Part shown: positions 1 to 64,000 of the stretch, piece after piece
Layout of the letters: each line of letters starts with the position of its first letter
Numbering within the stretch: the first letter of the stretch is position 1
Source: Flavobacterium sp. SUN052
GTDB lineage: Bacteria; Bacteroidota; Bacteroidia; Flavobacteriales; Flavobacteriaceae
Length of the DNA: 64,000 nucleotides
NCBI RefSeq assembly: GCF_028867935.1
Contig: NZ_JAPQNS010000008.1
Coordinates: 62,001-126,000 of the forward strand
Direction of reading: 5' to 3'
The notes under the pieces: generated by a model
The model's input: only the letters and a program-made list of their open reading frames with translations
What the model was told of the DNA's origin: nothing
Database searches by the model: none
Program-made: the position numbers and the translations under genes

Positions 1-1224
1 GAACTCCTCGCCCGGCTGGAAAAAGAGGGCCTGCGCGAGAATACCATCATTTTCCTGTTCTCGGACCACGGCGAAGGTATGCCCGACGCCAAAACCAATG
101 GCAAAGGCATTGGTCACCGGGTTCCGTTTGTGGTCTGGTTTCCTGAAAAGTACAAGCACCTCTCGCCCTGGAAGCAGGCCGGGGCTGTAACCGACGAGCA
201 AATTGATTTCGTTGACCTGGGACCTACCGTACTCGCACTGGCGGGCGTGCCAGTGCCCGCGTACATGCAGGGCCGGACACTGGCCGGGCCGGGCCGAAAG
301 TCGGCTCCAATGTATTTGTTCCTGTCGTCCGACCGCTCCGATGAGAGTTACGACCTGACGCGTACCATTATCAAGGGCAACTATGCCTATACCCGTATTT
401 TCATGCCTCGCATTCCTGAACTGCGTTACCTGCAATACATGGACGTGGGTGCGATTACGGGCCAAATTCGGCGCGATTTCAAAGATGGCAAACTGAACAA
501 GGTGCAGCAACAGATGCTGCTGCCCCGCCCGGCGGAATTTCTGTTCGACCTCAGCAAAGACCCTTGGGAAGTGGATAACCTGGCCCAGAAAAAGGGCAAC
601 GAACAACTGTTGAATGAGTTTCGCACGCAACTACGCCAGCACATCATCACGCAGCGCGACGTACTGTTTCTGCCCGAATACGAGATCGCGAATCTGTCGA
701 AAACGACAACGGCCTACGCTTACCGGCAACAGGAGGCAATGTACCCCATTCAGGCTATTTACGACGCGGCCGACCTGTCGGGCTTTCGGGATGCAGCAAC
801 ACTTAAAAGGCAGGTAACGCTGCTCGGCAACAAAAACGCCATTGTCCGCTATTGGGCGCTGGTGGGCCTTAAAAGTCAGTCGAAAGAGGCCTTGCAACCG
901 CACAAAGCTGCTTTATCGGCCATGCTGACGGACGACTATCCCCTCAACCAGATTGTGGCGGCTTCGCTGCTCGACGAGCATTTTGGCGATCAGGAGGCAA
1001 AACCGGTGCTGCAGAAACAACTCGATTCGTCGGAAGATCACGTGGCCAATGTGGTCATGCAGAATCTGCTTTACCAACCCAATGCCCGTGACTGGGTAAC
1101 CGACATAGCTGCTTTCTATGACCAGAAGAAGCTAATGAAAAACAGGCCCTACCACGCGGTACTGTCGGCCAGTGTGTTTCTCTACGTGCACAACGGCCGC
1201 GAACTGCGGAACGAGGAAGAGTAA
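1..1224 (+). CDS. Sulfatase, C-terminal part (5' end outside window)
   Basis: This reading frame is open from base 1, so the gene starts before the window. The ATG at 79 is internal: the codons before it already encode sulfatase sequence, including LFSDHGEGMP, the metal-binding Asp-His segment late in the sulfatase fold. The cysteine/serine active-site motif lies outside. About 130 residues in comes the usual FDLSKDPWEVDNLA segment of arylsulfatases. The last 150 or so residues, with NAIVRYWALVGLKSQ and LDSSEDHVANVVMQNLL, look like HEAT-type helical repeats, an addition seen in some Bacteroidota sulfatases. It probably removes sulfate esters from a glycan in the periplasm. SusC1 follows 152 bases downstream on the same strand. 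Confidence 0.85.
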   Translation, partial: ELLARLEKEGLRENTIIFLFSDHGEGMPDAKTNGKGIGHRVPFVVWFPEKYKHLSPWKQAGAVTDEQIDFVDLGPTVLALAGVPVPAYMQGRTLAGPGRKSAPMYLFLSSDRSDESYDLTRTIIKGNYAYTRIFMPRIPELRYLQYMDVGAITGQIRRDFKDGKLNKVQQQMLLPRPAEFLFDLSKDPWEVDNLAQKKGNEQLLNEFRTQLRQHIITQRDVLFLPEYEIANLSKTTTAYAYRQQEAMYPIQAIYDAADLSGFRDAATLKRQVTLLGNKNAIVRYWALVGLKSQSKEALQPHKAALSAMLTDDYPLNQIVAASLLDEHFGDQEAKPVLQKQLDSSEDHVANVVMQNLLYQPNARDWVTDIAAFYDQKKLMKNRPYHAVLSASVFLYVHNGRELRNEEE

Positions 1225-1341
1225 CGAGTTAAATGACGCGCTAGGCTTTAGGGACGCAACTCTGTATAGGGGGCTGGGCCATTCAGTAGTATTGAGCCAA
1301 ACGAATGACCAAATAGGCTAAATACTCCCCGAGCAACACCG

Positions 1342-1349
1342 TATTTTTA
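1342..1349 (+). promoter_or_regulatory. Possible -7 box for SusC1
   Basis: TATTTTTA matches the Bacteroidota -7 consensus TAnnTTTG at 7 of 8 positions and lies 27 bases before the SusC1 start. No clear TTG is seen at the -33 distance, so an activator would probably be needed. The site is in an A/T-rich stretch and may be a chance match. Confidence 0.25.
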
Positions 1350-1376
1350 ATTTTAAACTACACAAAACCCTTTGTA

Positions 1377-4300
1377 ATGAAACAATCGATCTACCTTAAA
1401 CTGGTAGGGTGGCTGCTGCTTTTTATAAGTTTCAGCAATCTCGCCCTGGCCCAATCGCAGCGGGTAAAAGGCAAAGTAACTGATCCTGCGGGCGTGGCTC
1501 TGCCTGGAGTAACGGTCAGTCTGGTCGGCACCGCACGAGGTACCACAACAGATGGCAATGGAGAGTTTTCCATTGATGCTGCCCCCAACCAGCAACTTAA
1601 ATTTAGCTTCATTGGCTACACAGCAACCGAAGTAACGGTTGGGAATCAAACCCAACTCTCCATCAGTCTGGCCGAAGGCGACAAGCAACTGGATGAAGTG
1701 GTGGTGGTCGGGTACGGCACCCAAAAGAAAGTGAATCTCACGGGTTCAATAGCATCTCTCGACCAGAAATTTCTATCGAACCGCCCCATCACTAATTCCA
1801 CTCAGGCTTTGCAGGGACTAACGGGCGTGTACGTCAACATGAGCGGGGGACGACCGGGAGCCGATGCGGCCACCATCCGTATTCGGGGTGTCGGTTCGTT
1901 CGGGACGGGCAACGATCCGCTGGTACTGGTCGATGGTATCGAGTTTCCGCTTACCAGCGTGAACCCAGCCGATATTGAGAGTATTACAGTGCTGAAAGAC
2001 GCTGCTTCAGCCGCGATTTACGGCAACCGGGCTGCCAATGGAGTTGTTCTGGTCAAAACCCGCACTGGGCAAAAGGGCAAGCTTCAGGTCGATTACAATA
2101 ATTATTTCGGTGTTCAGCAGGCCACCTTTGTTCCCGATGTGGCAACAAGCTCAGTGGATTACATGGAAGGCAAGAACCGGGCGCTTGCCAATCAGGGCAG
2201 TCCCGCTGAATACACTCAGGACTTGATCAATGAGTACAAGGCAGGTACTGATCCGTACATTTATCCCAATACCAACTGGTTCGACATTATGTTTCGCAAG
2301 GCACCGCAGCAGGAACACAACCTTCGGTTTTCGGGCGGCAACGACAAAACGCAGTTTACCCTGTCACTGGGTTACCTGAACCAGCAGGGTTTGTTACTCA
2401 ACACCTCGGGCAAGCGTTACTCCGTCAACAGCAATATTACTTCAGACATCAATAAGTGGCTACGGGTAGGGGGCGGCATTGTGACTACCTACTGGAACTA
2501 CCGCGAAAGTGCCTATACCTCCAACGATGCTAACGGCGAAGGCGGTATTATGGGCCTACTGTACCGGGGCTTGCCCATGCAGACGAGCGTATTGGCAGAC
2601 GGCACCTATGCCGATCAATGGGTACGCGTGCCGGGGCACAATTTTTTTCGGAATCCTTACGCGCTTTCGTACGAAGGTTTCCACAAAAACAGTACGTTTC
2701 AAACCATTGTCAACCTGTTTGCCGAAGCCCGCATTGCTCCAGGCCTCACATACAAAGTGACGGTTGCACCTAACCTGCTCTACGGCGCCGAAAAGTTTAA
2801 CAACCCCCAGATTGAACTCAAAAATCCGAAAACCGGGGCCATTGCGCTGATGGGCAACATTCCGGTTCGGAGCGTTACCCAGGGAGCCAGCGAGGACTTG
2901 CGGTTTACCAACTTTCACACGCTGAATTTTAACCGGACCGTTAGCACGAAGCATGAGATTAACGCTCTGCTGGGCTTTAGCCTTGAAATGTTCAAGAATG
3001 GGAGTTTCCGCGCCAGCAACCAGGGCCAAATCGGCAACGACATTTCGGAGTTGAGCGCGGGAAGTTCGAACCCGATCGTCAGCGGCACTTCGGCTGAATC
3101 CCGGCTCCAGTCCTATTTCGGACGGGTAAATTACGTGTTCGACAGCCGGTATCTGTTCGAGGTTAATTTCCGGTATGATGGTTCTTCTCGGTTTGCGGCC
3201 GATCAGCGCTGGGGATTCTTTCCGTCGGTCTCGGCCGGGTGGCGCATCAACGAAGAGCCGTTCCTGAAGAATGTCCGGGCATTATCCAATCTGAAACTGC
3301 GTGGATCGTGGGGGAAACTCGGCAGCCAGCCACAGCAATTGTTTGGGTTCGTATCGGCGGTCAACTCAGGCATCAACTATAACTTCAACAACAACGTAGT
3401 GGGTGGAACGGCCATCACCCAGATTGCTGAGCAAAACCTGACCTGGGAAAGTACCGCCATTACCGACATCGGGCTTGAGTTTGGTTTTCTGAATAATCGA
3501 CTTTCGGGTGAAGTCGATTATTTCAACAAGATCACCGACGGTATACTGCGGCAGGTGAATATTCCTCAGCAGGTGGGTAATCTGGCCGGGCCAGTGCGGA
3601 ACGTGGGTAAAGTGCAGAACAAGGGGTTTGAATTCACCCTCAATTGGCGCGACAAAATTGGGCAGGTTGGCTATAACATTGGCGGTAATTTGACGTCGGT
3701 TCGTAACAAGGTGCTGAACACCAATGGGCAACAGATTTTCAATGGGAATCGGGTCATTTTTGAAGGTTACCCAATCGATTCATACTATGGACTGGTCAGC
3801 AACGGGTATTTCCAGACAGCCGACGAAATAAAGGCGGCTCCCTTCCAGAACGCAGTAACGCTGCCCGGCGACATCCGATACAAAGACATCAATGGCGATA
3901 ATCGCATCGACAATAACGACCGGCAGATCGTCGGCAATACTATTCCAAAATACACCTATACATTCACTATGGGTGCTTCGTACAAAAACCTCGACTTTAC
4001 TGCCTTTTTTCAGGGCGTTCAGGATGTCGACAATTTTGTAAATGTGAACCTCGGCTTCCCGTACCGCAACGGCGCAGGAGTTACCAAAGACTGGTTGACC
4101 GATTCGTGGACACCCGTAATGCCCAACGCCAAATATCCTCGCCTGACCACAGCAAGTGGGTATCCACAAAATTTTCAGGTGTCCGATTTCTGGATGACTG
4201 ATGTGTCGTATCTCCGCCTGAAAAATATTCAGTTAGGGTATGTACTGCCGTCAACGATAATGAACAAAGTGGGCGTTAGTCGGCTCAGGGTATTCGCCAA

Positions 4301-4427
4301 TGCGCAGAACCTACTCACGTTCAGCAAATTCAAGATCGGTGACCCCGAGCGTAGCGCGTCCAACGAGAATATCATTACTTATCCGATTGCCAAAGTCGTG
4401 ACCGCTGGACTCAACATCACTTTCTAA
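1377..4427 (+). CDS. SusC1: TonB-linked outer-membrane glycan transporter
   Basis: SusC/RagA-type TonB-dependent outer-membrane protein of 1016 residues, the usual family length. A signal peptide ends at about residue 25 (NLALAQ). A carboxypeptidase-regulatory-like Ig domain follows (about 28-100), then the TonB-box-like LDEVVVVGYG (about 105-114), the plug with IRIRGVGSFGTGNDPLVLVDG, and a 22-strand-type barrel ending in an aromatic residue (NITF). With SusD1, which starts 13 bases downstream, it should import oligosaccharides across the outer membrane. No RBS is visible, as is normal in this phylum. Which glycan it imports cannot be read from sequence. Confidence 0.96.
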   Translation: MKQSIYLKLVGWLLLFISFSNLALAQSQRVKGKVTDPAGVALPGVTVSLVGTARGTTTDGNGEFSIDAAPNQQLKFSFIGYTATEVTVGNQTQLSISLAEGDKQLDEVVVVGYGTQKKVNLTGSIASLDQKFLSNRPITNSTQALQGLTGVYVNMSGGRPGADAATIRIRGVGSFGTGNDPLVLVDGIEFPLTSVNPADIESITVLKDAASAAIYGNRAANGVVLVKTRTGQKGKLQVDYNNYFGVQQATFVPDVATSSVDYMEGKNRALANQGSPAEYTQDLINEYKAGTDPYIYPNTNWFDIMFRKAPQQEHNLRFSGGNDKTQFTLSLGYLNQQGLLLNTSGKRYSVNSNITSDINKWLRVGGGIVTTYWNYRESAYTSNDANGEGGIMGLLYRGLPMQTSVLADGTYADQWVRVPGHNFFRNPYALSYEGFHKNSTFQTIVNLFAEARIAPGLTYKVTVAPNLLYGAEKFNNPQIELKNPKTGAIALMGNIPVRSVTQGASEDLRFTNFHTLNFNRTVSTKHEINALLGFSLEMFKNGSFRASNQGQIGNDISELSAGSSNPIVSGTSAESRLQSYFGRVNYVFDSRYLFEVNFRYDGSSRFAADQRWGFFPSVSAGWRINEEPFLKNVRALSNLKLRGSWGKLGSQPQQLFGFVSAVNSGINYNFNNNVVGGTAITQIAEQNLTWESTAITDIGLEFGFLNNRLSGEVDYFNKITDGILRQVNIPQQVGNLAGPVRNVGKVQNKGFEFTLNWRDKIGQVGYNIGGNLTSVRNKVLNTNGQQIFNGNRVIFEGYPIDSYYGLVSNGYFQTADEIKAAPFQNAVTLPGDIRYKDINGDNRIDNNDRQIVGNTIPKYTYTFTMGASYKNLDFTAFFQGVQDVDNFVNVNLGFPYRNGAGVTKDWLTDSWTPVMPNAKYPRLTTASGYPQNFQVSDFWMTDVSYLRLKNIQLGYVLPSTIMNKVGVSRLRVFANAQNLLTFSKFKIGDPERSASNENIITYPIAKVVTAGLNITF

Positions 4428-4440
4428 TCCGCTATTGACC

Positions 4441-5937
4441 ATGAAACCATATATTACCCTGGCTGGCCTGGCCCTGATGCTGGGCAGCTGCTCCGATTTC
4501 CTGAACGTCAATCCGACGGATCGGTACACGCAGACAACCTATTGGAAAACCCGCGAACAGGCCGAAGCCGCTCTGTTTGGCACGTATAACGCCCTCACCA
4601 ACGGCAACCTTTACGCTGACCCCGTCTCAATGGAAGCGGCTACGCCCAACCATTACACGTACAACAATACGGGTGGAGCGGGTTTTATAGCGCAGGGTAT
4701 TCACGATGCTGCCAACGACGGTATCATTAACAACAAATGGGGCGCCTGCTATGTCGGCATTGGCCGGGCCAATACCCTTCTCGACAATATTGGCGCTATC
4801 CAGATGGACGAGGCTTTGAAAAAGCGCTATACCGCCGAAGCCAAGTTTTTGCGGGCTCTGTTTTACCAGAATCTGCTGGTGCATTATGGCGGAGTCCCGT
4901 TGATTCTTGAGACGCCTAACGCAGAAAAGCAAGGCAATCTACCCCGTAACTCTGCCGCCGAAGTACAGGCGCAAATAATAAAAGACTGCGACGAAGCCGT
5001 AGTCGACTTGCCGCTGACCATCGATAGCAAAGGAAAGGCTACCAAGGGCGCAGCCTATGCCCTCAAAGCCCGTACGCTCCTGTATGCCAGTCAGTGGGAA
5101 GGAGCAGCCGCAGCTGCCAAAGCCATTATCGACGCTAAAACGTTCAGCCTGTACCCCGATTATCGCGAGTTGTTTCAGTTGGATAAGGAGGGTAACTCGG
5201 AAGTGATTTTTGATGTGCAGTTCAAATACCCGGAGTTTACGCACAACATGGACATTAACCTGACGGATTTTAACTCGACGGCTCCCCTTCCCGACCTGCT
5301 CAATGACTACTACATGAAAGACGGGTTACCTGCCAACAAATCACCCCTGTTCGACCCTAAAGCCCCCTATGCTAACCGCGATCCTCGCTTGAGTCAAACC
5401 GTTATTATTCCTGGTTCTACATTCCGGGCCAAGGTAGTTACGCCAACAACCTTTGGCTTTACGGGTATTGGTCAGAAAAAGTATACGGTTTATAAAGACA
5501 ATGAAGTCGGGACAACCATTCCAGGCGGCCAGTCGCAAATTAATTATATGGTGTTTCGGTACGCTGATGTGTTGTTAATGTATGCCGAGGCTCAGAACGA
5601 AGTCGCTGGACCCGATCAGTCGGTGTACGATGCATTGAATTTGATTCGGAAACGGGCGGTCATGCCCGATGTAGCCAAGGGCCTGACTAAAGAGCAGATG
5701 CGGGCCGAAATTCGCCATGAGCGCCGGATCGAACTGGCGGGTGAAGGGTTGTATTACCACGACATTCGGCGCTGGCGGACGGCTGAAGTGGTCATGAATG
5801 GCGACATTTTTAATTTTGATGGCAAGAAAATCGGAAGCCGTAAGTTCAATAAAGACCGGGATTACCTGTGGCCCATTCCCACCATTGTTACGCAGCTCAA
5901 TTCGGCACTGGAACAAAATCCGGGGTATGGCAAATAA
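4441..5937 (+). CDS. SusD1: surface glycan-binding lipoprotein
   Basis: SusD/RagB family lipoprotein that caps SusC1 and binds glycan at the cell surface. The start chosen is ATG 4441. A TTG six bases upstream in frame (4435) is less likely because the ATG gives a compact signal, MKPYITLAGLALMLGSC, with lipobox Cys17. The N-terminal SusD segment (FLNVNPTDRYT, TYWKTREQAEAALFGTYNAL) is followed by TPR-like helices, and the C-terminus has the usual family ending (ELAGEGLYYHDIRRW, then WPIPTIVTQLNSALEQNPGY). It lies 13 bases after SusC1, is surely co-transcribed, and is the last gene before a strong inverted repeat. Confidence 0.95.
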   Translation: MKPYITLAGLALMLGSCSDFLNVNPTDRYTQTTYWKTREQAEAALFGTYNALTNGNLYADPVSMEAATPNHYTYNNTGGAGFIAQGIHDAANDGIINNKWGACYVGIGRANTLLDNIGAIQMDEALKKRYTAEAKFLRALFYQNLLVHYGGVPLILETPNAEKQGNLPRNSAAEVQAQIIKDCDEAVVDLPLTIDSKGKATKGAAYALKARTLLYASQWEGAAAAAKAIIDAKTFSLYPDYRELFQLDKEGNSEVIFDVQFKYPEFTHNMDINLTDFNSTAPLPDLLNDYYMKDGLPANKSPLFDPKAPYANRDPRLSQTVIIPGSTFRAKVVTPTTFGFTGIGQKKYTVYKDNEVGTTIPGGQSQINYMVFRYADVLLMYAEAQNEVAGPDQSVYDALNLIRKRAVMPDVAKGLTKEQMRAEIRHERRIELAGEGLYYHDIRRWRTAEVVMNGDIFNFDGKKIGSRKFNKDRDYLWPIPTIVTQLNSALEQNPGYGK

Positions 5938-6004
5938 CTGGCAATACACTAATTCGACATTGTATCCAGATTTTATATTTGTAGAAAAAAGTCCGTTCAA
6001 GCGC

Positions 6005-6057
6005 ATAACAAGCGGTGGGAGATTGACTCCCTGAGTCAATCTCCCACCGCTTGTTAT
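6005..6057. terminator. Perfect 25-bp inverted repeat at convergent gene ends
   Basis: Arms 6005-6029 and 6033-6057 are exact reverse complements with a 3-base loop (CCT). It sits between the stop of SusD1 (5937, plus) and the stop of the FGE gene (6061, minus). The hairpin would form in both transcripts, so it probably acts as a bidirectional terminator or RNA 3'-end stabiliser. There is no strong T-run on either side, so a classical intrinsic terminator is not certain. Confidence 0.75.
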
Positions 6058-6060
6058 CAA

Positions 6061-7008
6061 TCAGACATCCTTCACACACCGAAAACCGACGTGCATCAGC
6101 GAACTTTCGGCGGTGCTACCTGACCGTCCCGACACCCGGTAACCGTGGCACCAACCCGGCTCGCATAGATACGAGCCCCCCCGCTGCACCCGTTCAGTTT
6201 GAGCCGTAATTGTTACCGGAGTCTGTTTCAGCAGATCAGTATACGACACTTTAGGGTCTTCGCACCATTCCCACACATTGCCCGACATATCCGAAAGCCC
6301 TAATGGTGATTTCCCAAACGTTCCTACCGGAGCGGCCCGATGATAACCATCTTTCACCTCGTCGTAATCAGGAAATTTGCCGTTCCATGTATTAGCTAGA
6401 AACGTACCGTTATTGGTTAAACTGTTGCCGAAAGGATACAGGGTACGGCTGTTGTTAGCGTTGCGGGCAGCGTGCTCCCACTCGATTTCGCGGGGCAATC
6501 GTTTACCCGCCCATTTTGCATAAGCTTGCGCATCATTCCACGATACCTGCGTGGCTGGCATATTGTCGGCGGCTGGACCCGAAGCGGGTCCGTATGGAAA
6601 TTGCCAGTTAGTGCCTTCAACCAGCTTCCACTCTTCAGTCGTATCATTAAAAACCCCCGCATCTCCAAACCGCTCGGCTTCGGTTTTAAAGCCAGTCGCC
6701 TTCACAAACGCCCGGAACTCCCTTACCGTCACTTCATGCTGATCCATCAGAAAAGGCTTGACCAACACCCAGAATGTGGGTTTCTCCTGATCCAGACCTT
6801 CGTTGGAGCCCATCTGGGTGTAGCCACCGGGTACGTACACCATACCATCAGGCACCTGTTTCGGCGGCAGAATAACCAGTGCCATTTTCTGTTCAGGTTC
6901 CGATTCGAAAACGGTAATTGTCGGCGAATAAACGAAATGCTTTGGCGCATCGGGCTGACAGGCTGCGCTTAGGGCTATAAGGCCAATAAATATCGTTCTC
7001 TGCTGCAT
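6061..7008 (-). CDS. Formylglycine-generating enzyme, predicted lipoprotein
   Basis: SUMF1/FGE family (315 residues). FGE oxidises the active-site Cys of type I sulfatases to formylglycine using O2. Family marks include MVYVPGGYTQMGSNEG, HEVTVREFRAFVKATG, PATQVSWNDAQAYAKW, LPREIEWEHAAR and MSGNVWEWCED. Near the C-terminus, Cys282 and Cys287 (GGSYLCEPGWC) align with the copper-binding catalytic pair of true FGEs, which many SUMF1-like proteins lack. The N-terminus, MQQRTIFIGLIALSAAC, looks like a lipoprotein signal with Cys17, implying a periplasmic or membrane location, unusual for bacterial FGE. It follows the sulfatase at 7069-8451 by 60 bases and is probably in its operon. The many Cys-type sulfatases here are the obvious clients. 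Confidence 0.9.
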   Translation of the reverse strand: MQQRTIFIGLIALSAACQPDAPKHFVYSPTITVFESEPEQKMALVILPPKQVPDGMVYVPGGYTQMGSNEGLDQEKPTFWVLVKPFLMDQHEVTVREFRAFVKATGFKTEAERFGDAGVFNDTTEEWKLVEGTNWQFPYGPASGPAADNMPATQVSWNDAQAYAKWAGKRLPREIEWEHAARNANNSRTLYPFGNSLTNNGTFLANTWNGKFPDYDEVKDGYHRAAPVGTFGKSPLGLSDMSGNVWEWCEDPKVSYTDLLKQTPVTITAQTERVQRGGSYLCEPGWCHGYRVSGRSGSTAESSLMHVGFRCVKDV

Positions 7009-7068
7009 TGACTTGAGTACTACTTCTTGTTTTCATCGAAAAGCAAGCTGAATCCGTTACCAAACGAA

Positions 7069-8451
7069 TTACTTTTCCTTTGGTAACGGATTGCCACTCA
7101 ACCGATCAAGTCCATCTTTTTTTAGTTTGTCAATTCCGGGAAAATTATCGTTCGTCTTTGCTAACCATTCATTCAATACTCCCTGCATAGTACTTAGCTC
7201 TTTCTTACGCTTTTTATCGTCGATCAGGCTATTCATGCAGTGCGGATCGGTCACATGCATGAATAACTCTTCTGCCGGGCGTGGCGTAAGGAAACTATCT
7301 GCATATTTTTTATCTAATTTCCCCTGCCAGTACATGGCCTGCATGGTCTGATAGAAGGGAGTCGGCACGACTTCGCCCGCAGAAACCTGCGGTAAACCGG
7401 ATAGCCAGTTTCGGATATAAACGAAGTCTTTTGAGATGGCAACTCGTTCGTAGGCCATATAATTATGCCAGTTATGCTCGCCAAAGGCATACTCGCGTAC
7501 GGTGATGTTGGGAGCGCTAAACAATGCATCGAATGATACACCAACGACCTGCGCCATGGGTTTTGCGTTGGCTAGTTTTAGTAATGTGGGAGCAATATCC
7601 ACGGAACTCACCAGACTTTTGGTCGTGCTTCCCGGCCGAATTAGCTTCGGATAACGGACAATGAACGGACTTTTCAGCCCCTGAAGATTCACCCGGGTTT
7701 TACTCTGAGGAAAGGCTTTACCATTGTCGCTCAACACTAGAATGATGGTGTTGTCCAGCTCATGGTTGTCTTCGAGATAGTTCAACACCACCCCAATGTG
7801 TTGATCAAAGCGACCTATTTCATCGTAATAGTCGGCTAAATCACGCCGGATTTCTGGAATATCAGGATAATAGGGTGGCACAAACACGCTATCAGGATGG
7901 TGCTTGTACGGGTATTCACCCTGCTTAAAGGGGCGATGCGGATCAATGGAAGCGGCCCAAAGAAAAAAGGGTTTGTCTTTGGGCCGTTGCTCAAGCGCTG
8001 TAATCCAGAGATTGGCCATTTCCCAAGGCTTACTCCAATCGACAAGCTGGAGATAGCCAAATTTGGCCTGCATTTCTTTTTTGTTAGTGCCGTGCGATTT
8101 ACCCACCAGCATGGTATGATAACCCGCTTCATTTAACTTGAAGGGAAACAATTCCGTATCGGCTTTGAGATCTTCGTGCAAGTTCATGGCCCCCGTGTTG
8201 TGAGGGTACTTGCTAGTTAGTATACTCGTTCGCGACGGGCTGCATGAACTGGCGGTCAGGAAGAAGTTATCAAACCGCATTCCTTCATTGGCCAGTCGTT
8301 GTAGATTGGGCGTATGGATGCGTTTATTGCCGTACGGCGTCGACTCCTCCCAGCCCATATCATCGGCAATGAATACCACAATATTCGGCTGCTTTTGAGC
8401 ATCGGCCGAAAACCAACCGAACAGGAGTAAATAAATGCAGAGGTATTTCAT
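7069..8451 (-). CDS. Secreted sulfatase (Cys type)
   Basis: Type I sulfatase of 460 residues with a signal peptide ending near residue 19 (FSADAQ). The N-terminal metal site is VVFIADDMGW. The active-site motif is CSPSR with Cys70, to be converted to formylglycine, followed by TSILTSKYPHNTG. Later come LVGKSHGTNKK and LVLSDNGKAFP. It is closest in style to heparan N-sulfatase/arylsulfatase-like S1 enzymes, but the exact substrate is not readable. It is encoded downstream of HTCS1 (130-base gap) and upstream of the FGE gene, so an enzyme and its maturase appear paired. Confidence 0.93.
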   Translation of the reverse strand: MKYLCIYLLLFGWFSADAQKQPNIVVFIADDMGWEESTPYGNKRIHTPNLQRLANEGMRFDNFFLTASSCSPSRTSILTSKYPHNTGAMNLHEDLKADTELFPFKLNEAGYHTMLVGKSHGTNKKEMQAKFGYLQLVDWSKPWEMANLWITALEQRPKDKPFFLWAASIDPHRPFKQGEYPYKHHPDSVFVPPYYPDIPEIRRDLADYYDEIGRFDQHIGVVLNYLEDNHELDNTIILVLSDNGKAFPQSKTRVNLQGLKSPFIVRYPKLIRPGSTTKSLVSSVDIAPTLLKLANAKPMAQVVGVSFDALFSAPNITVREYAFGEHNWHNYMAYERVAISKDFVYIRNWLSGLPQVSAGEVVPTPFYQTMQAMYWQGKLDKKYADSFLTPRPAEELFMHVTDPHCMNSLIDDKKRKKELSTMQGVLNEWLAKTNDNFPGIDKLKKDGLDRLSGNPLPKEK

Positions 8452-8580
8452 CGTAATTGAGCGTCTTTGATGCTGTAACGAATTACGACCTATTCACTGG
8501 TCTATCCATACGTTGCAACATCAGTACCCCTACCTTGAATCAATTAATCCCAGTATGAAGGGCGTGTAACAAGGCAGGTA

Positions 8581-11500
8581 TCAGGCTTCCTCCTGTTTTA
8601 GCGCATCAGTAAGTTGCGCATCAACCAGAAAGTCGTGCAGATACTGGGTGGGCGTTTTGCCAAATTCCTTTTTAAACGCTTTCGTAAAATACGACTGGCT
8701 CTGAATACCCACCCGCTCCATGACTTCCATAATGCTGATATCTTCGGATACAATTAGTTGAGCCGCTTTTTTCAGGCGTAGCTTACGGATCAATTCACCT
8801 ACCGACTGCCCCATCAGGCTGTTGATCTTGTTATACAATTTGGTCCGGCTGATGCCCATTTCTCGGCACAGGTTCTCCACTTCAAATTCTGTATCGTCCA
8901 GATGCTGCTCGATGATACCAATAAGCTGATCAACGAATTCCTTATCCTTTTTGGTGGTCACCATTTCGCGGGCTTCCACAAAAACATCGTGCGCGTAGAG
9001 TTCTTTCAGTTTACGGCGTGAATCGAGCAGATTGTGCATAGTCAGCTCCAAAAGGCGCAGACTAAACGGCTTTGGAATATAGGCATCGGCACCCGACTCG
9101 GTTCCCTGAATACGACTCTCCACCGAAACTTTGGCCGTCAGCAGAATTACTGGTGTATGGCAGATTTCGAGCGTATTTTTCACCGCCTGGCAAAGCTCGA
9201 AACCGTCCATCTTGGGCATCATGACGTCGCTAATGATGATATCGGGCAATTCTTCATACGCCATCTCCAGTCCCATTTTACCGTCGACCGCTTCGAGCAC
9301 CTGGTACGACTGCCCAAAACTGTCAACCAGAAACTGCCGCAGTTCAGCGTTATCTTCGACTACCAGCAACTTGGGCTTGTACCCTTCACTATTGCGCGGC
9401 ACTAATTTAGGTCGGTTCTCCTGCAATTCCTGGGTCACCTCAATGGCTTTGATTTTGGCATCGTCGAGCATGTAATCCATCGGCCGGCTGATCTCGTGAG
9501 GTTGTAGATAAGCGTTACCCGTTGGGAATCCGAGATAAAACTCCGTTCCTTTCCCTTCGTCGCTATAGACCGAAATAGCGCCCCGGTGCACCATCATCAG
9601 GCTCTTGACAAACGCCAGACCGATACCCACGCCGGGCTGTTCACTAGCCTTGTCTGTCACCCGATAAAAGCGATCAAAAATTTGCTCAATTGCTGTCCGA
9701 TCAAGACCCTGACCGGTGTCGGCCACCCGAATCCAGCATCGCTCGGCCCCGGTTGTTTCGTGGCTCTGAATCCGGTAGACATTCGTAAAATGGGGCTGAT
9801 CAACAGTGGTGATTTCGACCATAATGCGCCCGCCGGGATCGGTGTATTTGAAGGCGTTGGATAATAGATTGACCAGCGTTTTCTCGACGACACCTCTATC
9901 CAGCCAAAGTATAGGCTCTTTTGGGGGTAGCAATACCTGAAAGTCGATGTCTTTCTGCAAGGCCAGTTCCACAAACTCATTGCTCACCTCCCTGACCAGC
10001 ATTCCCAGGCGTGTTTCACTGGTTTGTAACTGCATGGCCCCCGATTCGGCCTTTCGGAACTCAAGGAGTTCGTTGACTAACTTCAGCAGCCGGTTGGTAT
10101 TGCGGTGAATCAGTTCGTAATAGTGTTTGACAGAACCGCCCTCTATCCCGCCATGCATGAGCTTTTCGATCGGGCTCAGAATCAACGTCAGAGGAGTACG
10201 TAGCTCATGCGAGATGTTGGTAAAAAACTGCATACGCATCTGGTGAAGGTCTTCTTTCTGCTGCTCCTCCAGGCTCTTGATTTCCAGTTTCCGCTTGAGC
10301 GTAAACCACCGAATCTGATAGATGTAGCCGCCGACCAGCACGCCCAGAATCAGCAACGCATAAAACAGCTTGGCCCAGATCGATTTCCACCAGGGGGGCG
10401 TCACCACTACCTTGAGCTGGAGTGGCTTGGTGGTCCAGCGTCCATCTTCGTTGGAAGCCAGCAGTTCGAAGGCGTATTCACCATAATCGAGGTTCGAGTA
10501 GGAGGCTGTCCGCTGCCGGGCGTCGGCTGTAATCCAGTCTTTATCAAAACCCCAGAGCCGGTAGCGATACAGACATTTTTCGGGATTGACAACATTGAGA
10601 GCCGAAAAACGGAGTGAGAAATTGTTTTGCAGGTAATTGAGAGTCAGTGGCTCCCGGGTATGAATGGCCTGCTGAATAACAACGTCGCCCTCTATTTTAT
10701 CACCCGCAGCAACCGACCGGTTGTTTACGAGCAGTTCCGACAGGGCCGGCGATACGCTACGCTGGCTACGGCCGATACTGTCGGGGTAAAAGTAGTTGAT
10801 GCCATTAATACCGCCGAAGTACAATCGACCGTCGCGCCCTCGTTCTGACGCCCCAATCTTGAAGACGTTGCTCTGAAGTCCGTCGTGTACGTCGAAGGTC
10901 GTGATTTCGTCGGTTTCGGGTTTCAGTAGTGTCAGACCACGTCCGCCAATCCAGAGGTTCCCGTGTGGATCGAGTTCGAGCGATTCAACATCATTAGATG
11001 GTAGCCCCTGTTGAGTGGTGTAGCTTTTAGCCACATACTTTCCGTTGGGTAGTAGCGTGAGACGATTAAGCCCTCCACCGATAGTTCCGACCCAGAGTGT
11101 GCGGGCATCCTGACGGACAATGGGCCAGATAAAATCGGACGTGAGTGAGTTACTCTGACGGGTGGCTTTGTAATGTTGTACCCGGCTAATGTCGCCCGTG
11201 CTGTTCAGGAAGAAATGATCGAGGCCTTGCGTAGTTCCTACAAACACTTCAGGGCGCTGCGGGTCGGCGTGGATAAACGTAATTTTGTCGCCCGAAGTAC
11301 CCAACTTACCGGTTGGAAGACGTTGAACGGTATAGCGACCACTGCCCAGTGAACGTATCCGGTTCAACCCCTTATTCCACGAACCAGCCCAAACCTGTCC
11401 GAAGGCATCCACATCCATCGAAAAAATAACATTGTCCGACAGACTGTTGGGATCGTCGGGGCGGTGCTGGAGCGCTTCGAAACGGCCGCTCCCAGTTAGT

Positions 11501-12837
11501 ACACTGATGCCCGCGTCGGTACCGACCCAGATATGCCCCTGCCGATCTTCCGTGAGCGAGCGAATGTTGTTGCTGATTGGCCCAGCCGACGAACCGGGCT
11601 GGTGCGTAAAAGTTCGGGTGGTGCCGGTAGTGGAGTTATACAACTCAAGGCCACTGGTGCGGGTGCCAATCCAGAGGTTACCATTGCGATCTTCTTTCAA
11701 AGCCCGGATATAACTTCCCGATGGGCCCAATAGGCTGTTATTCGGAGTGGCCTGCTGAATCAGAAAGAAGGGTTTTGGTGTCAGGTTGTAATACCGAACG
11801 CCACCTCCAAATGTAGCTACCCAGAGGGTAGAGGCCACCGGGTCGGCGTATAACTGGCTGATGTGGTTAGAGAAAAACAGGGTTTCAGACGAGCGCGGCA
11901 GCGTCTGTATAGCTAGTTTGTTGCCCTGTGGCGTTACCTGGACCAGCCCAAAGGGCGAACCCAGAAAATACCCTCCTTTTGGCGATTCAGCTAAGGCATT
12001 GAAGGTCACTTCCTGATCGCCCGTATTGGTTAACGTACCGGATGCCACTGCATAAAAACGACCCTGCCACGGTCGGTTGGGCAATTGTCCAGCACCGACT
12101 ATCATTAAGCCATTGGGTGCTCCCAACACCAACTGCCCCCTTCGATCGAACAGCAGGCCCGAAAAATTGGTGTGCTCCCGCTGTTTTTCATCATAAACCG
12201 GCACACGATGTACAGAGCGGTTGGGCTCAACACGAAAGACACCCTGATTCGTAATGAACCATACCTTTCCTGTAGCATCAACAGTTATCTCATTTACGGT
12301 CTCGGTTGGTAGTGTTCCCGCTATTTTTACCTCAGTCAGGATTTTCGTCTGTGCGTTGTACTGCACCACGCAAAGGCCATCAGGCAGGGCAAGCCACAGA
12401 TTCCCTGCCCGATCAACCTGAAGATGCGTGAAGGTTTTATGCAGTCGTTGGGCAAGTTTTGTATTCGGCACCGTAACCGAAACGTACTGCTCCCGTTGCA
12501 GGTCAAATAGCGTGAGCCCCCCCTGAGTGGCCAGCCAGATCACCGCGCGAGTCGTATCGACCAGCAGCCGATTGATACGGTTCTGATAAACGCGCTGAAG
12601 CTTATCGGTGGCATTTATAAAAGGCTTCAATTCGTACCCATCGAACCGGTTGAGACCTCCATAGGAGCCAATCCAAAAAAATCCTTGCCCGTCTTTACCT
12701 AATGTGGTCGCATCGGTGTGCAACAGCCCCTCATTAACGGTCAGGTAACGGGTTTGCTGAGCAAGCTGTTGCGCTTGGGCTAATGAAACCCAGCCTATCA
12801 ACTCGAAAAGGAAAAGCAGACGCCAGCTTCGTTTCAT
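8581..12837 (-). CDS. HTCS1: hybrid two-component sensor-regulator, intact
   Basis: One-polypeptide sensor kinase and transcription factor of about 1418 residues. The start chosen is ATG 12837 (MKRSWRLLFLFELIGW, a good signal peptide) rather than an in-frame ATG 63 bases upstream. The periplasmic part has two seven-bladed propellers of reg_prop repeats and a Y_Y_Y domain. A membrane helix (about residues 810-830) is followed by HisKA with FFTNISHELRTP (phospho-accepting His877), HATPase with DTGQG and GVGIGLAFVK, a receiver with IISDVMMPKMDG (Asp1204), and an AraC-type HTH ending in FGKTPTQYL. All phosphorelay residues are present. It probably binds an oligosaccharide in the periplasm and controls the surrounding genes. 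Confidence 0.95.
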   Translation of the reverse strand: MKRSWRLLFLFELIGWVSLAQAQQLAQQTRYLTVNEGLLHTDATTLGKDGQGFFWIGSYGGLNRFDGYELKPFINATDKLQRVYQNRINRLLVDTTRAVIWLATQGGLTLFDLQREQYVSVTVPNTKLAQRLHKTFTHLQVDRAGNLWLALPDGLCVVQYNAQTKILTEVKIAGTLPTETVNEITVDATGKVWFITNQGVFRVEPNRSVHRVPVYDEKQREHTNFSGLLFDRRGQLVLGAPNGLMIVGAGQLPNRPWQGRFYAVASGTLTNTGDQEVTFNALAESPKGGYFLGSPFGLVQVTPQGNKLAIQTLPRSSETLFFSNHISQLYADPVASTLWVATFGGGVRYYNLTPKPFFLIQQATPNNSLLGPSGSYIRALKEDRNGNLWIGTRTSGLELYNSTTGTTRTFTHQPGSSAGPISNNIRSLTEDRQGHIWVGTDAGISVLTGSGRFEALQHRPDDPNSLSDNVIFSMDVDAFGQVWAGSWNKGLNRIRSLGSGRYTVQRLPTGKLGTSGDKITFIHADPQRPEVFVGTTQGLDHFFLNSTGDISRVQHYKATRQSNSLTSDFIWPIVRQDARTLWVGTIGGGLNRLTLLPNGKYVAKSYTTQQGLPSNDVESLELDPHGNLWIGGRGLTLLKPETDEITTFDVHDGLQSNVFKIGASERGRDGRLYFGGINGINYFYPDSIGRSQRSVSPALSELLVNNRSVAAGDKIEGDVVIQQAIHTREPLTLNYLQNNFSLRFSALNVVNPEKCLYRYRLWGFDKDWITADARQRTASYSNLDYGEYAFELLASNEDGRWTTKPLQLKVVVTPPWWKSIWAKLFYALLILGVLVGGYIYQIRWFTLKRKLEIKSLEEQQKEDLHQMRMQFFTNISHELRTPLTLILSPIEKLMHGGIEGGSVKHYYELIHRNTNRLLKLVNELLEFRKAESGAMQLQTSETRLGMLVREVSNEFVELALQKDIDFQVLLPPKEPILWLDRGVVEKTLVNLLSNAFKYTDPGGRIMVEITTVDQPHFTNVYRIQSHETTGAERCWIRVADTGQGLDRTAIEQIFDRFYRVTDKASEQPGVGIGLAFVKSLMMVHRGAISVYSDEGKGTEFYLGFPTGNAYLQPHEISRPMDYMLDDAKIKAIEVTQELQENRPKLVPRNSEGYKPKLLVVEDNAELRQFLVDSFGQSYQVLEAVDGKMGLEMAYEELPDIIISDVMMPKMDGFELCQAVKNTLEICHTPVILLTAKVSVESRIQGTESGADAYIPKPFSLRLLELTMHNLLDSRRKLKELYAHDVFVEAREMVTTKKDKEFVDQLIGIIEQHLDDTEFEVENLCREMGISRTKLYNKINSLMGQSVGELIRKLRLKKAAQLIVSEDISIMEVMERVGIQSQSYFTKAFKKEFGKTPTQYLHDFLVDAQLTDALKQEEA

Positions 12838-12879
12838 GCGGGTTGATAAATTAGTACTGAAGAAATAAAAATTATCATT

Positions 12880-12914
12880 TAAAGATACAGAAACAGACAA
12901 TGCAGACCGCCAAA
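12880..12914 (-). promoter_or_regulatory. Candidate HTCS1 promoter
   Basis: On the minus strand TTTG (12911-12914) is followed 23 bases later by TATCTTTA (12880-12887), a 7 of 8 match to the Bacteroidota -7 consensus TAnnTTTG. The -7 box lies 42 bases before the HTCS1 start. The TTTG falls in the loop of the hairpin at 12897-12929. Confidence 0.4.
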
Positions 12915-12929
12915 GACAGTCCGCATTGT
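12897..12929 (-). terminator. Hairpin between GH27 and HTCS1
   Basis: Arms 12897-12907 and 12919-12929 pair at 10 of 11 positions with an 11-base loop. Reading the minus strand it follows the stop of the GH27 gene by 28 bases and is followed by a T-rich but broken tract. It is a possible intrinsic or partial terminator separating the long enzyme operon from HTCS1. Confidence 0.5.
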
Positions 12930-12957
12930 AACTTTATCCTATAAAACAGTTCAAACC

Positions 12958-14388
12958 CTACACTTTCTTACTGATTCGGAACAATCGGGCACCATGAGGA
13001 GGCACTTCTGCCTGAATCTTTTTCTGCATTAAACCAAGATCTTTTTTATCCCAGAGATTACGCACCAGGAACGTACCGCGCAGGTATTCCAACTCAAAGT
13101 CGAAGGCGATGTCCGCGGGTTTATCGTCGAGGTTGAACAAGGCCACGTACCGGTCCTGGGTTGTGGGGTCGGTAGCCACCCAGATCGCCTTTTTATTGTG
13201 GTTGATGAGCTGCCGGTTGTCTGTGCTACTGCGGTTGACAGCCAGCACTTCATCGTTGGTCAGCAGCTGTTTCACATTGGCCGGCAAGGTCAGCAAATCG
13301 CCCCCCATCATGAGTGGAGATCGGGCCATGCACCAGAGAGTCATCATTGTCTGCTGCTCGTCGGGTGTGAATTTCGACATCCGCTCGGGGCCATGCGGGC
13401 GATTGTCCAGCGACAGTTTACCCATCGGCAGCATGTCAGCATCGGGCCAGTGGTTCTCCCGTATGTGGGGTGACCAGGCATTGAGCAAATCAAAGTTGTG
13501 TTCAAGCGCTCCCCAGTTATCCCAGAAATCCGCCGAAATCCGCCACATGTTGGCATTCTGCGTCAGGTGGTCCGCCTGCGAAACTGGAGCTTCGCCACAT
13601 GATAAACTCAGCACCATGGGCCGACCGCACTTATCGATAGCCTTCCGCATCATCTCAATTTCACCCTTATGATAGGCCGGGAACATCATGTCGTCGGCCT
13701 TGATGAAGTCGACACCCCAGGCTGCATATAGCTCGAACAATGAGTTGTAGTATTCCTGCGAGCCAGGCTTCGTGGGGTCTACGCCGAACATATTGTTGCA
13801 CCAGTTACAGGTATCCCAGGGTTCGGCAATATCCTTGGCGGAGGCCGATGCTCCCTTGATCGGGCAGTTCTGATAAAAAGCCTGCCGGGGGATACCTCGC
13901 ATGATGTGCATGCCAAACTTAAGCCCTTTGCTGTGCACGTAGTCGGCAATGGGTTTGAACCCTTTACCGCCAGCGGCCGATGGAAACCGTTTTTCGGAAG
14001 GCCAGAGCCGCCCGTTTTTATCCATGATCAGTTGGTCGATAGGTCGGCCATCTTCGGCCAAACGAATGTCGGGATGTCCGTGCCGCCGTTTGGGGTTATT
14101 CCAATTTCCGGGGTTGTCATTGAACCAGATATAATCCATTACGGCGTATTCCCAACCATACGGTTTCAGGTTCTGCGCCAGATAGTCGACGTTGGCTTTA
14201 AACTCGGCTTCGGTGATGCGACAGTCGTAGGCATCGAAGCTATTCCAGCCCATGGGTGGTCGCGGAGCCACAACAATATCTTTGGCGGGCGCTTTGCTAA
14301 TTGTCCGAGCGGGCACTTCGCGGTGCATTCCCGACAGGCCAATCAGGGCCAGTGCCCCACAGGTGAAGAGTACACTTAATTTTTTCAT
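12958..14388 (-). CDS. GH27 alpha-galactosidase-like enzyme
   Basis: Secreted retaining glycosidase of GH27, about 476 residues. The family covers alpha-galactosidases, alpha-N-acetylgalactosaminidases and beta-L-arabinopyranosidases. The start chosen is ATG 14388 (MKKLSVLFTCGALALIG, signal peptide); an upstream ATG at 14448 would lie inside the sulfatase gene. Marks are PPMGWNSFDAYDC at the barrel start, GVDFIKADD with the likely nucleophile Asp232, MWRISADFWDNW carrying the acid/base Asp, WPDADML and SPLMMGGDL, then a C-terminal beta-sandwich. The Cys-rich TCNWCNN loop is shared with this bacterial subgroup. It starts 4 bases after the sulfatase stop, so the two are probably translated together. 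Exact specificity is open. Confidence 0.92.
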   Translation of the reverse strand: MKKLSVLFTCGALALIGLSGMHREVPARTISKAPAKDIVVAPRPPMGWNSFDAYDCRITEAEFKANVDYLAQNLKPYGWEYAVMDYIWFNDNPGNWNNPKRRHGHPDIRLAEDGRPIDQLIMDKNGRLWPSEKRFPSAAGGKGFKPIADYVHSKGLKFGMHIMRGIPRQAFYQNCPIKGASASAKDIAEPWDTCNWCNNMFGVDPTKPGSQEYYNSLFELYAAWGVDFIKADDMMFPAYHKGEIEMMRKAIDKCGRPMVLSLSCGEAPVSQADHLTQNANMWRISADFWDNWGALEHNFDLLNAWSPHIRENHWPDADMLPMGKLSLDNRPHGPERMSKFTPDEQQTMMTLWCMARSPLMMGGDLLTLPANVKQLLTNDEVLAVNRSSTDNRQLINHNKKAIWVATDPTTQDRYVALFNLDDKPADIAFDFELEYLRGTFLVRNLWDKKDLGLMQKKIQAEVPPHGARLFRISKKV

Positions 14389-14392
14389 AGAA

Positions 14393-15865
14393 CTATTTCG
14401 GTGTTTCAGCCGATGCTCCGGCATTGTTGAACAGCGAGACGAAAGCAAACGGCTGGTGATCGGCCTGCATCATGGACTCGATTTTTTTCACGACGTCGGG
14501 GTGGCTAGCGGCTACGTCGGTTTGTTCACCCAGGTCTTTTTGCAGATCGTACAGCGAGAAGGCGGCTTTATTGAGTCCTTGCCGGGTGTTTAGCCGGATG
14601 CCCTTCCACTGACCATACAGCACGCCCTGCTTGCCGCCTTCTTCATAGAATTCCCAGTACAGGTGATCGTGCTGTGCCTGACCCTTCGCGCTAAGCAGCG
14701 TGGGCAGATACGAAATGCCGTCGATACCAGCCGGTTTCGGTTGACCAACAAGCTCACAGACCGTCGGCAGAAAATCCCAGAAAGCAGCTATATGATCGGT
14801 TGTCGTGCCTGGATTGATATGGCCTTTCCACGACGCAATAAACGGGATACGCACCCCACCTTCAAACAAGTCTCGTTTAGTACCCCGCAACAGTCCGTTG
14901 CTATCGAAGAAATCGACTTTGTGCCCGCCTTCTTCGTGAGGACCGTTATCGCTACTGAAAATGATCAGCGTGTTGTCTTCCAGTCCTTGGGCCTTGATGC
15001 TGGCCATGACCATACCCACGGTACTGTCAAGGCGCGTAACCATCGTGGCAAAAGCTTTTTCGTTTTCCGGCCAGTCTTTGTTGCGGAAAGCGGGCGCAAT
15101 ATCAGGTACGTCCATTCCATGCTCTTTGCCTTCGTTGTTGGCGTGTGGCTGGTTGGTGGTCAGGTGCAGAAAGAACGGCTTAGACCGACTGGCGTCGATA
15201 AACGCGAGGGCTTCCTGTTCCAGCCGGTCGGGTACATAAATAGCGCGGGCATCGGCTACGCCTGTTCCTTCTGGCATCGAAGCCCAGGGATTTGAGCCAT
15301 CTTCAGCACGCCGGGTGTGGTTACCCGCCAGGGGTGTTTTCTGCCCGTTGCGGTAAACGAACTCCGGGAAATAATTATGGGCGTGCCACATATTCACGTA
15401 TCCATACGCGTAATCATAGCCATTACGGGCGGGGTCATCGGGTGGTGGCGGGTGACCTACGCCCCACTTGCCAATGAGTGCAGTAGTATACCCCGCCTTT
15501 TTAAAGACTTCGGCAATGGTGGTTTCTTCGGGACGTAGGAGCTGTCCAGCAGGTGCGTTACCTCGTACGGAGGTATGGCCGGTGTGTTTACCGGTTTGCA
15601 GCGATGTGCGCGATGGCGCGCAAACGGTAGCTCCCGCATAATGTCGGGTGAAACGCATTCCACTGGCGGCAAGCCGATCAATATTGGGCGTTTTGACTTT
15701 CTTTTGCCCATAGCAGCTCAGGTCACCGTAGCCCAGGTCGTCGGCTAGTATAAAAATAACATTGGGTCGGTTGAGGGCCAGGCGGGGTCCGACAGGCGGA
15801 TGCGCCCGGAAGCCAACCCCCATTAGTACGGCGAGTGTGGTGCCAAAAATTACGGTCAATCGCAT
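14393..15865 (-). CDS. Secreted arylsulfatase-like sulfatase (Cys type)
   Basis: Type I sulfatase of about 490 residues. The start chosen is ATG 15865, giving the signal MRLTVIFGTTLAVLMGVG; the open frame extends 48 bases further. It has FILADDLGYGDLSCYG, the active-site motif CAPSR with Cys82 followed by TSLQTGKHTGHTS, LIGKWGVGHP, IIFSSDNGPHEEGGH, and the LRGTKRDLFEGGVRIPF segment typical of arylsulfatase A and N-acetylgalactosamine-6-sulfatase-like enzymes. It lies between an oxidoreductase and a GH27 gene in the same operon, so it may uncover sulfated galactose or a related sugar for the GH27 enzyme. That pairing is inference. Confidence 0.93.
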   Translation of the reverse strand: MRLTVIFGTTLAVLMGVGFRAHPPVGPRLALNRPNVIFILADDLGYGDLSCYGQKKVKTPNIDRLAASGMRFTRHYAGATVCAPSRTSLQTGKHTGHTSVRGNAPAGQLLRPEETTIAEVFKKAGYTTALIGKWGVGHPPPPDDPARNGYDYAYGYVNMWHAHNYFPEFVYRNGQKTPLAGNHTRRAEDGSNPWASMPEGTGVADARAIYVPDRLEQEALAFIDASRSKPFFLHLTTNQPHANNEGKEHGMDVPDIAPAFRNKDWPENEKAFATMVTRLDSTVGMVMASIKAQGLEDNTLIIFSSDNGPHEEGGHKVDFFDSNGLLRGTKRDLFEGGVRIPFIASWKGHINPGTTTDHIAAFWDFLPTVCELVGQPKPAGIDGISYLPTLLSAKGQAQHDHLYWEFYEEGGKQGVLYGQWKGIRLNTRQGLNKAAFSLYDLQKDLGEQTDVAASHPDVVKKIESMMQADHQPFAFVSLFNNAGASAETPK

Positions 15866-15963
15866 GGGTTGCTGGTCACGTTTCGGAAGCAAAACAACGA
15901 CAATGGGCTCCAATCGGCTTGCTTTCCCGTTTCGTTGTTTGGTTCACACATCCCAAACCAGCA

Positions 15964-16998
15964 TTACAGGCCAACTGAGACTACACGACCTTCCTTTGCC
16001 GACTGGTAAATAGCTTCCTGGACAAGGAGATTGGTTAAATACACGCGACCACTGGTTTCAAAAGGCTCACCCGACAGCAGACAGTCAATAAAATGACGCT
16101 GCGTCGCCAGCACACAGTCGCCAGCAAAACCCCGATCTTCGTGCAAATACGTATGCGAGACTTCAGCCCGTCCGAGTGGCTGAACGGTCAACCGTCCATC
16201 AGGGTAGAGCCGGATGGTGCCGCCATTGCCGTCGAGCGTCATCTCTCCGAACGTGTAGCGTGGGTTGGCGTAATTGGGTTCGTTGAAGCGGCTGGCATCC
16301 CAGATGGCCGTGGCTCCGCCTTGGAAGACGAAAAATACCTGACCACTGTCTTCCCCCACAATGGCGTCATTGCGCTTTGTCAAACTGGCGTATACCTGAT
16401 CTACCTCACCGGCCAGAAACCGGAAGGTGTCGATGAAATGAATCCCTGTCTCATGCACTAACAACTGGGGCATGGTGCGAAAGTAGGGTTGTCGTGACAG
16501 GTAGGCAGTGGGTTGCCAACCATCGCCAAGCCGGGTACGACAGTTTATGGAGAACAGTTTGTCGCCAATAGCCTGGTCGTTGAGCAGTTGACGGATGGCG
16601 CGGTACCAAGGCTGAAACCGAAAATTCTCGTGAATCATCAACCGAACATCCGTCCGCTCGGTCAGGCTTACGATCTGCTGGGCCTCCGCCAGAGTCGGTG
16701 CTACCGGTTTCTGACAAATAATATCTGCGCCCACCTGAACGGCTAGTTCAACGATCGAATCATGCGTTTGGGGCGGGGTAATGATGTCGATAAAGTCAGG
16801 CTGTTCACGCAGGAGCATTTCGGCCACGTCGGTGTAAGCACGTTGGATGCCAAATTGCCGGGCCAGCGTTTGCGCCTTAGTTATATCGGTATCGCAGAGC
16901 GCCATGATCGTCACCCCTGGCAAACGTTGCCAGGCATCCAGATGAAATGGGGCAAAGTAGCCCGCCCCTACGGCTACACCTTTAAGTTGGTTATTCAT
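15964..16998 (-). CDS. Gfo/Idh/MocA family oxidoreductase
   Basis: Cytoplasmic NAD(P)-dependent sugar or polyol dehydrogenase family, 344 residues with no signal peptide. The Rossmann N-terminus is VAVGAGYFAPFHLDAW, a slightly altered G-x-G-x-x-(G/A). The usual EKP motif appears as CQKPVAPTLAEA, with Gln for Glu. The C-terminal domain has HETGIHFIDTFRFLAG, where His and Asp fit the catalytic region. Its start overlaps the stop of the upstream kinase gene by 4 bases (ATGA), suggesting coupled translation. In this operon it likely oxidises or reduces a sugar or acid-sugar intermediate; the substrate is unknown. Confidence 0.88.
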   Translation of the reverse strand: MNNQLKGVAVGAGYFAPFHLDAWQRLPGVTIMALCDTDITKAQTLARQFGIQRAYTDVAEMLLREQPDFIDIITPPQTHDSIVELAVQVGADIICQKPVAPTLAEAQQIVSLTERTDVRLMIHENFRFQPWYRAIRQLLNDQAIGDKLFSINCRTRLGDGWQPTAYLSRQPYFRTMPQLLVHETGIHFIDTFRFLAGEVDQVYASLTKRNDAIVGEDSGQVFFVFQGGATAIWDASRFNEPNYANPRYTFGEMTLDGNGGTIRLYPDGRLTVQPLGRAEVSHTYLHEDRGFAGDCVLATQRHFIDCLLSGEPFETSGRVYLTNLLVQEAIYQSAKEGRVVSVGL

Positions 16999-18299
16999 CG
17001 CAACTGCTCATACAGGACGCGTAATGCGTTATCGGCCCCGACATTACCGGGGAACACAACGTAGGACAGACCGGGGTATTTACTTTCATGGCCAAGTTGC
17101 CAGACGGGTACGCCGGGAAGCAACTGACCAATAACGACGGCCCGTTTAACGCCCAATCCTTTCGTGGCTACGTCGCTCGATGTGATGCCGCCTTTTGCAA
17201 TCAGAAAACGAGGGCGAACGCTCAGTCCACTGATTATCTCAGTTATCCTGCTTGATATACGGGTGCTCAGGCGTAAGCTTTCAGCTTCATCGCGACCCGC
17301 TTGTAATCTCCGCGAGGTGTATAAAAGAACAGTTTCGCCGGAAGCCAGCTGGTTGTTTATTTGACCTACGAGTTCTTCCACATACGTTTCTGCGGTGGGT
17401 GCCAACAGTTGCGCAACATCCGCTTCAATCGGTCGGGCTGACGTTTTTAATAACTCTGCCAGCTGCGCCGACGTCTTGGGTACGTGTGAGCCGACCACAA
17501 TCAGGCCACCCCGGCCCAACGGATCAGCAACAGCCCCAGCGGTTAACAGTGGCCCCGTGTTGATTCGACCAAAGGAAGCAACAAACGAAGCGCCCGTCCG
17601 GTAAATGATTCGTTGGTTGACTGTTTCTGCCGCTCGCGAAAACCGGTTCAGCGTGTTATAATCCGTGGCATTCACGATCAGCACTCGCCCTGCCCGCTCA
17701 ATGGCTTCCCGAATGTCGGTTAGTGGTCGCTCTTGCAGGAAATCAATGGACAAAGAATCGACCGAATGCGCGGGAATAACACCGCCCGTTTTTTCGGCTA
17801 CCCATTCTTTTAGGTTCGATGCTTTGTAGCCGAACGTTCTGTCGAGGGCGTAGGGCGTTTCGCCAATGGGCACCCAGGTGTCGTTTTCGCAGAGATAGTG
17901 TATATCGTCGCGGGTTAGGCGATGCCCTTCAAAAAATGCCGGAATCAATACAGTCAGGTGATCCGACCAACCCATGCCTTCAGCCAGTGCGTCTGTTTCA
18001 ATGGGATAATGGCCCCGTAGCGTCGAATCGGAGCGGCTGATGAGTTGAACGTCCCGGCCCGTTTGCGCAGTGACTGTCCGAATGTTTCGCCCTATGCTTT
18101 TCGCCAGTTCGCGGGCTTGCTGCGGTTGCAGACTTCGGGAGTTTGTAAGGATAAAGAACAGGGGTGTTGCCCGGTTAAACTCGTCCTGCAAAATGGATTC
18201 TGACCAGACCGTTAGCACGGGTACATCGTGTACGGTCTGGGTGCCTGTGGGGTCGTCGTCCAGCACAACAATGGTGCGGTTAGGTAGATTAGGCGTCAT
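16995..18299 (-). CDS. DUF1537 four-carbon acid-sugar kinase family protein
   Basis: 434-residue cytoplasmic kinase of the OtnK/DtnK (DUF1537) type. Characterised members phosphorylate threonate, erythronate or 3-oxo-tetronates with ATP. Marks are the N-terminal VVLDDDPTGTQTVHDVPVLTVW, FFILTNSRSL, ISRSDSTLRGHYPIETDAL and, near the C-terminus, FLIAKGGITSSDVATKGLG of the nucleotide-binding domain. It overlaps the oxidoreductase gene by 4 bases and lies 20 bases after the cyclase gene. Together with the dehydrogenase at 18970 it points to catabolism of a small acid sugar. The aldolase and isomerase of the known pathways are not in the window. Confidence 0.9.
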   Translation of the reverse strand: MTPNLPNRTIVVLDDDPTGTQTVHDVPVLTVWSESILQDEFNRATPLFFILTNSRSLQPQQARELAKSIGRNIRTVTAQTGRDVQLISRSDSTLRGHYPIETDALAEGMGWSDHLTVLIPAFFEGHRLTRDDIHYLCENDTWVPIGETPYALDRTFGYKASNLKEWVAEKTGGVIPAHSVDSLSIDFLQERPLTDIREAIERAGRVLIVNATDYNTLNRFSRAAETVNQRIIYRTGASFVASFGRINTGPLLTAGAVADPLGRGGLIVVGSHVPKTSAQLAELLKTSARPIEADVAQLLAPTAETYVEELVGQINNQLASGETVLLYTSRRLQAGRDEAESLRLSTRISSRITEIISGLSVRPRFLIAKGGITSSDVATKGLGVKRAVVIGQLLPGVPVWQLGHESKYPGLSYVVFPGNVGADNALRVLYEQLR

Positions 18300-18319
18300 A
18301 GTTTATTGCCTGGTTCTGC

Positions 18320-18973
18320 TCAGTATAAGTCCTTCTGTTCATCTTCGATTGCGATAACCCGGCAGGGAGCGCCATCACCGTCAGTAATTAACAAAGGCAA
18401 GGCAACCAGTTTCACAAAGGGCTGGCGGATTTGATCAAGGTGACATAAACCTTCCACGATAATGACGTTACCCAGCAAAATCTGGTGGATGCGCGTCACT
18501 TCGTCCAAGTCATTTACACTAGCCACCGACGGCCCTTCAACGCCCAGAAGCTTAACTCTTTTTACCACGCACCAGTGAGCCAGCTCGTCACTAATGCGTG
18601 GAACACCACTACGGTACTCCACCAATTCCAGTTTTCGGCTCCAGTCCGTGCGAATCAGCAGTCCGTCGCCAGGTTGAAGCCGTTTCGCCACCTCACCCAA
18701 ATCGGCCACCATCAGCAAACCCGATGCCTCACAACCCGCTTTGTTGACTATCCAGGCCCGATCTATGAAAAAGTCTGCGGGCTCAAACTGATCAATCGTC
18801 TGCTCTCCTACCCCAAAATGCATCGGCGCATCCATGTGCGTACCGGCATGCGAGTACAGATGCAGCGTCCGGGCGTTCCAGCCATCTACATCAAGCCGAC
18901 GCGCCGTTTCCCAGTTATAACCAGGTACGTTCGTATCGAAGGGCAACGTCAGGTCGATGTAGCGTGTCATCAT
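18320..18973 (-). CDS. Cyclase-family metal hydrolase (kynurenine formamidase-like)
   Basis: 217-residue cytoplasmic protein of the cyclase family (PF04199). The metal-binding signature HxGTHxDxPxH is present as HAGTHMDAPMH (residues 42-52). Later marks are GDGLLIRTDWS and LLGVEGPSVAS. Family members hydrolyse amides or lactone-like bonds (kynurenine formamidase, isatin hydrolase). In this acid-sugar operon a role as lactonase or hydrolase of an oxidised sugar is plausible but unproven. The ATG ATG start overlaps the TGA stop of the dehydrogenase gene, so the second ATG (18970) is an alternative start. Confidence 0.87.
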   Translation of the reverse strand: MMTRYIDLTLPFDTNVPGYNWETARRLDVDGWNARTLHLYSHAGTHMDAPMHFGVGEQTIDQFEPADFFIDRAWIVNKAGCEASGLLMVADLGEVAKRLQPGDGLLIRTDWSRKLELVEYRSGVPRISDELAHWCVVKRVKLLGVEGPSVASVNDLDEVTRIHQILLGNVIIVEGLCHLDQIRQPFVKLVALPLLITDGDGAPCRVIAIEDEQKDLY

Positions 18974-20025
18974 AGAAAACCCAAAACCAAATCAGTGATT
19001 TGGCGGGTGGTGGCATTGCCGCCCAGGTCAACCGTTCGCAGGCCGCTTTTCATGGTTTCTTCGATTCCCCGCATAATATTGGCGGCAGCTTCGGGCTGAC
19101 CCAGGTGGTCAAGCATGATAGCCGCCGACCAGATTTGACCCACCGGGTTGGCGATGCCCTTCCCGGCAATGTCGGGGGCTGAGCCGTGGATGGGTTCAAA
19201 CATCGACGGAAAGTTCTTTTCAGGGTTGATATTGCCGCTGCCGCCCAACCCTAGGCTACCCATGATGGCTCCGCCCAGATCACTCAGAATATCACCGATC
19301 ATGTTGGTGGTCAGAACCACATCGAATACCTCAGGCCGTAGCACGAAACTCGCGGCTGCGTTGTCAACGTACATGGTCCGGTAGGTCACGTCAGGGTATT
19401 GCTCAGCTATTTCGGCAATCACGTAGTCCCAGTAGGCCAGGCTGTTGATGAGCGTGTTCGACTTAGTCACGTTGGTGACGTGTTTCCGGCGTTTGCGGGC
19501 CAGTTGGAACGAGTAGTGAGCTACGCGCTCGATGCCCCGCCGGGTAAACACGCTGGTATCGGTGGCCAGTCCGTGGGGTTCATCGCGGTATAGTATCCTG
19601 CCATTCTGAACGAACTCACCCTCATTGTTTTCGCGAATCACAACGAAATCAATATCCTGCTCCCCCTTATAGCGCAACGGGCTAACCATCCCCGGCAACA
19701 GTCGAACCGGTCGGTAGTTGACGTATTGCTGCATGGCCGTTCGGACCTTGAAGGTATACAACATAGCGGGCAGGGTATCATCAACGGCGGGTAGGCCCAC
19801 AGCACCGAAGAAGATGGCATCGAAACTTCGTAGGGTATCTAGCCCATTTTCGGGCATAAATACGCCGTGCTGCCGGTAATAACCCGCTCCGAACGGGAAG
19901 TTAGTGAGTTCAAAAGAAAAGCCGTTTTTTTGAGCAACGCGAGTTAATACCTCAACGCCCATCGGCACAATCTCCTGCCCGACGCCGTCGCCTTGGACCA
20001 CCGCCAGCCTGTACAATTGATCCAT
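18970..20025 (-). CDS. Tartrate/isopropylmalate-type beta-decarboxylating dehydrogenase
   Basis: 351-residue NAD-dependent dehydrogenase of the isocitrate/isopropylmalate/tartrate family. It has LAVVQGDGVGQEIVPMGVEVL at the N-terminus, the substrate-loop VVIRENNEGEF, TKSNTL and YVDNAAASFV (catalytic Lys/Tyr/Asp region), TTNMIGDILSDLGGAIMGSLG and FEPIHGSAPDIAGKG. The ENNEGEF loop and overall pattern fit tartrate dehydrogenase/decarboxylase (TtuC/YeaU-like, D-malate or tartrate) better than LeuB. These enzymes oxidise 2-hydroxy acids with a 3-carboxylate. Its place beside a DUF1537 kinase suggests a step in small acid-sugar breakdown. Confidence 0.9.
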   Translation of the reverse strand: MDQLYRLAVVQGDGVGQEIVPMGVEVLTRVAQKNGFSFELTNFPFGAGYYRQHGVFMPENGLDTLRSFDAIFFGAVGLPAVDDTLPAMLYTFKVRTAMQQYVNYRPVRLLPGMVSPLRYKGEQDIDFVVIRENNEGEFVQNGRILYRDEPHGLATDTSVFTRRGIERVAHYSFQLARKRRKHVTNVTKSNTLINSLAYWDYVIAEIAEQYPDVTYRTMYVDNAAASFVLRPEVFDVVLTTNMIGDILSDLGGAIMGSLGLGGSGNINPEKNFPSMFEPIHGSAPDIAGKGIANPVGQIWSAAIMLDHLGQPEAAANIMRGIEETMKSGLRTVDLGGNATTRQITDLVLGFL

Positions 20026-20072
20026 ATATAGTTTGATAGTCAGTTAGATGTGTAATTGATCTGACGCTTATC

Positions 20073-21356
20073 TCAAGACGTCAGCGAGAGGTTTACCTGC
20101 GTTTCCGGTTGGGTAACCTTCCGCTCAGGGTCAATCTTTTGCCAGCATAGCAGGGCAACCATATTCAGCATGGCGCCGAGAAAAAAGAACGGCTCATCAG
20201 TACTGGTCCAGTCTTTCAGGTAAGGAAATGCGAGTGCCGTCAGGAAGGCTCCCAGGTTACCAAACATGTTCATAGTGCCCGACACCATGCCTGAATGCCG
20301 ACCGCCAATGTCGGAGCAGGTGGCCCAGGAGGGACTGAGGGTCATGTCAGCTCCCATTACCGCCAGCGACAAAAAGCAGGTGGCTTCGAGTACGGTACTG
20401 CTGTAAACACTGAACACCAGCCCTACCGCCGACAATAGAAAGCCCAGCGAGGCCGGGAACCGCCGGGAAATGACCAGATGTCCCCGCCGGTAGAGCATAT
20501 CGACCAGCCAACCCGCCATCCAGTTTCCAACGGCCCCAAATAGCAGCGGCACCGATGCATACAGGCTGGCTTCCATGGCCGAGAGCAGAAACCGCTCCTT
20601 CAAGTGCGGGAAGAGCCAGGTCAGGCAGAAAAAAAACGTGAAGTTGTTGCTGAAGTACTGCATCATCAACAGCCACATATTGCCCGACCGCCAGAGCATT
20701 GACATCGACAGATCGCTGGATTCGCCGAGTGAATCAGCCTGTCTGTTCCGGCGGATGTAGTCACGTTCGACGGACGAAATCGTCGTATGCTGATCGGGAT
20801 GGTCTCGGAACCAGCCAAACCAGATAATCGCCCAGCCAACGCCAATCACGCCCAAAATGCCAAAGCAGGTGCGCCAGCCCAGCCATTGAATGAGTCCGGC
20901 CAGCAGCGGCAACGCGAAAGCCGCACCCAGCCGCCCGGCCGAGAAATTGATACCGTTTACCGTGCCTCGCTCCCGAACGGGAATCCACGAGTACACCGCC
21001 CGGTTGATGGCCGGATACGCTCCCGCTTCGCCAACTCCAAACAGAAACCGAATGACAAACAGACTCAAAAAGCTAAACGCCAAACCCGTCAGTGCCGTAC
21101 AAATTGACCAGGCCGAGACGATTCCCGTCAGTACCACCCGTGGTCCCAACCGGTCGGCCCAGCGACCCGACGGGATTTGAAACAATGCATAACCCAGCGA
21201 AAAGGCTGACATGGCCCAACCCATCTGCTTCTCGGTCAGGGCCAGGCTGCCCACCACATTGGGTTTGGCCACCGATATAAGAATCCGGTCGATGTAGAGG
21301 AGCATGGCCAGCAGAAACGTGCCAGCCACCATCCAGTAGCGTTTGGGTACGTTCAT
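20073..21356 (-). CDS. MFS transporter, hexuronate/anion:cation symporter type
   Basis: 427-residue major facilitator with 12 predicted membrane segments. The N-terminus (YWMVAGTFLLAMLLYIDRI), the loop motif FQIPSGRWADRLGPR after TM2, and RFLFGVGEAGAYPAINRAVYSWIP are typical of the ACS family (ExuT, GarP, GudP), which takes up hexuronates, glucarate and galactonate. The start chosen is ATG 21356, sharing TGATG with the GH27 stop; a GTG one codon upstream is possible. Its position between a GH27 gene and the acid-sugar enzymes suggests it imports the acid those enzymes use. Confidence 0.9.
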   Translation of the reverse strand: MNVPKRYWMVAGTFLLAMLLYIDRILISVAKPNVVGSLALTEKQMGWAMSAFSLGYALFQIPSGRWADRLGPRVVLTGIVSAWSICTALTGLAFSFLSLFVIRFLFGVGEAGAYPAINRAVYSWIPVRERGTVNGINFSAGRLGAAFALPLLAGLIQWLGWRTCFGILGVIGVGWAIIWFGWFRDHPDQHTTISSVERDYIRRNRQADSLGESSDLSMSMLWRSGNMWLLMMQYFSNNFTFFFCLTWLFPHLKERFLLSAMEASLYASVPLLFGAVGNWMAGWLVDMLYRRGHLVISRRFPASLGFLLSAVGLVFSVYSSTVLEATCFLSLAVMGADMTLSPSWATCSDIGGRHSGMVSGTMNMFGNLGAFLTALAFPYLKDWTSTDEPFFFLGAMLNMVALLCWQKIDPERKVTQPETQVNLSLTS

Positions 21357-22816
21357 CACTGACCAGCGGTTGACGGTTTCAGCGGCAATGTCCCAATCCG
21401 GCGCGGTCGGGGGAGGCCTGATGGACTGACCCGGAACAGGGCGGCTCCGTGTGGATTGATTTCATACGATAGCACACCCTTGTTCACCGCGTCTACCTCC
21501 TGTTTTTTCCATAGGTCACGGACGGTTGTTTTGGCTTTCGAGGACAGACCCAACTCGGTTAAGCTCACCGACACCACTTTTTTGGTGTCACCTGTATTGA
21601 GCAGGGCCACATTCATATCGTCGGAGTCGTGCACCTTCGAAGTCCAGATCAGTTGGCCGTCACGATCCGTCACCTGTTTCTGGTCATAGCCGCGCTGATT
21701 CACGGCCAACACCTCGTCGTTCGTGAGCAGGCCAAGCGTGAAGGGCGTATTTTCGGGCATGTTACCGCCCATCATCAGGGGTGAACGGGCAATGCTCCAG
21801 AGCGTCATGTGGGTGAGCTGTTCATCCTCCGTGAAGCGGGTAAAGCGTTCATCACCCACAGGGCCACGCTTAGCAATCTTTCCCAATTGTAGCATGTCGG
21901 CGTCTGGCCAGTGGCCGTTACCACTTTCCGAGGCCCATTTTGCCGCCAGCGGAAACTGTTCTCTCAACTGCTCCCACGAATCCCAGAAATCGCGCGACAC
22001 GCGCCACATTTCGGCGTTAGCACGGGCGTGATCGCGGTTCTCGTACTTCATATTGAGCGAGAGACTGAGTACGATGGGTTTTCCCGTTTTCTCCACGGCC
22101 TTATGAAACGCTGCCACCTCTTCCCGCCGGTAGGGGTATTTTTCGTTCAGGTCGGTATCGTCGAGTTTGATGAAGTCGACGCCCCAATCAGCGTAGAGTT
22201 TCAGGATCGAGTCGTAGTAGTCCTGCGCGCCAGGCTTGCTCATGTTAACTCCCCACATGTTGTTGAGCCAAGGACACACCGAGGTCGTATCCACAATGTC
22301 ATTAGCTTTCACGCCGTTGGCTCCCAGTACGGGCGTGTTGTACCAGACCGCCTGCCGGGGAATACCCCGCATTACGTGAATACCGAATTTCAGACCCAGC
22401 GAGTGGACATAATCAGCCAGTGGTTTGAAGCCTTTACCGTCTGCCGCCGATGGGAACCGGCGCGTATCGGGCATCAGCCGACCATACTCGTCCATCAGAA
22501 AGTAGGGTACCAGGGAATTGTCTTTTTTAAGTCGGAATTGGGGCGGATTATCCTGTTTGCTGCCGGGCGGGTGCGGATACCACCAGCAAAAATCGACCAC
22601 GACGTACTTCCAACCATGCTGTTTTAGGTTTTTGGCCATGTACTCGGCATTGGCCCGTACCTCGGCTTCTTCAACAGTAGCCCCGTAGCAGTTGTAGCTG
22701 TTCCAGCCCATCGGCGGGGTGGGTGCCAGCGAGGCCGTCGAGGGTGTCTGCGCGTACATCAGACCCGGCAACAGGCTGATCAAGACGGCTATCCATATAG
22801 TTTTGAGCATGTCCAA
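21356..22816 (-). CDS. GH27 alpha-galactosidase-like enzyme, first gene of operon
   Basis: 486-residue secreted GH27 glycosidase, paralogous to the one at 12958-14388. The signal peptide ends near LMYAQ (residue 23). Key segments are PPMGWNSYNCYG, VVVDFCWWYPHPP, GVDFIKLDD with the likely nucleophile Asp219, MWRVSRDFWDSW with the acid/base Asp, HWPDADML and SPLMMGGNM, then a beta-sandwich. The Asp-Asp after the nucleophile strand is shared by both window copies; classic alpha-galactosidases have Gly or Asn plus Cys there, so specificity may differ. It heads the long minus-strand operon and faces a divergent hydrolase gene across 255 bases. Confidence 0.92.
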   Translation of the reverse strand: MDMLKTIWIAVLISLLPGLMYAQTPSTASLAPTPPMGWNSYNCYGATVEEAEVRANAEYMAKNLKQHGWKYVVVDFCWWYPHPPGSKQDNPPQFRLKKDNSLVPYFLMDEYGRLMPDTRRFPSAADGKGFKPLADYVHSLGLKFGIHVMRGIPRQAVWYNTPVLGANGVKANDIVDTTSVCPWLNNMWGVNMSKPGAQDYYDSILKLYADWGVDFIKLDDTDLNEKYPYRREEVAAFHKAVEKTGKPIVLSLSLNMKYENRDHARANAEMWRVSRDFWDSWEQLREQFPLAAKWASESGNGHWPDADMLQLGKIAKRGPVGDERFTRFTEDEQLTHMTLWSIARSPLMMGGNMPENTPFTLGLLTNDEVLAVNQRGYDQKQVTDRDGQLIWTSKVHDSDDMNVALLNTGDTKKVVSVSLTELGLSSKAKTTVRDLWKKQEVDAVNKGVLSYEINPHGAALFRVSPSGLPRPRRIGTLPLKPSTAGQ

Positions 22817-22921
22817 TGGGCATTACGTTCTATGATGGCTCAAAACAAGTCGAAAGGGGTTAGAACGATTAGTCAGCGTTTCCCTCAGAATTGCTCATTT
22901 GTCCATTACGGTCTGTTCGCC

Positions 22922-22954
22922 GAACGATTCGGTTAAAAGCCGGTACACAACAGC
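22922..22954 (+). promoter_or_regulatory. Operator-like repeat, copy 1
   Basis: This 33-base element recurs at 25369-25401 with 31 identities. It begins GAACGATTCGG and ends ACAACAGC. Twenty-four bases after it lies TACCTTTA (22979-22986), a 7 of 8 match to the -7 consensus, so the element ends about where a -33 box would be. This is the placement expected for an activator site. Confidence 0.7.
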
Positions 22955-22978
22955 CAATGAGAGCGCTTCGCAGGCAGC

Positions 22979-22986
22979 TACCTTTA
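22979..22986 (+). promoter_or_regulatory. Candidate -7 box for the hydrolase gene
   Basis: TACCTTTA matches TAnnTTTG except at the last base. It is 85 bases before the ATG at 23072 and 24 bases after operator copy 1. Confidence 0.45.
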
Positions 22987-23071
22987 TGCTGGTAAGAGCC
23001 AAACAGATTTTTGGTCAAACGAACGGCTGACACAATCCGGTAGGCTGGCGCTCACAACTACTTTTGAAACC

Positions 23072-25354
23072 ATGAACAGAAACGCAATCGGTCTTTTACT
23101 ACTTCTACTGACGCTGACCGGGTTGCGGGGCGGCATGGCTCAGCCAAAACGGCTGTTCATCCAGTTCGATAGTCGATATAAACAACTGTCCTTTGCCGCC
23201 GAAGCTATTCAACAGGAAGCTCGGCCAAAAGGATACACCTTCTGGAGAACGTTGGGACCTGTTGAATTACCCGTAAAGGAAACAGGTGTTTGCGTCCGTT
23301 TAATAGCCGACTCCGCATCGGCTATTGGGATGAGCCAACGTGCCGGATTGAAAAAGCCGGCTGGTTTGGGCTGGCAGCAGTACGCTATCAGGGTTACTCA
23401 AACGAACAGCCTGACTACCATCTACGTGCTGGCGGGCGACCCATCCGGTGCGATGTACGGCGGGCTCGATGTGGCCGAAGCCATTCGGCAGCAAACGCTC
23501 AACACGCTGGCCGAGTCTGACAACAAGCCGTACCTCGAACGGCGCGGCATCAAGTTCAACATTCCGCTCGACCTCCGCACCCCCAGCTATTCCGATCCCG
23601 GTGATGCATCGCAGCAGAACATACCCGATGTGTGGGATGAGTCATTCTGGCGTACTTATTTCGGCGAAATGGCCCGTAACCGATATAACGTGCTTTCGCT
23701 CTGGAGTCTGCATCCGTTTCCATCACTGGTCAACGTACCTGAGTTTCCTGATGTAGCCCTGGCTGACGTCTGGCGAACGCGGGAGAAATACGATGACAGT
23801 TACTCCTTTACCGGCACTGAGTTTGTGCGGCCCAACCTGTTCAAAAATGTGGAGATCCTCCGCAAAATGAGCATTCAGGACAAGATTGCTTTCTGGCGAA
23901 AGATGATGCAGCTGGCGAAAGATCACGGCATTGAGGTCTATTTCTTTACCTGGAATATGTTTACCTACGGAGCCGAGGGCAAGCACGGGATCACGGACAA
24001 ACAGACCAACGACACCACGATTGCGTATTTCCGGGCCTCGGTGCGTGAACTGGTGACGACCTACCCCCTGCTGGCGGGGATTGGTATTACGGCGGGCGAG
24101 CACATGGACAATAAACTCCAGGGCGACTATGCCAACGAAAAATGGCTCTGGCGCACCTACGGCGAAGGCATCCGCGACGGACTAAAACAGCAGCCCAACC
24201 GGACTTTTCGGCTGATTCACCGCTTTCACTACACATCGCTGAGCAGTATTCAGGATGCCTTCCACGACTATCCCAGTGTGCTGGAACTGAGCATGAAGTA
24301 CGCCATTGCCCACATGTATTCCATTCCGAACCCGTCGTTTGTGCTGCCTGCGATGCCCTACTTATCGAAGCAGACTCGGAGCTGGCTCACCATCCGCAAC
24401 GACGATATATATAGCTTCCGCTGGGCCAACAACGACTTTGCCCGTCAGTTTATCCGGGCTATTCCGGAGCTGGATAAGATTGCGGGCTATTACATGGGAC
24501 CCGATGGCTACTGCTGGGGTCGGGATTACCTCACCAAGGGAACTGATCACCCCTTGGTCATGCAAAAACAGTGGTATTCGTTTATGCTGTGGGGTAGGCT
24601 GAGCTATAACCCGAACCTCAGCGACGCCGTGCTGCTTCAGAACCTGCAAAGCCGGTTCTTGGGCATTCCCGTCCAGAAGCTGTACCGGCCTTGGGCAGCT
24701 GCGTCGATGATTTTCCCCTGGATTACCCGCTACGTCTGGGGAGATATAGACCTGAAATGGTTGCCCGAAGCGAACACCAGCCATCCCAGTCACCATGGTT
24801 TCTATACCGTTGCCGATTACATCGAGCGCGAGCCGATGCCGGGCAGTGGCATTCAGAACATCTACCTCTGGGCCAAAAACAGCCACGCCCACCTGCCCGA
24901 TACTTTGCAATCGCCAATGGCCGTAGCAGACACCCTGACACGGCTGGCGGGTGTAGCACTTTCGGGTTTACAGGCGTTGCCCGCCCGCAAAGTGGGCTCT
25001 TTCGCGGAGCTGGATCAGACCCTGGGCGACATAGAGGCTTTCGGCCACGTGGGAAACTACTATGCTGCCAAGCTTAAAGCGGCTGGTAGCCTGGCCCTGT
25101 TCGATCAGTTTGGTAACGAAGCCGACCGCAGCCGGGCCGTGCAATGGCTGGAACAGGCGAGAACCCACTGGACGAATTACGCCCGGGTGTATGACTCGCT
25201 GTACAAACCAGCCCTCTACAACCGGGTTGGGTACGTTAATATTCCAGCCCTGCTCGCCAACGTCGAATCCGACATTACGCTGGCCAAGCAGTGGAAACCC
25301 GGCACCATCCGCTACCAGACCAAATACACCACCGAGAAGCCGTTCAGGAATTAG
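23072..25354 (+). CDS. Putative glycoside hydrolase, GH20/GH67-like architecture
   Basis: 760-residue secreted protein; the signal peptide ends near GGMAQ (residue 24). Residues about 25-150 resemble the alpha/beta domain that precedes the catalytic barrel in GH20, GH67 and GH84 enzymes (IYVLAGDPSGAMYGGLDVAEAIRQ). Then comes YLERRGIKFNIPLDLRTPSY and a TIM-barrel-like region with MARNRYNVLSLWSLHPFPS, IEVYFFTWNMF, GIGITAGEHM and YYMGPDGYCWGRDY. The Glu in GITAGEH and the Asp in GPDGY are candidate catalytic residues. It may act on a uronic acid or amino sugar linkage, but I cannot assign a family. It shares an upstream element with the SSS symporter 107 bases downstream. Confidence 0.75.
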   Translation: MNRNAIGLLLLLLTLTGLRGGMAQPKRLFIQFDSRYKQLSFAAEAIQQEARPKGYTFWRTLGPVELPVKETGVCVRLIADSASAIGMSQRAGLKKPAGLGWQQYAIRVTQTNSLTTIYVLAGDPSGAMYGGLDVAEAIRQQTLNTLAESDNKPYLERRGIKFNIPLDLRTPSYSDPGDASQQNIPDVWDESFWRTYFGEMARNRYNVLSLWSLHPFPSLVNVPEFPDVALADVWRTREKYDDSYSFTGTEFVRPNLFKNVEILRKMSIQDKIAFWRKMMQLAKDHGIEVYFFTWNMFTYGAEGKHGITDKQTNDTTIAYFRASVRELVTTYPLLAGIGITAGEHMDNKLQGDYANEKWLWRTYGEGIRDGLKQQPNRTFRLIHRFHYTSLSSIQDAFHDYPSVLELSMKYAIAHMYSIPNPSFVLPAMPYLSKQTRSWLTIRNDDIYSFRWANNDFARQFIRAIPELDKIAGYYMGPDGYCWGRDYLTKGTDHPLVMQKQWYSFMLWGRLSYNPNLSDAVLLQNLQSRFLGIPVQKLYRPWAAASMIFPWITRYVWGDIDLKWLPEANTSHPSHHGFYTVADYIEREPMPGSGIQNIYLWAKNSHAHLPDTLQSPMAVADTLTRLAGVALSGLQALPARKVGSFAELDQTLGDIEAFGHVGNYYAAKLKAAGSLALFDQFGNEADRSRAVQWLEQARTHWTNYARVYDSLYKPALYNRVGYVNIPALLANVESDITLAKQWKPGTIRYQTKYTTEKPFRN

Positions 25355-25368
25355 TGAATAACCGACCG

Positions 25369-25401
25369 GAACGATTCGGTTAAAAGCCCGTACACGACAG
25401 C
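25369..25401 (+). promoter_or_regulatory. Operator-like repeat, copy 2
   Basis: Second copy of the 33-base element (31/33 identical to 22922-22954). It lies 15 bases after the hydrolase stop and 23 bases before an exact -7 box. The two differences are G to C at position 22 and A to G at position 28. The symporter therefore seems to have its own promoter under the same control. Confidence 0.7.
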
Positions 25402-25424
25402 AAGCACTCCCTACCCCGTGCGCC

Positions 25425-25432
25425 TACTTTTG
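25425..25432 (+). promoter_or_regulatory. -7 box for the SSS symporter gene
   Basis: TACTTTTG matches TAnnTTTG exactly. It lies 29 bases before the ATG and 23 bases after operator copy 2. There is no TTG at the -33 position, where the operator ends. Confidence 0.55.
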
Positions 25433-25461
25433 GTCATTTACTGCTCATTAATGACCATTCT

Positions 25462-27132
25462 ATGCAACTTGGCCTGTCAACGACCGACTACGTAATTTTT
25501 ATCATCTATTTTCTGGTTGTAGCTGGTTACGGCTACTGGGTGTTCCGCAACAAAGGCCGCCAAACGTCCGACAGTAAAGACTTTTTCCTGGCCGAAGGCT
25601 CCCTGACCTGGTGGGCTATTGGTTCGTCTATCATTGCCTCTAACATCTCCGCTGAGCAGTTTATCGGTATGAGTGGGCAGGCATTTCAGCTGGGCCTTGC
25701 CATTTCGGTGTACGAACTGGTGGGCGGCTTTTCGTTGATCATCATCGCCATTTATTTCCTGCCGATGTACATCAACAATAAGATTTACACCATGCCGCAG
25801 TTTCTGGAGAAACGCTACAACGGGCGGCTGGCCACCATCATGGCGGTCTTCTGGCTGTTTCTGTACATTCTGGTTAATTTGACGTCCATTATCTACCTCG
25901 GCGCACTTAGCCTGGAGAAAATGACCGGCTTCAATTTCATGGCCTGTGCTCTGTTCCTGACCATATTTGCCGTGTTCATCACGCTAGGTGGCATGAAAGT
26001 CATTGGCTACACCGACGTCATCCAGGTGGTTTGTCTGGTGGCGGGTGGCCTGGCTACTACGTACCTGGCTCTGAATCTCCTGTCGGACCGCGTTGGTACA
26101 GGCGCGGGCATTTGGGAGGGGCTGTCGCTGATTGGCCAGAAAGCGCCGGGGCACCTTCAACTCCTGTTCAGTAAAGGCGAGTACTCCGTGTACGACGGGC
26201 GGGGGGGCATGATCGATGCCTGGCAGCAGTTGCCGGGTGTGCTGATGTTCGTAATTGGCGGGCAATGGATCGTTAACTTCAACTACTTTGGCTGCAACCA
26301 GTACATTACCCAGCGGGCCCTTGGTGCTGATTTACCCACCGCCCGTAACGGATTGCTGTTTGCCTCTTTTCTAAAGATCATGATGCCCCTGATCGTTGTA
26401 CTGCCGGGACTGGCAGCCTACGTGCTCTTTCAGCAACAGGCTGATCCGGCAATTGTCGCGGGGATCACCGAGACAGGCCTGTCCGGCGTTCCGGTTATCC
26501 GGCCAGACAATGCGTATCCGGTGTTGCTCAACCTGCTGCCATCCGGCCTGAAAGGTATGGCGTTTGCTGCCCTTACTGCCGCTATCGTTGCCTCACTGGC
26601 AGGGAAAGCCAACAGCATTTCGACGATATATATGCTTGACATTCACAAGAAATTCATCAACCCGAATCTGTCGGAGAAACAGACAGTGCAGCTGGGGCGC
26701 GTTGCCATTGTGGTATCGTTCATCATTGCCCTTGGTCTCAGTCCGATGCTCAAGAATTTTGGGCAGGGATTCGAATACATTCAGGAATACACAGGCTTTA
26801 TTTCGCCAGGTATCCTGTCTATTTTCGTGCTGGGCTTCTTCTGGAAAAAGGCGACGGCTAACGGGGCACTCGTGTCTGCCATGCTTAGCATTCCGCTATC
26901 GGCCTTGCTGAAAATTCAGGTACCTACTATGCCCTTCCTGAACCGGATGGGCGTGGTTTTCTGGATTTGCAGCGCCGTGCTGGTTGTGATCAGCCTGGTC
27001 GAAACACGCGGACAAACCGATGCCAAAGCCTTCCAGGTCGACAGTCATTGGTTTAAAACCGAATCATCGTTCCGCTTGGGTGCGCTGGCCGTATGCAGCC
27101 TGATCGCGGTCATCTATGTGGTATTTTGGTAA
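25462..27132 (+). CDS. Sodium:solute symporter (SSS/SGLT family)
   Basis: 556-residue inner-membrane transporter with about 13-14 membrane segments. SSS marks include the N-terminal DYVIFIIYFLVVAGYGYWV, FFLAEGSLTWWAIGSSIIASNISAEQFIGMSG (Na+ site region of TM1), YTMPQFLEKRYNGR, and GFISPGILSIFVLGFFWKK late in the protein. Close relatives in Bacteroidota import monosaccharides or uronates with Na+. It probably takes up the product of the hydrolase encoded just upstream, whose operator it shares. It ends at a strong terminator. Confidence 0.93.
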   Translation: MQLGLSTTDYVIFIIYFLVVAGYGYWVFRNKGRQTSDSKDFFLAEGSLTWWAIGSSIIASNISAEQFIGMSGQAFQLGLAISVYELVGGFSLIIIAIYFLPMYINNKIYTMPQFLEKRYNGRLATIMAVFWLFLYILVNLTSIIYLGALSLEKMTGFNFMACALFLTIFAVFITLGGMKVIGYTDVIQVVCLVAGGLATTYLALNLLSDRVGTGAGIWEGLSLIGQKAPGHLQLLFSKGEYSVYDGRGGMIDAWQQLPGVLMFVIGGQWIVNFNYFGCNQYITQRALGADLPTARNGLLFASFLKIMMPLIVVLPGLAAYVLFQQQADPAIVAGITETGLSGVPVIRPDNAYPVLLNLLPSGLKGMAFAALTAAIVASLAGKANSISTIYMLDIHKKFINPNLSEKQTVQLGRVAIVVSFIIALGLSPMLKNFGQGFEYIQEYTGFISPGILSIFVLGFFWKKATANGALVSAMLSIPLSALLKIQVPTMPFLNRMGVVFWICSAVLVVISLVETRGQTDAKAFQVDSHWFKTESSFRLGALAVCSLIAVIYVVFW

Positions 27133-27155
27133 TTCGCCCCGTACTCATCAATACT

Positions 27156-27182
27156 GGCGCGCTGAAAGGCGCGCCTTTTTTT
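27156..27182 (+). terminator. Intrinsic terminator after the SSS gene
   Basis: A 7-bp G/C stem (GGCGCGC, 27156-27162, and GCGCGCC, 27169-27175) with a 6-base loop is followed by seven Ts. It terminates plus-strand transcription; there is no matching T-run for the minus direction. Confidence 0.92.
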
Positions 27183-27185
27183 GAA

Positions 27186-27608
27186 TCAACAATCCACGGA
27201 AACAATTGAAAAGATGGCGATCACTTTTGTCTCCTGCATTGGCGTCTGGTAGGGCTCAAAGATGTAATCAGCCGGGTCATACGGGCAATCAGCGATGACC
27301 AGCAGCACCGCACCAGCGCTAAACTGGTCCATTTCGCGCCATTCGTGGGGGGCTAGCACCAGGCACTGCTCAGGCGAATCAAGTACATAATCACGGGCAA
27401 CTTGGCCATCGTTGACATAGACCCGACAACTGCCCGAGGTGCAAATGAGCGCACACGTCATGCGGTGATGGCGGTGGCCGCCCCGCTGCCGATTCCCAAC
27501 CCCATAAATTAGAAACAGGCGTTGAATCGGGTTTGGCAGGACCGACTCAAACACCGTTAGGTTGCCATTGTCGGCCTGCGTTGTGGTCAGTCTATATAGG
27601 TTCGCCAT
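27186..27608 (-). CDS. FdtA/QdtA-type cupin (sugar 3,4-ketoisomerase-like)
   Basis: 140-residue cytoplasmic single-domain cupin. The segment QRGGHRHHRMTCALICTSGSCRV matches the metal-site strand of FdtA/QdtA/WxcM C-terminal domains, which isomerise dTDP-4-keto-6-deoxyglucose to 3-keto sugars for surface polysaccharide synthesis. The typical ending VIADCPYDPADYI is also present. It starts 9 bases after the TonB-dependent receptor stop and may be its operon partner. No other nucleotide-sugar genes are in the window, so a role in biosynthesis is doubtful and a regulatory or catabolic use is possible. Confidence 0.75.
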   Translation of the reverse strand: MANLYRLTTTQADNGNLTVFESVLPNPIQRLFLIYGVGNRQRGGHRHHRMTCALICTSGSCRVYVNDGQVARDYVLDSPEQCLVLAPHEWREMDQFSAGAVLLVIADCPYDPADYIFEPYQTPMQETKVIAIFSIVSVDC

Positions 27609-27617
27609 AGGCGTCGC

Positions 27618-30077
27618 TTAAAACTCTTTATCACCAAATTCATTCCCCGGTAGCTTCGCCCGCTTGCTCATTTGCCGGAACGAATAGCTCAGGTTGATCA
27701 GAAAAATGTCTTTCTCCTGAATGTAATTGGTGGTGGTGAAAAAATCGCGGCCCCGCGTCGTGATACGCTGCTCGTTGGTTGGCAACAAACCCAGCGACAT
27801 ATTCTGCCACTGCGCCACTACGGTTAGGCGAGCCCCAAGCAAGCTTTTTTTGATCGACAAGTTGGGAATCAAAAAACGGGAATCTTCCCCCTGAGCGGTC
27901 AATCGCCGAGACAGGTAATTGACTGTTGCCTGCAGGCTCAGTGTCTTGCCCAGTTGCACGGTCGAATTGGCGTTAACCGAATAGACCCAGGCTACCCGGT
28001 CGAAGATCACGTCTTTTTGAAACAACTGCCCGGCCTGCGTGTATCGGTACAGGGTGCCACCCACATACAGCTTCCAGGCCTTGGTTAGCTTCAGGTCAGT
28101 AGCCAGTTCAAGACCTACGCGCTGCGCAAAACCGGCATTGGTGAAGATGCGACTCAATATGGTGTCGGCAAATACCCGGTTAACCCGGTTGATGGTATTC
28201 TGAACGCCCTGATAATAGAGGGTCGCCAGCAGGGTGCTTGCGCCCACCTCCTTACTTATGCCCAGCTCACCTAGGTTTACGAATTCGGGCAGTAGGTTGG
28301 GATCACCCTGCTCGAGTGTTTCGGAGTGTTCGCGCTCCGGTAAGGGATTCAGAGCAAAATTGCTGTTCCGCTGCACCCGCCGACTGAATCCAGCTCGCAA
28401 CGCCAGCCCCGGCTTTGGTTTATACAGCAGGTTGAACGATGGAAACAGGTTGTCGAGTGTCAGCCTATACGTTTGGTTAATGGGCAGCGACAGTACAGAC
28501 CGTATGGCGTGTTCGTAACGGAGACCAAAAGTATATTCCACCGTTTTAACAGCTGCGCCAAACTGACCGTACCAACTATGAATCTGATTGGTGATGGCAG
28601 TGCGTCCCGTAAAGGCAGGCAGCACAAGTAAAGGCAAACCGTTGCCGTTCTGCTGGCTATATCGGTAATCACCCGAATCGCCCTGATAGCGAAACTGGTA
28701 GCCGATATCGAGTTTACCTCCCCAGATAGGGATACTGCCGTCGAGGTTGGCCCGTAGGTTCTGAATCGGTCGTTCGGTCGTTGAGCGGGAATACTGAAGC
28801 GTATCGCGGTAGTTCGTCTGGTTGAGGTTGCGGTTCAGGGTAAAGCCGTCAATCAGGTCGTACTCGTATAAGGCCCCCACGCTTAGGGTTGCTTTGCTGG
28901 CGAAGGTGTGGATGTAATCGAGGTTAGCCGTGTAAAAGCGACCACCCTTTCGCACTAGGTTGCTGTTGAAATAGGTCCGTTGCCCAATCAAGTGCCCCGT
29001 GGTTCGGTCCGTTGTCGTGTTTGTATAGACGATATCAGCAATCCGGTCTTCGGTGCGTTTGCTTTGGTACAAACCCAGGTTCCACCTGTTGGCTTTGTTG
29101 GGTACGTAGGCCACGGCCAGGCGATTGGTCAAGGTGTAGCGGTCGAAGCTGCGCTCCCCGACGGAGGTAAACCGGGTAATCCGGTTGCCAATGGTCGTCT
29201 GGACATCACCCTCCCGCCGACCCGCAATATCGTTGCGGATATAGGCCGAGCTGAGGGCAACATCCCACTTGTCGGAGCGGTAGTTCAGCGTCAGGTCGGG
29301 GCTGTAGCGGACAGGGTTACGGGCATTGCCAAAGGCATTCACGCTGGGCAGGCCGATGAGTGCGTTGAGCTGGGCCGACCAGCCATTATCAGTGCCTTTC
29401 CTGGTGACGATAGCGATGATGCCCGCTTTACCATCGGGATCGTAGCGGGCATTGGGCGTCGTGATCACCTCCACAGATTCGATACTATTGGCGGGTAACT
29501 GGTTAAGCAACGTACCCAAGTTAGCCTGCACGGGTTTGCCATTGAGCAGTACCAGAAAGCCGTTGGCCCCACGCAGACTGACTTCGCCTTCAGCGTTTAT
29601 GGTCAGGCCGGGCAGATTGCGCAGAATATCGGTGGCGGTTCCTCCGGTGGCCGATTGGAACTGAGCAGCCCGGTATGTTTGCCGGTCGGCCTGCACGATG
29701 ACATCAGCCCGCCGTCCGCTTACTTTTACTTCGTTGAGCAGACGGGCGTCGCCTTCGAGGGTCATGGTTCCCAGGTCGATTAGCTGCGCCTGGGCAACGG
29801 TGACAGGTATGGCAACGGATTTGTAGCCGACAAAAAAGGTGCGAAGCACGTAATTGCCCGCCTGGTTACTGGGAATTTGGTACTGGCCAGTGGTGTCGGT
29901 GATAGTCCCCCCTACTGCTACCGAATCGGGCAGACGATACAGGGCAACACTTACATACGGCACTGGCTTCTGCGTACCCCGATCCAGAATACGTCCACTG
30001 ATGGTTGTCTGCGCATTGACTGTCGTGGAGAGCAGGGCCAGTGCCGCCAGTAAAAATCCTACCGTTTTTCGTATCAT
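27618..30077 (-). CDS. TonB-dependent outer-membrane receptor, non-SusC type
   Basis: 819-residue outer-membrane beta-barrel family protein. The signal peptide ends near TTVNA (residue 22). A carboxypeptidase-regulatory-like domain (TISGRILDRGTQKPVPYVSVALY, residues 25-105) is followed by a plug-like region (ATDILRNLPGLTINAEGEVSLRG; ESVEVITTPNARYDPDGKAG) and a long barrel. It lacks the SusC LDEVVVVGYG motif, is shorter than SusC, and no SusD gene is beside it. Such proteins often have unknown substrates, including peptides and metals. The cupin gene follows by 9 bases. Confidence 0.88.
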   Translation of the reverse strand: MIRKTVGFLLAALALLSTTVNAQTTISGRILDRGTQKPVPYVSVALYRLPDSVAVGGTITDTTGQYQIPSNQAGNYVLRTFFVGYKSVAIPVTVAQAQLIDLGTMTLEGDARLLNEVKVSGRRADVIVQADRQTYRAAQFQSATGGTATDILRNLPGLTINAEGEVSLRGANGFLVLLNGKPVQANLGTLLNQLPANSIESVEVITTPNARYDPDGKAGIIAIVTRKGTDNGWSAQLNALIGLPSVNAFGNARNPVRYSPDLTLNYRSDKWDVALSSAYIRNDIAGRREGDVQTTIGNRITRFTSVGERSFDRYTLTNRLAVAYVPNKANRWNLGLYQSKRTEDRIADIVYTNTTTDRTTGHLIGQRTYFNSNLVRKGGRFYTANLDYIHTFASKATLSVGALYEYDLIDGFTLNRNLNQTNYRDTLQYSRSTTERPIQNLRANLDGSIPIWGGKLDIGYQFRYQGDSGDYRYSQQNGNGLPLLVLPAFTGRTAITNQIHSWYGQFGAAVKTVEYTFGLRYEHAIRSVLSLPINQTYRLTLDNLFPSFNLLYKPKPGLALRAGFSRRVQRNSNFALNPLPEREHSETLEQGDPNLLPEFVNLGELGISKEVGASTLLATLYYQGVQNTINRVNRVFADTILSRIFTNAGFAQRVGLELATDLKLTKAWKLYVGGTLYRYTQAGQLFQKDVIFDRVAWVYSVNANSTVQLGKTLSLQATVNYLSRRLTAQGEDSRFLIPNLSIKKSLLGARLTVVAQWQNMSLGLLPTNEQRITTRGRDFFTTTNYIQEKDIFLINLSYSFRQMSKRAKLPGNEFGDKEF

Positions 30078-30159
30078 CGAGACATGGCATTCTAAAAGAA
30101 CTCACCACAAACACTGTTTTTTAATCTAGTTTACTCCCACAGTAACCCAAAAATTCAAC

Positions 30160-31158
30160 TTATAGCTTGGGGCTCATGAGTGTCAAGGTGTCACCCGTAT
30201 CCATCACCTCGAACAAACGCGCCCGAATGTCACCGGAGTTAGGCTGATGTAAGGTCAGCATCAGCCGACCGTCGAAGGTATAGAACAGCATGGCGTGTCC
30301 CCCGTTTTTTTCGAATAGACGCGGCTGTTGCCTCCACGGCCCGGCGATTTTACCGGTTTTCGATTCGGCAATACCGACCGCGTAGCCATCCTTACCGAAG
30401 CTCGACCAGAGCATGAGCAGCTTACCCGTTTTGGTTCGGTAAAACCACGGCCCGTCGGTAATATTCCCGCTTGATTGATAGGCCTTCACATCGATTTGCT
30501 TCACCCAATCGGCGTCGGAAGCCCGGAACAGCGTTTTGGGCTTTCCAACGGGGGCCGACAAACCTTTTCTCAGCCGGACAACATCCATCGTCCCATCCCC
30601 CATCTGCACCCATTCGTGGCAAAAAACGAGGTAAGGCTTTCCTTTCTCAACAAACAGCGTTCCATCGAGGGACATCCAGTCAGGTGGAGTCATGGCCTGA
30701 TTAGAAAGGGGTTTAAATGGCCCGGCGGGGCTGTCACCCACTAAAATAGCCGTTCCTCGCACCACCGTTTTGGCAGTTCGACCCGGTACGAGTTGGGGAA
30801 CTGCTTTGTCAGGGTCGGTGAAGGTAGCAAAGAGATAGTATTTACCTCGATACCGATGCACTTCGGGGGCCCATGCCCCATGCCCAGGCGAAGCCCACCA
30901 ATTTTCGGGGATCTCAAAAACGGGGGTCGGGCCGGTCCAGGTGTCAAGGTCTTTGCTGGTATACACCACCACGCCGTTGTGCCCGTGGGGCATCACGCTT
31001 TTGTCGTAGGCCGATGAGTAGAGGTAGTAGGTCTGAGTGGCCGATTCGGGCAGGATAAACGGGTCTCGCACAAACAGATCCAGCCGGTTGATGGTTTTCT
31101 GCGCCCAGACATCGGGCGAACTCAGAAAACTCAAAAAAGTGATCAGCCAATAACGCAT
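30160..31158 (-). CDS. GH43-type secreted glycosidase
   Basis: About 332 residues forming a five-bladed propeller of the GH43 type. The start chosen is ATG 31158 (MRYWLITFLSFLSSPDVWAQ, signal peptide); an upstream ATG at 31239 would run into the neighbouring gene. FVRDPFIL carries the first catalytic Asp, GHGAWAPEVHRYRGKYYLF the blade-2 motif, DWMSLDGTLFVEKGKPYLV the middle Asp, and GGHAMLFYTFDGRLMLTLHQPN the last blade. GH43 enzymes act on arabinan, xylan, galactan or related chains with inversion. It lies 81 bases after the next GH43 gene in the same orientation. Confidence 0.88.
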   Translation of the reverse strand: MRYWLITFLSFLSSPDVWAQKTINRLDLFVRDPFILPESATQTYYLYSSAYDKSVMPHGHNGVVVYTSKDLDTWTGPTPVFEIPENWWASPGHGAWAPEVHRYRGKYYLFATFTDPDKAVPQLVPGRTAKTVVRGTAILVGDSPAGPFKPLSNQAMTPPDWMSLDGTLFVEKGKPYLVFCHEWVQMGDGTMDVVRLRKGLSAPVGKPKTLFRASDADWVKQIDVKAYQSSGNITDGPWFYRTKTGKLLMLWSSFGKDGYAVGIAESKTGKIAGPWRQQPRLFEKNGGHAMLFYTFDGRLMLTLHQPNSGDIRARLFEVMDTGDTLTLMSPKL

Positions 31159-31239
31159 GGTTGAAGAGTTGATAGGTACAAAATTACCACCCGTTTGCCG
31201 GGGATTTGTCTCAAGTAACGGGTACGCCGGTTGCAACAA

Positions 31240-32784
31240 TTACTCCAGACCGCGGTATTGGAATCGGCGGAAGCGCACTTCTCCCTGCCCAGCGGCATAG
31301 AGCGTGAGGCTGATGGGCCGAAAGCCCGATACTTCGAGGCTCATGGGTAATTTGGTCCAGGCACGGCCATCGGCGCTGTAGTACAGGGCGACGTCGTTGT
31401 TGAGATTGCGCAGTCTGAACCAGATGTGCTGCCCTTTAAACGGAAACTGGCTCGATGCGTTACTATTGCTATGCACCACGAGTTGACCATTTTTCAGACC
31501 AATACCACCTGTGCTGTTGCCCTCTGTACCGTAGAGTAACAACCCTGCTTCGGCTCCCTCGTCTAGAACAGCTTCGACTTCTGCTTCGTAAGCGTGGTTA
31601 ACCGGAAAGCAACCCAACCGGCTCGACGTAGCCACCGACATACCCTGTGCGGTCATGCGGAGTTGATTGCCACCCGTCCGAAACCAGTCGCCGATCTCGC
31701 CGGGGTTCCAGCTACGCCATTGTAAACCGAGAGTGGATGCCGCAAAATCGTCGGAGAGCGTCATGCCGTTACCCATGTTTTGCCCACCAACCGGCGACGG
31801 GTAATAGCCAGCTCCTGCATTATCGGCAGCAATCGTTGGCCAGCCGTCAGCGGTCCAGCTTACGGGTAGCATGAGCGTTTGCCGACCGGCATTGCGGTAG
31901 CCGTTTTCGTATCCATGAAAGATGGTGTACCATTGACCGTCGGGTGTATCGATTAGCGTCGCATGTCCCTGTGACCACCAGCGCTCACTACGGGTGCGGG
32001 TTTTAATGAGTGGGTTCAGGGGCGAGTTTTCCCACGGTCCCAGCGGAGAGCGCGACCGGGCTACCACGGCCATGTGGCTTGTCGATGGACCCGTGGTGCC
32101 GCCCTCTGCCGACGTCAAATAATAATAGCCATTGCGGTATAGTAATTTGGGACTTTCGAGACAGAAGCACTCAACCAACCATTCGTCGGGATATTTCCAG
32201 CCCTCGTACACGGTCTTGATTTCGCCAATGGTTTTGGTACCGCTCTCATCCAGTTCGATTACCTGCCCTTTGTTAACATATAGATACCGCTTGCCGTCGG
32301 GCGTAGCCATATGGCCGGGGTCGATCTTGCCGGGCAACTTCAACGCAATAGGCTCCGACCAGGGTCCTTCAGGCTTTTTGGCGGTTATCACATAATTCTC
32401 GAAGGTTCGTTTCCCATCTTTCCAGTCTGACACGAAGGTGGTATAGAGGTAAAACGTGCCTTTGTGATAAGTCAAATCGGGCGCCCAGGAGTTTCCGTAG
32501 TTTTTGGTGGCGGCATACCCAATCGGCTTCCAATTGACCAGATCACGGGAGTGCCAGATCAATAGCGACGGTGTGCCGCCCATACTGTGGGTCATGTAGT
32601 AATCGGACCCAACGCGGCAGATGGTCGGGTCGGCAAAGCGGCCAGGAATAATCGGGTTCAGGTACGTTCCGTTACCCCGATCAGCCACAAACTGCCGCTC
32701 GGTTGTCGGGTTAACCTGGGCCACGGCCACATTACTACAGGGCAAAAGCCACGCTGCCCAGAAAGCAAGCAGGTTTAGTTTCAC
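31240..32784 (-). CDS. GH43 glycosidase with C-terminal lectin-like domain
   Basis: 514-residue secreted enzyme. The signal peptide ends near VAVAQ (residue 23). The GH43 propeller (about 38-330) has PGRFADPTICRVGSDYYMTHS with the catalytic base Asp, SWAPDLTYHKGTFYLYTTF, and ECFCLESPKLLYRNGYYYLTSA with the likely catalytic Glu. The last 165 or so residues (LSDDFAASTLGLQWRSWN, then EVEAVLDEGAEAGLLLYG) form a concanavalin-like beta-sandwich as in beta-xylosidase/arabinofuranosidase-type GH43 proteins. It probably removes arabinose or xylose from side chains. It is in a minus-strand run with the sulfatase upstream (39-base gap). Confidence 0.92.
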   Translation of the reverse strand: MKLNLLAFWAAWLLPCSNVAVAQVNPTTERQFVADRGNGTYLNPIIPGRFADPTICRVGSDYYMTHSMGGTPSLLIWHSRDLVNWKPIGYAATKNYGNSWAPDLTYHKGTFYLYTTFVSDWKDGKRTFENYVITAKKPEGPWSEPIALKLPGKIDPGHMATPDGKRYLYVNKGQVIELDESGTKTIGEIKTVYEGWKYPDEWLVECFCLESPKLLYRNGYYYLTSAEGGTTGPSTSHMAVVARSRSPLGPWENSPLNPLIKTRTRSERWWSQGHATLIDTPDGQWYTIFHGYENGYRNAGRQTLMLPVSWTADGWPTIAADNAGAGYYPSPVGGQNMGNGMTLSDDFAASTLGLQWRSWNPGEIGDWFRTGGNQLRMTAQGMSVATSSRLGCFPVNHAYEAEVEAVLDEGAEAGLLLYGTEGNSTGGIGLKNGQLVVHSNSNASSQFPFKGQHIWFRLRNLNNDVALYYSADGRAWTKLPMSLEVSGFRPISLTLYAAGQGEVRFRRFQYRGLE

Positions 32785-32823
32785 AATTCAGTTGGTTCAA
32801 TGAGATGTTCAGTCGGTGGATTG

Positions 32824-34224
32824 TCAGGCACCTTTCTTTTTTTCGGTTGTCCCACCCCGTGATTTAGCCCAGCGCGTTGGAATCTCTTTGGCCAGCCGTG
32901 CTTTCACCGACTGTAGTTTGGGGCTGGCGGCCTGGTTGGTCCATTCGTGCGGATCGGTGGTATGGTCATACAGTTCGTCGGAACCATCGGGGTAGCGGAT
33001 ATAGCGGTAACGGCCATCTGTTACCGATGAAAAGCCTTCGCCGTAGGTCATCAGGCTGGGTTTCCAGGCAATGGTGGGCTTCTCGAAAATGGGCACCAGG
33101 CTCGTTCCGTCGAGGGTGTGTTTTGGGGGATTGAGCCCGCACAAGGCCACCAGCGTTGGGTATAGGTCAATCAGGTTAACCGTCTGCGGACAACTAAACG
33201 CCTTGCCATTCGGGAGCCGGATCAACAGGGGCGCATATGCCGACAACTGCCAGAGCGTCCCTTTCTGCCAGCGTTCTTTCTCGCCCATGTGGTAGCCGTT
33301 GTCTGACGCGACGATCACAATGGTGTTCCGGGCATGGGGGCTATTATCCAGCGCTTCGATGACGCGCCCCACCGACCAGTCGACAAACGACGTTGTGGCC
33401 AGGTAGCCATAGAGCATTTCCCGGAAAGCCTCGTGCCGCTCGGCAGTCGAGCCCGTACTGAATCGTTTCAGCGAATCGACCAGCTCGCGCCCCTGGGCGG
33501 GAACATCGGCCAGATCGTCGGGGCGGTAACCGCTAGGCATAACAACGGCACTCTGCTGATGCAGTTCGAAAAACCGTTTAGGCGCCGTGTAGGGCGTGTG
33601 CGGCCGCCAGAATCCGAGGTAACAAAAGAAGGGCTGGGCAGTCGCTTCACCGTTGCGGGGTTTTCGGATGAACTCAATGGCGGCATCGGCATTGACCACA
33701 TCGGGAAAATCAGAATCAGGACCTTCCCAAGCTTTCACGGTCCGAAAATCACCCGGTCCCTTCGCAAAAGGTCCGAAGCCCCCCTTGAAAATGGGTCGAT
33801 TGTCGAACATCTTTTCTTCCCGCACCTTCCCCACTTCAGCATGAAAAATCTTGCCTCGCCCGAAAGTTTCGTACCCATTCCGCTTGAAGCATTCGGGCAT
33901 CATTTCGGTTGTGGCCAGTACCGAGGTCGAGTCGTAAAATTCCCCTCCGTTATAGTAGGCCCCGGTTTTATGCGGGTACACCCCACTGAAAAAAGCCGCT
34001 CTGGATGGTACGCAAACAGGCGACGCGCATACATTCTGAGTGAAGTTGTAGGCCTGTTGTTTAAACTTATCGAGATAGGGCGTTCTGGCCAGGGGGTAAT
34101 GCTTCATAACACCCCAGCCGTTCATGTCGTCGACAGTGATAAACAACACATTAGGCTTCGATGGAGGAGAAGACTTCGGTACAACGCCCAGCAGGGCCAG
34201 ATAAATCAGAACGGGTAGAAGCAT
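32824..34224 (-). CDS. Secreted sulfatase, iduronate-2-sulfatase-like (Cys type)
   Basis: About 466 residues. The start chosen is ATG 34224 (MLLPVLIYLALLGVVP, signal-like); an in-frame GTG 21 bases upstream is an alternative. VLFITVDDMNGWG is the N-terminal metal motif. The active site is CVPSR with Cys71, preceded by another Cys five residues earlier. GRGKIFHAE replaces the common GKWH motif, IVIVASDNGYHMGEKERWQKGTLW is typical of choline-sulfatase/iduronate-2-sulfatase-like enzymes, and a C-terminal YIRYPDGSDELYDHTTDPHEWTN segment ends the fold. It heads a run with two GH43 genes and faces SusC2. Confidence 0.92.
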   Translation of the reverse strand: MLLPVLIYLALLGVVPKSSPPSKPNVLFITVDDMNGWGVMKHYPLARTPYLDKFKQQAYNFTQNVCASPVCVPSRAAFFSGVYPHKTGAYYNGGEFYDSTSVLATTEMMPECFKRNGYETFGRGKIFHAEVGKVREEKMFDNRPIFKGGFGPFAKGPGDFRTVKAWEGPDSDFPDVVNADAAIEFIRKPRNGEATAQPFFCYLGFWRPHTPYTAPKRFFELHQQSAVVMPSGYRPDDLADVPAQGRELVDSLKRFSTGSTAERHEAFREMLYGYLATTSFVDWSVGRVIEALDNSPHARNTIVIVASDNGYHMGEKERWQKGTLWQLSAYAPLLIRLPNGKAFSCPQTVNLIDLYPTLVALCGLNPPKHTLDGTSLVPIFEKPTIAWKPSLMTYGEGFSSVTDGRYRYIRYPDGSDELYDHTTDPHEWTNQAASPKLQSVKARLAKEIPTRWAKSRGGTTEKKKGA

Positions 34225-34477
34225 AGCCAGGACAGTTACTGTCACACAAAAAAACGACTCCGATCACGGACCGACTTGCTGGCCTGTCTTTTTGGTTTGC
34301 TCTCCCGTTCGGAAGAGTGCCCACTCCCCAGAATCTAAATTTACGTTTAAAGCAACTCCTGATAAGTTAAAGTATATTTTCCCACAGACAATACGGCCAA
34401 GATTCCGTACCGCTGGACCAATGGGTTCTTATCCTATGCCAGAATTTTGTTCAGAAAATCCCAAAATCCTATTTTGT
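34225..34477. promoter_or_regulatory. Divergent control region, sulfatase and SusC2
   Basis: 253 bases. On the plus strand TTAAAG occurs at 34347 and 34367 (20-base spacing), and the second copy abuts TATATTTT (34373-34380), a 7 of 8 match to the -7 consensus. TAAATTTA (34336-34343) is another candidate. None is strong, and the region is A/T-rich. Confidence 0.35.
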
Positions 34478-37447
34478 ATGAAAAAAGTTTTATGCCAATT
34501 GGGTAATGGCTACACCCTGTGGTTGTCACTTCTGCTGATCAGTCACTTGGCACTTGGGCAACAGCAATTCGTAACGGGCAAGGTGCTCGATGCTGAGAAT
34601 AACACGCCCATTCCAGGCGTAACGGTCCTGCTCAAAAATACCACTCAAGGAACCACCACGGGTGCTGATGGCGTATTCCGACTTTCTGTACCTGATGGTG
34701 CGCAAACATTGATATTTTCTTACGTGGGCTATCAGCCGCAGGAAGTTCAGGCTTCGGCTGCCCCCCTTACGATTGTGCTGCGGGCAGACCAGCAAACGCT
34801 CAATGAAGTCGTTGTCGTTGGCTACGGTTCGGCGACCAAGAAAGAGCTGACCGGGTCTATCATCAGTGTAGGGCCAAAAGAATTCAACAAGGGAAACGTC
34901 AACTCGCTCAGTTCGCTGTTGCAGGGTAAAGTGGCCGGTCTGACCATCTCTAAACAAGGCAGTGACCCTACCCGGGCCGCTTCGGTGCTATTGCGTGGCC
35001 CCTCCACCTTGGCGGGAAGCACGGAGCCTTTCTATGTGATTGATGGAGTGCCGGGGGCCAACATCGGCACCATAGCGCCTGAGGACATCGTAGCTGTGGA
35101 CGTGCTGAAAGATGCCGCCAGTACGGCTATTTACGGAACCCGGGCTGCTAACGGGGTGATTATCGTCACCACCAAACGTGGTAAGTCGGGGGCAGCTACC
35201 CTGAGCTACAGTGCGTTTTATGGCCTTGAACGTATCTCGAAACGACAGGAAGTAGCGGGTGGTGATGAACTCCGTGCCTATCTGAAGTCGGTGAACAGAA
35301 CGCTGTCGAGTGTCGACGACGACGGGGCCAACACCGACTGGCAAAAAGCCATTACCCGGGAGGGCAGCAGCCGCAATCATCACCTGTCGTTTGGTGGAGG
35401 CTCTCCGGAAACCCGCTATCAGGTGTCGTTTGGGTATTACGGACAAACAGGCGTGGTTAAAAAATCTGATTTTGAGCGCTATACTGGCCGTATCAACCTC
35501 GACCACTCGATGTTTAAGAACAAGGCCCGGATAGCGATTAACCTCGGCAGCGTATTCTCCAACGGTAATAACATCAACTACGACGCCCTTTTTCAGGCGA
35601 CCAACTACCTCCCCACGGTGAACATCTATAATGCGGATGGTACGTACAAGGAAAACTACGGTCGACAGGTGTATTATAATCCAGTAGCCCTCATTGAGCA
35701 GCAAACTGATCAGTTTAAAAATATGAACCTGACGGCAAATGGTCGACTGTCGGTAGACCTGCTGCCCGGCCTAACCTACACGCTGAGTGGTTCGTATGAG
35801 TTTCGAAACCGCGCGTTCAACTTCTATCAGGATCGCAACTCCTACCTGGCCCGTAGTACACAAGGATTTGCGTCGCGGGGCAATTACAACGGTGGCAGTA
35901 AAATTCTGGAAACCTATGCCAACTACGATAAAGTATTTGGGACTCACGACCTGAAGTTGCTCGCAGGGTACTCCTATCAGTACGATTTCAACAACGATGG
36001 CATTCAGGGCCAGAACACCAATTTCCTGTTGGATGACCTCTCCTACTATGGAATTGGGCTGGGTTCGCCCGTTGCCGGCTATAACCAATTGGCAGGCCTG
36101 AATACCTTGTCGGACAACAAGCTGATTTCGTTTTACAGCCGAGTTAACTACGCCTACAAAGGCAAATATCTGTTAAACGCATCGTTACGTCGGGATGGTT
36201 CGTCGCGCTTTGGCGATAATAACAAATGGGCCATGTTCCCAGCTGCATCCGTCGCTTGGCGTTTATCCGAAGAGTCGTTTATAAAGTCAATTTCAGCTAT
36301 CAACGACCTTAAGCTGCGGGTAGGCTATGGCGTGTCGGGTTTCCAGGCTATTCCGCCTTATGGCTCGCTGCAAGGATACCGGGCCTCTGCCAAAGCCTAT
36401 TATAACGGGGCCTACATCAACGCATTTGGGTTGGCCCGATTAGCCAATCCCGACCTGAAATGGGAAAAAACCGCTACGGCCAATATCGGATTGGATTTCG
36501 CTCTGTTCAAAGGGCGGCTGTCGGGGTCAGTAGACGTATACGACAAAACCACCACCGACATGATTTACACCTATACCCTACCCGTGCCGCCCTTCCCAGT
36601 TTCTGAAATACAGGCTAACGGAGGAGAGATGAACAACCGGGGCGTTGAGCTGGTGCTGAATTACGATGTGATTAACAAAGACAAATTTTCCTGGACGACA
36701 GTCCTGAATTATGCAACAAACAAAAACAAAATCGTGAGTCTGTCGCAGGGTGTCTACGCCAAACAATACGAATACAGTGGGAACATTGGCGGTCGTGGCT
36801 TCTCATTCATCGGTACGCAGATTATTCAGCCGGGTTATCCGGTTGGGACGTTCTATCTGTTTCCCTACGCCGGGCAGGACCCGGCTACGAAACAGTTTCT
36901 GTATACTAACAGTAAGGGGGAACAAGTAACCGTCAGCAAGTTAGTAACTCCCACCGATCAGCGGATTATCACCTCGGGTAGCGCCCTGCCTAAGTTCACA
37001 TTCGGCTGGACCAACACGCTCTCGTATAACAAACTCAGCCTGAATTTTCTACTGCGGGGCGTGTATGGCAATAAAATTCTGAACGGGCAGGCCACCAACC
37101 TCGCCCGGCTCGCCGAAGCCACTGCCTATAATTCATCGAAAGATGCCATTGAGCGCGGTAATCCCGATGCGCCCATGTACTCAACCTACTTCCTCGAAGA
37201 TGGCTCGTACCTGCGGCTCGATAATGCCACCTTATCATACGCTCTTCCCCGAACCCGCATTTTCAAAACGGCGTCGGTGTACGTAACGGGCCAAAACCTG
37301 TTCACGATTACCCATTTTACCGGAGCCGATCCCGAGGTAAACCTCAGTGGCAAGCAGCCGGGCATTGTGGGTATCAACGCCAACGGTATCGAGCCGATCT
37401 ACTTCAAGACTCGCTCGTTCACAGCTGGCCTGAACATTAACTTTTAA
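34478..37447 (+). CDS. SusC2: TonB-linked outer-membrane glycan transporter
   Basis: SusC-family transporter of 990 residues. The frame is open upstream to 34292, but the ATG at 34478 gives a proper signal peptide (MKKVLCQLGN onward, ending near LALGQ) while the upstream extension has no secretion signal. An Ig-like carboxypeptidase-regulatory domain (30-103) precedes TLNEVVVVGYGSATKKELTGS, a plug (LLRGPSTLAGSTEPFYVIDG) and a barrel ending in NINF. It works with SusD2, which starts 16 bases downstream. Confidence 0.95.
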   Translation: MKKVLCQLGNGYTLWLSLLLISHLALGQQQFVTGKVLDAENNTPIPGVTVLLKNTTQGTTTGADGVFRLSVPDGAQTLIFSYVGYQPQEVQASAAPLTIVLRADQQTLNEVVVVGYGSATKKELTGSIISVGPKEFNKGNVNSLSSLLQGKVAGLTISKQGSDPTRAASVLLRGPSTLAGSTEPFYVIDGVPGANIGTIAPEDIVAVDVLKDAASTAIYGTRAANGVIIVTTKRGKSGAATLSYSAFYGLERISKRQEVAGGDELRAYLKSVNRTLSSVDDDGANTDWQKAITREGSSRNHHLSFGGGSPETRYQVSFGYYGQTGVVKKSDFERYTGRINLDHSMFKNKARIAINLGSVFSNGNNINYDALFQATNYLPTVNIYNADGTYKENYGRQVYYNPVALIEQQTDQFKNMNLTANGRLSVDLLPGLTYTLSGSYEFRNRAFNFYQDRNSYLARSTQGFASRGNYNGGSKILETYANYDKVFGTHDLKLLAGYSYQYDFNNDGIQGQNTNFLLDDLSYYGIGLGSPVAGYNQLAGLNTLSDNKLISFYSRVNYAYKGKYLLNASLRRDGSSRFGDNNKWAMFPAASVAWRLSEESFIKSISAINDLKLRVGYGVSGFQAIPPYGSLQGYRASAKAYYNGAYINAFGLARLANPDLKWEKTATANIGLDFALFKGRLSGSVDVYDKTTTDMIYTYTLPVPPFPVSEIQANGGEMNNRGVELVLNYDVINKDKFSWTTVLNYATNKNKIVSLSQGVYAKQYEYSGNIGGRGFSFIGTQIIQPGYPVGTFYLFPYAGQDPATKQFLYTNSKGEQVTVSKLVTPTDQRIITSGSALPKFTFGWTNTLSYNKLSLNFLLRGVYGNKILNGQATNLARLAEATAYNSSKDAIERGNPDAPMYSTYFLEDGSYLRLDNATLSYALPRTRIFKTASVYVTGQNLFTITHFTGADPEVNLSGKQPGIVGINANGIEPIYFKTRSFTAGLNINF

Positions 37448-37463
37448 TCGCCAAATCGTCATC

Positions 37464-39011
37464 ATGAAAACCATCGTTAAATACACCTTAATTGCAGCCC
37501 TGTCGGCTACTGGGTGGAGCTGCACCGATTTGCAGGAGATTGACAGCAGCAGTTTCAACGCTACGAACTTCCCGAATCCATCGAACCCGCAGACGTACCA
37601 GGTGATTGCACTGGACCCAATTGCTTATCTGAGGAACATGCTGGCCAATCAGCAAACCTGGGAGGTACACGAAACAGTGACCGACGAATGTGTGGTGCCT
37701 ACCCGTGGTTCCGACTGGTTCGACGGTAACCGCTGGCGGGACTTTCACTATCATGATTTCAAATCGGATAACAACCGGCTCATCAATGCCTGGAACTGGG
37801 CTTACTTCGGTATCAGCAAATCGAACAGCGCCTTAAAAGTGCTGGAGGAGGCAGACCCCTCGGCCATGAGGGATAACTATATCGGCCAGGTGAAGGCCGT
37901 TCGTGCTTATTACTACTGGCATATGCTCGATCTGTTTGGTAACGTCCCTATCGTTACCAAACCTGACTTGTCGGAGGGGCTTCCCACGAATAGTGCCCGT
38001 GCAGATGTGTTTAAGTTCATCGAAACGGATTTGCTGGCGGCCGAGAAAGTGCTTTCGGCGGATGTGAACGCTTTAACGTACGGCGTACCTACCAAGTGGT
38101 TTGCCAAGGGCCTATTGACTAAGATGTACCTGAATGCTGAAGTGTATACCGGTACACCTCGGTGGGACGACGCCATTAAACAGGCCGACGAGATTATTGC
38201 ATCCAGCAAATTTGCCTTCACCGACGATTACCTGTCGATTTTCGCCTACAATAACGGTCCGCAGATCAAGGAGATCATCTTTGCCATTGCGCAAAGCGCC
38301 AACGACAATGCATCGATGCAGACGTTTCCGCAGCGGTTTCTGCCTAAGGAGTTCAGTAACTCGGTCGACTACAAAGGGGCAACCTGGGCTGGTTATAGCG
38401 CCCTTCCTGAGTTCTATAATACCTATGATGACCCCAAAGACATCCGCAATAAACAGTGGTATGTGGGGCCGCAAACCTTCTCAAATGGGCAGCCTGTGAA
38501 ATTGGGTGCCAAGCAGGTAAATATTACGAACACGATGGTATGGGGTAAAGCGAATCCGGCCAACCCGTTCGATCTGGGCAACTGCGACGAATGTTACTGG
38601 CAGGGTGTGAAGAACATGAAATATGGGTTTGACCCCAGTTCGACCAACGCTAACCAAAGCAACGACTTTGTTATTCTGCGTTACACGGACATTGTTCTGA
38701 TGAAGGCTGAGGCCGAAGCTCGCAAAGCAAACAACCCGGCATTAGCCCTTACGGCCGTCAATCAGGTGCGTAGCAAACGAGGAGCCTCTCCCCTAACGTC
38801 TCTCACCTGGCAGGGATTGCTGGACGAGCGGGGCCGTGAATTCGCTTACGAAATGTGGCGTCGCAACGACCTCATCCGGTTCGGAGCATGGGGTAAGCCC
38901 TGGGGATTGAAACCCAATACTGAGACCCAGCCGTTCAAGCGTATTTTTCCGATTCCGCTTCAGCAGTTACAAGCCAAGTCAAAGCTGAAACAGAATCCGG
39001 GTTACAATTAA
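37464..39011 (+). CDS. SusD2: surface glycan-binding lipoprotein
   Basis: 515-residue SusD/RagB lipoprotein with the signal MKTIVKYTLIAALSATGWSC (lipobox Cys20). The family pattern is visible in AVRAYYYWHMLDLFGNVPIVT, TKWFAKGLLTKMYLNAEVYTG, VILRYTDIVLMKAEAEARK, GREFAYEMWRRNDLIRFGAW and the C-terminal FPIPLQQLQAKSKLKQNPGY. It partners SusC2 and is followed by a terminator, though the beta-helix lipoproteins downstream may be linked by read-through. Confidence 0.95.
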   Translation: MKTIVKYTLIAALSATGWSCTDLQEIDSSSFNATNFPNPSNPQTYQVIALDPIAYLRNMLANQQTWEVHETVTDECVVPTRGSDWFDGNRWRDFHYHDFKSDNNRLINAWNWAYFGISKSNSALKVLEEADPSAMRDNYIGQVKAVRAYYYWHMLDLFGNVPIVTKPDLSEGLPTNSARADVFKFIETDLLAAEKVLSADVNALTYGVPTKWFAKGLLTKMYLNAEVYTGTPRWDDAIKQADEIIASSKFAFTDDYLSIFAYNNGPQIKEIIFAIAQSANDNASMQTFPQRFLPKEFSNSVDYKGATWAGYSALPEFYNTYDDPKDIRNKQWYVGPQTFSNGQPVKLGAKQVNITNTMVWGKANPANPFDLGNCDECYWQGVKNMKYGFDPSSTNANQSNDFVILRYTDIVLMKAEAEARKANNPALALTAVNQVRSKRGASPLTSLTWQGLLDERGREFAYEMWRRNDLIRFGAWGKPWGLKPNTETQPFKRIFPIPLQQLQAKSKLKQNPGYN

Positions 39012-39035
39012 TTAGGTGATTAATAGAATGAACTC

Positions 39036-39068
39036 AAAAAGCGCTGGCGGTTGATCAGCGTTTTTTTT
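39036..39068 (+). terminator. Intrinsic terminator after SusD2
   Basis: CGCTG (39042-39046) pairs with CAGCG (39056-39060), extended by an A-run before and an 8-T run after. The location 25 bases past the SusD2 stop fits a rho-independent terminator. Confidence 0.8.
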
Positions 39069-39200
39069 GTCCACTCAAATTAGCTCTCCTGTCCACATGT
39101 AGAAATCAGAATACTAGAGCCAAAAGTACACACAAATACAGCAGATGAAAGGGCGTGAATGAGTCAACTTCGACCTGAGTTTACTAAACACATACCTTAT

Positions 39201-40430
39201 ATGTCCTTATCCTTCCTGACCAAAGCCTCTCTGGCTGGTCTATTCCTGCTTGGCGGTATAGCCTGTACGAATTCCACCCCGGTTCGCCCCGCCCAGGGGG
39301 CAGCCGAATCGGCCCGAATTACCGCTGACCCCGCCTGGTTCACGGCGGAAGGTTTTACGGGCAAAGCTATCTGGGATGCTGTCACCGGGACACTCACCTT
39401 CACGCAAAGTATTTCATTGGGGCAGGGTGATTACGGCGGTGATTACAAAAATGATTTTTACTTCCAGGTACCTAACGATGTGAACACCATCATCATTAAT
39501 AATGGGGTTACGGTCACAGGTGGTTTCCGGGTCAACTTTGGCAGTACATCCGTCAACCATAATGTTACTGTACAGGGGCAAACAGCCGGTGGTACGGCGC
39601 GGGTCTTTGGTACTTCGCTTTCGGGCTGGGTCTGGGGGCCCGACCGGCAGTCAGGCAACGCCGACGACATTGCCGATAACGAAAAATGGAAATATGGACT
39701 CTTCAGCACTACAGGCAGCGGCTTCCGGCTGACAGTGAAGAACCTCAAACTGGAAAATTCCCGGTCTTATAACATCACCTCGTTTTCGAATCCTATTACG
39801 GTTGACAACTGCTTCATTGTGGATTCGCGGCCAACGGATGGTATTAACTGCGATGGTTTCAGTGCTGGAGCGGGTTCGGTTGTTAAAAACAGTACGTTTC
39901 AGGTCACAGACGATGCTATCAAGCTCTATAAAGACCTCACGGTAACCAACGTAACAATTAACCTGCGACGTAATGGAGCTGCTTTTCAGTTGGGCTGGGG
40001 CAGTGAGTCTACAAACACATCTACGCTGACAAATGTACTCGTTAATGGTCAGTCGCCGGACAACTACACGAATCTCCCAAAAGAAGGTGGCGGTACCATT
40101 TCAGGTACGGCCTATAATCGGGGATTATTTAGCTGGGTATCGGGCGGTGCCAGCACGACCCGCACCATCACCATCGACGGACTGAAAACGACCGGCCTAG
40201 CCAGTGCAATCATGTTCGCAGGAAACAATACCTGGCGGGAATATCCCACCTTCGAGGTTGGTTCAACAAGCGCAACGATTAATATGACCGGCAGTAATCT
40301 CAACATTACCTGCCGGCAAGCCGCGGCAAACACCAAAGGTAATTTCACGCTGAATATGTGTGGATCAACCGCCAAGAGCGCCACCTATAGCTGCGGAACG
40401 GGCAACAGCGTAACGGGCGATACAAATTAG
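39201..40430 (+). CDS. Lipoprotein beta-helix protein, tandem copy 1
   Basis: About 409 residues. The start chosen is ATG 39201 (MSLSFLTKASLAGLFLLGGIAC, lipobox Cys22); an ATG 42 bases upstream gives no signal. The body is a right-handed parallel beta-helix: VNTIIINNGVTVTGGF, LTVKNLKLENSRSYNITSF, VDNCFIVDSRPTDGINCDGF, NSTFQVTDDAIKLY, TINLRRNGAAFQLGW. The CDG (Asp218) and TDDA (Asp237, Asp238) spacing resembles the Asp triad of GH28/GH49 polysaccharide hydrolases. It may be a surface hydrolase or lyase-like enzyme. Its nearest neighbour is a paralogue 28 bases downstream with very similar sequence. Confidence 0.82.
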   Translation: MSLSFLTKASLAGLFLLGGIACTNSTPVRPAQGAAESARITADPAWFTAEGFTGKAIWDAVTGTLTFTQSISLGQGDYGGDYKNDFYFQVPNDVNTIIINNGVTVTGGFRVNFGSTSVNHNVTVQGQTAGGTARVFGTSLSGWVWGPDRQSGNADDIADNEKWKYGLFSTTGSGFRLTVKNLKLENSRSYNITSFSNPITVDNCFIVDSRPTDGINCDGFSAGAGSVVKNSTFQVTDDAIKLYKDLTVTNVTINLRRNGAAFQLGWGSESTNTSTLTNVLVNGQSPDNYTNLPKEGGGTISGTAYNRGLFSWVSGGASTTRTITIDGLKTTGLASAIMFAGNNTWREYPTFEVGSTSATINMTGSNLNITCRQAAANTKGNFTLNMCGSTAKSATYSCGTGNSVTGDTN

Positions 40431-40458
40431 TTTATTCATGTTCCTAAACAATTCTTTT

Positions 40459-41682
40459 ATGAAACTTACCAATTTTTCAAAATCCTCTGTCGCCTGTCTG
40501 TTACTAGCTGTTTCTGCCTGCACAACACCTTCGGGCGTCGTCCCAACGTCGACCAATGATTTAGCCCGTATTGCGGCTGATCCTACCTGGTTTACTGATG
40601 AAGGATTTACAGGTAAAGCCACCTGGAATGCAATCACCGGCACCCTCACCTTCACCCAGAACATTTCGTTTGGGCAGGGTGATTACGGGGGCGATTACCT
40701 CAACGACTTCTATTTCCAGGTCCCAAATGAGGTAAACACGATCATCATCAACAATGGAGTAACGGTAACAGGCGGCTTCCGGGCTAACTTCGGAACTGGG
40801 GCTGTAACCCATAACCTGACCATTCAGGGACAAACGGTGGGCGGTACAGCACGCGTGTTTGGTACGAACACCATCGGCTGGACGTGGGGACCCGACCGGC
40901 AATCGGGCACGGCTGATGACATTGTGCCAACCGACAAATGGAAATATAGCTTATTCAGCGCATCAGGCAGCGGGTTCCGGATGATAATCAAGAACCTTAA
41001 ACTCGAGAACTCCCGGGTGTTCAACATCACGGCCTTTACCGTACCTATCACCGTTGACAACTGCTTTATCGTTGATTCGCGGGCATCTGATGGGGTTAAC
41101 TGCGACGGATTCCGGGGTGGCGATGGTTCTATCGTGAAAAACAGCACCTTTCAGGTTACCGACGATGCCATCAAATTCTACGATGATCTCACGGTGACCA
41201 ACGTGACGATTAATGTCCGGCGCAATGGCGCGGCTTTCCAAATGGGCTGGAGTGGCGAAGGCGCCAATACGGGCACCATTACCAACGTATTAGTGAACGG
41301 CATCTCACCCGACAACATTACGAATGGAACCAAAGAAGGGGGCGGCACCATTTCAGGCACGGCCTATAATCGGGGGTTATTTAGCTGGGTGTCCGGTTCG
41401 GCCAACAGCACGCGCAACCTGACGATCAACGGACTAAAAACAACTGGACTGGCCAATGCCGTCATGTTTGCTGGTAGCGGTCAGTGGCGGGCCTACCCCA
41501 CCTTTGAGATAGGTTCAACTACGGCAACACTTAGCATGAGCGGCAGTAACCTGGCCATCGCCTGTCGGCAGGCCGCGGTCAACACCAAGGGTAATTTCAC
41601 TTTGACTATGTGTAGCTCTACAACAAAAAGTGCCACCTACAGCTGCGGTACGGGAAGCACTGTAACAGGTGATACGAATTAG
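40459..41682 (+). CDS. Lipoprotein beta-helix protein, tandem copy 2
   Basis: About 407 residues, clearly duplicated from the gene just upstream; most blocks align without gaps (ITADPAWFT/IAADPTWFT, PDRQSGNADDIA/PDRQSGTADDIV, VTDDAIKLY/VTDDAIKFY, YNRGLFSWVSG in both). The start chosen is ATG 40459 with lipobox Cys21 (LLLAVSAC); an ATG 21 bases upstream is possible. The Asp pattern (CDGF, TDDA) is kept, which argues that both copies are active. Divergence is strongest at the N-terminus and in surface turns. The stop codon lies inside the left arm of a 36-bp inverted repeat. Confidence 0.82.
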   Translation: MKLTNFSKSSVACLLLAVSACTTPSGVVPTSTNDLARIAADPTWFTDEGFTGKATWNAITGTLTFTQNISFGQGDYGGDYLNDFYFQVPNEVNTIIINNGVTVTGGFRANFGTGAVTHNLTIQGQTVGGTARVFGTNTIGWTWGPDRQSGTADDIVPTDKWKYSLFSASGSGFRMIIKNLKLENSRVFNITAFTVPITVDNCFIVDSRASDGVNCDGFRGGDGSIVKNSTFQVTDDAIKFYDDLTVTNVTINVRRNGAAFQMGWSGEGANTGTITNVLVNGISPDNITNGTKEGGGTISGTAYNRGLFSWVSGSANSTRNLTINGLKTTGLANAVMFAGSGQWRAYPTFEIGSTTATLSMSGSNLAIACRQAAVNTKGNFTLTMCSSTTKSATYSCGTGSTVTGDTN

Positions 41683-41763
41683 ACATTGCATTCAGCATCA
41701 TTGGTTGTCATTCATTGCTTTTAAGAAGAATGACAACCAATGATGCTGAATGCAATGTCTAAT
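41678..41763. terminator. Perfect 36-bp inverted repeat at convergent gene ends
   Basis: Arms 41678-41713 and 41728-41763 are exact reverse complements with a 14-base spacer. The left arm includes the stop codon of the lipoprotein gene, and the right arm ends 8 bases before the stop of the DUF4380 gene on the other strand. It would give a very stable hairpin at the 3' end of both transcripts. There is no T-run, so it may end or protect RNA rather than be a standard terminator. Confidence 0.75.
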
Positions 41764-41771
41764 AGTGGCCC

Positions 41772-42791
41772 TCATTTACACCCATCAACCAGTTGCTGAA
41801 TAGCAGGAACATCAGCGGTGCGGTTAAGCGGGAATGCATAATCGAGTAGCCACCAGGTTTCGGTGAAGGAGGCAGACCTGCCTGGTCTGATAGTCTCCCA
41901 GGGACCAATCGGCTCGATCTCAGTCATACGCGTACCGTTATACCAAATCGAAGTCGTTGCGCCGGTCATTTCACCGTAGGGCTTGGCTGCATCCACGGAG
42001 TATTTCTTGATAAACAACAGATTATTGGTTGCCAGATAAGCCAGCCAACCTGCCTGTCCATCCATCACGAACTTGGGCCGGGTAGGTGGACCGTTAATCG
42101 CCAGAATCGGCTGCCCGTCAGCACCGGTACGTACCTGAATGGTTGGTTCGGGAGCCGGTTTAAAGTCCATCACATCGCCAGGGCCGTAAATGATGTAGCC
42201 TTTCGGGAAGCGGCTGCTGGGGTTGAGGGGTGTCAGGCTGATACCTCCACCAAGCGCAAAGGTTCGACCCCAGTGATTGTACCGCTTTGTGGATTTCGAT
42301 ACGTTCCGAATGGTCTGCGTGCAACTTAGTCTCGACGACGTCGCGTCCAGCGAAAACGTCCGGGTAAGCTGCACACCCGTCACGGTATCGGGCAGGCTAA
42401 TCAGGCAGGCCGCGTGGTTGTTTAGGATTGCTGCTTTCCAGGGGCCAGCCCACAACACCGGATGGGACGGGTTTATTTTCTCCGGTCCAATGTCGAAACG
42501 ACCACCCGTCGGCTGCGTCAGTTTGGGGGTCGTTTGCAGGGTAAGTCCATTCTGCGTGCTGTCGACGTACAGCACATTCTGGCCATTGCGTTCATAAACA
42601 AGTACCCGCCCTCCGGCGTTGGGTTCCAGCACAACCCGAACTGTCCCATTCCGCAACTCCACGCATCCATTGTACCCATGTGAATTGATGAAACGCGCAG
42701 TCGACTGAGCAACACCAAATGGACCTATCAGCAAGAGTATAGTCAGCAATTGATAGCGGATCAGGGTATTCGTTTTAGCGAAATTGCACAT
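41772..42791 (-). CDS. DUF4380 secreted protein
   Basis: 339 residues with a signal peptide ending near GPFGVAQ (about residue 29). The pattern CVELRNGTVRVVLEPNAGGRVLVYERNGQNVLYVD and later WGRTFALGGG and WLAYLATNNLLFIKKY fit DUF4380, a beta-sandwich with the fold of galactose mutarotase and glycoside hydrolase accessory domains. Function is unknown; sugar binding or epimerase-like activity is plausible. It is the last gene of a four-gene run, and its start overlaps the stop of the beta-helix gene by 17 bases. Confidence 0.78.
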   Translation of the reverse strand: MCNFAKTNTLIRYQLLTILLLIGPFGVAQSTARFINSHGYNGCVELRNGTVRVVLEPNAGGRVLVYERNGQNVLYVDSTQNGLTLQTTPKLTQPTGGRFDIGPEKINPSHPVLWAGPWKAAILNNHAACLISLPDTVTGVQLTRTFSLDATSSRLSCTQTIRNVSKSTKRYNHWGRTFALGGGISLTPLNPSSRFPKGYIIYGPGDVMDFKPAPEPTIQVRTGADGQPILAINGPPTRPKFVMDGQAGWLAYLATNNLLFIKKYSVDAAKPYGEMTGATTSIWYNGTRMTEIEPIGPWETIRPGRSASFTETWWLLDYAFPLNRTADVPAIQQLVDGCK

Positions 42792-44163
42792 TGCGGGTTG
42801 TTTCGGGGTCGATGATGAAATCGCGGCCGGGAGCGGTGATTTTCTTGCCGTCGATGGTAATGTTCTCGAAGGTAACGTTACTGATGAGGTGTTTCTCGTC
42901 GTGACCCATCACCAGGCTGGGGATGCGCTGCCTGCCGTAATACTCAATGTTGCGAAAGGTCAGGTCGGAGAGCGAGCCTTTATCGGGGTTCCATTCGGCC
43001 CATCGATTTGGCTTGGTAACAATATGGATCATCCGCCAGTCGGAGTTGTCGATACGGATGCTGTCGAATAGAAAGCGACTCTTGTGCGCGCTGGCACCGT
43101 GTACCGAACAGATCACCGATTCGTTCTCATTGTCCCATTCGTGCTCCACCCGAATCACATCGATGTTGATGGCCTGGCAGTTGGAAAAGTCTTTGGTGCC
43201 GTTCCAGCCTATCTGAAACGGGGCTCCGTTTTCCATCTGCCAGATCACGCAGTTCCGGGCCACGGTGTTGGTGCTGTACAGCTTGATCGCGTCGTCGTTG
43301 ACCTTGAAAAAACAGTTTTCAATAAGCGCGTTTTCGCCTGTTGAGGTACCGTCGGTGCTAAACCACCACCCCATCATTTTCACATTGCGAATCTGGTGCC
43401 CCTGCCCGCTGAAGGTTATCATAAACCGGGGTGCGTGGATGATGATCAATCCCTCGACCAGAATGCTACGGGCGTTCCGCATCGAAATCATGTGATCGGC
43501 GGTACGGGCTGCATAGTCTTCGCCCGACAGAATACCACGCCCGCGGATGGTGATACCTTCGCTGTTTTCGCTGTAAAATTGTCCTTTGATATAAGCCCCG
43601 CCGTGCACATACACCGTTTTTCCGCTGGGAACTCGGTATTTCTCCCCAATCTGGTGCAGCCCAGGCCCGAAATAGATTACGTTGGTATCGCTCGGGTTGG
43701 GTACGTTCATTTCGAGCGGGTTGGCGAAAATGAGCAGTGGGTGCGTGATTTTTAGGCCCCGCTCAAACTCAACCGAATAGTGCCCCGGCTTCGAGAGGTC
43801 AAACGTCACGCTTGTCCCTTCTTTCTGCACCGCTACCCCTCGGTTGCGGGGCAACACCTGACAAAAATCAACCGCCCCGTTCAGCCGGGTCACGCGCACA
43901 GTCATCGTACCGCTAAATGAGAAATTAACCCAGGCTGTCGTTTTAGCGTTGTTGGTATAGTGCATCGCCTTCATCTGGTACACAAACGACTCCACCCTTT
44001 TACCGTTCTGCATCAGCTCGACGTGGTATTCGGTCGAGGGCATGATGTACGGGTTTCCAGCCCGAATGTTCTCGGTGGCTGGGTAGGTGATCAGTTTGGC
44101 CTGTGCGGGAGCGCAAAACCAGAGCAGGCTCAGCAGGTACCCAAAGTAAGCAACGTGTTTCAT
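42775..44163 (-). CDS. Beta-helix glycoside hydrolase, GH49/GH28 (clan GH-N) like
   Basis: 462-residue secreted protein; the signal ends near APAQA (residue 22). An N-terminal beta-sandwich (about 23-155; HYSVEFERGLKITHPLLIFANPLE) precedes the parallel beta-helix (IYFGPGLHQIG, TIRGRGILSGEDYAAR, HQIRNVKMMGWW). FSTDG (Asp271) and KVNDDAIKLY (Asp290, Asp291) followed by CVIWQMENGAPFQIGWN match the catalytic layout of GH49 dextranases, with Asp-Asp before an aromatic strand. It overlaps both neighbours (4 bases upstream, 17 downstream). The substrate may be pectic or another acidic glycan rather than dextran. Confidence 0.83.
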   Translation of the reverse strand: MKHVAYFGYLLSLLWFCAPAQAKLITYPATENIRAGNPYIMPSTEYHVELMQNGKRVESFVYQMKAMHYTNNAKTTAWVNFSFSGTMTVRVTRLNGAVDFCQVLPRNRGVAVQKEGTSVTFDLSKPGHYSVEFERGLKITHPLLIFANPLEMNVPNPSDTNVIYFGPGLHQIGEKYRVPSGKTVYVHGGAYIKGQFYSENSEGITIRGRGILSGEDYAARTADHMISMRNARSILVEGLIIIHAPRFMITFSGQGHQIRNVKMMGWWFSTDGTSTGENALIENCFFKVNDDAIKLYSTNTVARNCVIWQMENGAPFQIGWNGTKDFSNCQAINIDVIRVEHEWDNENESVICSVHGASAHKSRFLFDSIRIDNSDWRMIHIVTKPNRWAEWNPDKGSLSDLTFRNIEYYGRQRIPSLVMGHDEKHLISNVTFENITIDGKKITAPGRDFIIDPETTRNVQFR

Positions 44164-46559
44164 GGTTTCGGGGCGATGGATTGTGTTTTCTGTTTAGGCG
44201 CGGGCAGGATGATTTTTCCCTGCGCGTCGAAGGTGACGGGTTCGATGCACAGATAGGGCTCCGAGTATTTGTCAGAACTATGGTAGGCCATGTAGTACCC
44301 ACCCGTTGGGCCTTTAAACAGGCTGTGTTGAAAAATCACCTGCGTGGGCGGGGCAAACGCATTGGGGCGCGGATAGGGCATTTTCAACACCTCGTCGGCT
44401 TCGGCCTCCCGAAACGTATAGAGTGGCTCACTGGTCAGAAAACGCCAGGGGCCCGTCGGCGCATTGGCCACCATGTATTGCACCTTCACCACATACCCGC
44501 CCCGAAACTGGGAGTAAAGCAGGTAATAACGCCCGTCGCGCTCCGTGACCGATGGGGCATCCAGAAAATGAAAATCGCGACCCAGCGTCGATGGTCCCAG
44601 CATCTCCAAGGGTTGCGTCTTTATTCGGGCAATAGCTACGTCCAGTTCAGCCGTATAGAATCGCCCATCCAGATCGTAGTAGATGTGGACAGTTCCCGTG
44701 AGATCCTGTAGCAGTGTGGCATTGTTGCCGTAAAAAAGCGGCTTGACAGGCGTAACAATCTGGTACGGCCCTTCGATCCGATCGGCCACGGCCATACCAA
44801 ACCCAAGCTTTTTGTAAGGCCGCAGCAAATTATTCCGGCACATAAACGTCAGGTAGTATTTCCCACCAATGCGGTGAATTTCGGGGGCGACCCATTCGTC
44901 GCGGTACCAGGCGCTGTCGGGGAAGGCCAGCCGGTTAAGCAGCAGGGCCGATTCACGCCAATGCGCCAGATCGTCGGACTGGTAAAGCATGATGCCACGT
45001 TTAGGCCATTCGGGATTCGTCTGTTCAGTCGCAACCAGGTAAAAGCGCCCTTGTTCTGCTGTCACAAACACGTCTTTTTGACCGTACGAATTAAGCCCCC
45101 TAGTGATTGGATTTGTCCAGCTCAGGCTGTTGTGAGACGTACTGGCTATTTTCTGAGCGTCAGTGGTTTTAGTTGTACTGGTAAACCGCACATCGGCCGT
45201 GGTTCGTGGATTAATGGCAAACCCGCCCTCAACAGCTGAGCGAATCGATTTCCCGTTGATGGTCAGGTTGGTAAACAGCACATCAGTAACGCAGCTACTG
45301 GTATCGAACCCCTGAATTACATTAAGTCGGGCGGGTGGTTGGCCGTTGCTTGTTGTAACACGGATGTTGGAGAAGCGTAGGTTACGGATAGAGCCAAGCC
45401 TGTCAGCTTTGGCAAAACGATTCGAGAGGATCTGTATGTTCACCAGACGCCAATCTGCATTTTCGACGCGAATGTTGTCGAACCGATAATTAGCCATATC
45501 CCCACTCCCACCGTGGATAGCCACGAACACACCCTCGTTGGGGTTGTCCCAGCGGTGTTCGCAGTGAATCACGTCGCAGTCCTGCACCACAAAGCCCGCG
45601 TTGTTGCTGTTCATGTTCCAGCTGATCTGGAAGGGCGCGCCGTTTTCCATCTGCCAGATGATAGTTCGGTATACCTTCAGGCCCGAGCGGTACAGCTTGA
45701 GGGCATCGTCGTTGCATTTCAGGAAACAGTCTTCTACCAGCCCGTTGGTACCGGTCGAAAACCCGTCGGTATTGAACCACCAGCCAATGCCTTTCACGTT
45801 GCGGATGGTGGTATGATCGCCCCCGGTCGTGACGTAATACCCCGGCGAATCGACCAACGTTATGCCTTCAATCAGTGCGTTGGTGGAGCCATTGCCGCCC
45901 AGCCAGATGTGTTTGCCGTGCGTGTGCCCAAACTTGCGCCCCGACAGAATGCCCCGCCCCCGGATACTGACGTCCGCTACGTTCTCACCCAGAATCAGCG
46001 CGTTGACCACAGCCCCACCTGCCAGATAGATCGTCTGACCGGGTTTAGGCTTGATCGGCTCTGCCAGATCGTACACGCCCGGCCCGAAGTATAGCACGTT
46101 GGGGTCAGTTGGGCTGGGTACGTTCGTTTCGGGCGGGTCAGCAAAAACAAGCATCGGGTGCGTCAGGTCGTCGTCGAATTCGACCGACACATGCCGCGGT
46201 TTGTCGATGGTGAAGCTGACGGTATTTCCCCGCATAGTGGGGGTAATTCCGTAACTCGATGGCAGAATCCGGCAGGTCTTGAATGTACCTATGCGTTTGG
46301 TAACGGTTATTATGACTCTTCCAGCGAACGAAAAGGTGGTGTACGAGGTAGTTTTGTGCCGGTTGAATTTAGGAAACTGCGCGTCGGTGCTGTACACAAA
46401 CGAGGGGTGCGTCCGTCCATTATACCCCACCGTAACGGCATACTGCTCCGAGGCCTTCACGCCCGTCGGAGCGGGGTAAACCGTCACCTGTGCCCGACCC
46501 AGCAGGGGTAGCAACAGGCTCATAATCCAAGTTATCGAAACAGCGACTGGCCTCTTCAT
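44160..46559 (-). CDS. Fusion: GH49-like beta-helix plus GH43-like propeller
   Basis: 799 residues, two enzymes in one chain. The signal ends near LLGRAQ (about residue 24). Residues to about 490 copy the architecture of the next gene: a beta-sandwich (HVSVEFDDDLTHPMLVFADPPE), the helix start YFGPGVYDLAEPI, SIRGRGILSG, FNTDG (Asp265), KCNDDALKLY (Asp284, Asp285) and TIIWQMENGAPFQISWN. From about 510 a GH43/GH32-clan-like propeller follows (KDVFVTAEQGRFYLVATEQ, WVAPEIHRIGGKYYLTFMC, FLDAPSVTERDGRYYLLYSQF). Fusing backbone- and side-chain-type activities is the notable point. It overlaps both neighbouring genes by 4 bases. Confidence 0.85.
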   Translation of the reverse strand: MKRPVAVSITWIMSLLLPLLGRAQVTVYPAPTGVKASEQYAVTVGYNGRTHPSFVYSTDAQFPKFNRHKTTSYTTFSFAGRVIITVTKRIGTFKTCRILPSSYGITPTMRGNTVSFTIDKPRHVSVEFDDDLTHPMLVFADPPETNVPSPTDPNVLYFGPGVYDLAEPIKPKPGQTIYLAGGAVVNALILGENVADVSIRGRGILSGRKFGHTHGKHIWLGGNGSTNALIEGITLVDSPGYYVTTGGDHTTIRNVKGIGWWFNTDGFSTGTNGLVEDCFLKCNDDALKLYRSGLKVYRTIIWQMENGAPFQISWNMNSNNAGFVVQDCDVIHCEHRWDNPNEGVFVAIHGGSGDMANYRFDNIRVENADWRLVNIQILSNRFAKADRLGSIRNLRFSNIRVTTSNGQPPARLNVIQGFDTSSCVTDVLFTNLTINGKSIRSAVEGGFAINPRTTADVRFTSTTKTTDAQKIASTSHNSLSWTNPITRGLNSYGQKDVFVTAEQGRFYLVATEQTNPEWPKRGIMLYQSDDLAHWRESALLLNRLAFPDSAWYRDEWVAPEIHRIGGKYYLTFMCRNNLLRPYKKLGFGMAVADRIEGPYQIVTPVKPLFYGNNATLLQDLTGTVHIYYDLDGRFYTAELDVAIARIKTQPLEMLGPSTLGRDFHFLDAPSVTERDGRYYLLYSQFRGGYVVKVQYMVANAPTGPWRFLTSEPLYTFREAEADEVLKMPYPRPNAFAPPTQVIFQHSLFKGPTGGYYMAYHSSDKYSEPYLCIEPVTFDAQGKIILPAPKQKTQSIAPKP

Positions 46560-47527
46560 GGCTTTCCGAACTGGTTAACGATCGTGTCATACTGAGCCTG
46601 GGTTAGTGGCCACATGCAACCATGACGGGCGTTTGGCGGGGCAGCATAGCGCAGTTGCGACACGTTAAACCACGGCCCTGCGAGCGTAGGTGCTTCAGAA
46701 GCACTATAGCGCTGACCGGTGTACATTTCGTAGTACATGTACCAGCCCGTCCCGTCGGGTTTGGGTACTACCGTTGGGGCTTCGTGGTAGCTGGGCGATA
46801 CTGACGGTCCGGGGTAGCTGTAGGGGCCCGTCAGGCTACGCGACACCGCCACCCGCACCGATTTTCCGGTGGGCCACTGCGCCGTAGCTTCGCACTCATC
46901 TTTTAAAATGGCGTAATAGAAGCCGTTTTCTTTACGAATGATGACATCAATGCTACCCATTTCGTAAGGCAGCAACCGTTGTGGTTTGGTGAACGTGGTG
47001 AAGTCTTTGGTGAGTACATAGAAAGTCCGCATGCTACACCAGTACCGGGCGAAGTCCTCACGCGCAATGTCGGCAGCGTGGGCGTGCCAAGTAATGATAT
47101 ACTGGGCCGAAGCCTCGTCGTAGAACATTTTGGGAGCCCCGTACCAGCTTGGATTATCGAAAAAACCGGGCGTCGATTTTCCATCGAAAAGATCGATCGG
47201 TAACCGTTTAGCTTCGGTCCAACGAATGAGGTCAGTGGATGCCCATAGTGGAATCTGGCCGGATTTTTCCTCCACCCCAATCATGTAATAGCGTCCGTCG
47301 TGGCCACGGCTGATGTCGGGGTGACCCCGGTAGGCATCGTGCACGCGCTTGCCGTCGTTGAGCATCTCCCATTTTAGACCGTCTTTACTGACGGAATAAT
47401 AGAGGTGCCCATAATCGGCTTTAGTCATGTGGGCAAAGAGGTAGCCGGCCGGTTTAACGTCACCAAACTGAGCCTGGGTACGTTGGGACAGGCAAAAAAC
47501 AAGCAGGACAAGCGCAAGGAATCTCAT
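46556..47527 (-). CDS. GH43-like secreted glycosidase
   Basis: 323 residues; the signal peptide ends near RTQAQ (residue 20). The sequence starts with YLFAHMTKADYGHLYYSVSKDGLKW, then YRGHPDISRGHDGRYYMIG (the conserved Asp in HPDI), WYGAPKMFYDEASAQYIITWHAH, and ends with EAPTVVPKPDGTGWYMYYEMY (likely catalytic Glu). This is the GH43-like group often annotated as galactan or arabinan hydrolases. It heads the four-gene minus-strand run; its TGA overlaps the ATG of the fusion gene. An exact -7 box lies 31 bases upstream. Confidence 0.83.
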   Translation of the reverse strand: MRFLALVLLVFCLSQRTQAQFGDVKPAGYLFAHMTKADYGHLYYSVSKDGLKWEMLNDGKRVHDAYRGHPDISRGHDGRYYMIGVEEKSGQIPLWASTDLIRWTEAKRLPIDLFDGKSTPGFFDNPSWYGAPKMFYDEASAQYIITWHAHAADIAREDFARYWCSMRTFYVLTKDFTTFTKPQRLLPYEMGSIDVIIRKENGFYYAILKDECEATAQWPTGKSVRVAVSRSLTGPYSYPGPSVSPSYHEAPTVVPKPDGTGWYMYYEMYTGQRYSASEAPTLAGPWFNVSQLRYAAPPNARHGCMWPLTQAQYDTIVNQFGKP

Positions 47528-47557
47528 AAAACGTAGCTGTGATTGACGGTACTCATC

Positions 47558-47565
47558 AAAACTAC
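47558..47565 (-). promoter_or_regulatory. -7 box for the GH43/beta-helix operon
   Basis: TAGTTTTG on the minus strand matches TAnnTTTG exactly, 30 bases before the start codon at 47527. No TTG is seen at -33, so an activator is likely. Confidence 0.4.
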
Positions 47566-47695
47566 GCTCGCTATCAGGCTGAATTTTGGCGCATTTACCT
47601 TATTCCTTGCTCAATCGTCCATAGTGTTGCCTTGATGAATCTGGCATCGGCTGCGCGTTGTACCTTTCGAGTAGCACAAATTTATTATTCGTCCG

Positions 47696-48415
47696 ATGCA
47701 CCGTTCTTTTTTCACGCTACAACTGGCGCTCTTCGCCCTATCACCTTTCATTGGTACCGCGCAAACCGATGCTCCCCGTTGGAAGTCGATGTTCAACGGC
47801 AAGAATTTTAAGGGATGGACTATTATACACAGGGGCAAGCAGGCGCATGTCTGGGTGGCCGACGGGCAGATCAATGGTAATAAGCTCGCCAATACGCCCC
47901 AACACACGTTTATCACCACCAAAAAGCAATACGGCGATTTTATCCTGGAGGGCGACTGCAAGCTCGACGGCGACTTACATACGGGTTTTCTGTTCCGGCT
48001 CCAGAACGCCCCCGACACGGCGACCATTCCAATGTACGGCTATCAGGTCAAGATTGACCCAACTCCGCGCCGGTGGACGGGTGGTATCTTCGATGATTTT
48101 GGTAAAACCTGGCATTGGCTCTACACCCTCAAGGACGACGAGCGGGCGCGGACGGCTTTCCACATGAACGAGTGGAATACCTTCCGTATCGAAGCCATTG
48201 GCGACAACATGAAGGTGTGGATCAACGGCATTCCGACTGCCAATCTCATCAACGGGAAGTATGCCAAAGGCCACATCGCCCTGAAAGTGCACAGCATGGG
48301 GAATACACCCGAAAAAGAAGCCGTTCAGGTGCATTACAAAAACCTGCGCATCATCGGCCGCCATCCCGAGCGGTACACACTTCCAATGGATTTAGCCGCC
48401 CGAAAAGCCGATTAA
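47696..48415 (+). CDS. DUF1080 (3-keto-disaccharide hydrolase family) secreted protein
   Basis: 239 residues, signal ending near FIGTAQ (residue 23). SMFNGKNFKGW at the mature start, FILEGDCKLDGDLHTGFLFR and GYQVKIDP are DUF1080 marks; the fold is a concanavalin-like jelly roll. Some DUF1080 proteins hydrolyse 3-keto-glycosides made by Gfo/Idh/MocA dehydrogenases, a family also present in this window (15964-16998), though that copy is cytoplasmic. TACCTTTC at 47661 is a weak -7 candidate. The stop is 3 bases from the stop of the facing sulfatase gene. Confidence 0.87.
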   Translation: MHRSFFTLQLALFALSPFIGTAQTDAPRWKSMFNGKNFKGWTIIHRGKQAHVWVADGQINGNKLANTPQHTFITTKKQYGDFILEGDCKLDGDLHTGFLFRLQNAPDTATIPMYGYQVKIDPTPRRWTGGIFDDFGKTWHWLYTLKDDERARTAFHMNEWNTFRIEAIGDNMKVWINGIPTANLINGKYAKGHIALKVHSMGNTPEKEAVQVHYKNLRIIGRHPERYTLPMDLAARKAD

Positions 48416-48418
48416 GGG

Positions 48419-50008
48419 TCAGTCGTCGATGGCGGCTTTCTCGTAGTCTGACAGTTCGACCCAGCCGGTGCGGATTTTCTCACCCGCCATCACGCGTTCG
48501 TAGAAGCCCCGGTATTGTGGTTCGCACATGGGGTATTGCTCATAAAGGTGGCCAAAACCGATCTGCCGCAGGTCGTCCTGCGCCTTGAGCTTGGCCACCA
48601 TCTCGGCCTTGAGTTTCTGAGCTACAGCTTTGTATTTTGGGTCGTTGACAAGGTTTTTCATGCAATCGGGGTCGCGCCGAACATCATAGAATTCTTCAGG
48701 CGGACGTTTGCCAAAGTTCGTCTGCCAGTATGTTTTGTTCTGCCCCCGACGCCGAAGGTTTAGTATCAGCGTTTTGGTGGGGCTACCGTCGGTATTGAGA
48801 TAGCCGGTTTCAGGATTGCAAACGGGCCACCGACCGGGTTCATAGTTAGTCAGATATAGCATCCCATCTTTATGAATCCCCCGGATCGGATAACCCTGAT
48901 CGTGCGGCCGACCTATGTCGTGGCGCTCCTGCCCGACCAGCACAAAATTCCGCGCTGGGTTCACCTGCCCGCTAGTGCTGGCATTAAACAAATCGAACAG
49001 ACTGGTGCCGGTAATGGGCTGCATACCCGTGATATTTGGGTCGAGCCCAGCTGCCTGTAAAAACGTGGGTGCCAGGTCTATGAAGCTCACGTAATCATCC
49101 ACTTTGCGGTTCGGTTTGGCAATACCAGCCGGCCAGCGAATAGCCATGGGTATATGATTGGCGTTTTCGTACTGGTTACCCTTCACGCGTGGAAAGGGCA
49201 TGCCGTGGTCCGAGGTGAACACGATCAACGTATTATTTAGTTGGCCATTAGCCTCCAGCGTTTTCAGGATGCGGGCTACGTGGCTATCCATGTATTCGAT
49301 CTCGTAAGCATAATCGAGCAGGTCAGTACGGATGGTGAGTGAATCAGGCCAGTAGCCCGGCACGCGTTCAATTTGGCTTGGTTTCTTACCCGCTTTTCTG
49401 GTACCAACTCCGTATTCGTAGGCCCGGTGTGGCTCGTTGAAACCCACCCAGAACGACCAGGGTTTATCGCCCGCCTGCTGCACAAAATCGGTAAAGTTGG
49501 CTGCGTAGTCGTTATTGGCGATGAATTTAGCGGGTGGGTTTAGCTTGTGTTTGGCAAACTCAGGACCAAGCAGGTTGCGGGGCTGCCCCTCGTCGGTCAG
49601 GGCTTTCCCGGGGGCATATCCTTTGCCGGTGAAACCGGTAACGTACCCAGACTCGCCCAGGGCTTCCATGTAGGTTTTAAATTTGGTCGGGAAGAAAATC
49701 CAGTGATTGGCCGCTGCGTCGAGCTGCCAGGAATTTCGCCCCGTCATAATGCACGAACGGGAAGGAGCGCACTTGGCATTGGGCGTGTAGGCTCTATTGA
49801 ACAGAATTCCTTCCTGTGCAATGCGGTCGAAAGCTGGCGTATTCACCCAGGTACGTCCGTAGGCACTAAAGTCAGCTCCGGCATCATCGGCCACGATAAA
49901 GAGAATATTGGGGCGTTGGGCGGCTGGTTGAGTGGTTGGAAAAAATCCCGTAAAGCCAATAAGGGCCGTGCCGCTCAAAAAAGTCAGGAGAAGGAATAGT
50001 CGGTTCAT
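48419..50008 (-). CDS. Secreted sulfatase (Cys type)
   Basis: 529 residues, with a signal-like N-terminus ([19 protein letters not shown]). [17 protein letters not shown] is the metal motif; the active site is CAPSR with Cys80 followed by [20 protein letters not shown] stands in the GKWH position, and [22 protein letters not shown] closes the metal site. [14 protein letters not shown] is the usual C-terminal landmark. This is a heparan N-sulfatase-like S1 subgroup. It is 93 bases downstream of HTCS2 and may be under its control. Confidence 0.93.
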
Positions 50009-50100
50009 GCGTTGGGAATAACTAACGAGACTACAAAAAGAAAGGATCTTTCCGAATGTTGGTTGCTCTTGTATTCCAAAAATCAGTGGTATAGTCCCAT

Positions 50101-53100
50101 TTACAATGCTACAACCTGCATTCCGGTATGTTTATGGTTTATAGCACTTGGGGGGCAGCCGTATTTTTTCCGAAAAGCCCGCCCAAAGTAGTTCGGGTCG
50201 CTAAAACCCACCCGGGTGGCCGTGTCGGCGACACTTAAGCCCTGTTCGAGACACTGATGCGCAATGGTCAGGCGGAAATCATTCAAAAACTCCTTCACAC
50301 TCAAACCGGTAGCCAGTTTAATCCGCGACTGTAATAGCGACCGGCTGCACTGCATCTGTACTGCCAGCGTATCGACACTCAGATTGGAATCGCTATACTG
50401 CTCCTGGGTCAGCGATTGAAAACGGAGAAGAAAGACTTCCTCCTTATTCGTGATCGCCCCACCCGCAGTTGGTTTTAGCTGGTTTTTCGACAACTTACTT
50501 TTCATCCTTGCCAGCGTACGCAGATGATTAGCTAAAAGCAGATCCAGTTCGTTTAGGTTGAAGGGTTTACCAATGTAGCTGTCGGCTCCGCCGTTCAGGC
50601 CTTCGATAATGGTTTCATCGTCGGTATTATCCATGAGCAGCACAACCGGAATGGCCTCAGTTACCTCCGTCTGTTTCAACACCCGGCAGAGCGATTGTCC
50701 CTGCTGATCGTGCATTCCATCTTCACACAGGATCAGATCGGGATAGCTGGTTTTCGCTTTCTGGAGGGCTTCTGCAAAACTGTGGGCCGTTGAGATCCGA
50801 TACAGGCTTCCGAAATGTCGTTTCAGGAACTGCACCAGTTCCTTACTGCGGTCGGCAATCAGAATCGTAGGCAGGTAGACGGACTCGTCTGTCTCTGGCT
50901 GTTCAACGGTTTTACTCAGTGAGGCTGCGTCGACGGGTTCTAAACCAGGTTCATCCATCAGCCCGACAAGGCGGTACGGGAGCGAATCAGGCTTTTTGAT
51001 ACCAGCAAGTTGTCGATTCGCTGGGCTTTTACGAATAGGCAGGCTGATGGAAAGCGCTGGTGTACCGACCTGATTGGTAAATACGACGCTCCCATTCAGG
51101 AACTTTATCAGACTAAACGTCAACAGAATACCGAGACTGGCTGAGTCAGGTTGACTAAAAATCTCTTCGTTGTTCGTGGCTACCCGGTAGCTTGTCTTGA
51201 GTTGCTCAATTAAGTCGGGCCGGTTTGGCAGCACCATGTTCAGTACCAACTGACGCTGTTCCTGCCCTGTATCGCCCGGCGTTGCTACGTCGAGTTGAAA
51301 GGTGTCACCGTTTACGAATTCATTGGTGAGGTACACCAGCAAATTACCTAGAATGGTCTCAATCCGCCCTGCATCAAACCAGGCTAGCAGATACGGTTGT
51401 GAAAAAGTCAGTCGCTTACCAATAGCCCGTGGCACTAATAGCGGATCGAACGCGCCAACCGTTTCTTTTACGAACGTTACTACGTCCAGTTCTATCAGGT
51501 CGGGCTTCTGAGGGCCACTTTGCGTTTTTCGAAGCTCAGTCAACTGATCAATCAGCGACTTTAATCGGTTGGCATTTTTCCGTATGACCCGATAATTCAG
51601 ATGTGGCTCCGTTTTCCGGTCGGCAATGCTTAGCTCGTCCACTTCAGCCATAATGAGCGTCAATGGCGTTTTAAACTCGTTCGACAAAAAGGTAAAAAAA
51701 TTCAGTTTCTGCCGATTTAGCTCATCACTTTTTTCCCGTTCCATACGCTCCGCCTGCACGGCCATCCGCTGCTCGTTTAGGAATCGATTGAACCGTCGGT
51801 ACACCCACAGCGCACCCGCTAGTAGCAGCATGTAAAACCCGTAGGCGAATCCACTGCGCCAGAAGGGAGGGTTCACTACAATGCGAAGGCTCCGCTTGGT
51901 CGATGAGGGCATCCCATCCGGTCTGAACGTTCGAACATGAAAGGTGTAGCGCCCCGGCGACAGGTTAGTGTAGGTAATGGAATGGCCCGTAGTTTTGGGG
52001 TTCCAGGTGGGTTCAAACCCTTCCAGATACGATGTGTAGAGGGTATTGCCCTGGGCGAAATAATTGATGGCCACAAAATCAAGCGTAATCACGTTCTGGT
52101 CGTAGGCCAACTGGAGTTCTTCAATGCCGTCCAGCGACTTCGTCAGGGCAGAGCCCCGCCCCGCCGTTACCTCTTTATTGAATAGTTTCAGAGCCGTGAA
52201 ATAGAGTGGAGGGTCGATACGTAAGTTGGTGATAATGGATGGCGAAAACGAGGTCAATCCAGCTATCGTACCAAAGTAAAGCGTTCCCCTGCTGTCTTTG
52301 AACGCCGATTTGAAATTGAACTGACTGACCGGCAAACCACTTTCCAGCCCAAACGTGCTAACATGCCCCTGACGGGGCGTAAACGACACTAATCCCTGAT
52401 TGGTCGAAAACCAGTAAGTCCCGCTATTGTCTTCCAGTACACCATAAACGGTTTGGTGAGCCAGATGCGGATCGACAGGCGACGGAACGAACCGTTGTTG
52501 AGAATGACTCCAGCGTAAAACGCCCCCATCGAGGCTACTAAACCAGAGATTATGTCGGCGATCCTTATAGATCCCAATCAGTTGGTTGCTGTGCAGCACG
52601 GGCGTGTTCTGCGCGTCGAAATGCTGTAATTTACCCGTTCGGGGGTCGTACCGATAGATGCCTGCCGAGCGGGCAGCCAGCCAGATCGTACCGAGCGCGT
52701 CTTCGGCAATGTCATAAATAAAAGTCTGTCCGAGGATTTCGGGGCGAAATCGCCGAAAAACGCCCCGTCGTTCGTCGAACATGTTCACTCCCCGCTGCGT
52801 ACCAACCCACAGTTGGCCAGTTTTGTCGCGACAGAGGGCATAAACACTATTGTTGGAGAGTGAGGTGGAGTCGGCGGGGTTATGCCGGAATACTCGCTTT
52901 GCCTGAGTCGTGGGAGCTATGTAGTTCAGGCCGCCCAAGAAGGTGCCGACCCAAAGACCGCCGTTTTTGTCGGGCAACAGAGCATGTACATTGTTGTCGC
53001 TCAGTCCGTTTTGGGTGTTGTGATACGCCCACTGGCCTGTTGTGCGGTTCAGCCCCGTTACGCCCCCGTCTTCGGTGCCTATCCAAAGCCATCTGTCCGG

Positions 53101-54228
53101 CCCTTCATTCAGCTGACTAACCGCTTTGCCCGATAAACCCTGCCCGTTGGAAGCCGGGAAGAGATGATGAAACGACACATTGGCTGGACGGGCGTAGTTG
53201 ACACCACCAAAATACGTACCAAGCCAGACGGTCCCGTCGTGTCCCACACAGCTCGAATAAACCGAGCGATCGCTCAGATCGTGTGAGCTACCCACGGCAG
53301 ACTGATCGTAGCGATACGCAGTCTGGGTAGCCAGCGAATAGACGACCACACCCGACTCACTCCCCAGCCACAGATTGCCCGCCAGATCTTCGGATATGGT
53401 GCGAATGACCCGAACGCGGGGGCCGGGCAGTCGGCTGAACCAGTCTACTGCCTGGAAATTCATTGTCGATTCGTTCAACCGGAACAGGCTCCCGTTAGTA
53501 CCGAGCCAGATGATGCCTCGCCGGTTCTTAAACAGCACATAATCCCGAAACGTAAGGCCCTTTTCCGGCTCCAGCTCTGCAAGCGTTAAGGGTAAAAGCG
53601 TTTCTCCTTCAGAATTGATGAGCTTCAGGTTGCCATCCTGCATGACAATAAAGGCTCCTTTTCGAAACTCACAAATAGCCTGAACAGCCTGATCAGGCAT
53701 CACTCGTCGCACCGATTTTCCATAAGGTCCCAGCACAAAGATGCCTTGTCGTGTCGAAACCCATAATTCACCCGATGACACTCGCTTTATATCGGATACA
53801 AAAAGTGGATTTCCATTCGGGTCCTGACCATTGTTTAGAACGCCCGTCAACCCCTGTTTTTGGAATGAGTCGGTCGTTTCATCGTAATAAAACAGACCCA
53901 TTGCAGTGCCCACCCAGAGTACATGCTTATCTGCATACAGGCAGTTGATCCGATTAGATTCAACAGTTGGGTGACGGCTGTTGAAATAGTATTTTTTGAT
54001 TCGCTCGCTGTCGTATCGGTTCAAGCCATCACGGGTCCCAAACCACATAAAGCCTTTATAATCCTGCGCAATTGAAAAGACAGTGTTGTGCGATAATCCC
54101 TGTTGTGAGGTAATCCGGTCAAAGTAGATGGGCTGGGCCATTACTGACTGACACAGGAATAACAAGGCACTGATAATGAATAGTATACAGTGAGAACATC
54201 GCTTGAGAAGGCTTCCGAAAAGAATCAT
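50101..54228 (-). CDS. HTCS2: hybrid two-component regulator with degenerate phosphorelay
   Basis: About 1375 residues. The start chosen is ATG 54228; the frame is open 39 bases further up, but that stretch would cover a direct repeat. The signal region ([19 protein letters not shown]), two reg_prop propellers, a Y_Y_Y domain and a membrane helix (about 795-812) are normal. The HisKA motif reads [16 protein letters not shown], with Asn850 where His belongs (codon AAC). The HATPase domain keeps only GNLL and lacks DTGxG. The receiver reads [15 protein letters not shown], with Glu1169 in place of Asp, and Met for the usual Thr; GKPF is kept. The AraC HTH at the C-terminus looks intact. It may signal without phosphotransfer or depend on a partner. 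Confidence 0.93.
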
Positions 54229-54237
54229 ATAAGATAA

Positions 54238-54268
54238 TTCGGACAAAAAGATTCGGGCTTCGGACAAA
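54238..54268. promoter_or_regulatory. 21-bp-spaced direct repeat TTCGGACAAA
   Basis: TTCGGACAAA occurs at 54238-54247 and 54259-54268, exactly 21 bases apart (two helical turns), 10-40 bases upstream of the HTCS2 start chosen here. AraC-type regulators commonly bind repeats at this spacing, so this may be an autoregulatory site. Confidence 0.55.
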
Positions 54269-54296
54269 GTAACACATTAACCAACCCTTCACGGAA

Positions 54297-54325
54297 AATT
54301 GGTCGTTTGTAGCTAAGAATTGGTC
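54297..54325. promoter_or_regulatory. 21-bp-spaced direct repeat AATTGGTC
   Basis: AATTGGTC occurs at 54297-54304 and 54318-54325, again exactly 21 bases apart, about 126 bases before the SusC3 start. A possible -7 box (TACCCTTC, 54345-54352) lies 23 bases after the second TTG. It is a candidate HTCS2 target for the SusC3 operon. Confidence 0.5.
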
Positions 54326-54450
54326 AAAAGTACTGAATTCAAGCGTACCCTTCTGATTAAAATTGCACCATAAATCCTACGAATTATACTACCCGAATCA
54401 CGCTTCAACTGTGTGGGCGATGATGAGACAGACATTAACCAACCAATTTT

Positions 54451-57400
54451 ATGTTACAATCTTTACTTCAGGCTACTGCGAAACTCATGGTTCTGCTCGG
54501 CATTCTGCTTTGGGCTGGCGGAAGTACGCCCATTTTCGGGCAAACCATCCGCGTGCAAGGTCGCGTTCTATCGGCCGCTGACAATCAGGGTTTACCCTCG
54601 GTAAATATTCTGGTTAAAGGAACGGGACAGGGTACAACAACAGACCTCAACGGCAACTATGCACTTGAGGTACCCAGCCAATCCAGCACTCTTGTCTTTA
54701 GCTTTATTGGCTATGTCAGTCAGGAAGTAACAGCTGGTAATCGGAATATCATCAACATCACCCTTGCCGAAAATCCCCGTTCGCTCGACGAAGTTGTTGT
54801 TGTTGGCTATGGTACGGTACGGAAAAGCGACCTGACAGGGTCGGTAACCTCGCTGAAAGCGAATGAGTTGACTCGCGGAGCCAATGCGAACCTGCAGCAG
54901 GCTCTGATTGGCCGCTCCCCAGGGGTGCAGATATACCAGAAAAGTGGCGAGCCAGGTGCAGCCATGAGCATCCAGATTCGAGGAATCACATCGATCACTG
55001 GGAATAATGACCCGCTGTACGTAGTCGATGGATTACCAGTGAACGATGGGACCGCCGTTGGCTCATCAAGCCCGGCTGGAACAACCAGTAATCCCAACAA
55101 CAGGAACCCCCTGAACAGCCTCAACCCGTCGGACATCGAGTCCATTGAAATTTTGAAAGATGCTTCTGCAACGGCTATTTATGGCTCACGGGGAGCTAAT
55201 GGTGTGGTACTGATCACTACAAAACGGGGGAAAGAAGGCCGGCTTCGCGTGGAATATAATGGGACATATGGGGTACAGCAGGTGGCCCGCACCCAGCAAT
55301 ACATGACGGGCGACCAATATACAACGGTCATCAACGAAATTATTGATTTGGGTAAGCTGACTACTCCCAAAGTGACAGCCCCTAATGCCAATACAGATTG
55401 GCAAAGCTTGCTGCTCCGCGATGCACCTATCCAATCGCATGACCTCTCATTCAGCGGGGCAGGCGGCAATACCCGCTATTTTATTTCGGCCGGTTATTTC
55501 AATCAGGACGGAATTATTCTGAAATCTGGCACGACCCGCTACAATGCCCGGGTGAATGTTGAGAACAGTGTGGCGTCCAAATATAGTGTTGGCCTGAGCT
55601 TAAACACGTCCTACACCCGCGACAAGTACAACTCAACTGGCATCGGCCTTAACGACAATGCCAGTGCCTTGTACATGGCTCAGAACTATGATCCTACTGC
55701 CCCACCCTACAATGCCGACGGAACCTTTTACCGCTCACCCCTGATGGCCCCAATGGATAATCCATTGGCAGTTATAAATGGCCAGTACGGCATGGGCGAT
55801 ACGTACCGCACCTTTGGTAACCTCTACGCCGAATATTTTCTGGTGCCATCGCTCTCGGTGAAAGGGCGGGTGGGCGTAGACCTGAACGATAACCAGCGTT
55901 TTTTCTGGATAGACCCCTCAACGCTCACCGGGCTTTCGTACAATGGTTTTGCCGACGTACGTGATGGCAAGCGCGGATACTACCTGACCGAAGCAACTAT
56001 GAATTTCAACAAAACCTTCGGCGAAAATCACCGGATAACGGCGGTCGCCGGTACCACTTATGAGCGCTACACGTCGAGCGTGCTGATTGCCAACTCCCGT
56101 TCATTTGCCCTTCCCGACCTGACCTTCGATGCTCTCGGCACCGGCGACAACACCCTCAACGGTGTGGGCAGCGGGCGACAGGAAAACATTCTGGTGTCGT
56201 ATCTGGGCCGGGTCAACTACTCCTTCAAAGGCAAATACCTGCTTACAGCTTCCCTACGGGCCGACGGCTCGGCTCGGTTTGGCCCCAACAAGCGGTTTGG
56301 CTATTTCCCTTCAGCAGCGCTTGCGTGGCGGATTCACGACGAAGATTTTCTGAAAAATTTGCCCTGGTTGAGCGAGTTGAAACTACGAGCAAGCTACGGC
56401 GCTACCGGAAACCAGCCTACCGGAAATTACCTTTACTTTTCGACGTTTTCGGCGGGTCGGCAGGCTATATTCAATGGCAACCGATCCTCTTCACTCCAAC
56501 CCAGCCGGAGCGCCAATCCCGATTTACAATGGGAATCGGCCGAGCAGGTTGACGCAGGTCTTGATTTTGGGTTTTTCAATGCCCGGTTGACGGGTAGCCT
56601 GGATTATTACAACCGCAAAACCTCCAATTTGCTCTACGACATTCCCCAGCCTGTCAGCACGGGGTTTGGTAGCCGCGTTGAAAATGTGGGGAGTATGCAG
56701 AATTCGGGTCTGGAGCTGGCTCTGAAGGCTATTGTGCTCGACCAGAACGGGCTGAGGATCGATGTAGGTGGTAACCTGACAACGCTGAAAAATAAAGTAT
56801 TGACCCTTGGCAACGTAACCCAGTCCATCGGAACGGCTGCGGGCAACATCAATCAGATTAGCATTCTCAAACCAGGCGAATCTATCGGCGCGTTCTACGG
56901 ATACATTGTCGATGGCGTTTGGCAAACGGGCGACGATTTGAGTCAGGGACAGACTGGGGTGCGGCCTGGCGATTTGAAATACCGCGACATTGATGGCAAC
57001 AAAATCATCAATGCCAGCGACCGGGTCATCATTGGGCAGTCGTTACCCAAGTTCTTTTATGGCTTTAACAGCAGTATCTCATGGAAAGGTCTGGTGGCCG
57101 AAATTTTCTTCGAAGGGTCGCAGGGGGCCAGTATGCTCAACAGTAGCCTCGTTGATTCGTACTACCCGGTCGATTATCGGCGCAACAAACTGGCTGAGCC
57201 GTACCTGAACCGCTGGACGCCAACTAACCCCACAAACGAATACCCTTCGTTTTTACCCAATGATGTGCAGGGCCAACGGCAAGTCAACACAAAAACGGTG
57301 GAAGATGCCTCGTACCTGCGCCTACAGTCTATCCGGTTGTCGTACAAAATTCCGGTGCCGCAAAATCGGTATTTGGGGGGTGCATTTGTATTCGTGAATG

Positions 57401-57540
57401 GACAAAACCTCTACACCTTTACCCGCTACAGTGGTGTAGATCCAGCGGCTAATGCGCTGGGTAGCAACATTGTCCGGGTCGATTATAACACCTATCCGCT
57501 TACCCGCACGCTAACAGCGGGGGTTAATCTGCAATTCTGA
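54451..57540 (+). CDS. SusC3: TonB-linked outer-membrane glycan transporter
   Basis: 1029-residue SusC-family transporter. The signal ends near STPIFGQ (residue 31). The Ig-like domain (IRVQGRVLSAADNQGLPSVNI to about 107) is followed by SLDEVVVVGYGTVRKSDLTGS, a plug (IQIRGITSITGNNDPLYVVDG, then DIESIEILKDASATAIYGSRG) and a barrel ending in NLQF. It is the first gene of a five-gene plus-strand operon running to 63767 with gaps of 36, 26, 34 and -4 bases. HTCS2 is divergent from it, which is the usual arrangement of a regulator and its target. Confidence 0.96.
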   Translation: MLQSLLQATAKLMVLLGILLWAGGSTPIFGQTIRVQGRVLSAADNQGLPSVNILVKGTGQGTTTDLNGNYALEVPSQSSTLVFSFIGYVSQEVTAGNRNIINITLAENPRSLDEVVVVGYGTVRKSDLTGSVTSLKANELTRGANANLQQALIGRSPGVQIYQKSGEPGAAMSIQIRGITSITGNNDPLYVVDGLPVNDGTAVGSSSPAGTTSNPNNRNPLNSLNPSDIESIEILKDASATAIYGSRGANGVVLITTKRGKEGRLRVEYNGTYGVQQVARTQQYMTGDQYTTVINEIIDLGKLTTPKVTAPNANTDWQSLLLRDAPIQSHDLSFSGAGGNTRYFISAGYFNQDGIILKSGTTRYNARVNVENSVASKYSVGLSLNTSYTRDKYNSTGIGLNDNASALYMAQNYDPTAPPYNADGTFYRSPLMAPMDNPLAVINGQYGMGDTYRTFGNLYAEYFLVPSLSVKGRVGVDLNDNQRFFWIDPSTLTGLSYNGFADVRDGKRGYYLTEATMNFNKTFGENHRITAVAGTTYERYTSSVLIANSRSFALPDLTFDALGTGDNTLNGVGSGRQENILVSYLGRVNYSFKGKYLLTASLRADGSARFGPNKRFGYFPSAALAWRIHDEDFLKNLPWLSELKLRASYGATGNQPTGNYLYFSTFSAGRQAIFNGNRSSSLQPSRSANPDLQWESAEQVDAGLDFGFFNARLTGSLDYYNRKTSNLLYDIPQPVSTGFGSRVENVGSMQNSGLELALKAIVLDQNGLRIDVGGNLTTLKNKVLTLGNVTQSIGTAAGNINQISILKPGESIGAFYGYIVDGVWQTGDDLSQGQTGVRPGDLKYRDIDGNKIINASDRVIIGQSLPKFFYGFNSSISWKGLVAEIFFEGSQGASMLNSSLVDSYYPVDYRRNKLAEPYLNRWTPTNPTNEYPSFLPNDVQGQRQVNTKTVEDASYLRLQSIRLSYKIPVPQNRYLGGAFVFVNGQNLYTFTRYSGVDPAANALGSNIVRVDYNTYPLTRTLTAGVNLQF

Positions 57541-57576
57541 TCGACCATTTACGATTCATAATCACCTGACTTTACC

Positions 57577-59040
57577 ATGAAATTTCCAGTTCGATATATT
57601 CTTACAGTGAGCTGCCTTCTATCCCTAACCGCCTGCGAGAAGGCCTTAGAAGTAACTCCTAAAGGGGAATTTTCCCCAGCCAACGTGCTCACATCCGAAG
57701 CGGGCATTAAATCACTGCTGTTTTCGTCCTACGCTCAGGCGCAGACGCAGACCAACTCCCGGTTTGTCATTAACGATTCGGAGGTCTCCACCGACGTTGG
57801 ATTCAACACCGGTGGGGCCGAAAACGGTCAGTTAATCACCCTTGTCAATTTCACCTGGGACCCATCCCTTGGCACGTTCAATGGCGATATGTGGGAACCC
57901 AACTACCGCACCATCCGCGATGCGAACGGGGTAATTGAAAATATCGATAAGGTCAATACCTCCGATGCCGTTAAGAAATTGTTCCGGGCCGAAGCGCGAG
58001 TGTTGCGGGCAGATGCCTACGCAAAGCTGTACAGTTTCTTCGGGGCGGTGCCACTGAGAACCCCCGCCAACCAGACGGGGCCACTAGCGCGAGCATCCGA
58101 CGCGGAGATAAAAACGTTTATCGAAACCGAAATTAGCCAGTCGCTGGCCGATTTACCTGATCCTGGCAAAGAAGAGTCGTGGGGCCGCTACAATAAAGGA
58201 ATTGCCAACGCGATTCTGGCCAAATTTTACCTCAACACCAAACAGTGGCAGAAAGCCGCAGACGCGGCTAAAGCGGTTATGGACTTCAACTATTACGCGT
58301 TGAATTCGAATTACGCAACCATGTTTCGAATAGAAAACGAAGGAGCCACCAACCGCGAAATGATTCTGGTGTTGCAATGTCGTCCCGAAGATCCCTTTGG
58401 TAACTGGTATCAGGCCGGTGCGTTGCCTGCTGCTTACAAAAGCAGTCCTCAGTTTCCGAACTACGTTTATAAAACGACCATGTCGAACTTTGCCACCCAA
58501 TACCGGCTTCGCACAGCCTTTACTAAAAGTTTTGCCCCCATAGACAAGCGTCTGGAGCTAATTTGTACCAGCTATATCAATAACAGCAACCAGACGGTCG
58601 ATATTTCGACGGGTGACAATGCCCGCAGCTTTAAATATTGGGATAACAATACGGTTGGCAATAACAGCGGAACCGACGTTCCAGTGATCCGTTACGCTGA
58701 CATTCTGCTCACCCGCGCCGAAGCCCTGAACGAACTGAACGGCCCCACTGCCGAGGCCTTTACGCTTATCAACGCCGTTAGAACGCGCGCGGGTATCCCC
58801 AACCTAACCCTGAACGACACGCCAGCAAAAGATGCTTTTCGCACGGCCATATTCCGCGAACGCGGCTGGGAGTTTGTGGCTGAAGGGAAACGACGGGAAG
58901 ACCTCATCCGGCAGGGTACATTTATTTCACTGGCGCTGGCCCGGGGCGTAGCTAACGCCAAACCCGAGCGTGAATTGTTCCCTATTCCGCAGGTTGAAAT
59001 TGATGCCAATCCGCTTTGTTTGCAAAATCCCGGTTACTAA
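57577..59040 (+). CDS. SusD3: surface glycan-binding lipoprotein
   Basis: 487-residue SusD/RagB lipoprotein with the signal MKFPVRYILTVSCLLSLTAC (lipobox Cys20). FRAEARVLRADAYAKLYSFFGAVPL, KGIANAILAKFYLNTKQW, IRYADILLTRAEALNEL, ERGWEFVAEGKRREDLIRQGTF and the C-terminal LFPIPQVEIDANPLCLQNPGY are family features. It forms the outer-membrane glycan import complex with SusC3. Confidence 0.95.
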   Translation: MKFPVRYILTVSCLLSLTACEKALEVTPKGEFSPANVLTSEAGIKSLLFSSYAQAQTQTNSRFVINDSEVSTDVGFNTGGAENGQLITLVNFTWDPSLGTFNGDMWEPNYRTIRDANGVIENIDKVNTSDAVKKLFRAEARVLRADAYAKLYSFFGAVPLRTPANQTGPLARASDAEIKTFIETEISQSLADLPDPGKEESWGRYNKGIANAILAKFYLNTKQWQKAADAAKAVMDFNYYALNSNYATMFRIENEGATNREMILVLQCRPEDPFGNWYQAGALPAAYKSSPQFPNYVYKTTMSNFATQYRLRTAFTKSFAPIDKRLELICTSYINNSNQTVDISTGDNARSFKYWDNNTVGNNSGTDVPVIRYADILLTRAEALNELNGPTAEAFTLINAVRTRAGIPNLTLNDTPAKDAFRTAIFRERGWEFVAEGKRREDLIRQGTFISLALARGVANAKPERELFPIPQVEIDANPLCLQNPGY

Positions 59041-59066
59041 CCCGGATCAACTTTAACTAAACGGCT

Positions 59067-60770
59067 ATGAAAATAAACCAGATTCCGCTATTGGTTCTAA
59101 TCATGGGCATCTCGGCCACCTTCTTGTTGCTGAGTGGCTTCGGGAGGGTGGAACCCAAAGCAGTTGACCGGCCCAATATTATCCTGATTATGGCCGACGA
59201 CCTGGGCTTTTCGGACCTGGGGTGCTATGGCGGGGAGGTCAAAACGCCCAATCTGGATTATCTGGCACAGAACGGACTGCGTTACACCCAGTTTTATAAT
59301 ACGTCGCGTTGCTGCCCCACTCGTGCGGCCTTACTCACGGGCCTCTACAATCATCCCGCCGGTATTGGCAAAATGACCGACGATGAGACTCTGCCCGGTT
59401 ACCGGGGTCACCTGACCGAGAACACCGTTACGCTGGCCGAAGTGCTGAAATCGGCGGGTTATCAGACGGGTATGACCGGCAAATGGCACGTTTCGAACAC
59501 CGTGGTGCAGAGAACGCCCACCAATCAACAGGCCTGGCTCAATCATCAGCAGAATTTTGGTGATTTTTCGCCCCTCGATCAGTACCCGACTCGTCGGGGG
59601 TTCGATCGGTATTTTGGCAACATCTGGGGCGTAGTGGACTTCTTCGATCCGTTTAGCTTGGTGAGTGGCGAAAAACCAGTAACCAGTGTTCCCAAAAACT
59701 ATTATCATACGGATGCCATCAGCGACACCTCGGTGGCCTACATCCGGCAGTTTGCGCGTTCAGCCCAGCCGTTTTTTCTCTACGTGGCTGAAACCGCTCC
59801 GCATTGGCCCCTGATGGCACCCGCCGAAGACATCAAAAAATACGAAAACACGTACAAAAGTGGTTGGGACGCCATTCGGAAAGCTCGCTACGACCGAATG
59901 GTTAAACTTGGTCTGATTGATCCTAAAAAAACGGGTCTTTCGGAGCGGTGGGAGCCGGAGCAATCCTGGGAAGCGAACCCGAATAAAGACTGGGATGCGC
60001 GGGCCATGGCCGTTCATGCCGCTATGATCGACCGGATGGATCAGGGTATTGGTCGGATCATTAAGGCTTTGCGCGAAACGGGCGAGCTGGATAATACGCT
60101 GATTCTATTTTTGTCAGACAACGGAGCCAGCCCCGAAAACTGCGCGGCTTACGGCCCCGGATTCGATCGGCCCAGCCAAACTCGCGACGGTCGTCAGATT
60201 GTGTATGATGTGAAGAAAGAAGTTATGCCGGGTGCGCAGACCTCTTTCGTTTCGATTGGGCCACGCTGGGCTAATGTATCAAATACCCCCTATCGGTTGG
60301 CAAAAGCGGAGTCGCATGAGGGGGGTATTCACACTCCACTTGTCGCGTTCTGGCCAAAAGGTATAAAAGCCAAAAAAGGAGGCTTCAGCCAACAGGTGGG
60401 CCATGTTATGGATGTTATGCCCACCCTGATTGAACTGACTGGGGCTACATACCCCAAGACGTACCGGGGCCACACCATTACACCTAGCACGGGCATTAGC
60501 CTGGTGCCTTCATTCAGTGGAAAACGGGGCGGTCACCAGACGCTTTTCAACGAGCATTTTGGAGCGCGCTATGCCCGGTCGGGTCCCTGGAAATTAGTGT
60601 CGACGAGCCGCGATACAACCTGGCAACTTTATAATTTAGCCAACGATGGGTCCGAACAGCGCAATGTAGCGACCCAGTACCCCGACCAAGTGCAGGAGTT
60701 GGCTAATCGCTGGCATGAATGGGCCAAATTGAATACTGTTTTCCCAAAACCCCAGCCCCGGAAACGATAA
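59067..60770 (+). CDS. Secreted arylsulfatase (Cys type)
   Basis: 567-residue type I sulfatase; signal-like N-terminus ending near residue 27. ILIMADDLGFSDLGCYGGEV is the metal motif. The active site is CCPTR: Cys82 is the formylglycine site, followed by AALLTGLYNHPAGIG. MTGKWHVS and LFLSDNGASPENC follow, and YRLAKAESHEGGIHTPLVAFWP is typical of arylsulfatase (S1_4-like) enzymes. The Thr in place of Ser in CxPSR is common in this subgroup. It lies 26 bases after SusD3 in the same operon. Confidence 0.94.
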   Translation: MKINQIPLLVLIMGISATFLLLSGFGRVEPKAVDRPNIILIMADDLGFSDLGCYGGEVKTPNLDYLAQNGLRYTQFYNTSRCCPTRAALLTGLYNHPAGIGKMTDDETLPGYRGHLTENTVTLAEVLKSAGYQTGMTGKWHVSNTVVQRTPTNQQAWLNHQQNFGDFSPLDQYPTRRGFDRYFGNIWGVVDFFDPFSLVSGEKPVTSVPKNYYHTDAISDTSVAYIRQFARSAQPFFLYVAETAPHWPLMAPAEDIKKYENTYKSGWDAIRKARYDRMVKLGLIDPKKTGLSERWEPEQSWEANPNKDWDARAMAVHAAMIDRMDQGIGRIIKALRETGELDNTLILFLSDNGASPENCAAYGPGFDRPSQTRDGRQIVYDVKKEVMPGAQTSFVSIGPRWANVSNTPYRLAKAESHEGGIHTPLVAFWPKGIKAKKGGFSQQVGHVMDVMPTLIELTGATYPKTYRGHTITPSTGISLVPSFSGKRGGHQTLFNEHFGARYARSGPWKLVSTSRDTTWQLYNLANDGSEQRNVATQYPDQVQELANRWHEWAKLNTVFPKPQPRKR

Positions 60771-60804
60771 ACACACCATTTGTAAACCATTACTAGTTAA
60801 GCGG

Positions 60805-62610
60805 ATGAATTTACTAAAAACAGCCCTGGGGTTGATCGGGTATTTTGTTGCCCTAACCAACGGATTTGGGCAACAACGTAACTACCACCCCTCGATGGAC
60901 GAAGCCGCTGTAACGAACGTTTCGGCCGATGCACAACCCATAAAACCCCTGTTTGATGCTGAGCTAACGGATGTTTACGTGCTACCCTACGCCGGTGCGT
61001 ACTATCTGACCGGTACATCCCCTAAAGGCGAGATTCACCTCTGGTCGTCGCCCGATCTGAAACACTGGACCAAACGGGGCATTATCTGGAATAAACCCGC
61101 TGTTGCCCCACAGATTCATGCTATAAACGGAGTGTTTTACATCGTGTATGCTAAACCGGCGGGCGGTATTGAACTGCTTTCGTCGCCTAAAATTGATGGA
61201 ACATTCAGCCAGCTAAGCACGCTGACAGCTGAAGGTAGCGACCCCGGTTTGTTTGCGGATACAGACGGAAGTGTTTATCTCTACTATGGCGATGGCTGGC
61301 TGGCCCCGCTTTCGCCCGATCTGAAAACCCTCCGGCAGGAGCCCAAAAAAATCACTCCTGCGCCCACCAAAAAAGACAAAAACGACGAGTTCAATTTCCC
61401 CTTTACCTTTAAACGCGATCCACCCGTAACGGACCGGGTGGGTAAACATGGGTCTTTTCTGACAAAAATTGGCACCAAATATTATCTGTTTGCGGGCGAA
61501 GTGACCGGGCGAATGGGCCTGCCCACTGACGACGTGTATTATGCTACTGCCGATCGAATCGACGGCCCCTGGAGCGATCGCAACCTGGTTATTCCGCACG
61601 GTAGTCAGACGGCCGTTTTTGAAGCGAACGGCCAATTATATGCCACATTTTCAGGCAACGACCCCGGCGCGGCCATTCAGCATAAACCAGCCTTGCTTGA
61701 ATTGGTCACCAATGAGCTGGGCCTTTTGCTGCCCTCCGCCAATGTCGTCCTCGAAAAAGGGGTAGTCGGGCGTTCAAAGCCACTGCTGGGCAACGAGCGC
61801 ATGCGGGACCCGTCGGTAACGATGGGGGGTGATGGAAACTATTATGCCGTTGGCACCAAAGATTTTGGCTGGGTGTATCCCGAAGGGGGTATCGAGATGT
61901 GGCGGTCATCTGACCTGACCCGCTGGGAGCCAATGGGGTTCGTCTGGACGTTTGCCAAAGATGGATCGGCCTGGATGAAAAATACCGAACATAAACGGGG
62001 CGACCGAAAAATGCTCTGGGCGCCCGAAGTGGCGTATGTGAAAGGTAATTACTGGATTACGATGTGCATGAACATGGGGAAAACGAGCATTCTTAGAAGC
62101 ACAACGGGCAAACCTGAGGGACCCTATCAGGAAATTGCCACCGCGCCAATTGCCGATGGCATCGACGGGTTTTTGTTTGAGGATGCCGACAAATCGGTGT
62201 ATCTGATTTGGGGCGATGGCAACATTGCCCGAATGAACGAAACCATGAGCGGTTTTGCCGAACCGCCCCGCAAACTTAAGACGGTAAACAACGAACACGT
62301 TGGCTATGAAGGCAACTGCCTGATCAAAGCTAACGGCAAATACATTATGACTGGAGCCGAATGGAATGGACCACTCCGTACAGAAGGCACTTATGACTTA
62401 ATGTATGCCGTATCGGACAACATTTATGGCCCCTACAGCAACCGCAAGGTAGGGATTCCCCATGGCGGGCACAGCACGGTGTTTAGAGGTAAAAACGGGC
62501 AATGGTATTCGACAATTTTCGGTAACGACCGTACCGCTCCCTTCCGGCGCAGGCTCGGCATTGTTCCGTTGACTATTTCAAACGATTTCACACTAAAACC
62601 ACAGGAATGA
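60805..62610 (+). CDS. Double GH43-like propeller protein
   Basis: 601 residues, signal ending near NGFGQ (residue 23). Two five-bladed GH43-like propellers lie in tandem: N-terminal about 45-310 (AELTDVYVLPYAGAYYLTG, SDPGLFADTDGSVYLYYGDG) and C-terminal about 325-600 (MRDPSVTMGGDGNYYAVGT, APEVAYVKGNYWITMCMN, GIDGFLFEDADKSVYLIWGDG). The RDPSV Asp and the APEV/IDGF segments suggest the second propeller is closer to a working GH43, while the first has lost the usual DP start. Its ATGA end overlaps the next gene. Confidence 0.85.
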   Translation: MNLLKTALGLIGYFVALTNGFGQQRNYHPSMDEAAVTNVSADAQPIKPLFDAELTDVYVLPYAGAYYLTGTSPKGEIHLWSSPDLKHWTKRGIIWNKPAVAPQIHAINGVFYIVYAKPAGGIELLSSPKIDGTFSQLSTLTAEGSDPGLFADTDGSVYLYYGDGWLAPLSPDLKTLRQEPKKITPAPTKKDKNDEFNFPFTFKRDPPVTDRVGKHGSFLTKIGTKYYLFAGEVTGRMGLPTDDVYYATADRIDGPWSDRNLVIPHGSQTAVFEANGQLYATFSGNDPGAAIQHKPALLELVTNELGLLLPSANVVLEKGVVGRSKPLLGNERMRDPSVTMGGDGNYYAVGTKDFGWVYPEGGIEMWRSSDLTRWEPMGFVWTFAKDGSAWMKNTEHKRGDRKMLWAPEVAYVKGNYWITMCMNMGKTSILRSTTGKPEGPYQEIATAPIADGIDGFLFEDADKSVYLIWGDGNIARMNETMSGFAEPPRKLKTVNNEHVGYEGNCLIKANGKYIMTGAEWNGPLRTEGTYDLMYAVSDNIYGPYSNRKVGIPHGGHSTVFRGKNGQWYSTIFGNDRTAPFRRRLGIVPLTISNDFTLKPQE

Positions 62611-63767
62611 AACCTTTTTCGTACGTATTGGCCTTGCTGCTCACCACCCTGAGCCATACGCTTCTGGCTCAGATTCTGGGCGCTAACTTCAACCACAACG
62701 CCGAAATTTTAGACATAGCTTATCTGAAACAATCGGGAACGGCCTGGGTGAGGGCTACTCCCCGCATTCTGGATTATGCAGAGGGAAAACTCTCGGTTCA
62801 GAACGACCCGGCCAACAATAAACTGATCGAAGCAAGTCGGCAGGGCTATAAACTCGTGTTTGGTTTTCGCTGGGATTTTGCCATGCGCAAACAGCGAATT
62901 CCTCTCCCCGGTTCACCCGAAGAAACCCGGCTTTTTGCCGTAGAGCGGCAATTGCTGGAGCAGGTTGGTCCTTACGTGGATGTGTTTACGCTGGGTAACG
63001 AGCCAAATCTGGAAACCTTGTCCGAAGACATGAATCCTGACGCAACCGGAGTCATTCCGCTGGTCCGGTTCATGCAACGGCAACTGGAACAGGTAGTGGA
63101 GCCGTATTTTAAAGCCCGGAGCGGACAGCCTTATCCCCAAATTTTTCTGGGATCGCTGCCTGCCCTGTTCGAGAAAAAGCAGCAACAAATACCCGCTAAC
63201 GCGGCAATGATTCGGATGGCACAAAACGACCCACGTATTGCAGGCATGGACCTTCACCTGCATATTCTGAATTTCAAACAGGTGGAGGAAGCGTTTGCAT
63301 TTACCCGCGCCATTATGCCGCAGAAACCAATTATAGTCACCGAGTTTTCGTTGCACCGGCTTTTTTTGGCCCACCGCACTGATTCATTGGGCTGCACTCC
63401 GACAGGGATGGCATTTGCCAAACAATACAAGCGTGACCCCGCCATGAAAGTCTATGAATGGTGTGGTATTGCGAACCGAAACGGGGTCAGCCCTGCCGAA
63501 TGGGAAGCCATGTTTTCGTCGCGATCCTGGTACATTCCGCATTACCTAAACCAATTTGACGCGGCTTTCAAACAAAACGGCGTGACGATTGCAACGTACC
63601 CGCTTTTTCAGCAATCGTGCCCCGAAAACATGACTCCTGATTCGCCCATGTGGTTTGTTAATCCCATTTTCTGCCAGAAATCATTACAAAAGCAACCAAA
63701 CGGGTTGTATTCAGCCAATCCACTTTCGTTTGATGATTTCCGAAAAATGGCTTCGAAGCGTAATTGA
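62607..63767 (+). CDS. Putative clan GH-A glycoside hydrolase
   Basis: 386 residues with a signal ending near TLLAQ (residue 22). The chain reads as a TIM barrel: ILGANFNHNAEILDIAYLKQSG, WVRATPRILDY, VDVFTLGNEPNLET with Asn131-Glu132 at the strand-4 acid/base position, GMDLHLHIL, and KPIIVTEFSLH with Glu246 as the strand-7 nucleophile. This Asn-Glu/Glu arrangement is the clan GH-A signature (GH5, GH30, GH39, GH79 and others). I cannot assign the family. It is the last gene of the SusC3 operon, coupled by a 4-base overlap. Confidence 0.78.
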   Translation: MKPFSYVLALLLTTLSHTLLAQILGANFNHNAEILDIAYLKQSGTAWVRATPRILDYAEGKLSVQNDPANNKLIEASRQGYKLVFGFRWDFAMRKQRIPLPGSPEETRLFAVERQLLEQVGPYVDVFTLGNEPNLETLSEDMNPDATGVIPLVRFMQRQLEQVVEPYFKARSGQPYPQIFLGSLPALFEKKQQQIPANAAMIRMAQNDPRIAGMDLHLHILNFKQVEEAFAFTRAIMPQKPIIVTEFSLHRLFLAHRTDSLGCTPTGMAFAKQYKRDPAMKVYEWCGIANRNGVSPAEWEAMFSSRSWYIPHYLNQFDAAFKQNGVTIATYPLFQQSCPENMTPDSPMWFVNPIFCQKSLQKQPNGLYSANPLSFDDFRKMASKRN

Positions 63768-63830
63768 AAACTATATTAGGCATCAGACAACTATTGCTAG
63801 GCTAAAGAAGTACGGCCCCGAGTAGCAATG

Positions 63831-64000
63831 CTATTGCGAACAGTGGATTGTCAGGTTTTGGGCAGCAACACCATCGAGCGTCACATCGGCTGGCGAGAAA
63901 CATGCCCCGTTTAGCGTCACGTTTTTCAGATGAATGTCTTCTGTACTGCTGCCGCCACTGTTCGTCAAGTAGCTGGGCTGGCTTTGTTTCCCGTGTACAG
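63831..64000 (-). CDS. C-terminal end of a beta-helix protein (partial)
   Basis: The minus strand is open from the right edge (first full codon 63998-63996) to a TAG at 63833-63831, about 55 codons. It encodes YLTNSGGSSTEDIHLKNVTL and ends AAQNLTIHCSQ. The alternating Asn/Val/Leu turns look like the last rungs of a parallel beta-helix, as in GH28 or pectate-lyase-like proteins. The gene begins outside the window and is convergent with the GH-A-like gene. Confidence 0.6.
   Translation of the reverse strand, partial: VHGKQSQPSYLTNSGGSSTEDIHLKNVTLNGACFSPADVTLDGVAAQNLTIHCSQ

What the first reader, a model, noticed from the sequence alone, without database searches (positions are those of the whole stretch)
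50101..54228. HTCS with Asn for the kinase His and Glu for the receiver Asp
The conserved FFTNISHE(L/F)RTP box reads [12 protein letters not shown] (Asn850, codon AAC at 51681-51679), the ATPase domain lacks DTGxG, and the ungapped receiver alignment to HTCS1 puts Glu1169 at the phospho-Asp. Sensor, Y_Y_Y, membrane and AraC parts look intact, and the gene lies divergent from SusC3/SusD3. This suggests regulation without autophosphorylation: ligand-driven conformational control, a permanently active receiver mimic (Glu), or a dimer with another HTCS such as intact HTCS1 at 8581.
Basis: partly seen in the sequence, partly recalled or inferred. Interest (0 to 1): 0.85.

Follow-up and report, generated by a model that had tools for sequence, protein, structure and literature searches.

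The report
Glycan sensor that lost its kinase
This bacterial sugar-sensing gene switch looks like a kinase-based regulator but has lost the parts needed for phosphate signalling, and a family of relatives has lost most of them too while keeping its DNA site, so it probably signals by shape change alone.

Summary
Window 50101-54228 (-) encodes a 1375-aa hybrid two-component (HTCS) homologue with Asn850 at the phospho-His, no HATPase_c match and Glu1169 at the receiver Asp. It is neither a one-off nor a pseudogene. In a sensor-only tree 42 such proteins form one branch (support 99). Of 43 members, 41 have Asn for His and none has the ATPase D-G motif; of 42 with a receiver, the Mg-binding Asp is Arg/Lys in 39 and Thr is Leu in 37. 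Asp to Glu is not the group's trait: 37 of 42 keep Asp. Ten of ten ORFs are intact, and the DHp helices have the lowest dN in 14 of 16 ortholog pairs. Nine of nine ortholog loci lie divergent from SusC/SusD. Matrices trained on their susC promoters, query left out, have their best hits in the window at the query's own susC promoter. The group also lost the Ser/Cys-His part of the receiver-DBD inhibitory motif. Best reading: a pseudokinase/pseudoreceiver HTCS working as a one-polypeptide transmembrane transcription factor; how the signal passes is inferred. One HTCS lacking the His (BT4236) is already in print.

The parts
50101..54228 (-). pseudo-HTCS gene, 1375 aa
   Evidence: intact ORF, member of a conserved clade
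52129..54132 (-). periplasmic Reg_prop double-propeller sensor (about residues 33-700)
   Evidence: Pfam Reg_prop 149.7 bits; PDB 4a2l match over residues 19-791
51874..52062 (-). Y_Y_Y domain (residues 723-785)
   Evidence: Pfam 37.2 bits
51514..51708 (-). DHp/HisKA helices (841-905)
   Evidence: Pfam HisKA 26.7 bits; in the orthologs DHp dN/dS is 0.00-0.03 in the 11 of 16 pairs where it could be computed
51679..51681 (-). Asn850 codon in place of phospho-His
   Evidence: Asn in 41 of 43 clade members
50974..51513 (-). degenerate ATPase (CA) region (906-1085), no N-box Asn, no DxGxG
   Evidence: no HATPase_c match
50542..50865 (-). pseudo-receiver (1122-1229)
   Evidence: Pfam Response_reg 49.5 bits
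50848..50850 (-). Arg1127 in place of the metal-binding Asp (DD2)
   Evidence: R/K in 39 of 42
50722..50724 (-). Glu1169 in place of the phospho-Asp
   Evidence: Glu in 5 of 42, Asp in 37 of 42
50632..50634 (-). Met1199 in place of the switch Thr/Ser
   Evidence: Leu in 37 of 42
50647..50658 (-). EAIP in place of S/CHIP (receiver side of the REC-DBD inhibitory motif)
50140..50367 (-). AraC-type DNA-binding domain (1288-1363)
   Evidence: Pfam HTH_18 64.5 bits
54297..54331 (+). operator-like block: direct repeat AATTGGTC with 21-bp period followed by AAAAGT, in the HTCS-susC intergenic region
   Evidence: top window hit of an ortholog-trained matrix
54359..54387 (+). conserved susC promoter block AAAATTGCAnnATnnATnCnnnGAATTAT
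   Evidence: top window hit of an ortholog-trained matrix
54451..57540 (+). SusC-like TonB-dependent transporter, divergent target
   Evidence: Pfam Plug, CarbopepD_reg_2
57577..59040 (+). SusD-like protein
   Evidence: Pfam SusD_RagB
59067..60770 (+). sulfatase of the same locus
   Evidence: Pfam Sulfatase
60805..62610 (+). GH43 enzyme of the same locus
   Evidence: Pfam Glyco_hydro_43

Best explanation
The protein is an HTCS-derived, membrane-spanning transcription regulator that no longer uses phosphate. Shown: it and its relatives form one lineage in which the kinase His, the ATP-binding motifs and the receiver's metal pocket and switch Thr were lost; in the orthologs the sensor, DHp helices, receiver and AraC domain are under purifying selection; and the susC promoter opposite the gene carries an operator-like block shared with the orthologs. 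Inferred: the propeller dimer binds an oligosaccharide, the movement passes through the membrane and the intact DHp coiled coil, and this places or frees the two AraC domains on the direct repeat so that susC is switched on. The receiver would act as a rigid spacer: Arg/Lys replaces Mg in its pocket, as in the constitutively active CheY D13K, and the motif that normally lets the receiver hold back the DNA-binding domain is lost. Likelihoods: no autophosphorylation in cis, 0.97; functional regulator of the adjacent susC, 0.9; mechanical coupling as the way of signalling, 0.55.
For: Clade: 42 rows on one side of one branch, support 99, tree from sensor columns only. Losses: His to Asn 41 of 43, G1 Asp and Gly 43 of 43, N-box Asn absent in 41 of 43, DD2 to Arg/Lys 39 of 42, Thr to Leu 37 of 42; in 138 canonical rows His, N-box Asn, DD2 Asp and receiver Asp are kept in 138 of 138. 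Function: 10 of 10 ORFs without inner stops; whole-protein dN/dS 0.06-0.11 in the 15 of 16 ortholog pairs where it could be computed; DHp dN relative to sensor 0.33 on average against 0.40 in canonical pairs. Context: 9 of 9 ortholog loci divergent from SusC and a SusD-like gene (Pfam run on 2 of the 9 and on the window). Operator: ortholog-trained matrices for operator and promoter, query left out, both have their best hit in the window at the query's susC promoter (4.4 against -2.7 bits; 28.5 against -5.4 bits); a 21-bp repeat period fits the HTCS direct repeats of Ravcheev et al. (PMC3878776, passages). Derepression: Ser/Cys plus His of S/CHIP-DK kept in 0 of 42 clade members against 81 of 138 canonical; Gao et al. 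report that substitutions in this motif raise DNA binding without phosphorylation (PMC11253607, abstract and sections). CheY D13K is called constitutively active in PMC4671073 and, as the double mutant D13K/Y106W, in PMC11528121 (passages).
Against: No biochemistry and no structure model: the prediction machine was busy at every attempt. The phospho-Asp is kept in 37 of 42 clade members, which a receiver freed from phosphate need not do. In Myxococcus EpsW the equivalents of D13K and of Asp-to-Glu were not active. The S/CHIP-DK motif is imperfect in many canonical rows too (full motif 58 of 138). The AraC domain evolves faster relative to the sensor in this group (0.84 against 0.27), so its output may have changed. 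The query's matrix scores (operator 4.4, promoter 28.5 bits) are far below those of the orthologs left out in turn (39.9-63.5 and 44.7-71.8), and the 21-bp repeat is clear in the query (9 of 11) but weaker in the orthologs (4-7 of 11). The query itself had no close relative for a dN/dS test.
Confidence: 0.6

Rival explanations
1. Constitutive DNA binder: with the inhibitory motif lost, the AraC pair always sits on the operator and acts as a steady activator or a repressor; the sensor only adjusts stability or is on its way to being useless.
For: Loss of the Ser/Cys-His part of the motif in 42 of 42. Gao et al. cite BT2391 (FHIP-QK) as an HTCS that represses its locus.
Against: Sensor and DHp remain under purifying selection in the orthologs; the operator-like block lies upstream of the conserved promoter block, as for an activator (inference).
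Confidence: 0.17
2. Partner-driven: the protein forms a heterodimer with, or is phosphorylated by, an intact HTCS or other kinase, as DivL modulates CckA.
For: Receiver Asp kept in 37 of 42 and Lys in 42 of 42; the genome has 15 HisKA-type Y_Y_Y proteins with the His; an inactive ChrS helps cross-phosphorylation of ChrA by HrrS (PMC9491836, passages).
Against: The metal-binding DD2 Asp is lost in 42 of 42 and Thr/Ser in 38 of 42, so phosphoryl transfer to this receiver should fail (inference). One box pattern flagged no canonical kinase in the nine ortholog loci.
Confidence: 0.13
3. The Glu at 1169 gives this paralog a permanently active receiver, unlike most of its relatives.
For: Glu substitution activates CheY, CheB or NtrC according to PMC4671073 (passage); Glu needs 4 changes in the clade and is in 0 of 138 canonical rows.
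Against: Most relatives with the same architecture keep Asp; the same paper found the Glu form of EpsW inactive; Glu is a common replacement at this site in pseudo-receivers (PMC12632262 passage); the pocket is already broken by Arg1127 and Met1199.
Confidence: 0.08
4. Decaying pseudogene.
For: Loss of catalytic motifs; a long end branch (0.48) in the tree.
Against: Ten of ten ORFs intact, low dN/dS in the orthologs, conserved synteny and promoter. The query itself had no close relative for a dN/dS test.
Confidence: 0.02

Closest known systems
Bacteroides HTCS family (for example BT4663, BT4124, BT1754)
   Same: Domain order, sensor similarity to solved HTCS sensors (4a2l), AraC output, divergence from susCD, direct-repeat operator with 21-bp period
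   Different: No phospho-His, no ATPase match, broken receiver pocket, inhibitory REC-DBD motif lost
BT4236 of B. thetaiotaomicron
   Same: An HTCS with Gln for the kinase His, a non-consensus CSIP-EK motif and a phosphorylation-independent mechanism suggested in print (PMC11253607, discussion part 1)
   Different: Mentioned as a single protein; whether its ATPase and receiver pocket are lost was not seen; the present group is a multi-genus clade
Pseudo-histidine kinases such as DivL and ChrS_CA-fs
   Same: Kinase homologue without kinase chemistry that still signals (PMC9491836 passages)
   Different: Those act on another kinase or regulator; here the DNA-binding output is on the same chain
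Pseudo-receivers (PsR, ALR domains)
   Same: Receiver homologue lacking DD2 and Thr (PMC12632262 abstract, sections 6 and 7 and passages)
   Different: Arg/Lys at DD2 with Asp mostly kept is the usual state of this lineage; fused to a pseudokinase
SusR
   Same: Works like it: a periplasmic sugar sensor and DNA-binding part on one membrane protein next to sus genes (PMC3878776 passages)
   Different: Different DNA-binding domain and much longer operator spacing (67 or 77 bp); kinship was not tested here

Membership tests
HTCS (catalytically active) | Reg_prop/Y_Y_Y periplasmic sensor | tested here: met
   Pfam; 4a2l match
HTCS (catalytically active) | HisKA with phospho-accepting His | tested here: not met
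   Asn850; HisKA score 26.7 bits just under the cut-off
HTCS (catalytically active) | HATPase_c ATP-binding domain | tested here: not met
   No Pfam match at E 0.001; N-box Asn and DxGxG absent
HTCS (catalytically active) | Receiver with DD, D, T/S, K | tested here: not met
   D-R, E, M, K in the query
HTCS (catalytically active) | AraC-type output domain and susCD neighbourhood | tested here: met
HTCS (catalytically active) | Direct-repeat operator with about 21-bp period | tested here: met
   In sequence only; period; binding not tested
HTCS (catalytically active) | Transmembrane helix between Y_Y_Y and DHp | not tested
   A hydrophobic stretch after about residue 797 is seen by eye; no predictor run
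Pseudo-histidine kinase | HisKA lacking phosphotransfer residues, conserved in relatives | tested here: met
Pseudo-histidine kinase | No ATP binding or autophosphorylation | not testable with these tools
   needs biochemistry
Pseudo-receiver | Receiver homologue lacking conserved active-site residues | tested here: met
   Response_reg 49.5 bits with DD2, D and T changed

The most novel reading that the evidence does not exclude
A whole lineage of HTCSs has turned from phosphorelay to purely mechanical transmembrane signalling: the DHp coiled coil of a former kinase carries the glycan signal straight to a DNA-bound AraC pair, with a receiver locked by an Arg/Lys-Asp salt bridge in place of Mg and phosphate.
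Probability: 0.5. Interest if true: 0.78.

Novelty: new variant of a known kind. Interest (0 to 1): 0.62.

Why it matters
How pseudo-receivers are switched is called a mystery in a 2025 article (PMC12632262, abstract). Here nature supplies a clade of regulators with the phosphate chemistry removed but sensor, coiled coil, DNA domain and operator kept, so one can ask directly whether DHp movement alone can control transcription. It also warns that at least one public name in the group ('histidine kinase' for P0024) is wrong about the chemistry.

Tried and rejected
Pseudogene and sequencing error: rejected by the clade, intact ORFs and low dN/dS in the orthologs. Glu phospho-mimic as the group trait: rejected. 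Relatives in the genome collection's own 'family' of the window: 1 of 397 genomes matched the Asn-box pattern, the window's own; three genomes of its 'genus' proved distant, so this count says nothing about true relatives. In the family of S. validum 8 of 222 genomes carry a member, and 3 of 390 in a sample of its order, all three already among the eight. Cut-offs there were strict (E 1e-32 and 1e-30), so distant branches such as P0033-P0041 would be missed.

Genome-wide, the loose operator pattern with up to 2 mismatches is not specific: 3 matches against 4 of the reversed control; two of the three are the two susC promoters. The pattern was drawn from the query itself, so its zero expectation shows only rarity; one search is the fair test. 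In one search offsets 29-31 also score high (4.8-5.4 against 5.6 at 21), probably from an A-rich stretch; L100 was read there in another register and L101 and L103 were misanchored in the alignment (right).

Row choice: the 43 and 138 rows leave out P0130, an ATPase-less protein that groups with canonical rows; P0032 is truncated, has no receiver letters and was left out of the tree, which used 29 of the other rows. Both protein searches listed only the best 120 of 7831 and of 5493 hits, so the canonical rows are no random sample. The dN ratios use overlapping pairs (16 and 65) from few lineages, and dS exceeds 1 in most. Support for the clade was 82 in the first tree and 99 in the second; both are quick trees without bootstrap. 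The count of Y_Y_Y genes with and without the His was finished by eye where the pattern failed; two of the 24 matches lie under the family cut-off.

Literature: ten searches listed no paper on a clade of kinase-less HTCSs; two searches returned nothing at all, and only open-licence papers are held.
Full report
What is there. The gene at 50101-54228 (-) encodes 1375 aa with Reg_prop, Y_Y_Y, HisKA, Response_reg and HTH_18 matches and no HATPase_c match. The kinase box reads [12 protein letters not shown] with Asn850 coded by AAC at 51681-51679. In alignments to HTCS1 and to the solved HTCS fragment 12aw_A, Glu1169 faces the phospho-Asp; in the latter Arg1127 faces the second acidic-pocket Asp and EAIP faces CHIP. 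HTCS1 at 8581-12900 has HATPase_c.

It is a lineage. The protein search listed 120 of 7831 hits, of which 40 share the broken kinase; a second search from a distant member added P0121. With the window gene and a paralog on another contig (L091) this gives 43 proteins. States over 43 (42 with a receiver): Asn for His 41 (His in P0002 and P0033); H+1 Glu kept 43; H+4 Thr kept 40; N-box Asn kept 2; G1 Asp and Gly kept 0; DD2 Arg 30, Lys 9, Gln 2, Asn 1; receiver Asp 37, Glu 5; Leu for Thr 37; Lys kept 42. In the 138 canonical rows His, N-box Asn, DD2 Asp, receiver Asp and Lys are each kept in all 138, G1 Asp in 135. Thus the His, ATPase and pocket losses are group traits; the Glu is not.

One origin. 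A tree from sensor columns only, so that the trait cannot drive it, puts 42 degenerate rows on one side of one branch against 29 others (support 99), with two changes at the His site and four at the receiver Asp; the earlier tree with other rows gave 82 for a like split. P0033, the deepest branch, still has the His but no ATPase motif and no DD2 Asp, so ATPase and pocket probably went before the His (inference). P0002 sits deep inside the Asn group and has His, probably a chance reversal. Names in the listing include Spirosoma, Fibrella, Larkinella and Hymenobacter.

It is used. Nine ortholog loci (L091 of the own genome and eight from the family of S. validum) all have the gene divergent from a SusC homologue and a SusD-like gene; Pfam was run on two of the nine (L091, L100) and on the window and agrees. 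The query has its own, different SusD and a sulfatase/GH43 set. All ten ORFs lack inner stops. In the four closest pairs (L100/L101, L104/L105, L100/L103, L101/L103) overall dN/dS is 0.07-0.08, DHp 0.000-0.004, AraC 0.04-0.05, receiver 0.02-0.07 and CA 0.09-0.13; only Y_Y_Y in L104/L105 is higher (0.14). Over all 16 pairs DHp has the lowest dN in 14; in two of the L102 pairs Y_Y_Y is lower, and in pairs with L102 and in L091/L098 DHp dN reaches 0.08-0.10. Against canonical HTCS pairs, mean dN relative to the sensor is 0.33 against 0.40 for DHp, 1.81 against 1.28 for CA, 0.93 against 0.71 for the receiver and 0.84 against 0.27 for AraC (16 and 65 overlapping pairs). So the DHp helices are as constrained as in working kinases, though they carry no phospho-His; the CA region is mildly relaxed; the AraC domain has diverged more.

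DNA site. The nine susC promoters share an operator-like block (ATTGnAC ... CAAAAGTnAnGAT, with deviations in L100 and L102) and a promoter block with AATTGCAAAATCA identical in 9 of 9. A repeat test peaks at 21 bp (mean 5.6 of 11; 9 in the query, 4-7 in the orthologs), though offsets 29-31 come near; 21 bp is the period of HTCS direct repeats reported for Bacteroides (16 plus 5 and 12 plus 9 bp; PMC3878776, passages; one other was 14 plus 6). Matrices built from the nine orthologs without the query were run over both strands of the window: the best hit of each is in the query's own intergenic region, in the same order and at nearly the same spacing (55 against 54 bp): operator 54298 at 4.4 bits (next -2.7), promoter 54353 at 28.5 bits (next -5.4). 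The query's scores are, however, well below those of the orthologs left out in turn (39.9-63.5 and 44.7-71.8). The DNA target has thus been kept, loosely, between paralogs about 50% alike that face different loci.

How it may work. Gao, Wu and Stock (PMC11253607; abstract, sections 6-8 and the first part of the discussion read) report that in most HTCSs the receiver holds back the DNA-binding domain through a S/CHIP-DK motif and that substitutions in it raise DNA binding without phosphorylation. In the present group both Ser/Cys and His are kept in 0 of 42 and His in 5 of 42, against 81 and 117 of 138 canonical rows; the DBD Asp is mostly Glu (28 of 42) and the Lys is kept in 41 of 42 (Arg in the query). 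The same paper mentions BT4236, with Gln for the His and CSIP-EK, as suggesting a phosphorylation-independent mechanism. Arg/Lys at DD2 corresponds to CheY D13K (numbering recalled), called constitutively active in PMC4671073 and used with Y106W in PMC11528121 (passages), though the same change did not activate EpsW. Taken together, the best reading is a membrane-bound transcription factor in which ligand-driven movement of the DHp coiled coil sets the two AraC domains on the direct repeat. The coupling step is inference; constitutive binding and partner-driven models remain.

Known or new. A single HTCS without the His is in print (BT4236), and pseudo-receivers and pseudo-histidine kinases are known (PMC12632262, PMC9491836). 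A conserved clade with kinase His, ATPase and receiver pocket all lost while DHp, DBD and operator are kept was not found in ten searches of the open-licence library. It is a new variant of a known kind.

Noticed in passing
G000 (whole genome of the window): the genome search places this genome with a 'genus' of which three members share only 52-54% identity of a glutamate synthase-like protein with S. validum, while the window's genome shares 84% with it; the genome appears mislabelled and is Spirosoma-like.
   Followed up: partly
L091 8340-12395 (-), G000:C1: A second pseudo-HTCS of the same clade in the same genome, with receiver Asp kept and QAIP-EK motif, divergent from its own SusC/SusD and next to a glutaminase A-like gene. 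Its operator-like block resembles the query's, so cross-regulation between the two loci is possible.
   Followed up: partly
P0130 (protein): A separate ATPase-less HTCS that groups with canonical rows and keeps the His: Asn for the G1 Asp, Gln at DD2. It may be an independent, earlier stage of the same loss.
   Followed up: no
P0009, P0026 (proteins): Members (P0009 is named Hymenobacter) with Gln instead of Arg/Lys at the receiver DD2 site; they form one supported pair that branches off early in the Spirosoma-type part of the clade.
   Followed up: no
window 44160-50008: GH43 (44160-46559), a weak GH43 match (46556-47527, below cut-off), a 3-keto-disaccharide hydrolase-like gene (47696-48415) and a sulfatase (48419-50008) lie on the other side of the regulator, suggesting a sulfated or arabinose-containing glycan as substrate (inference).
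   Followed up: no
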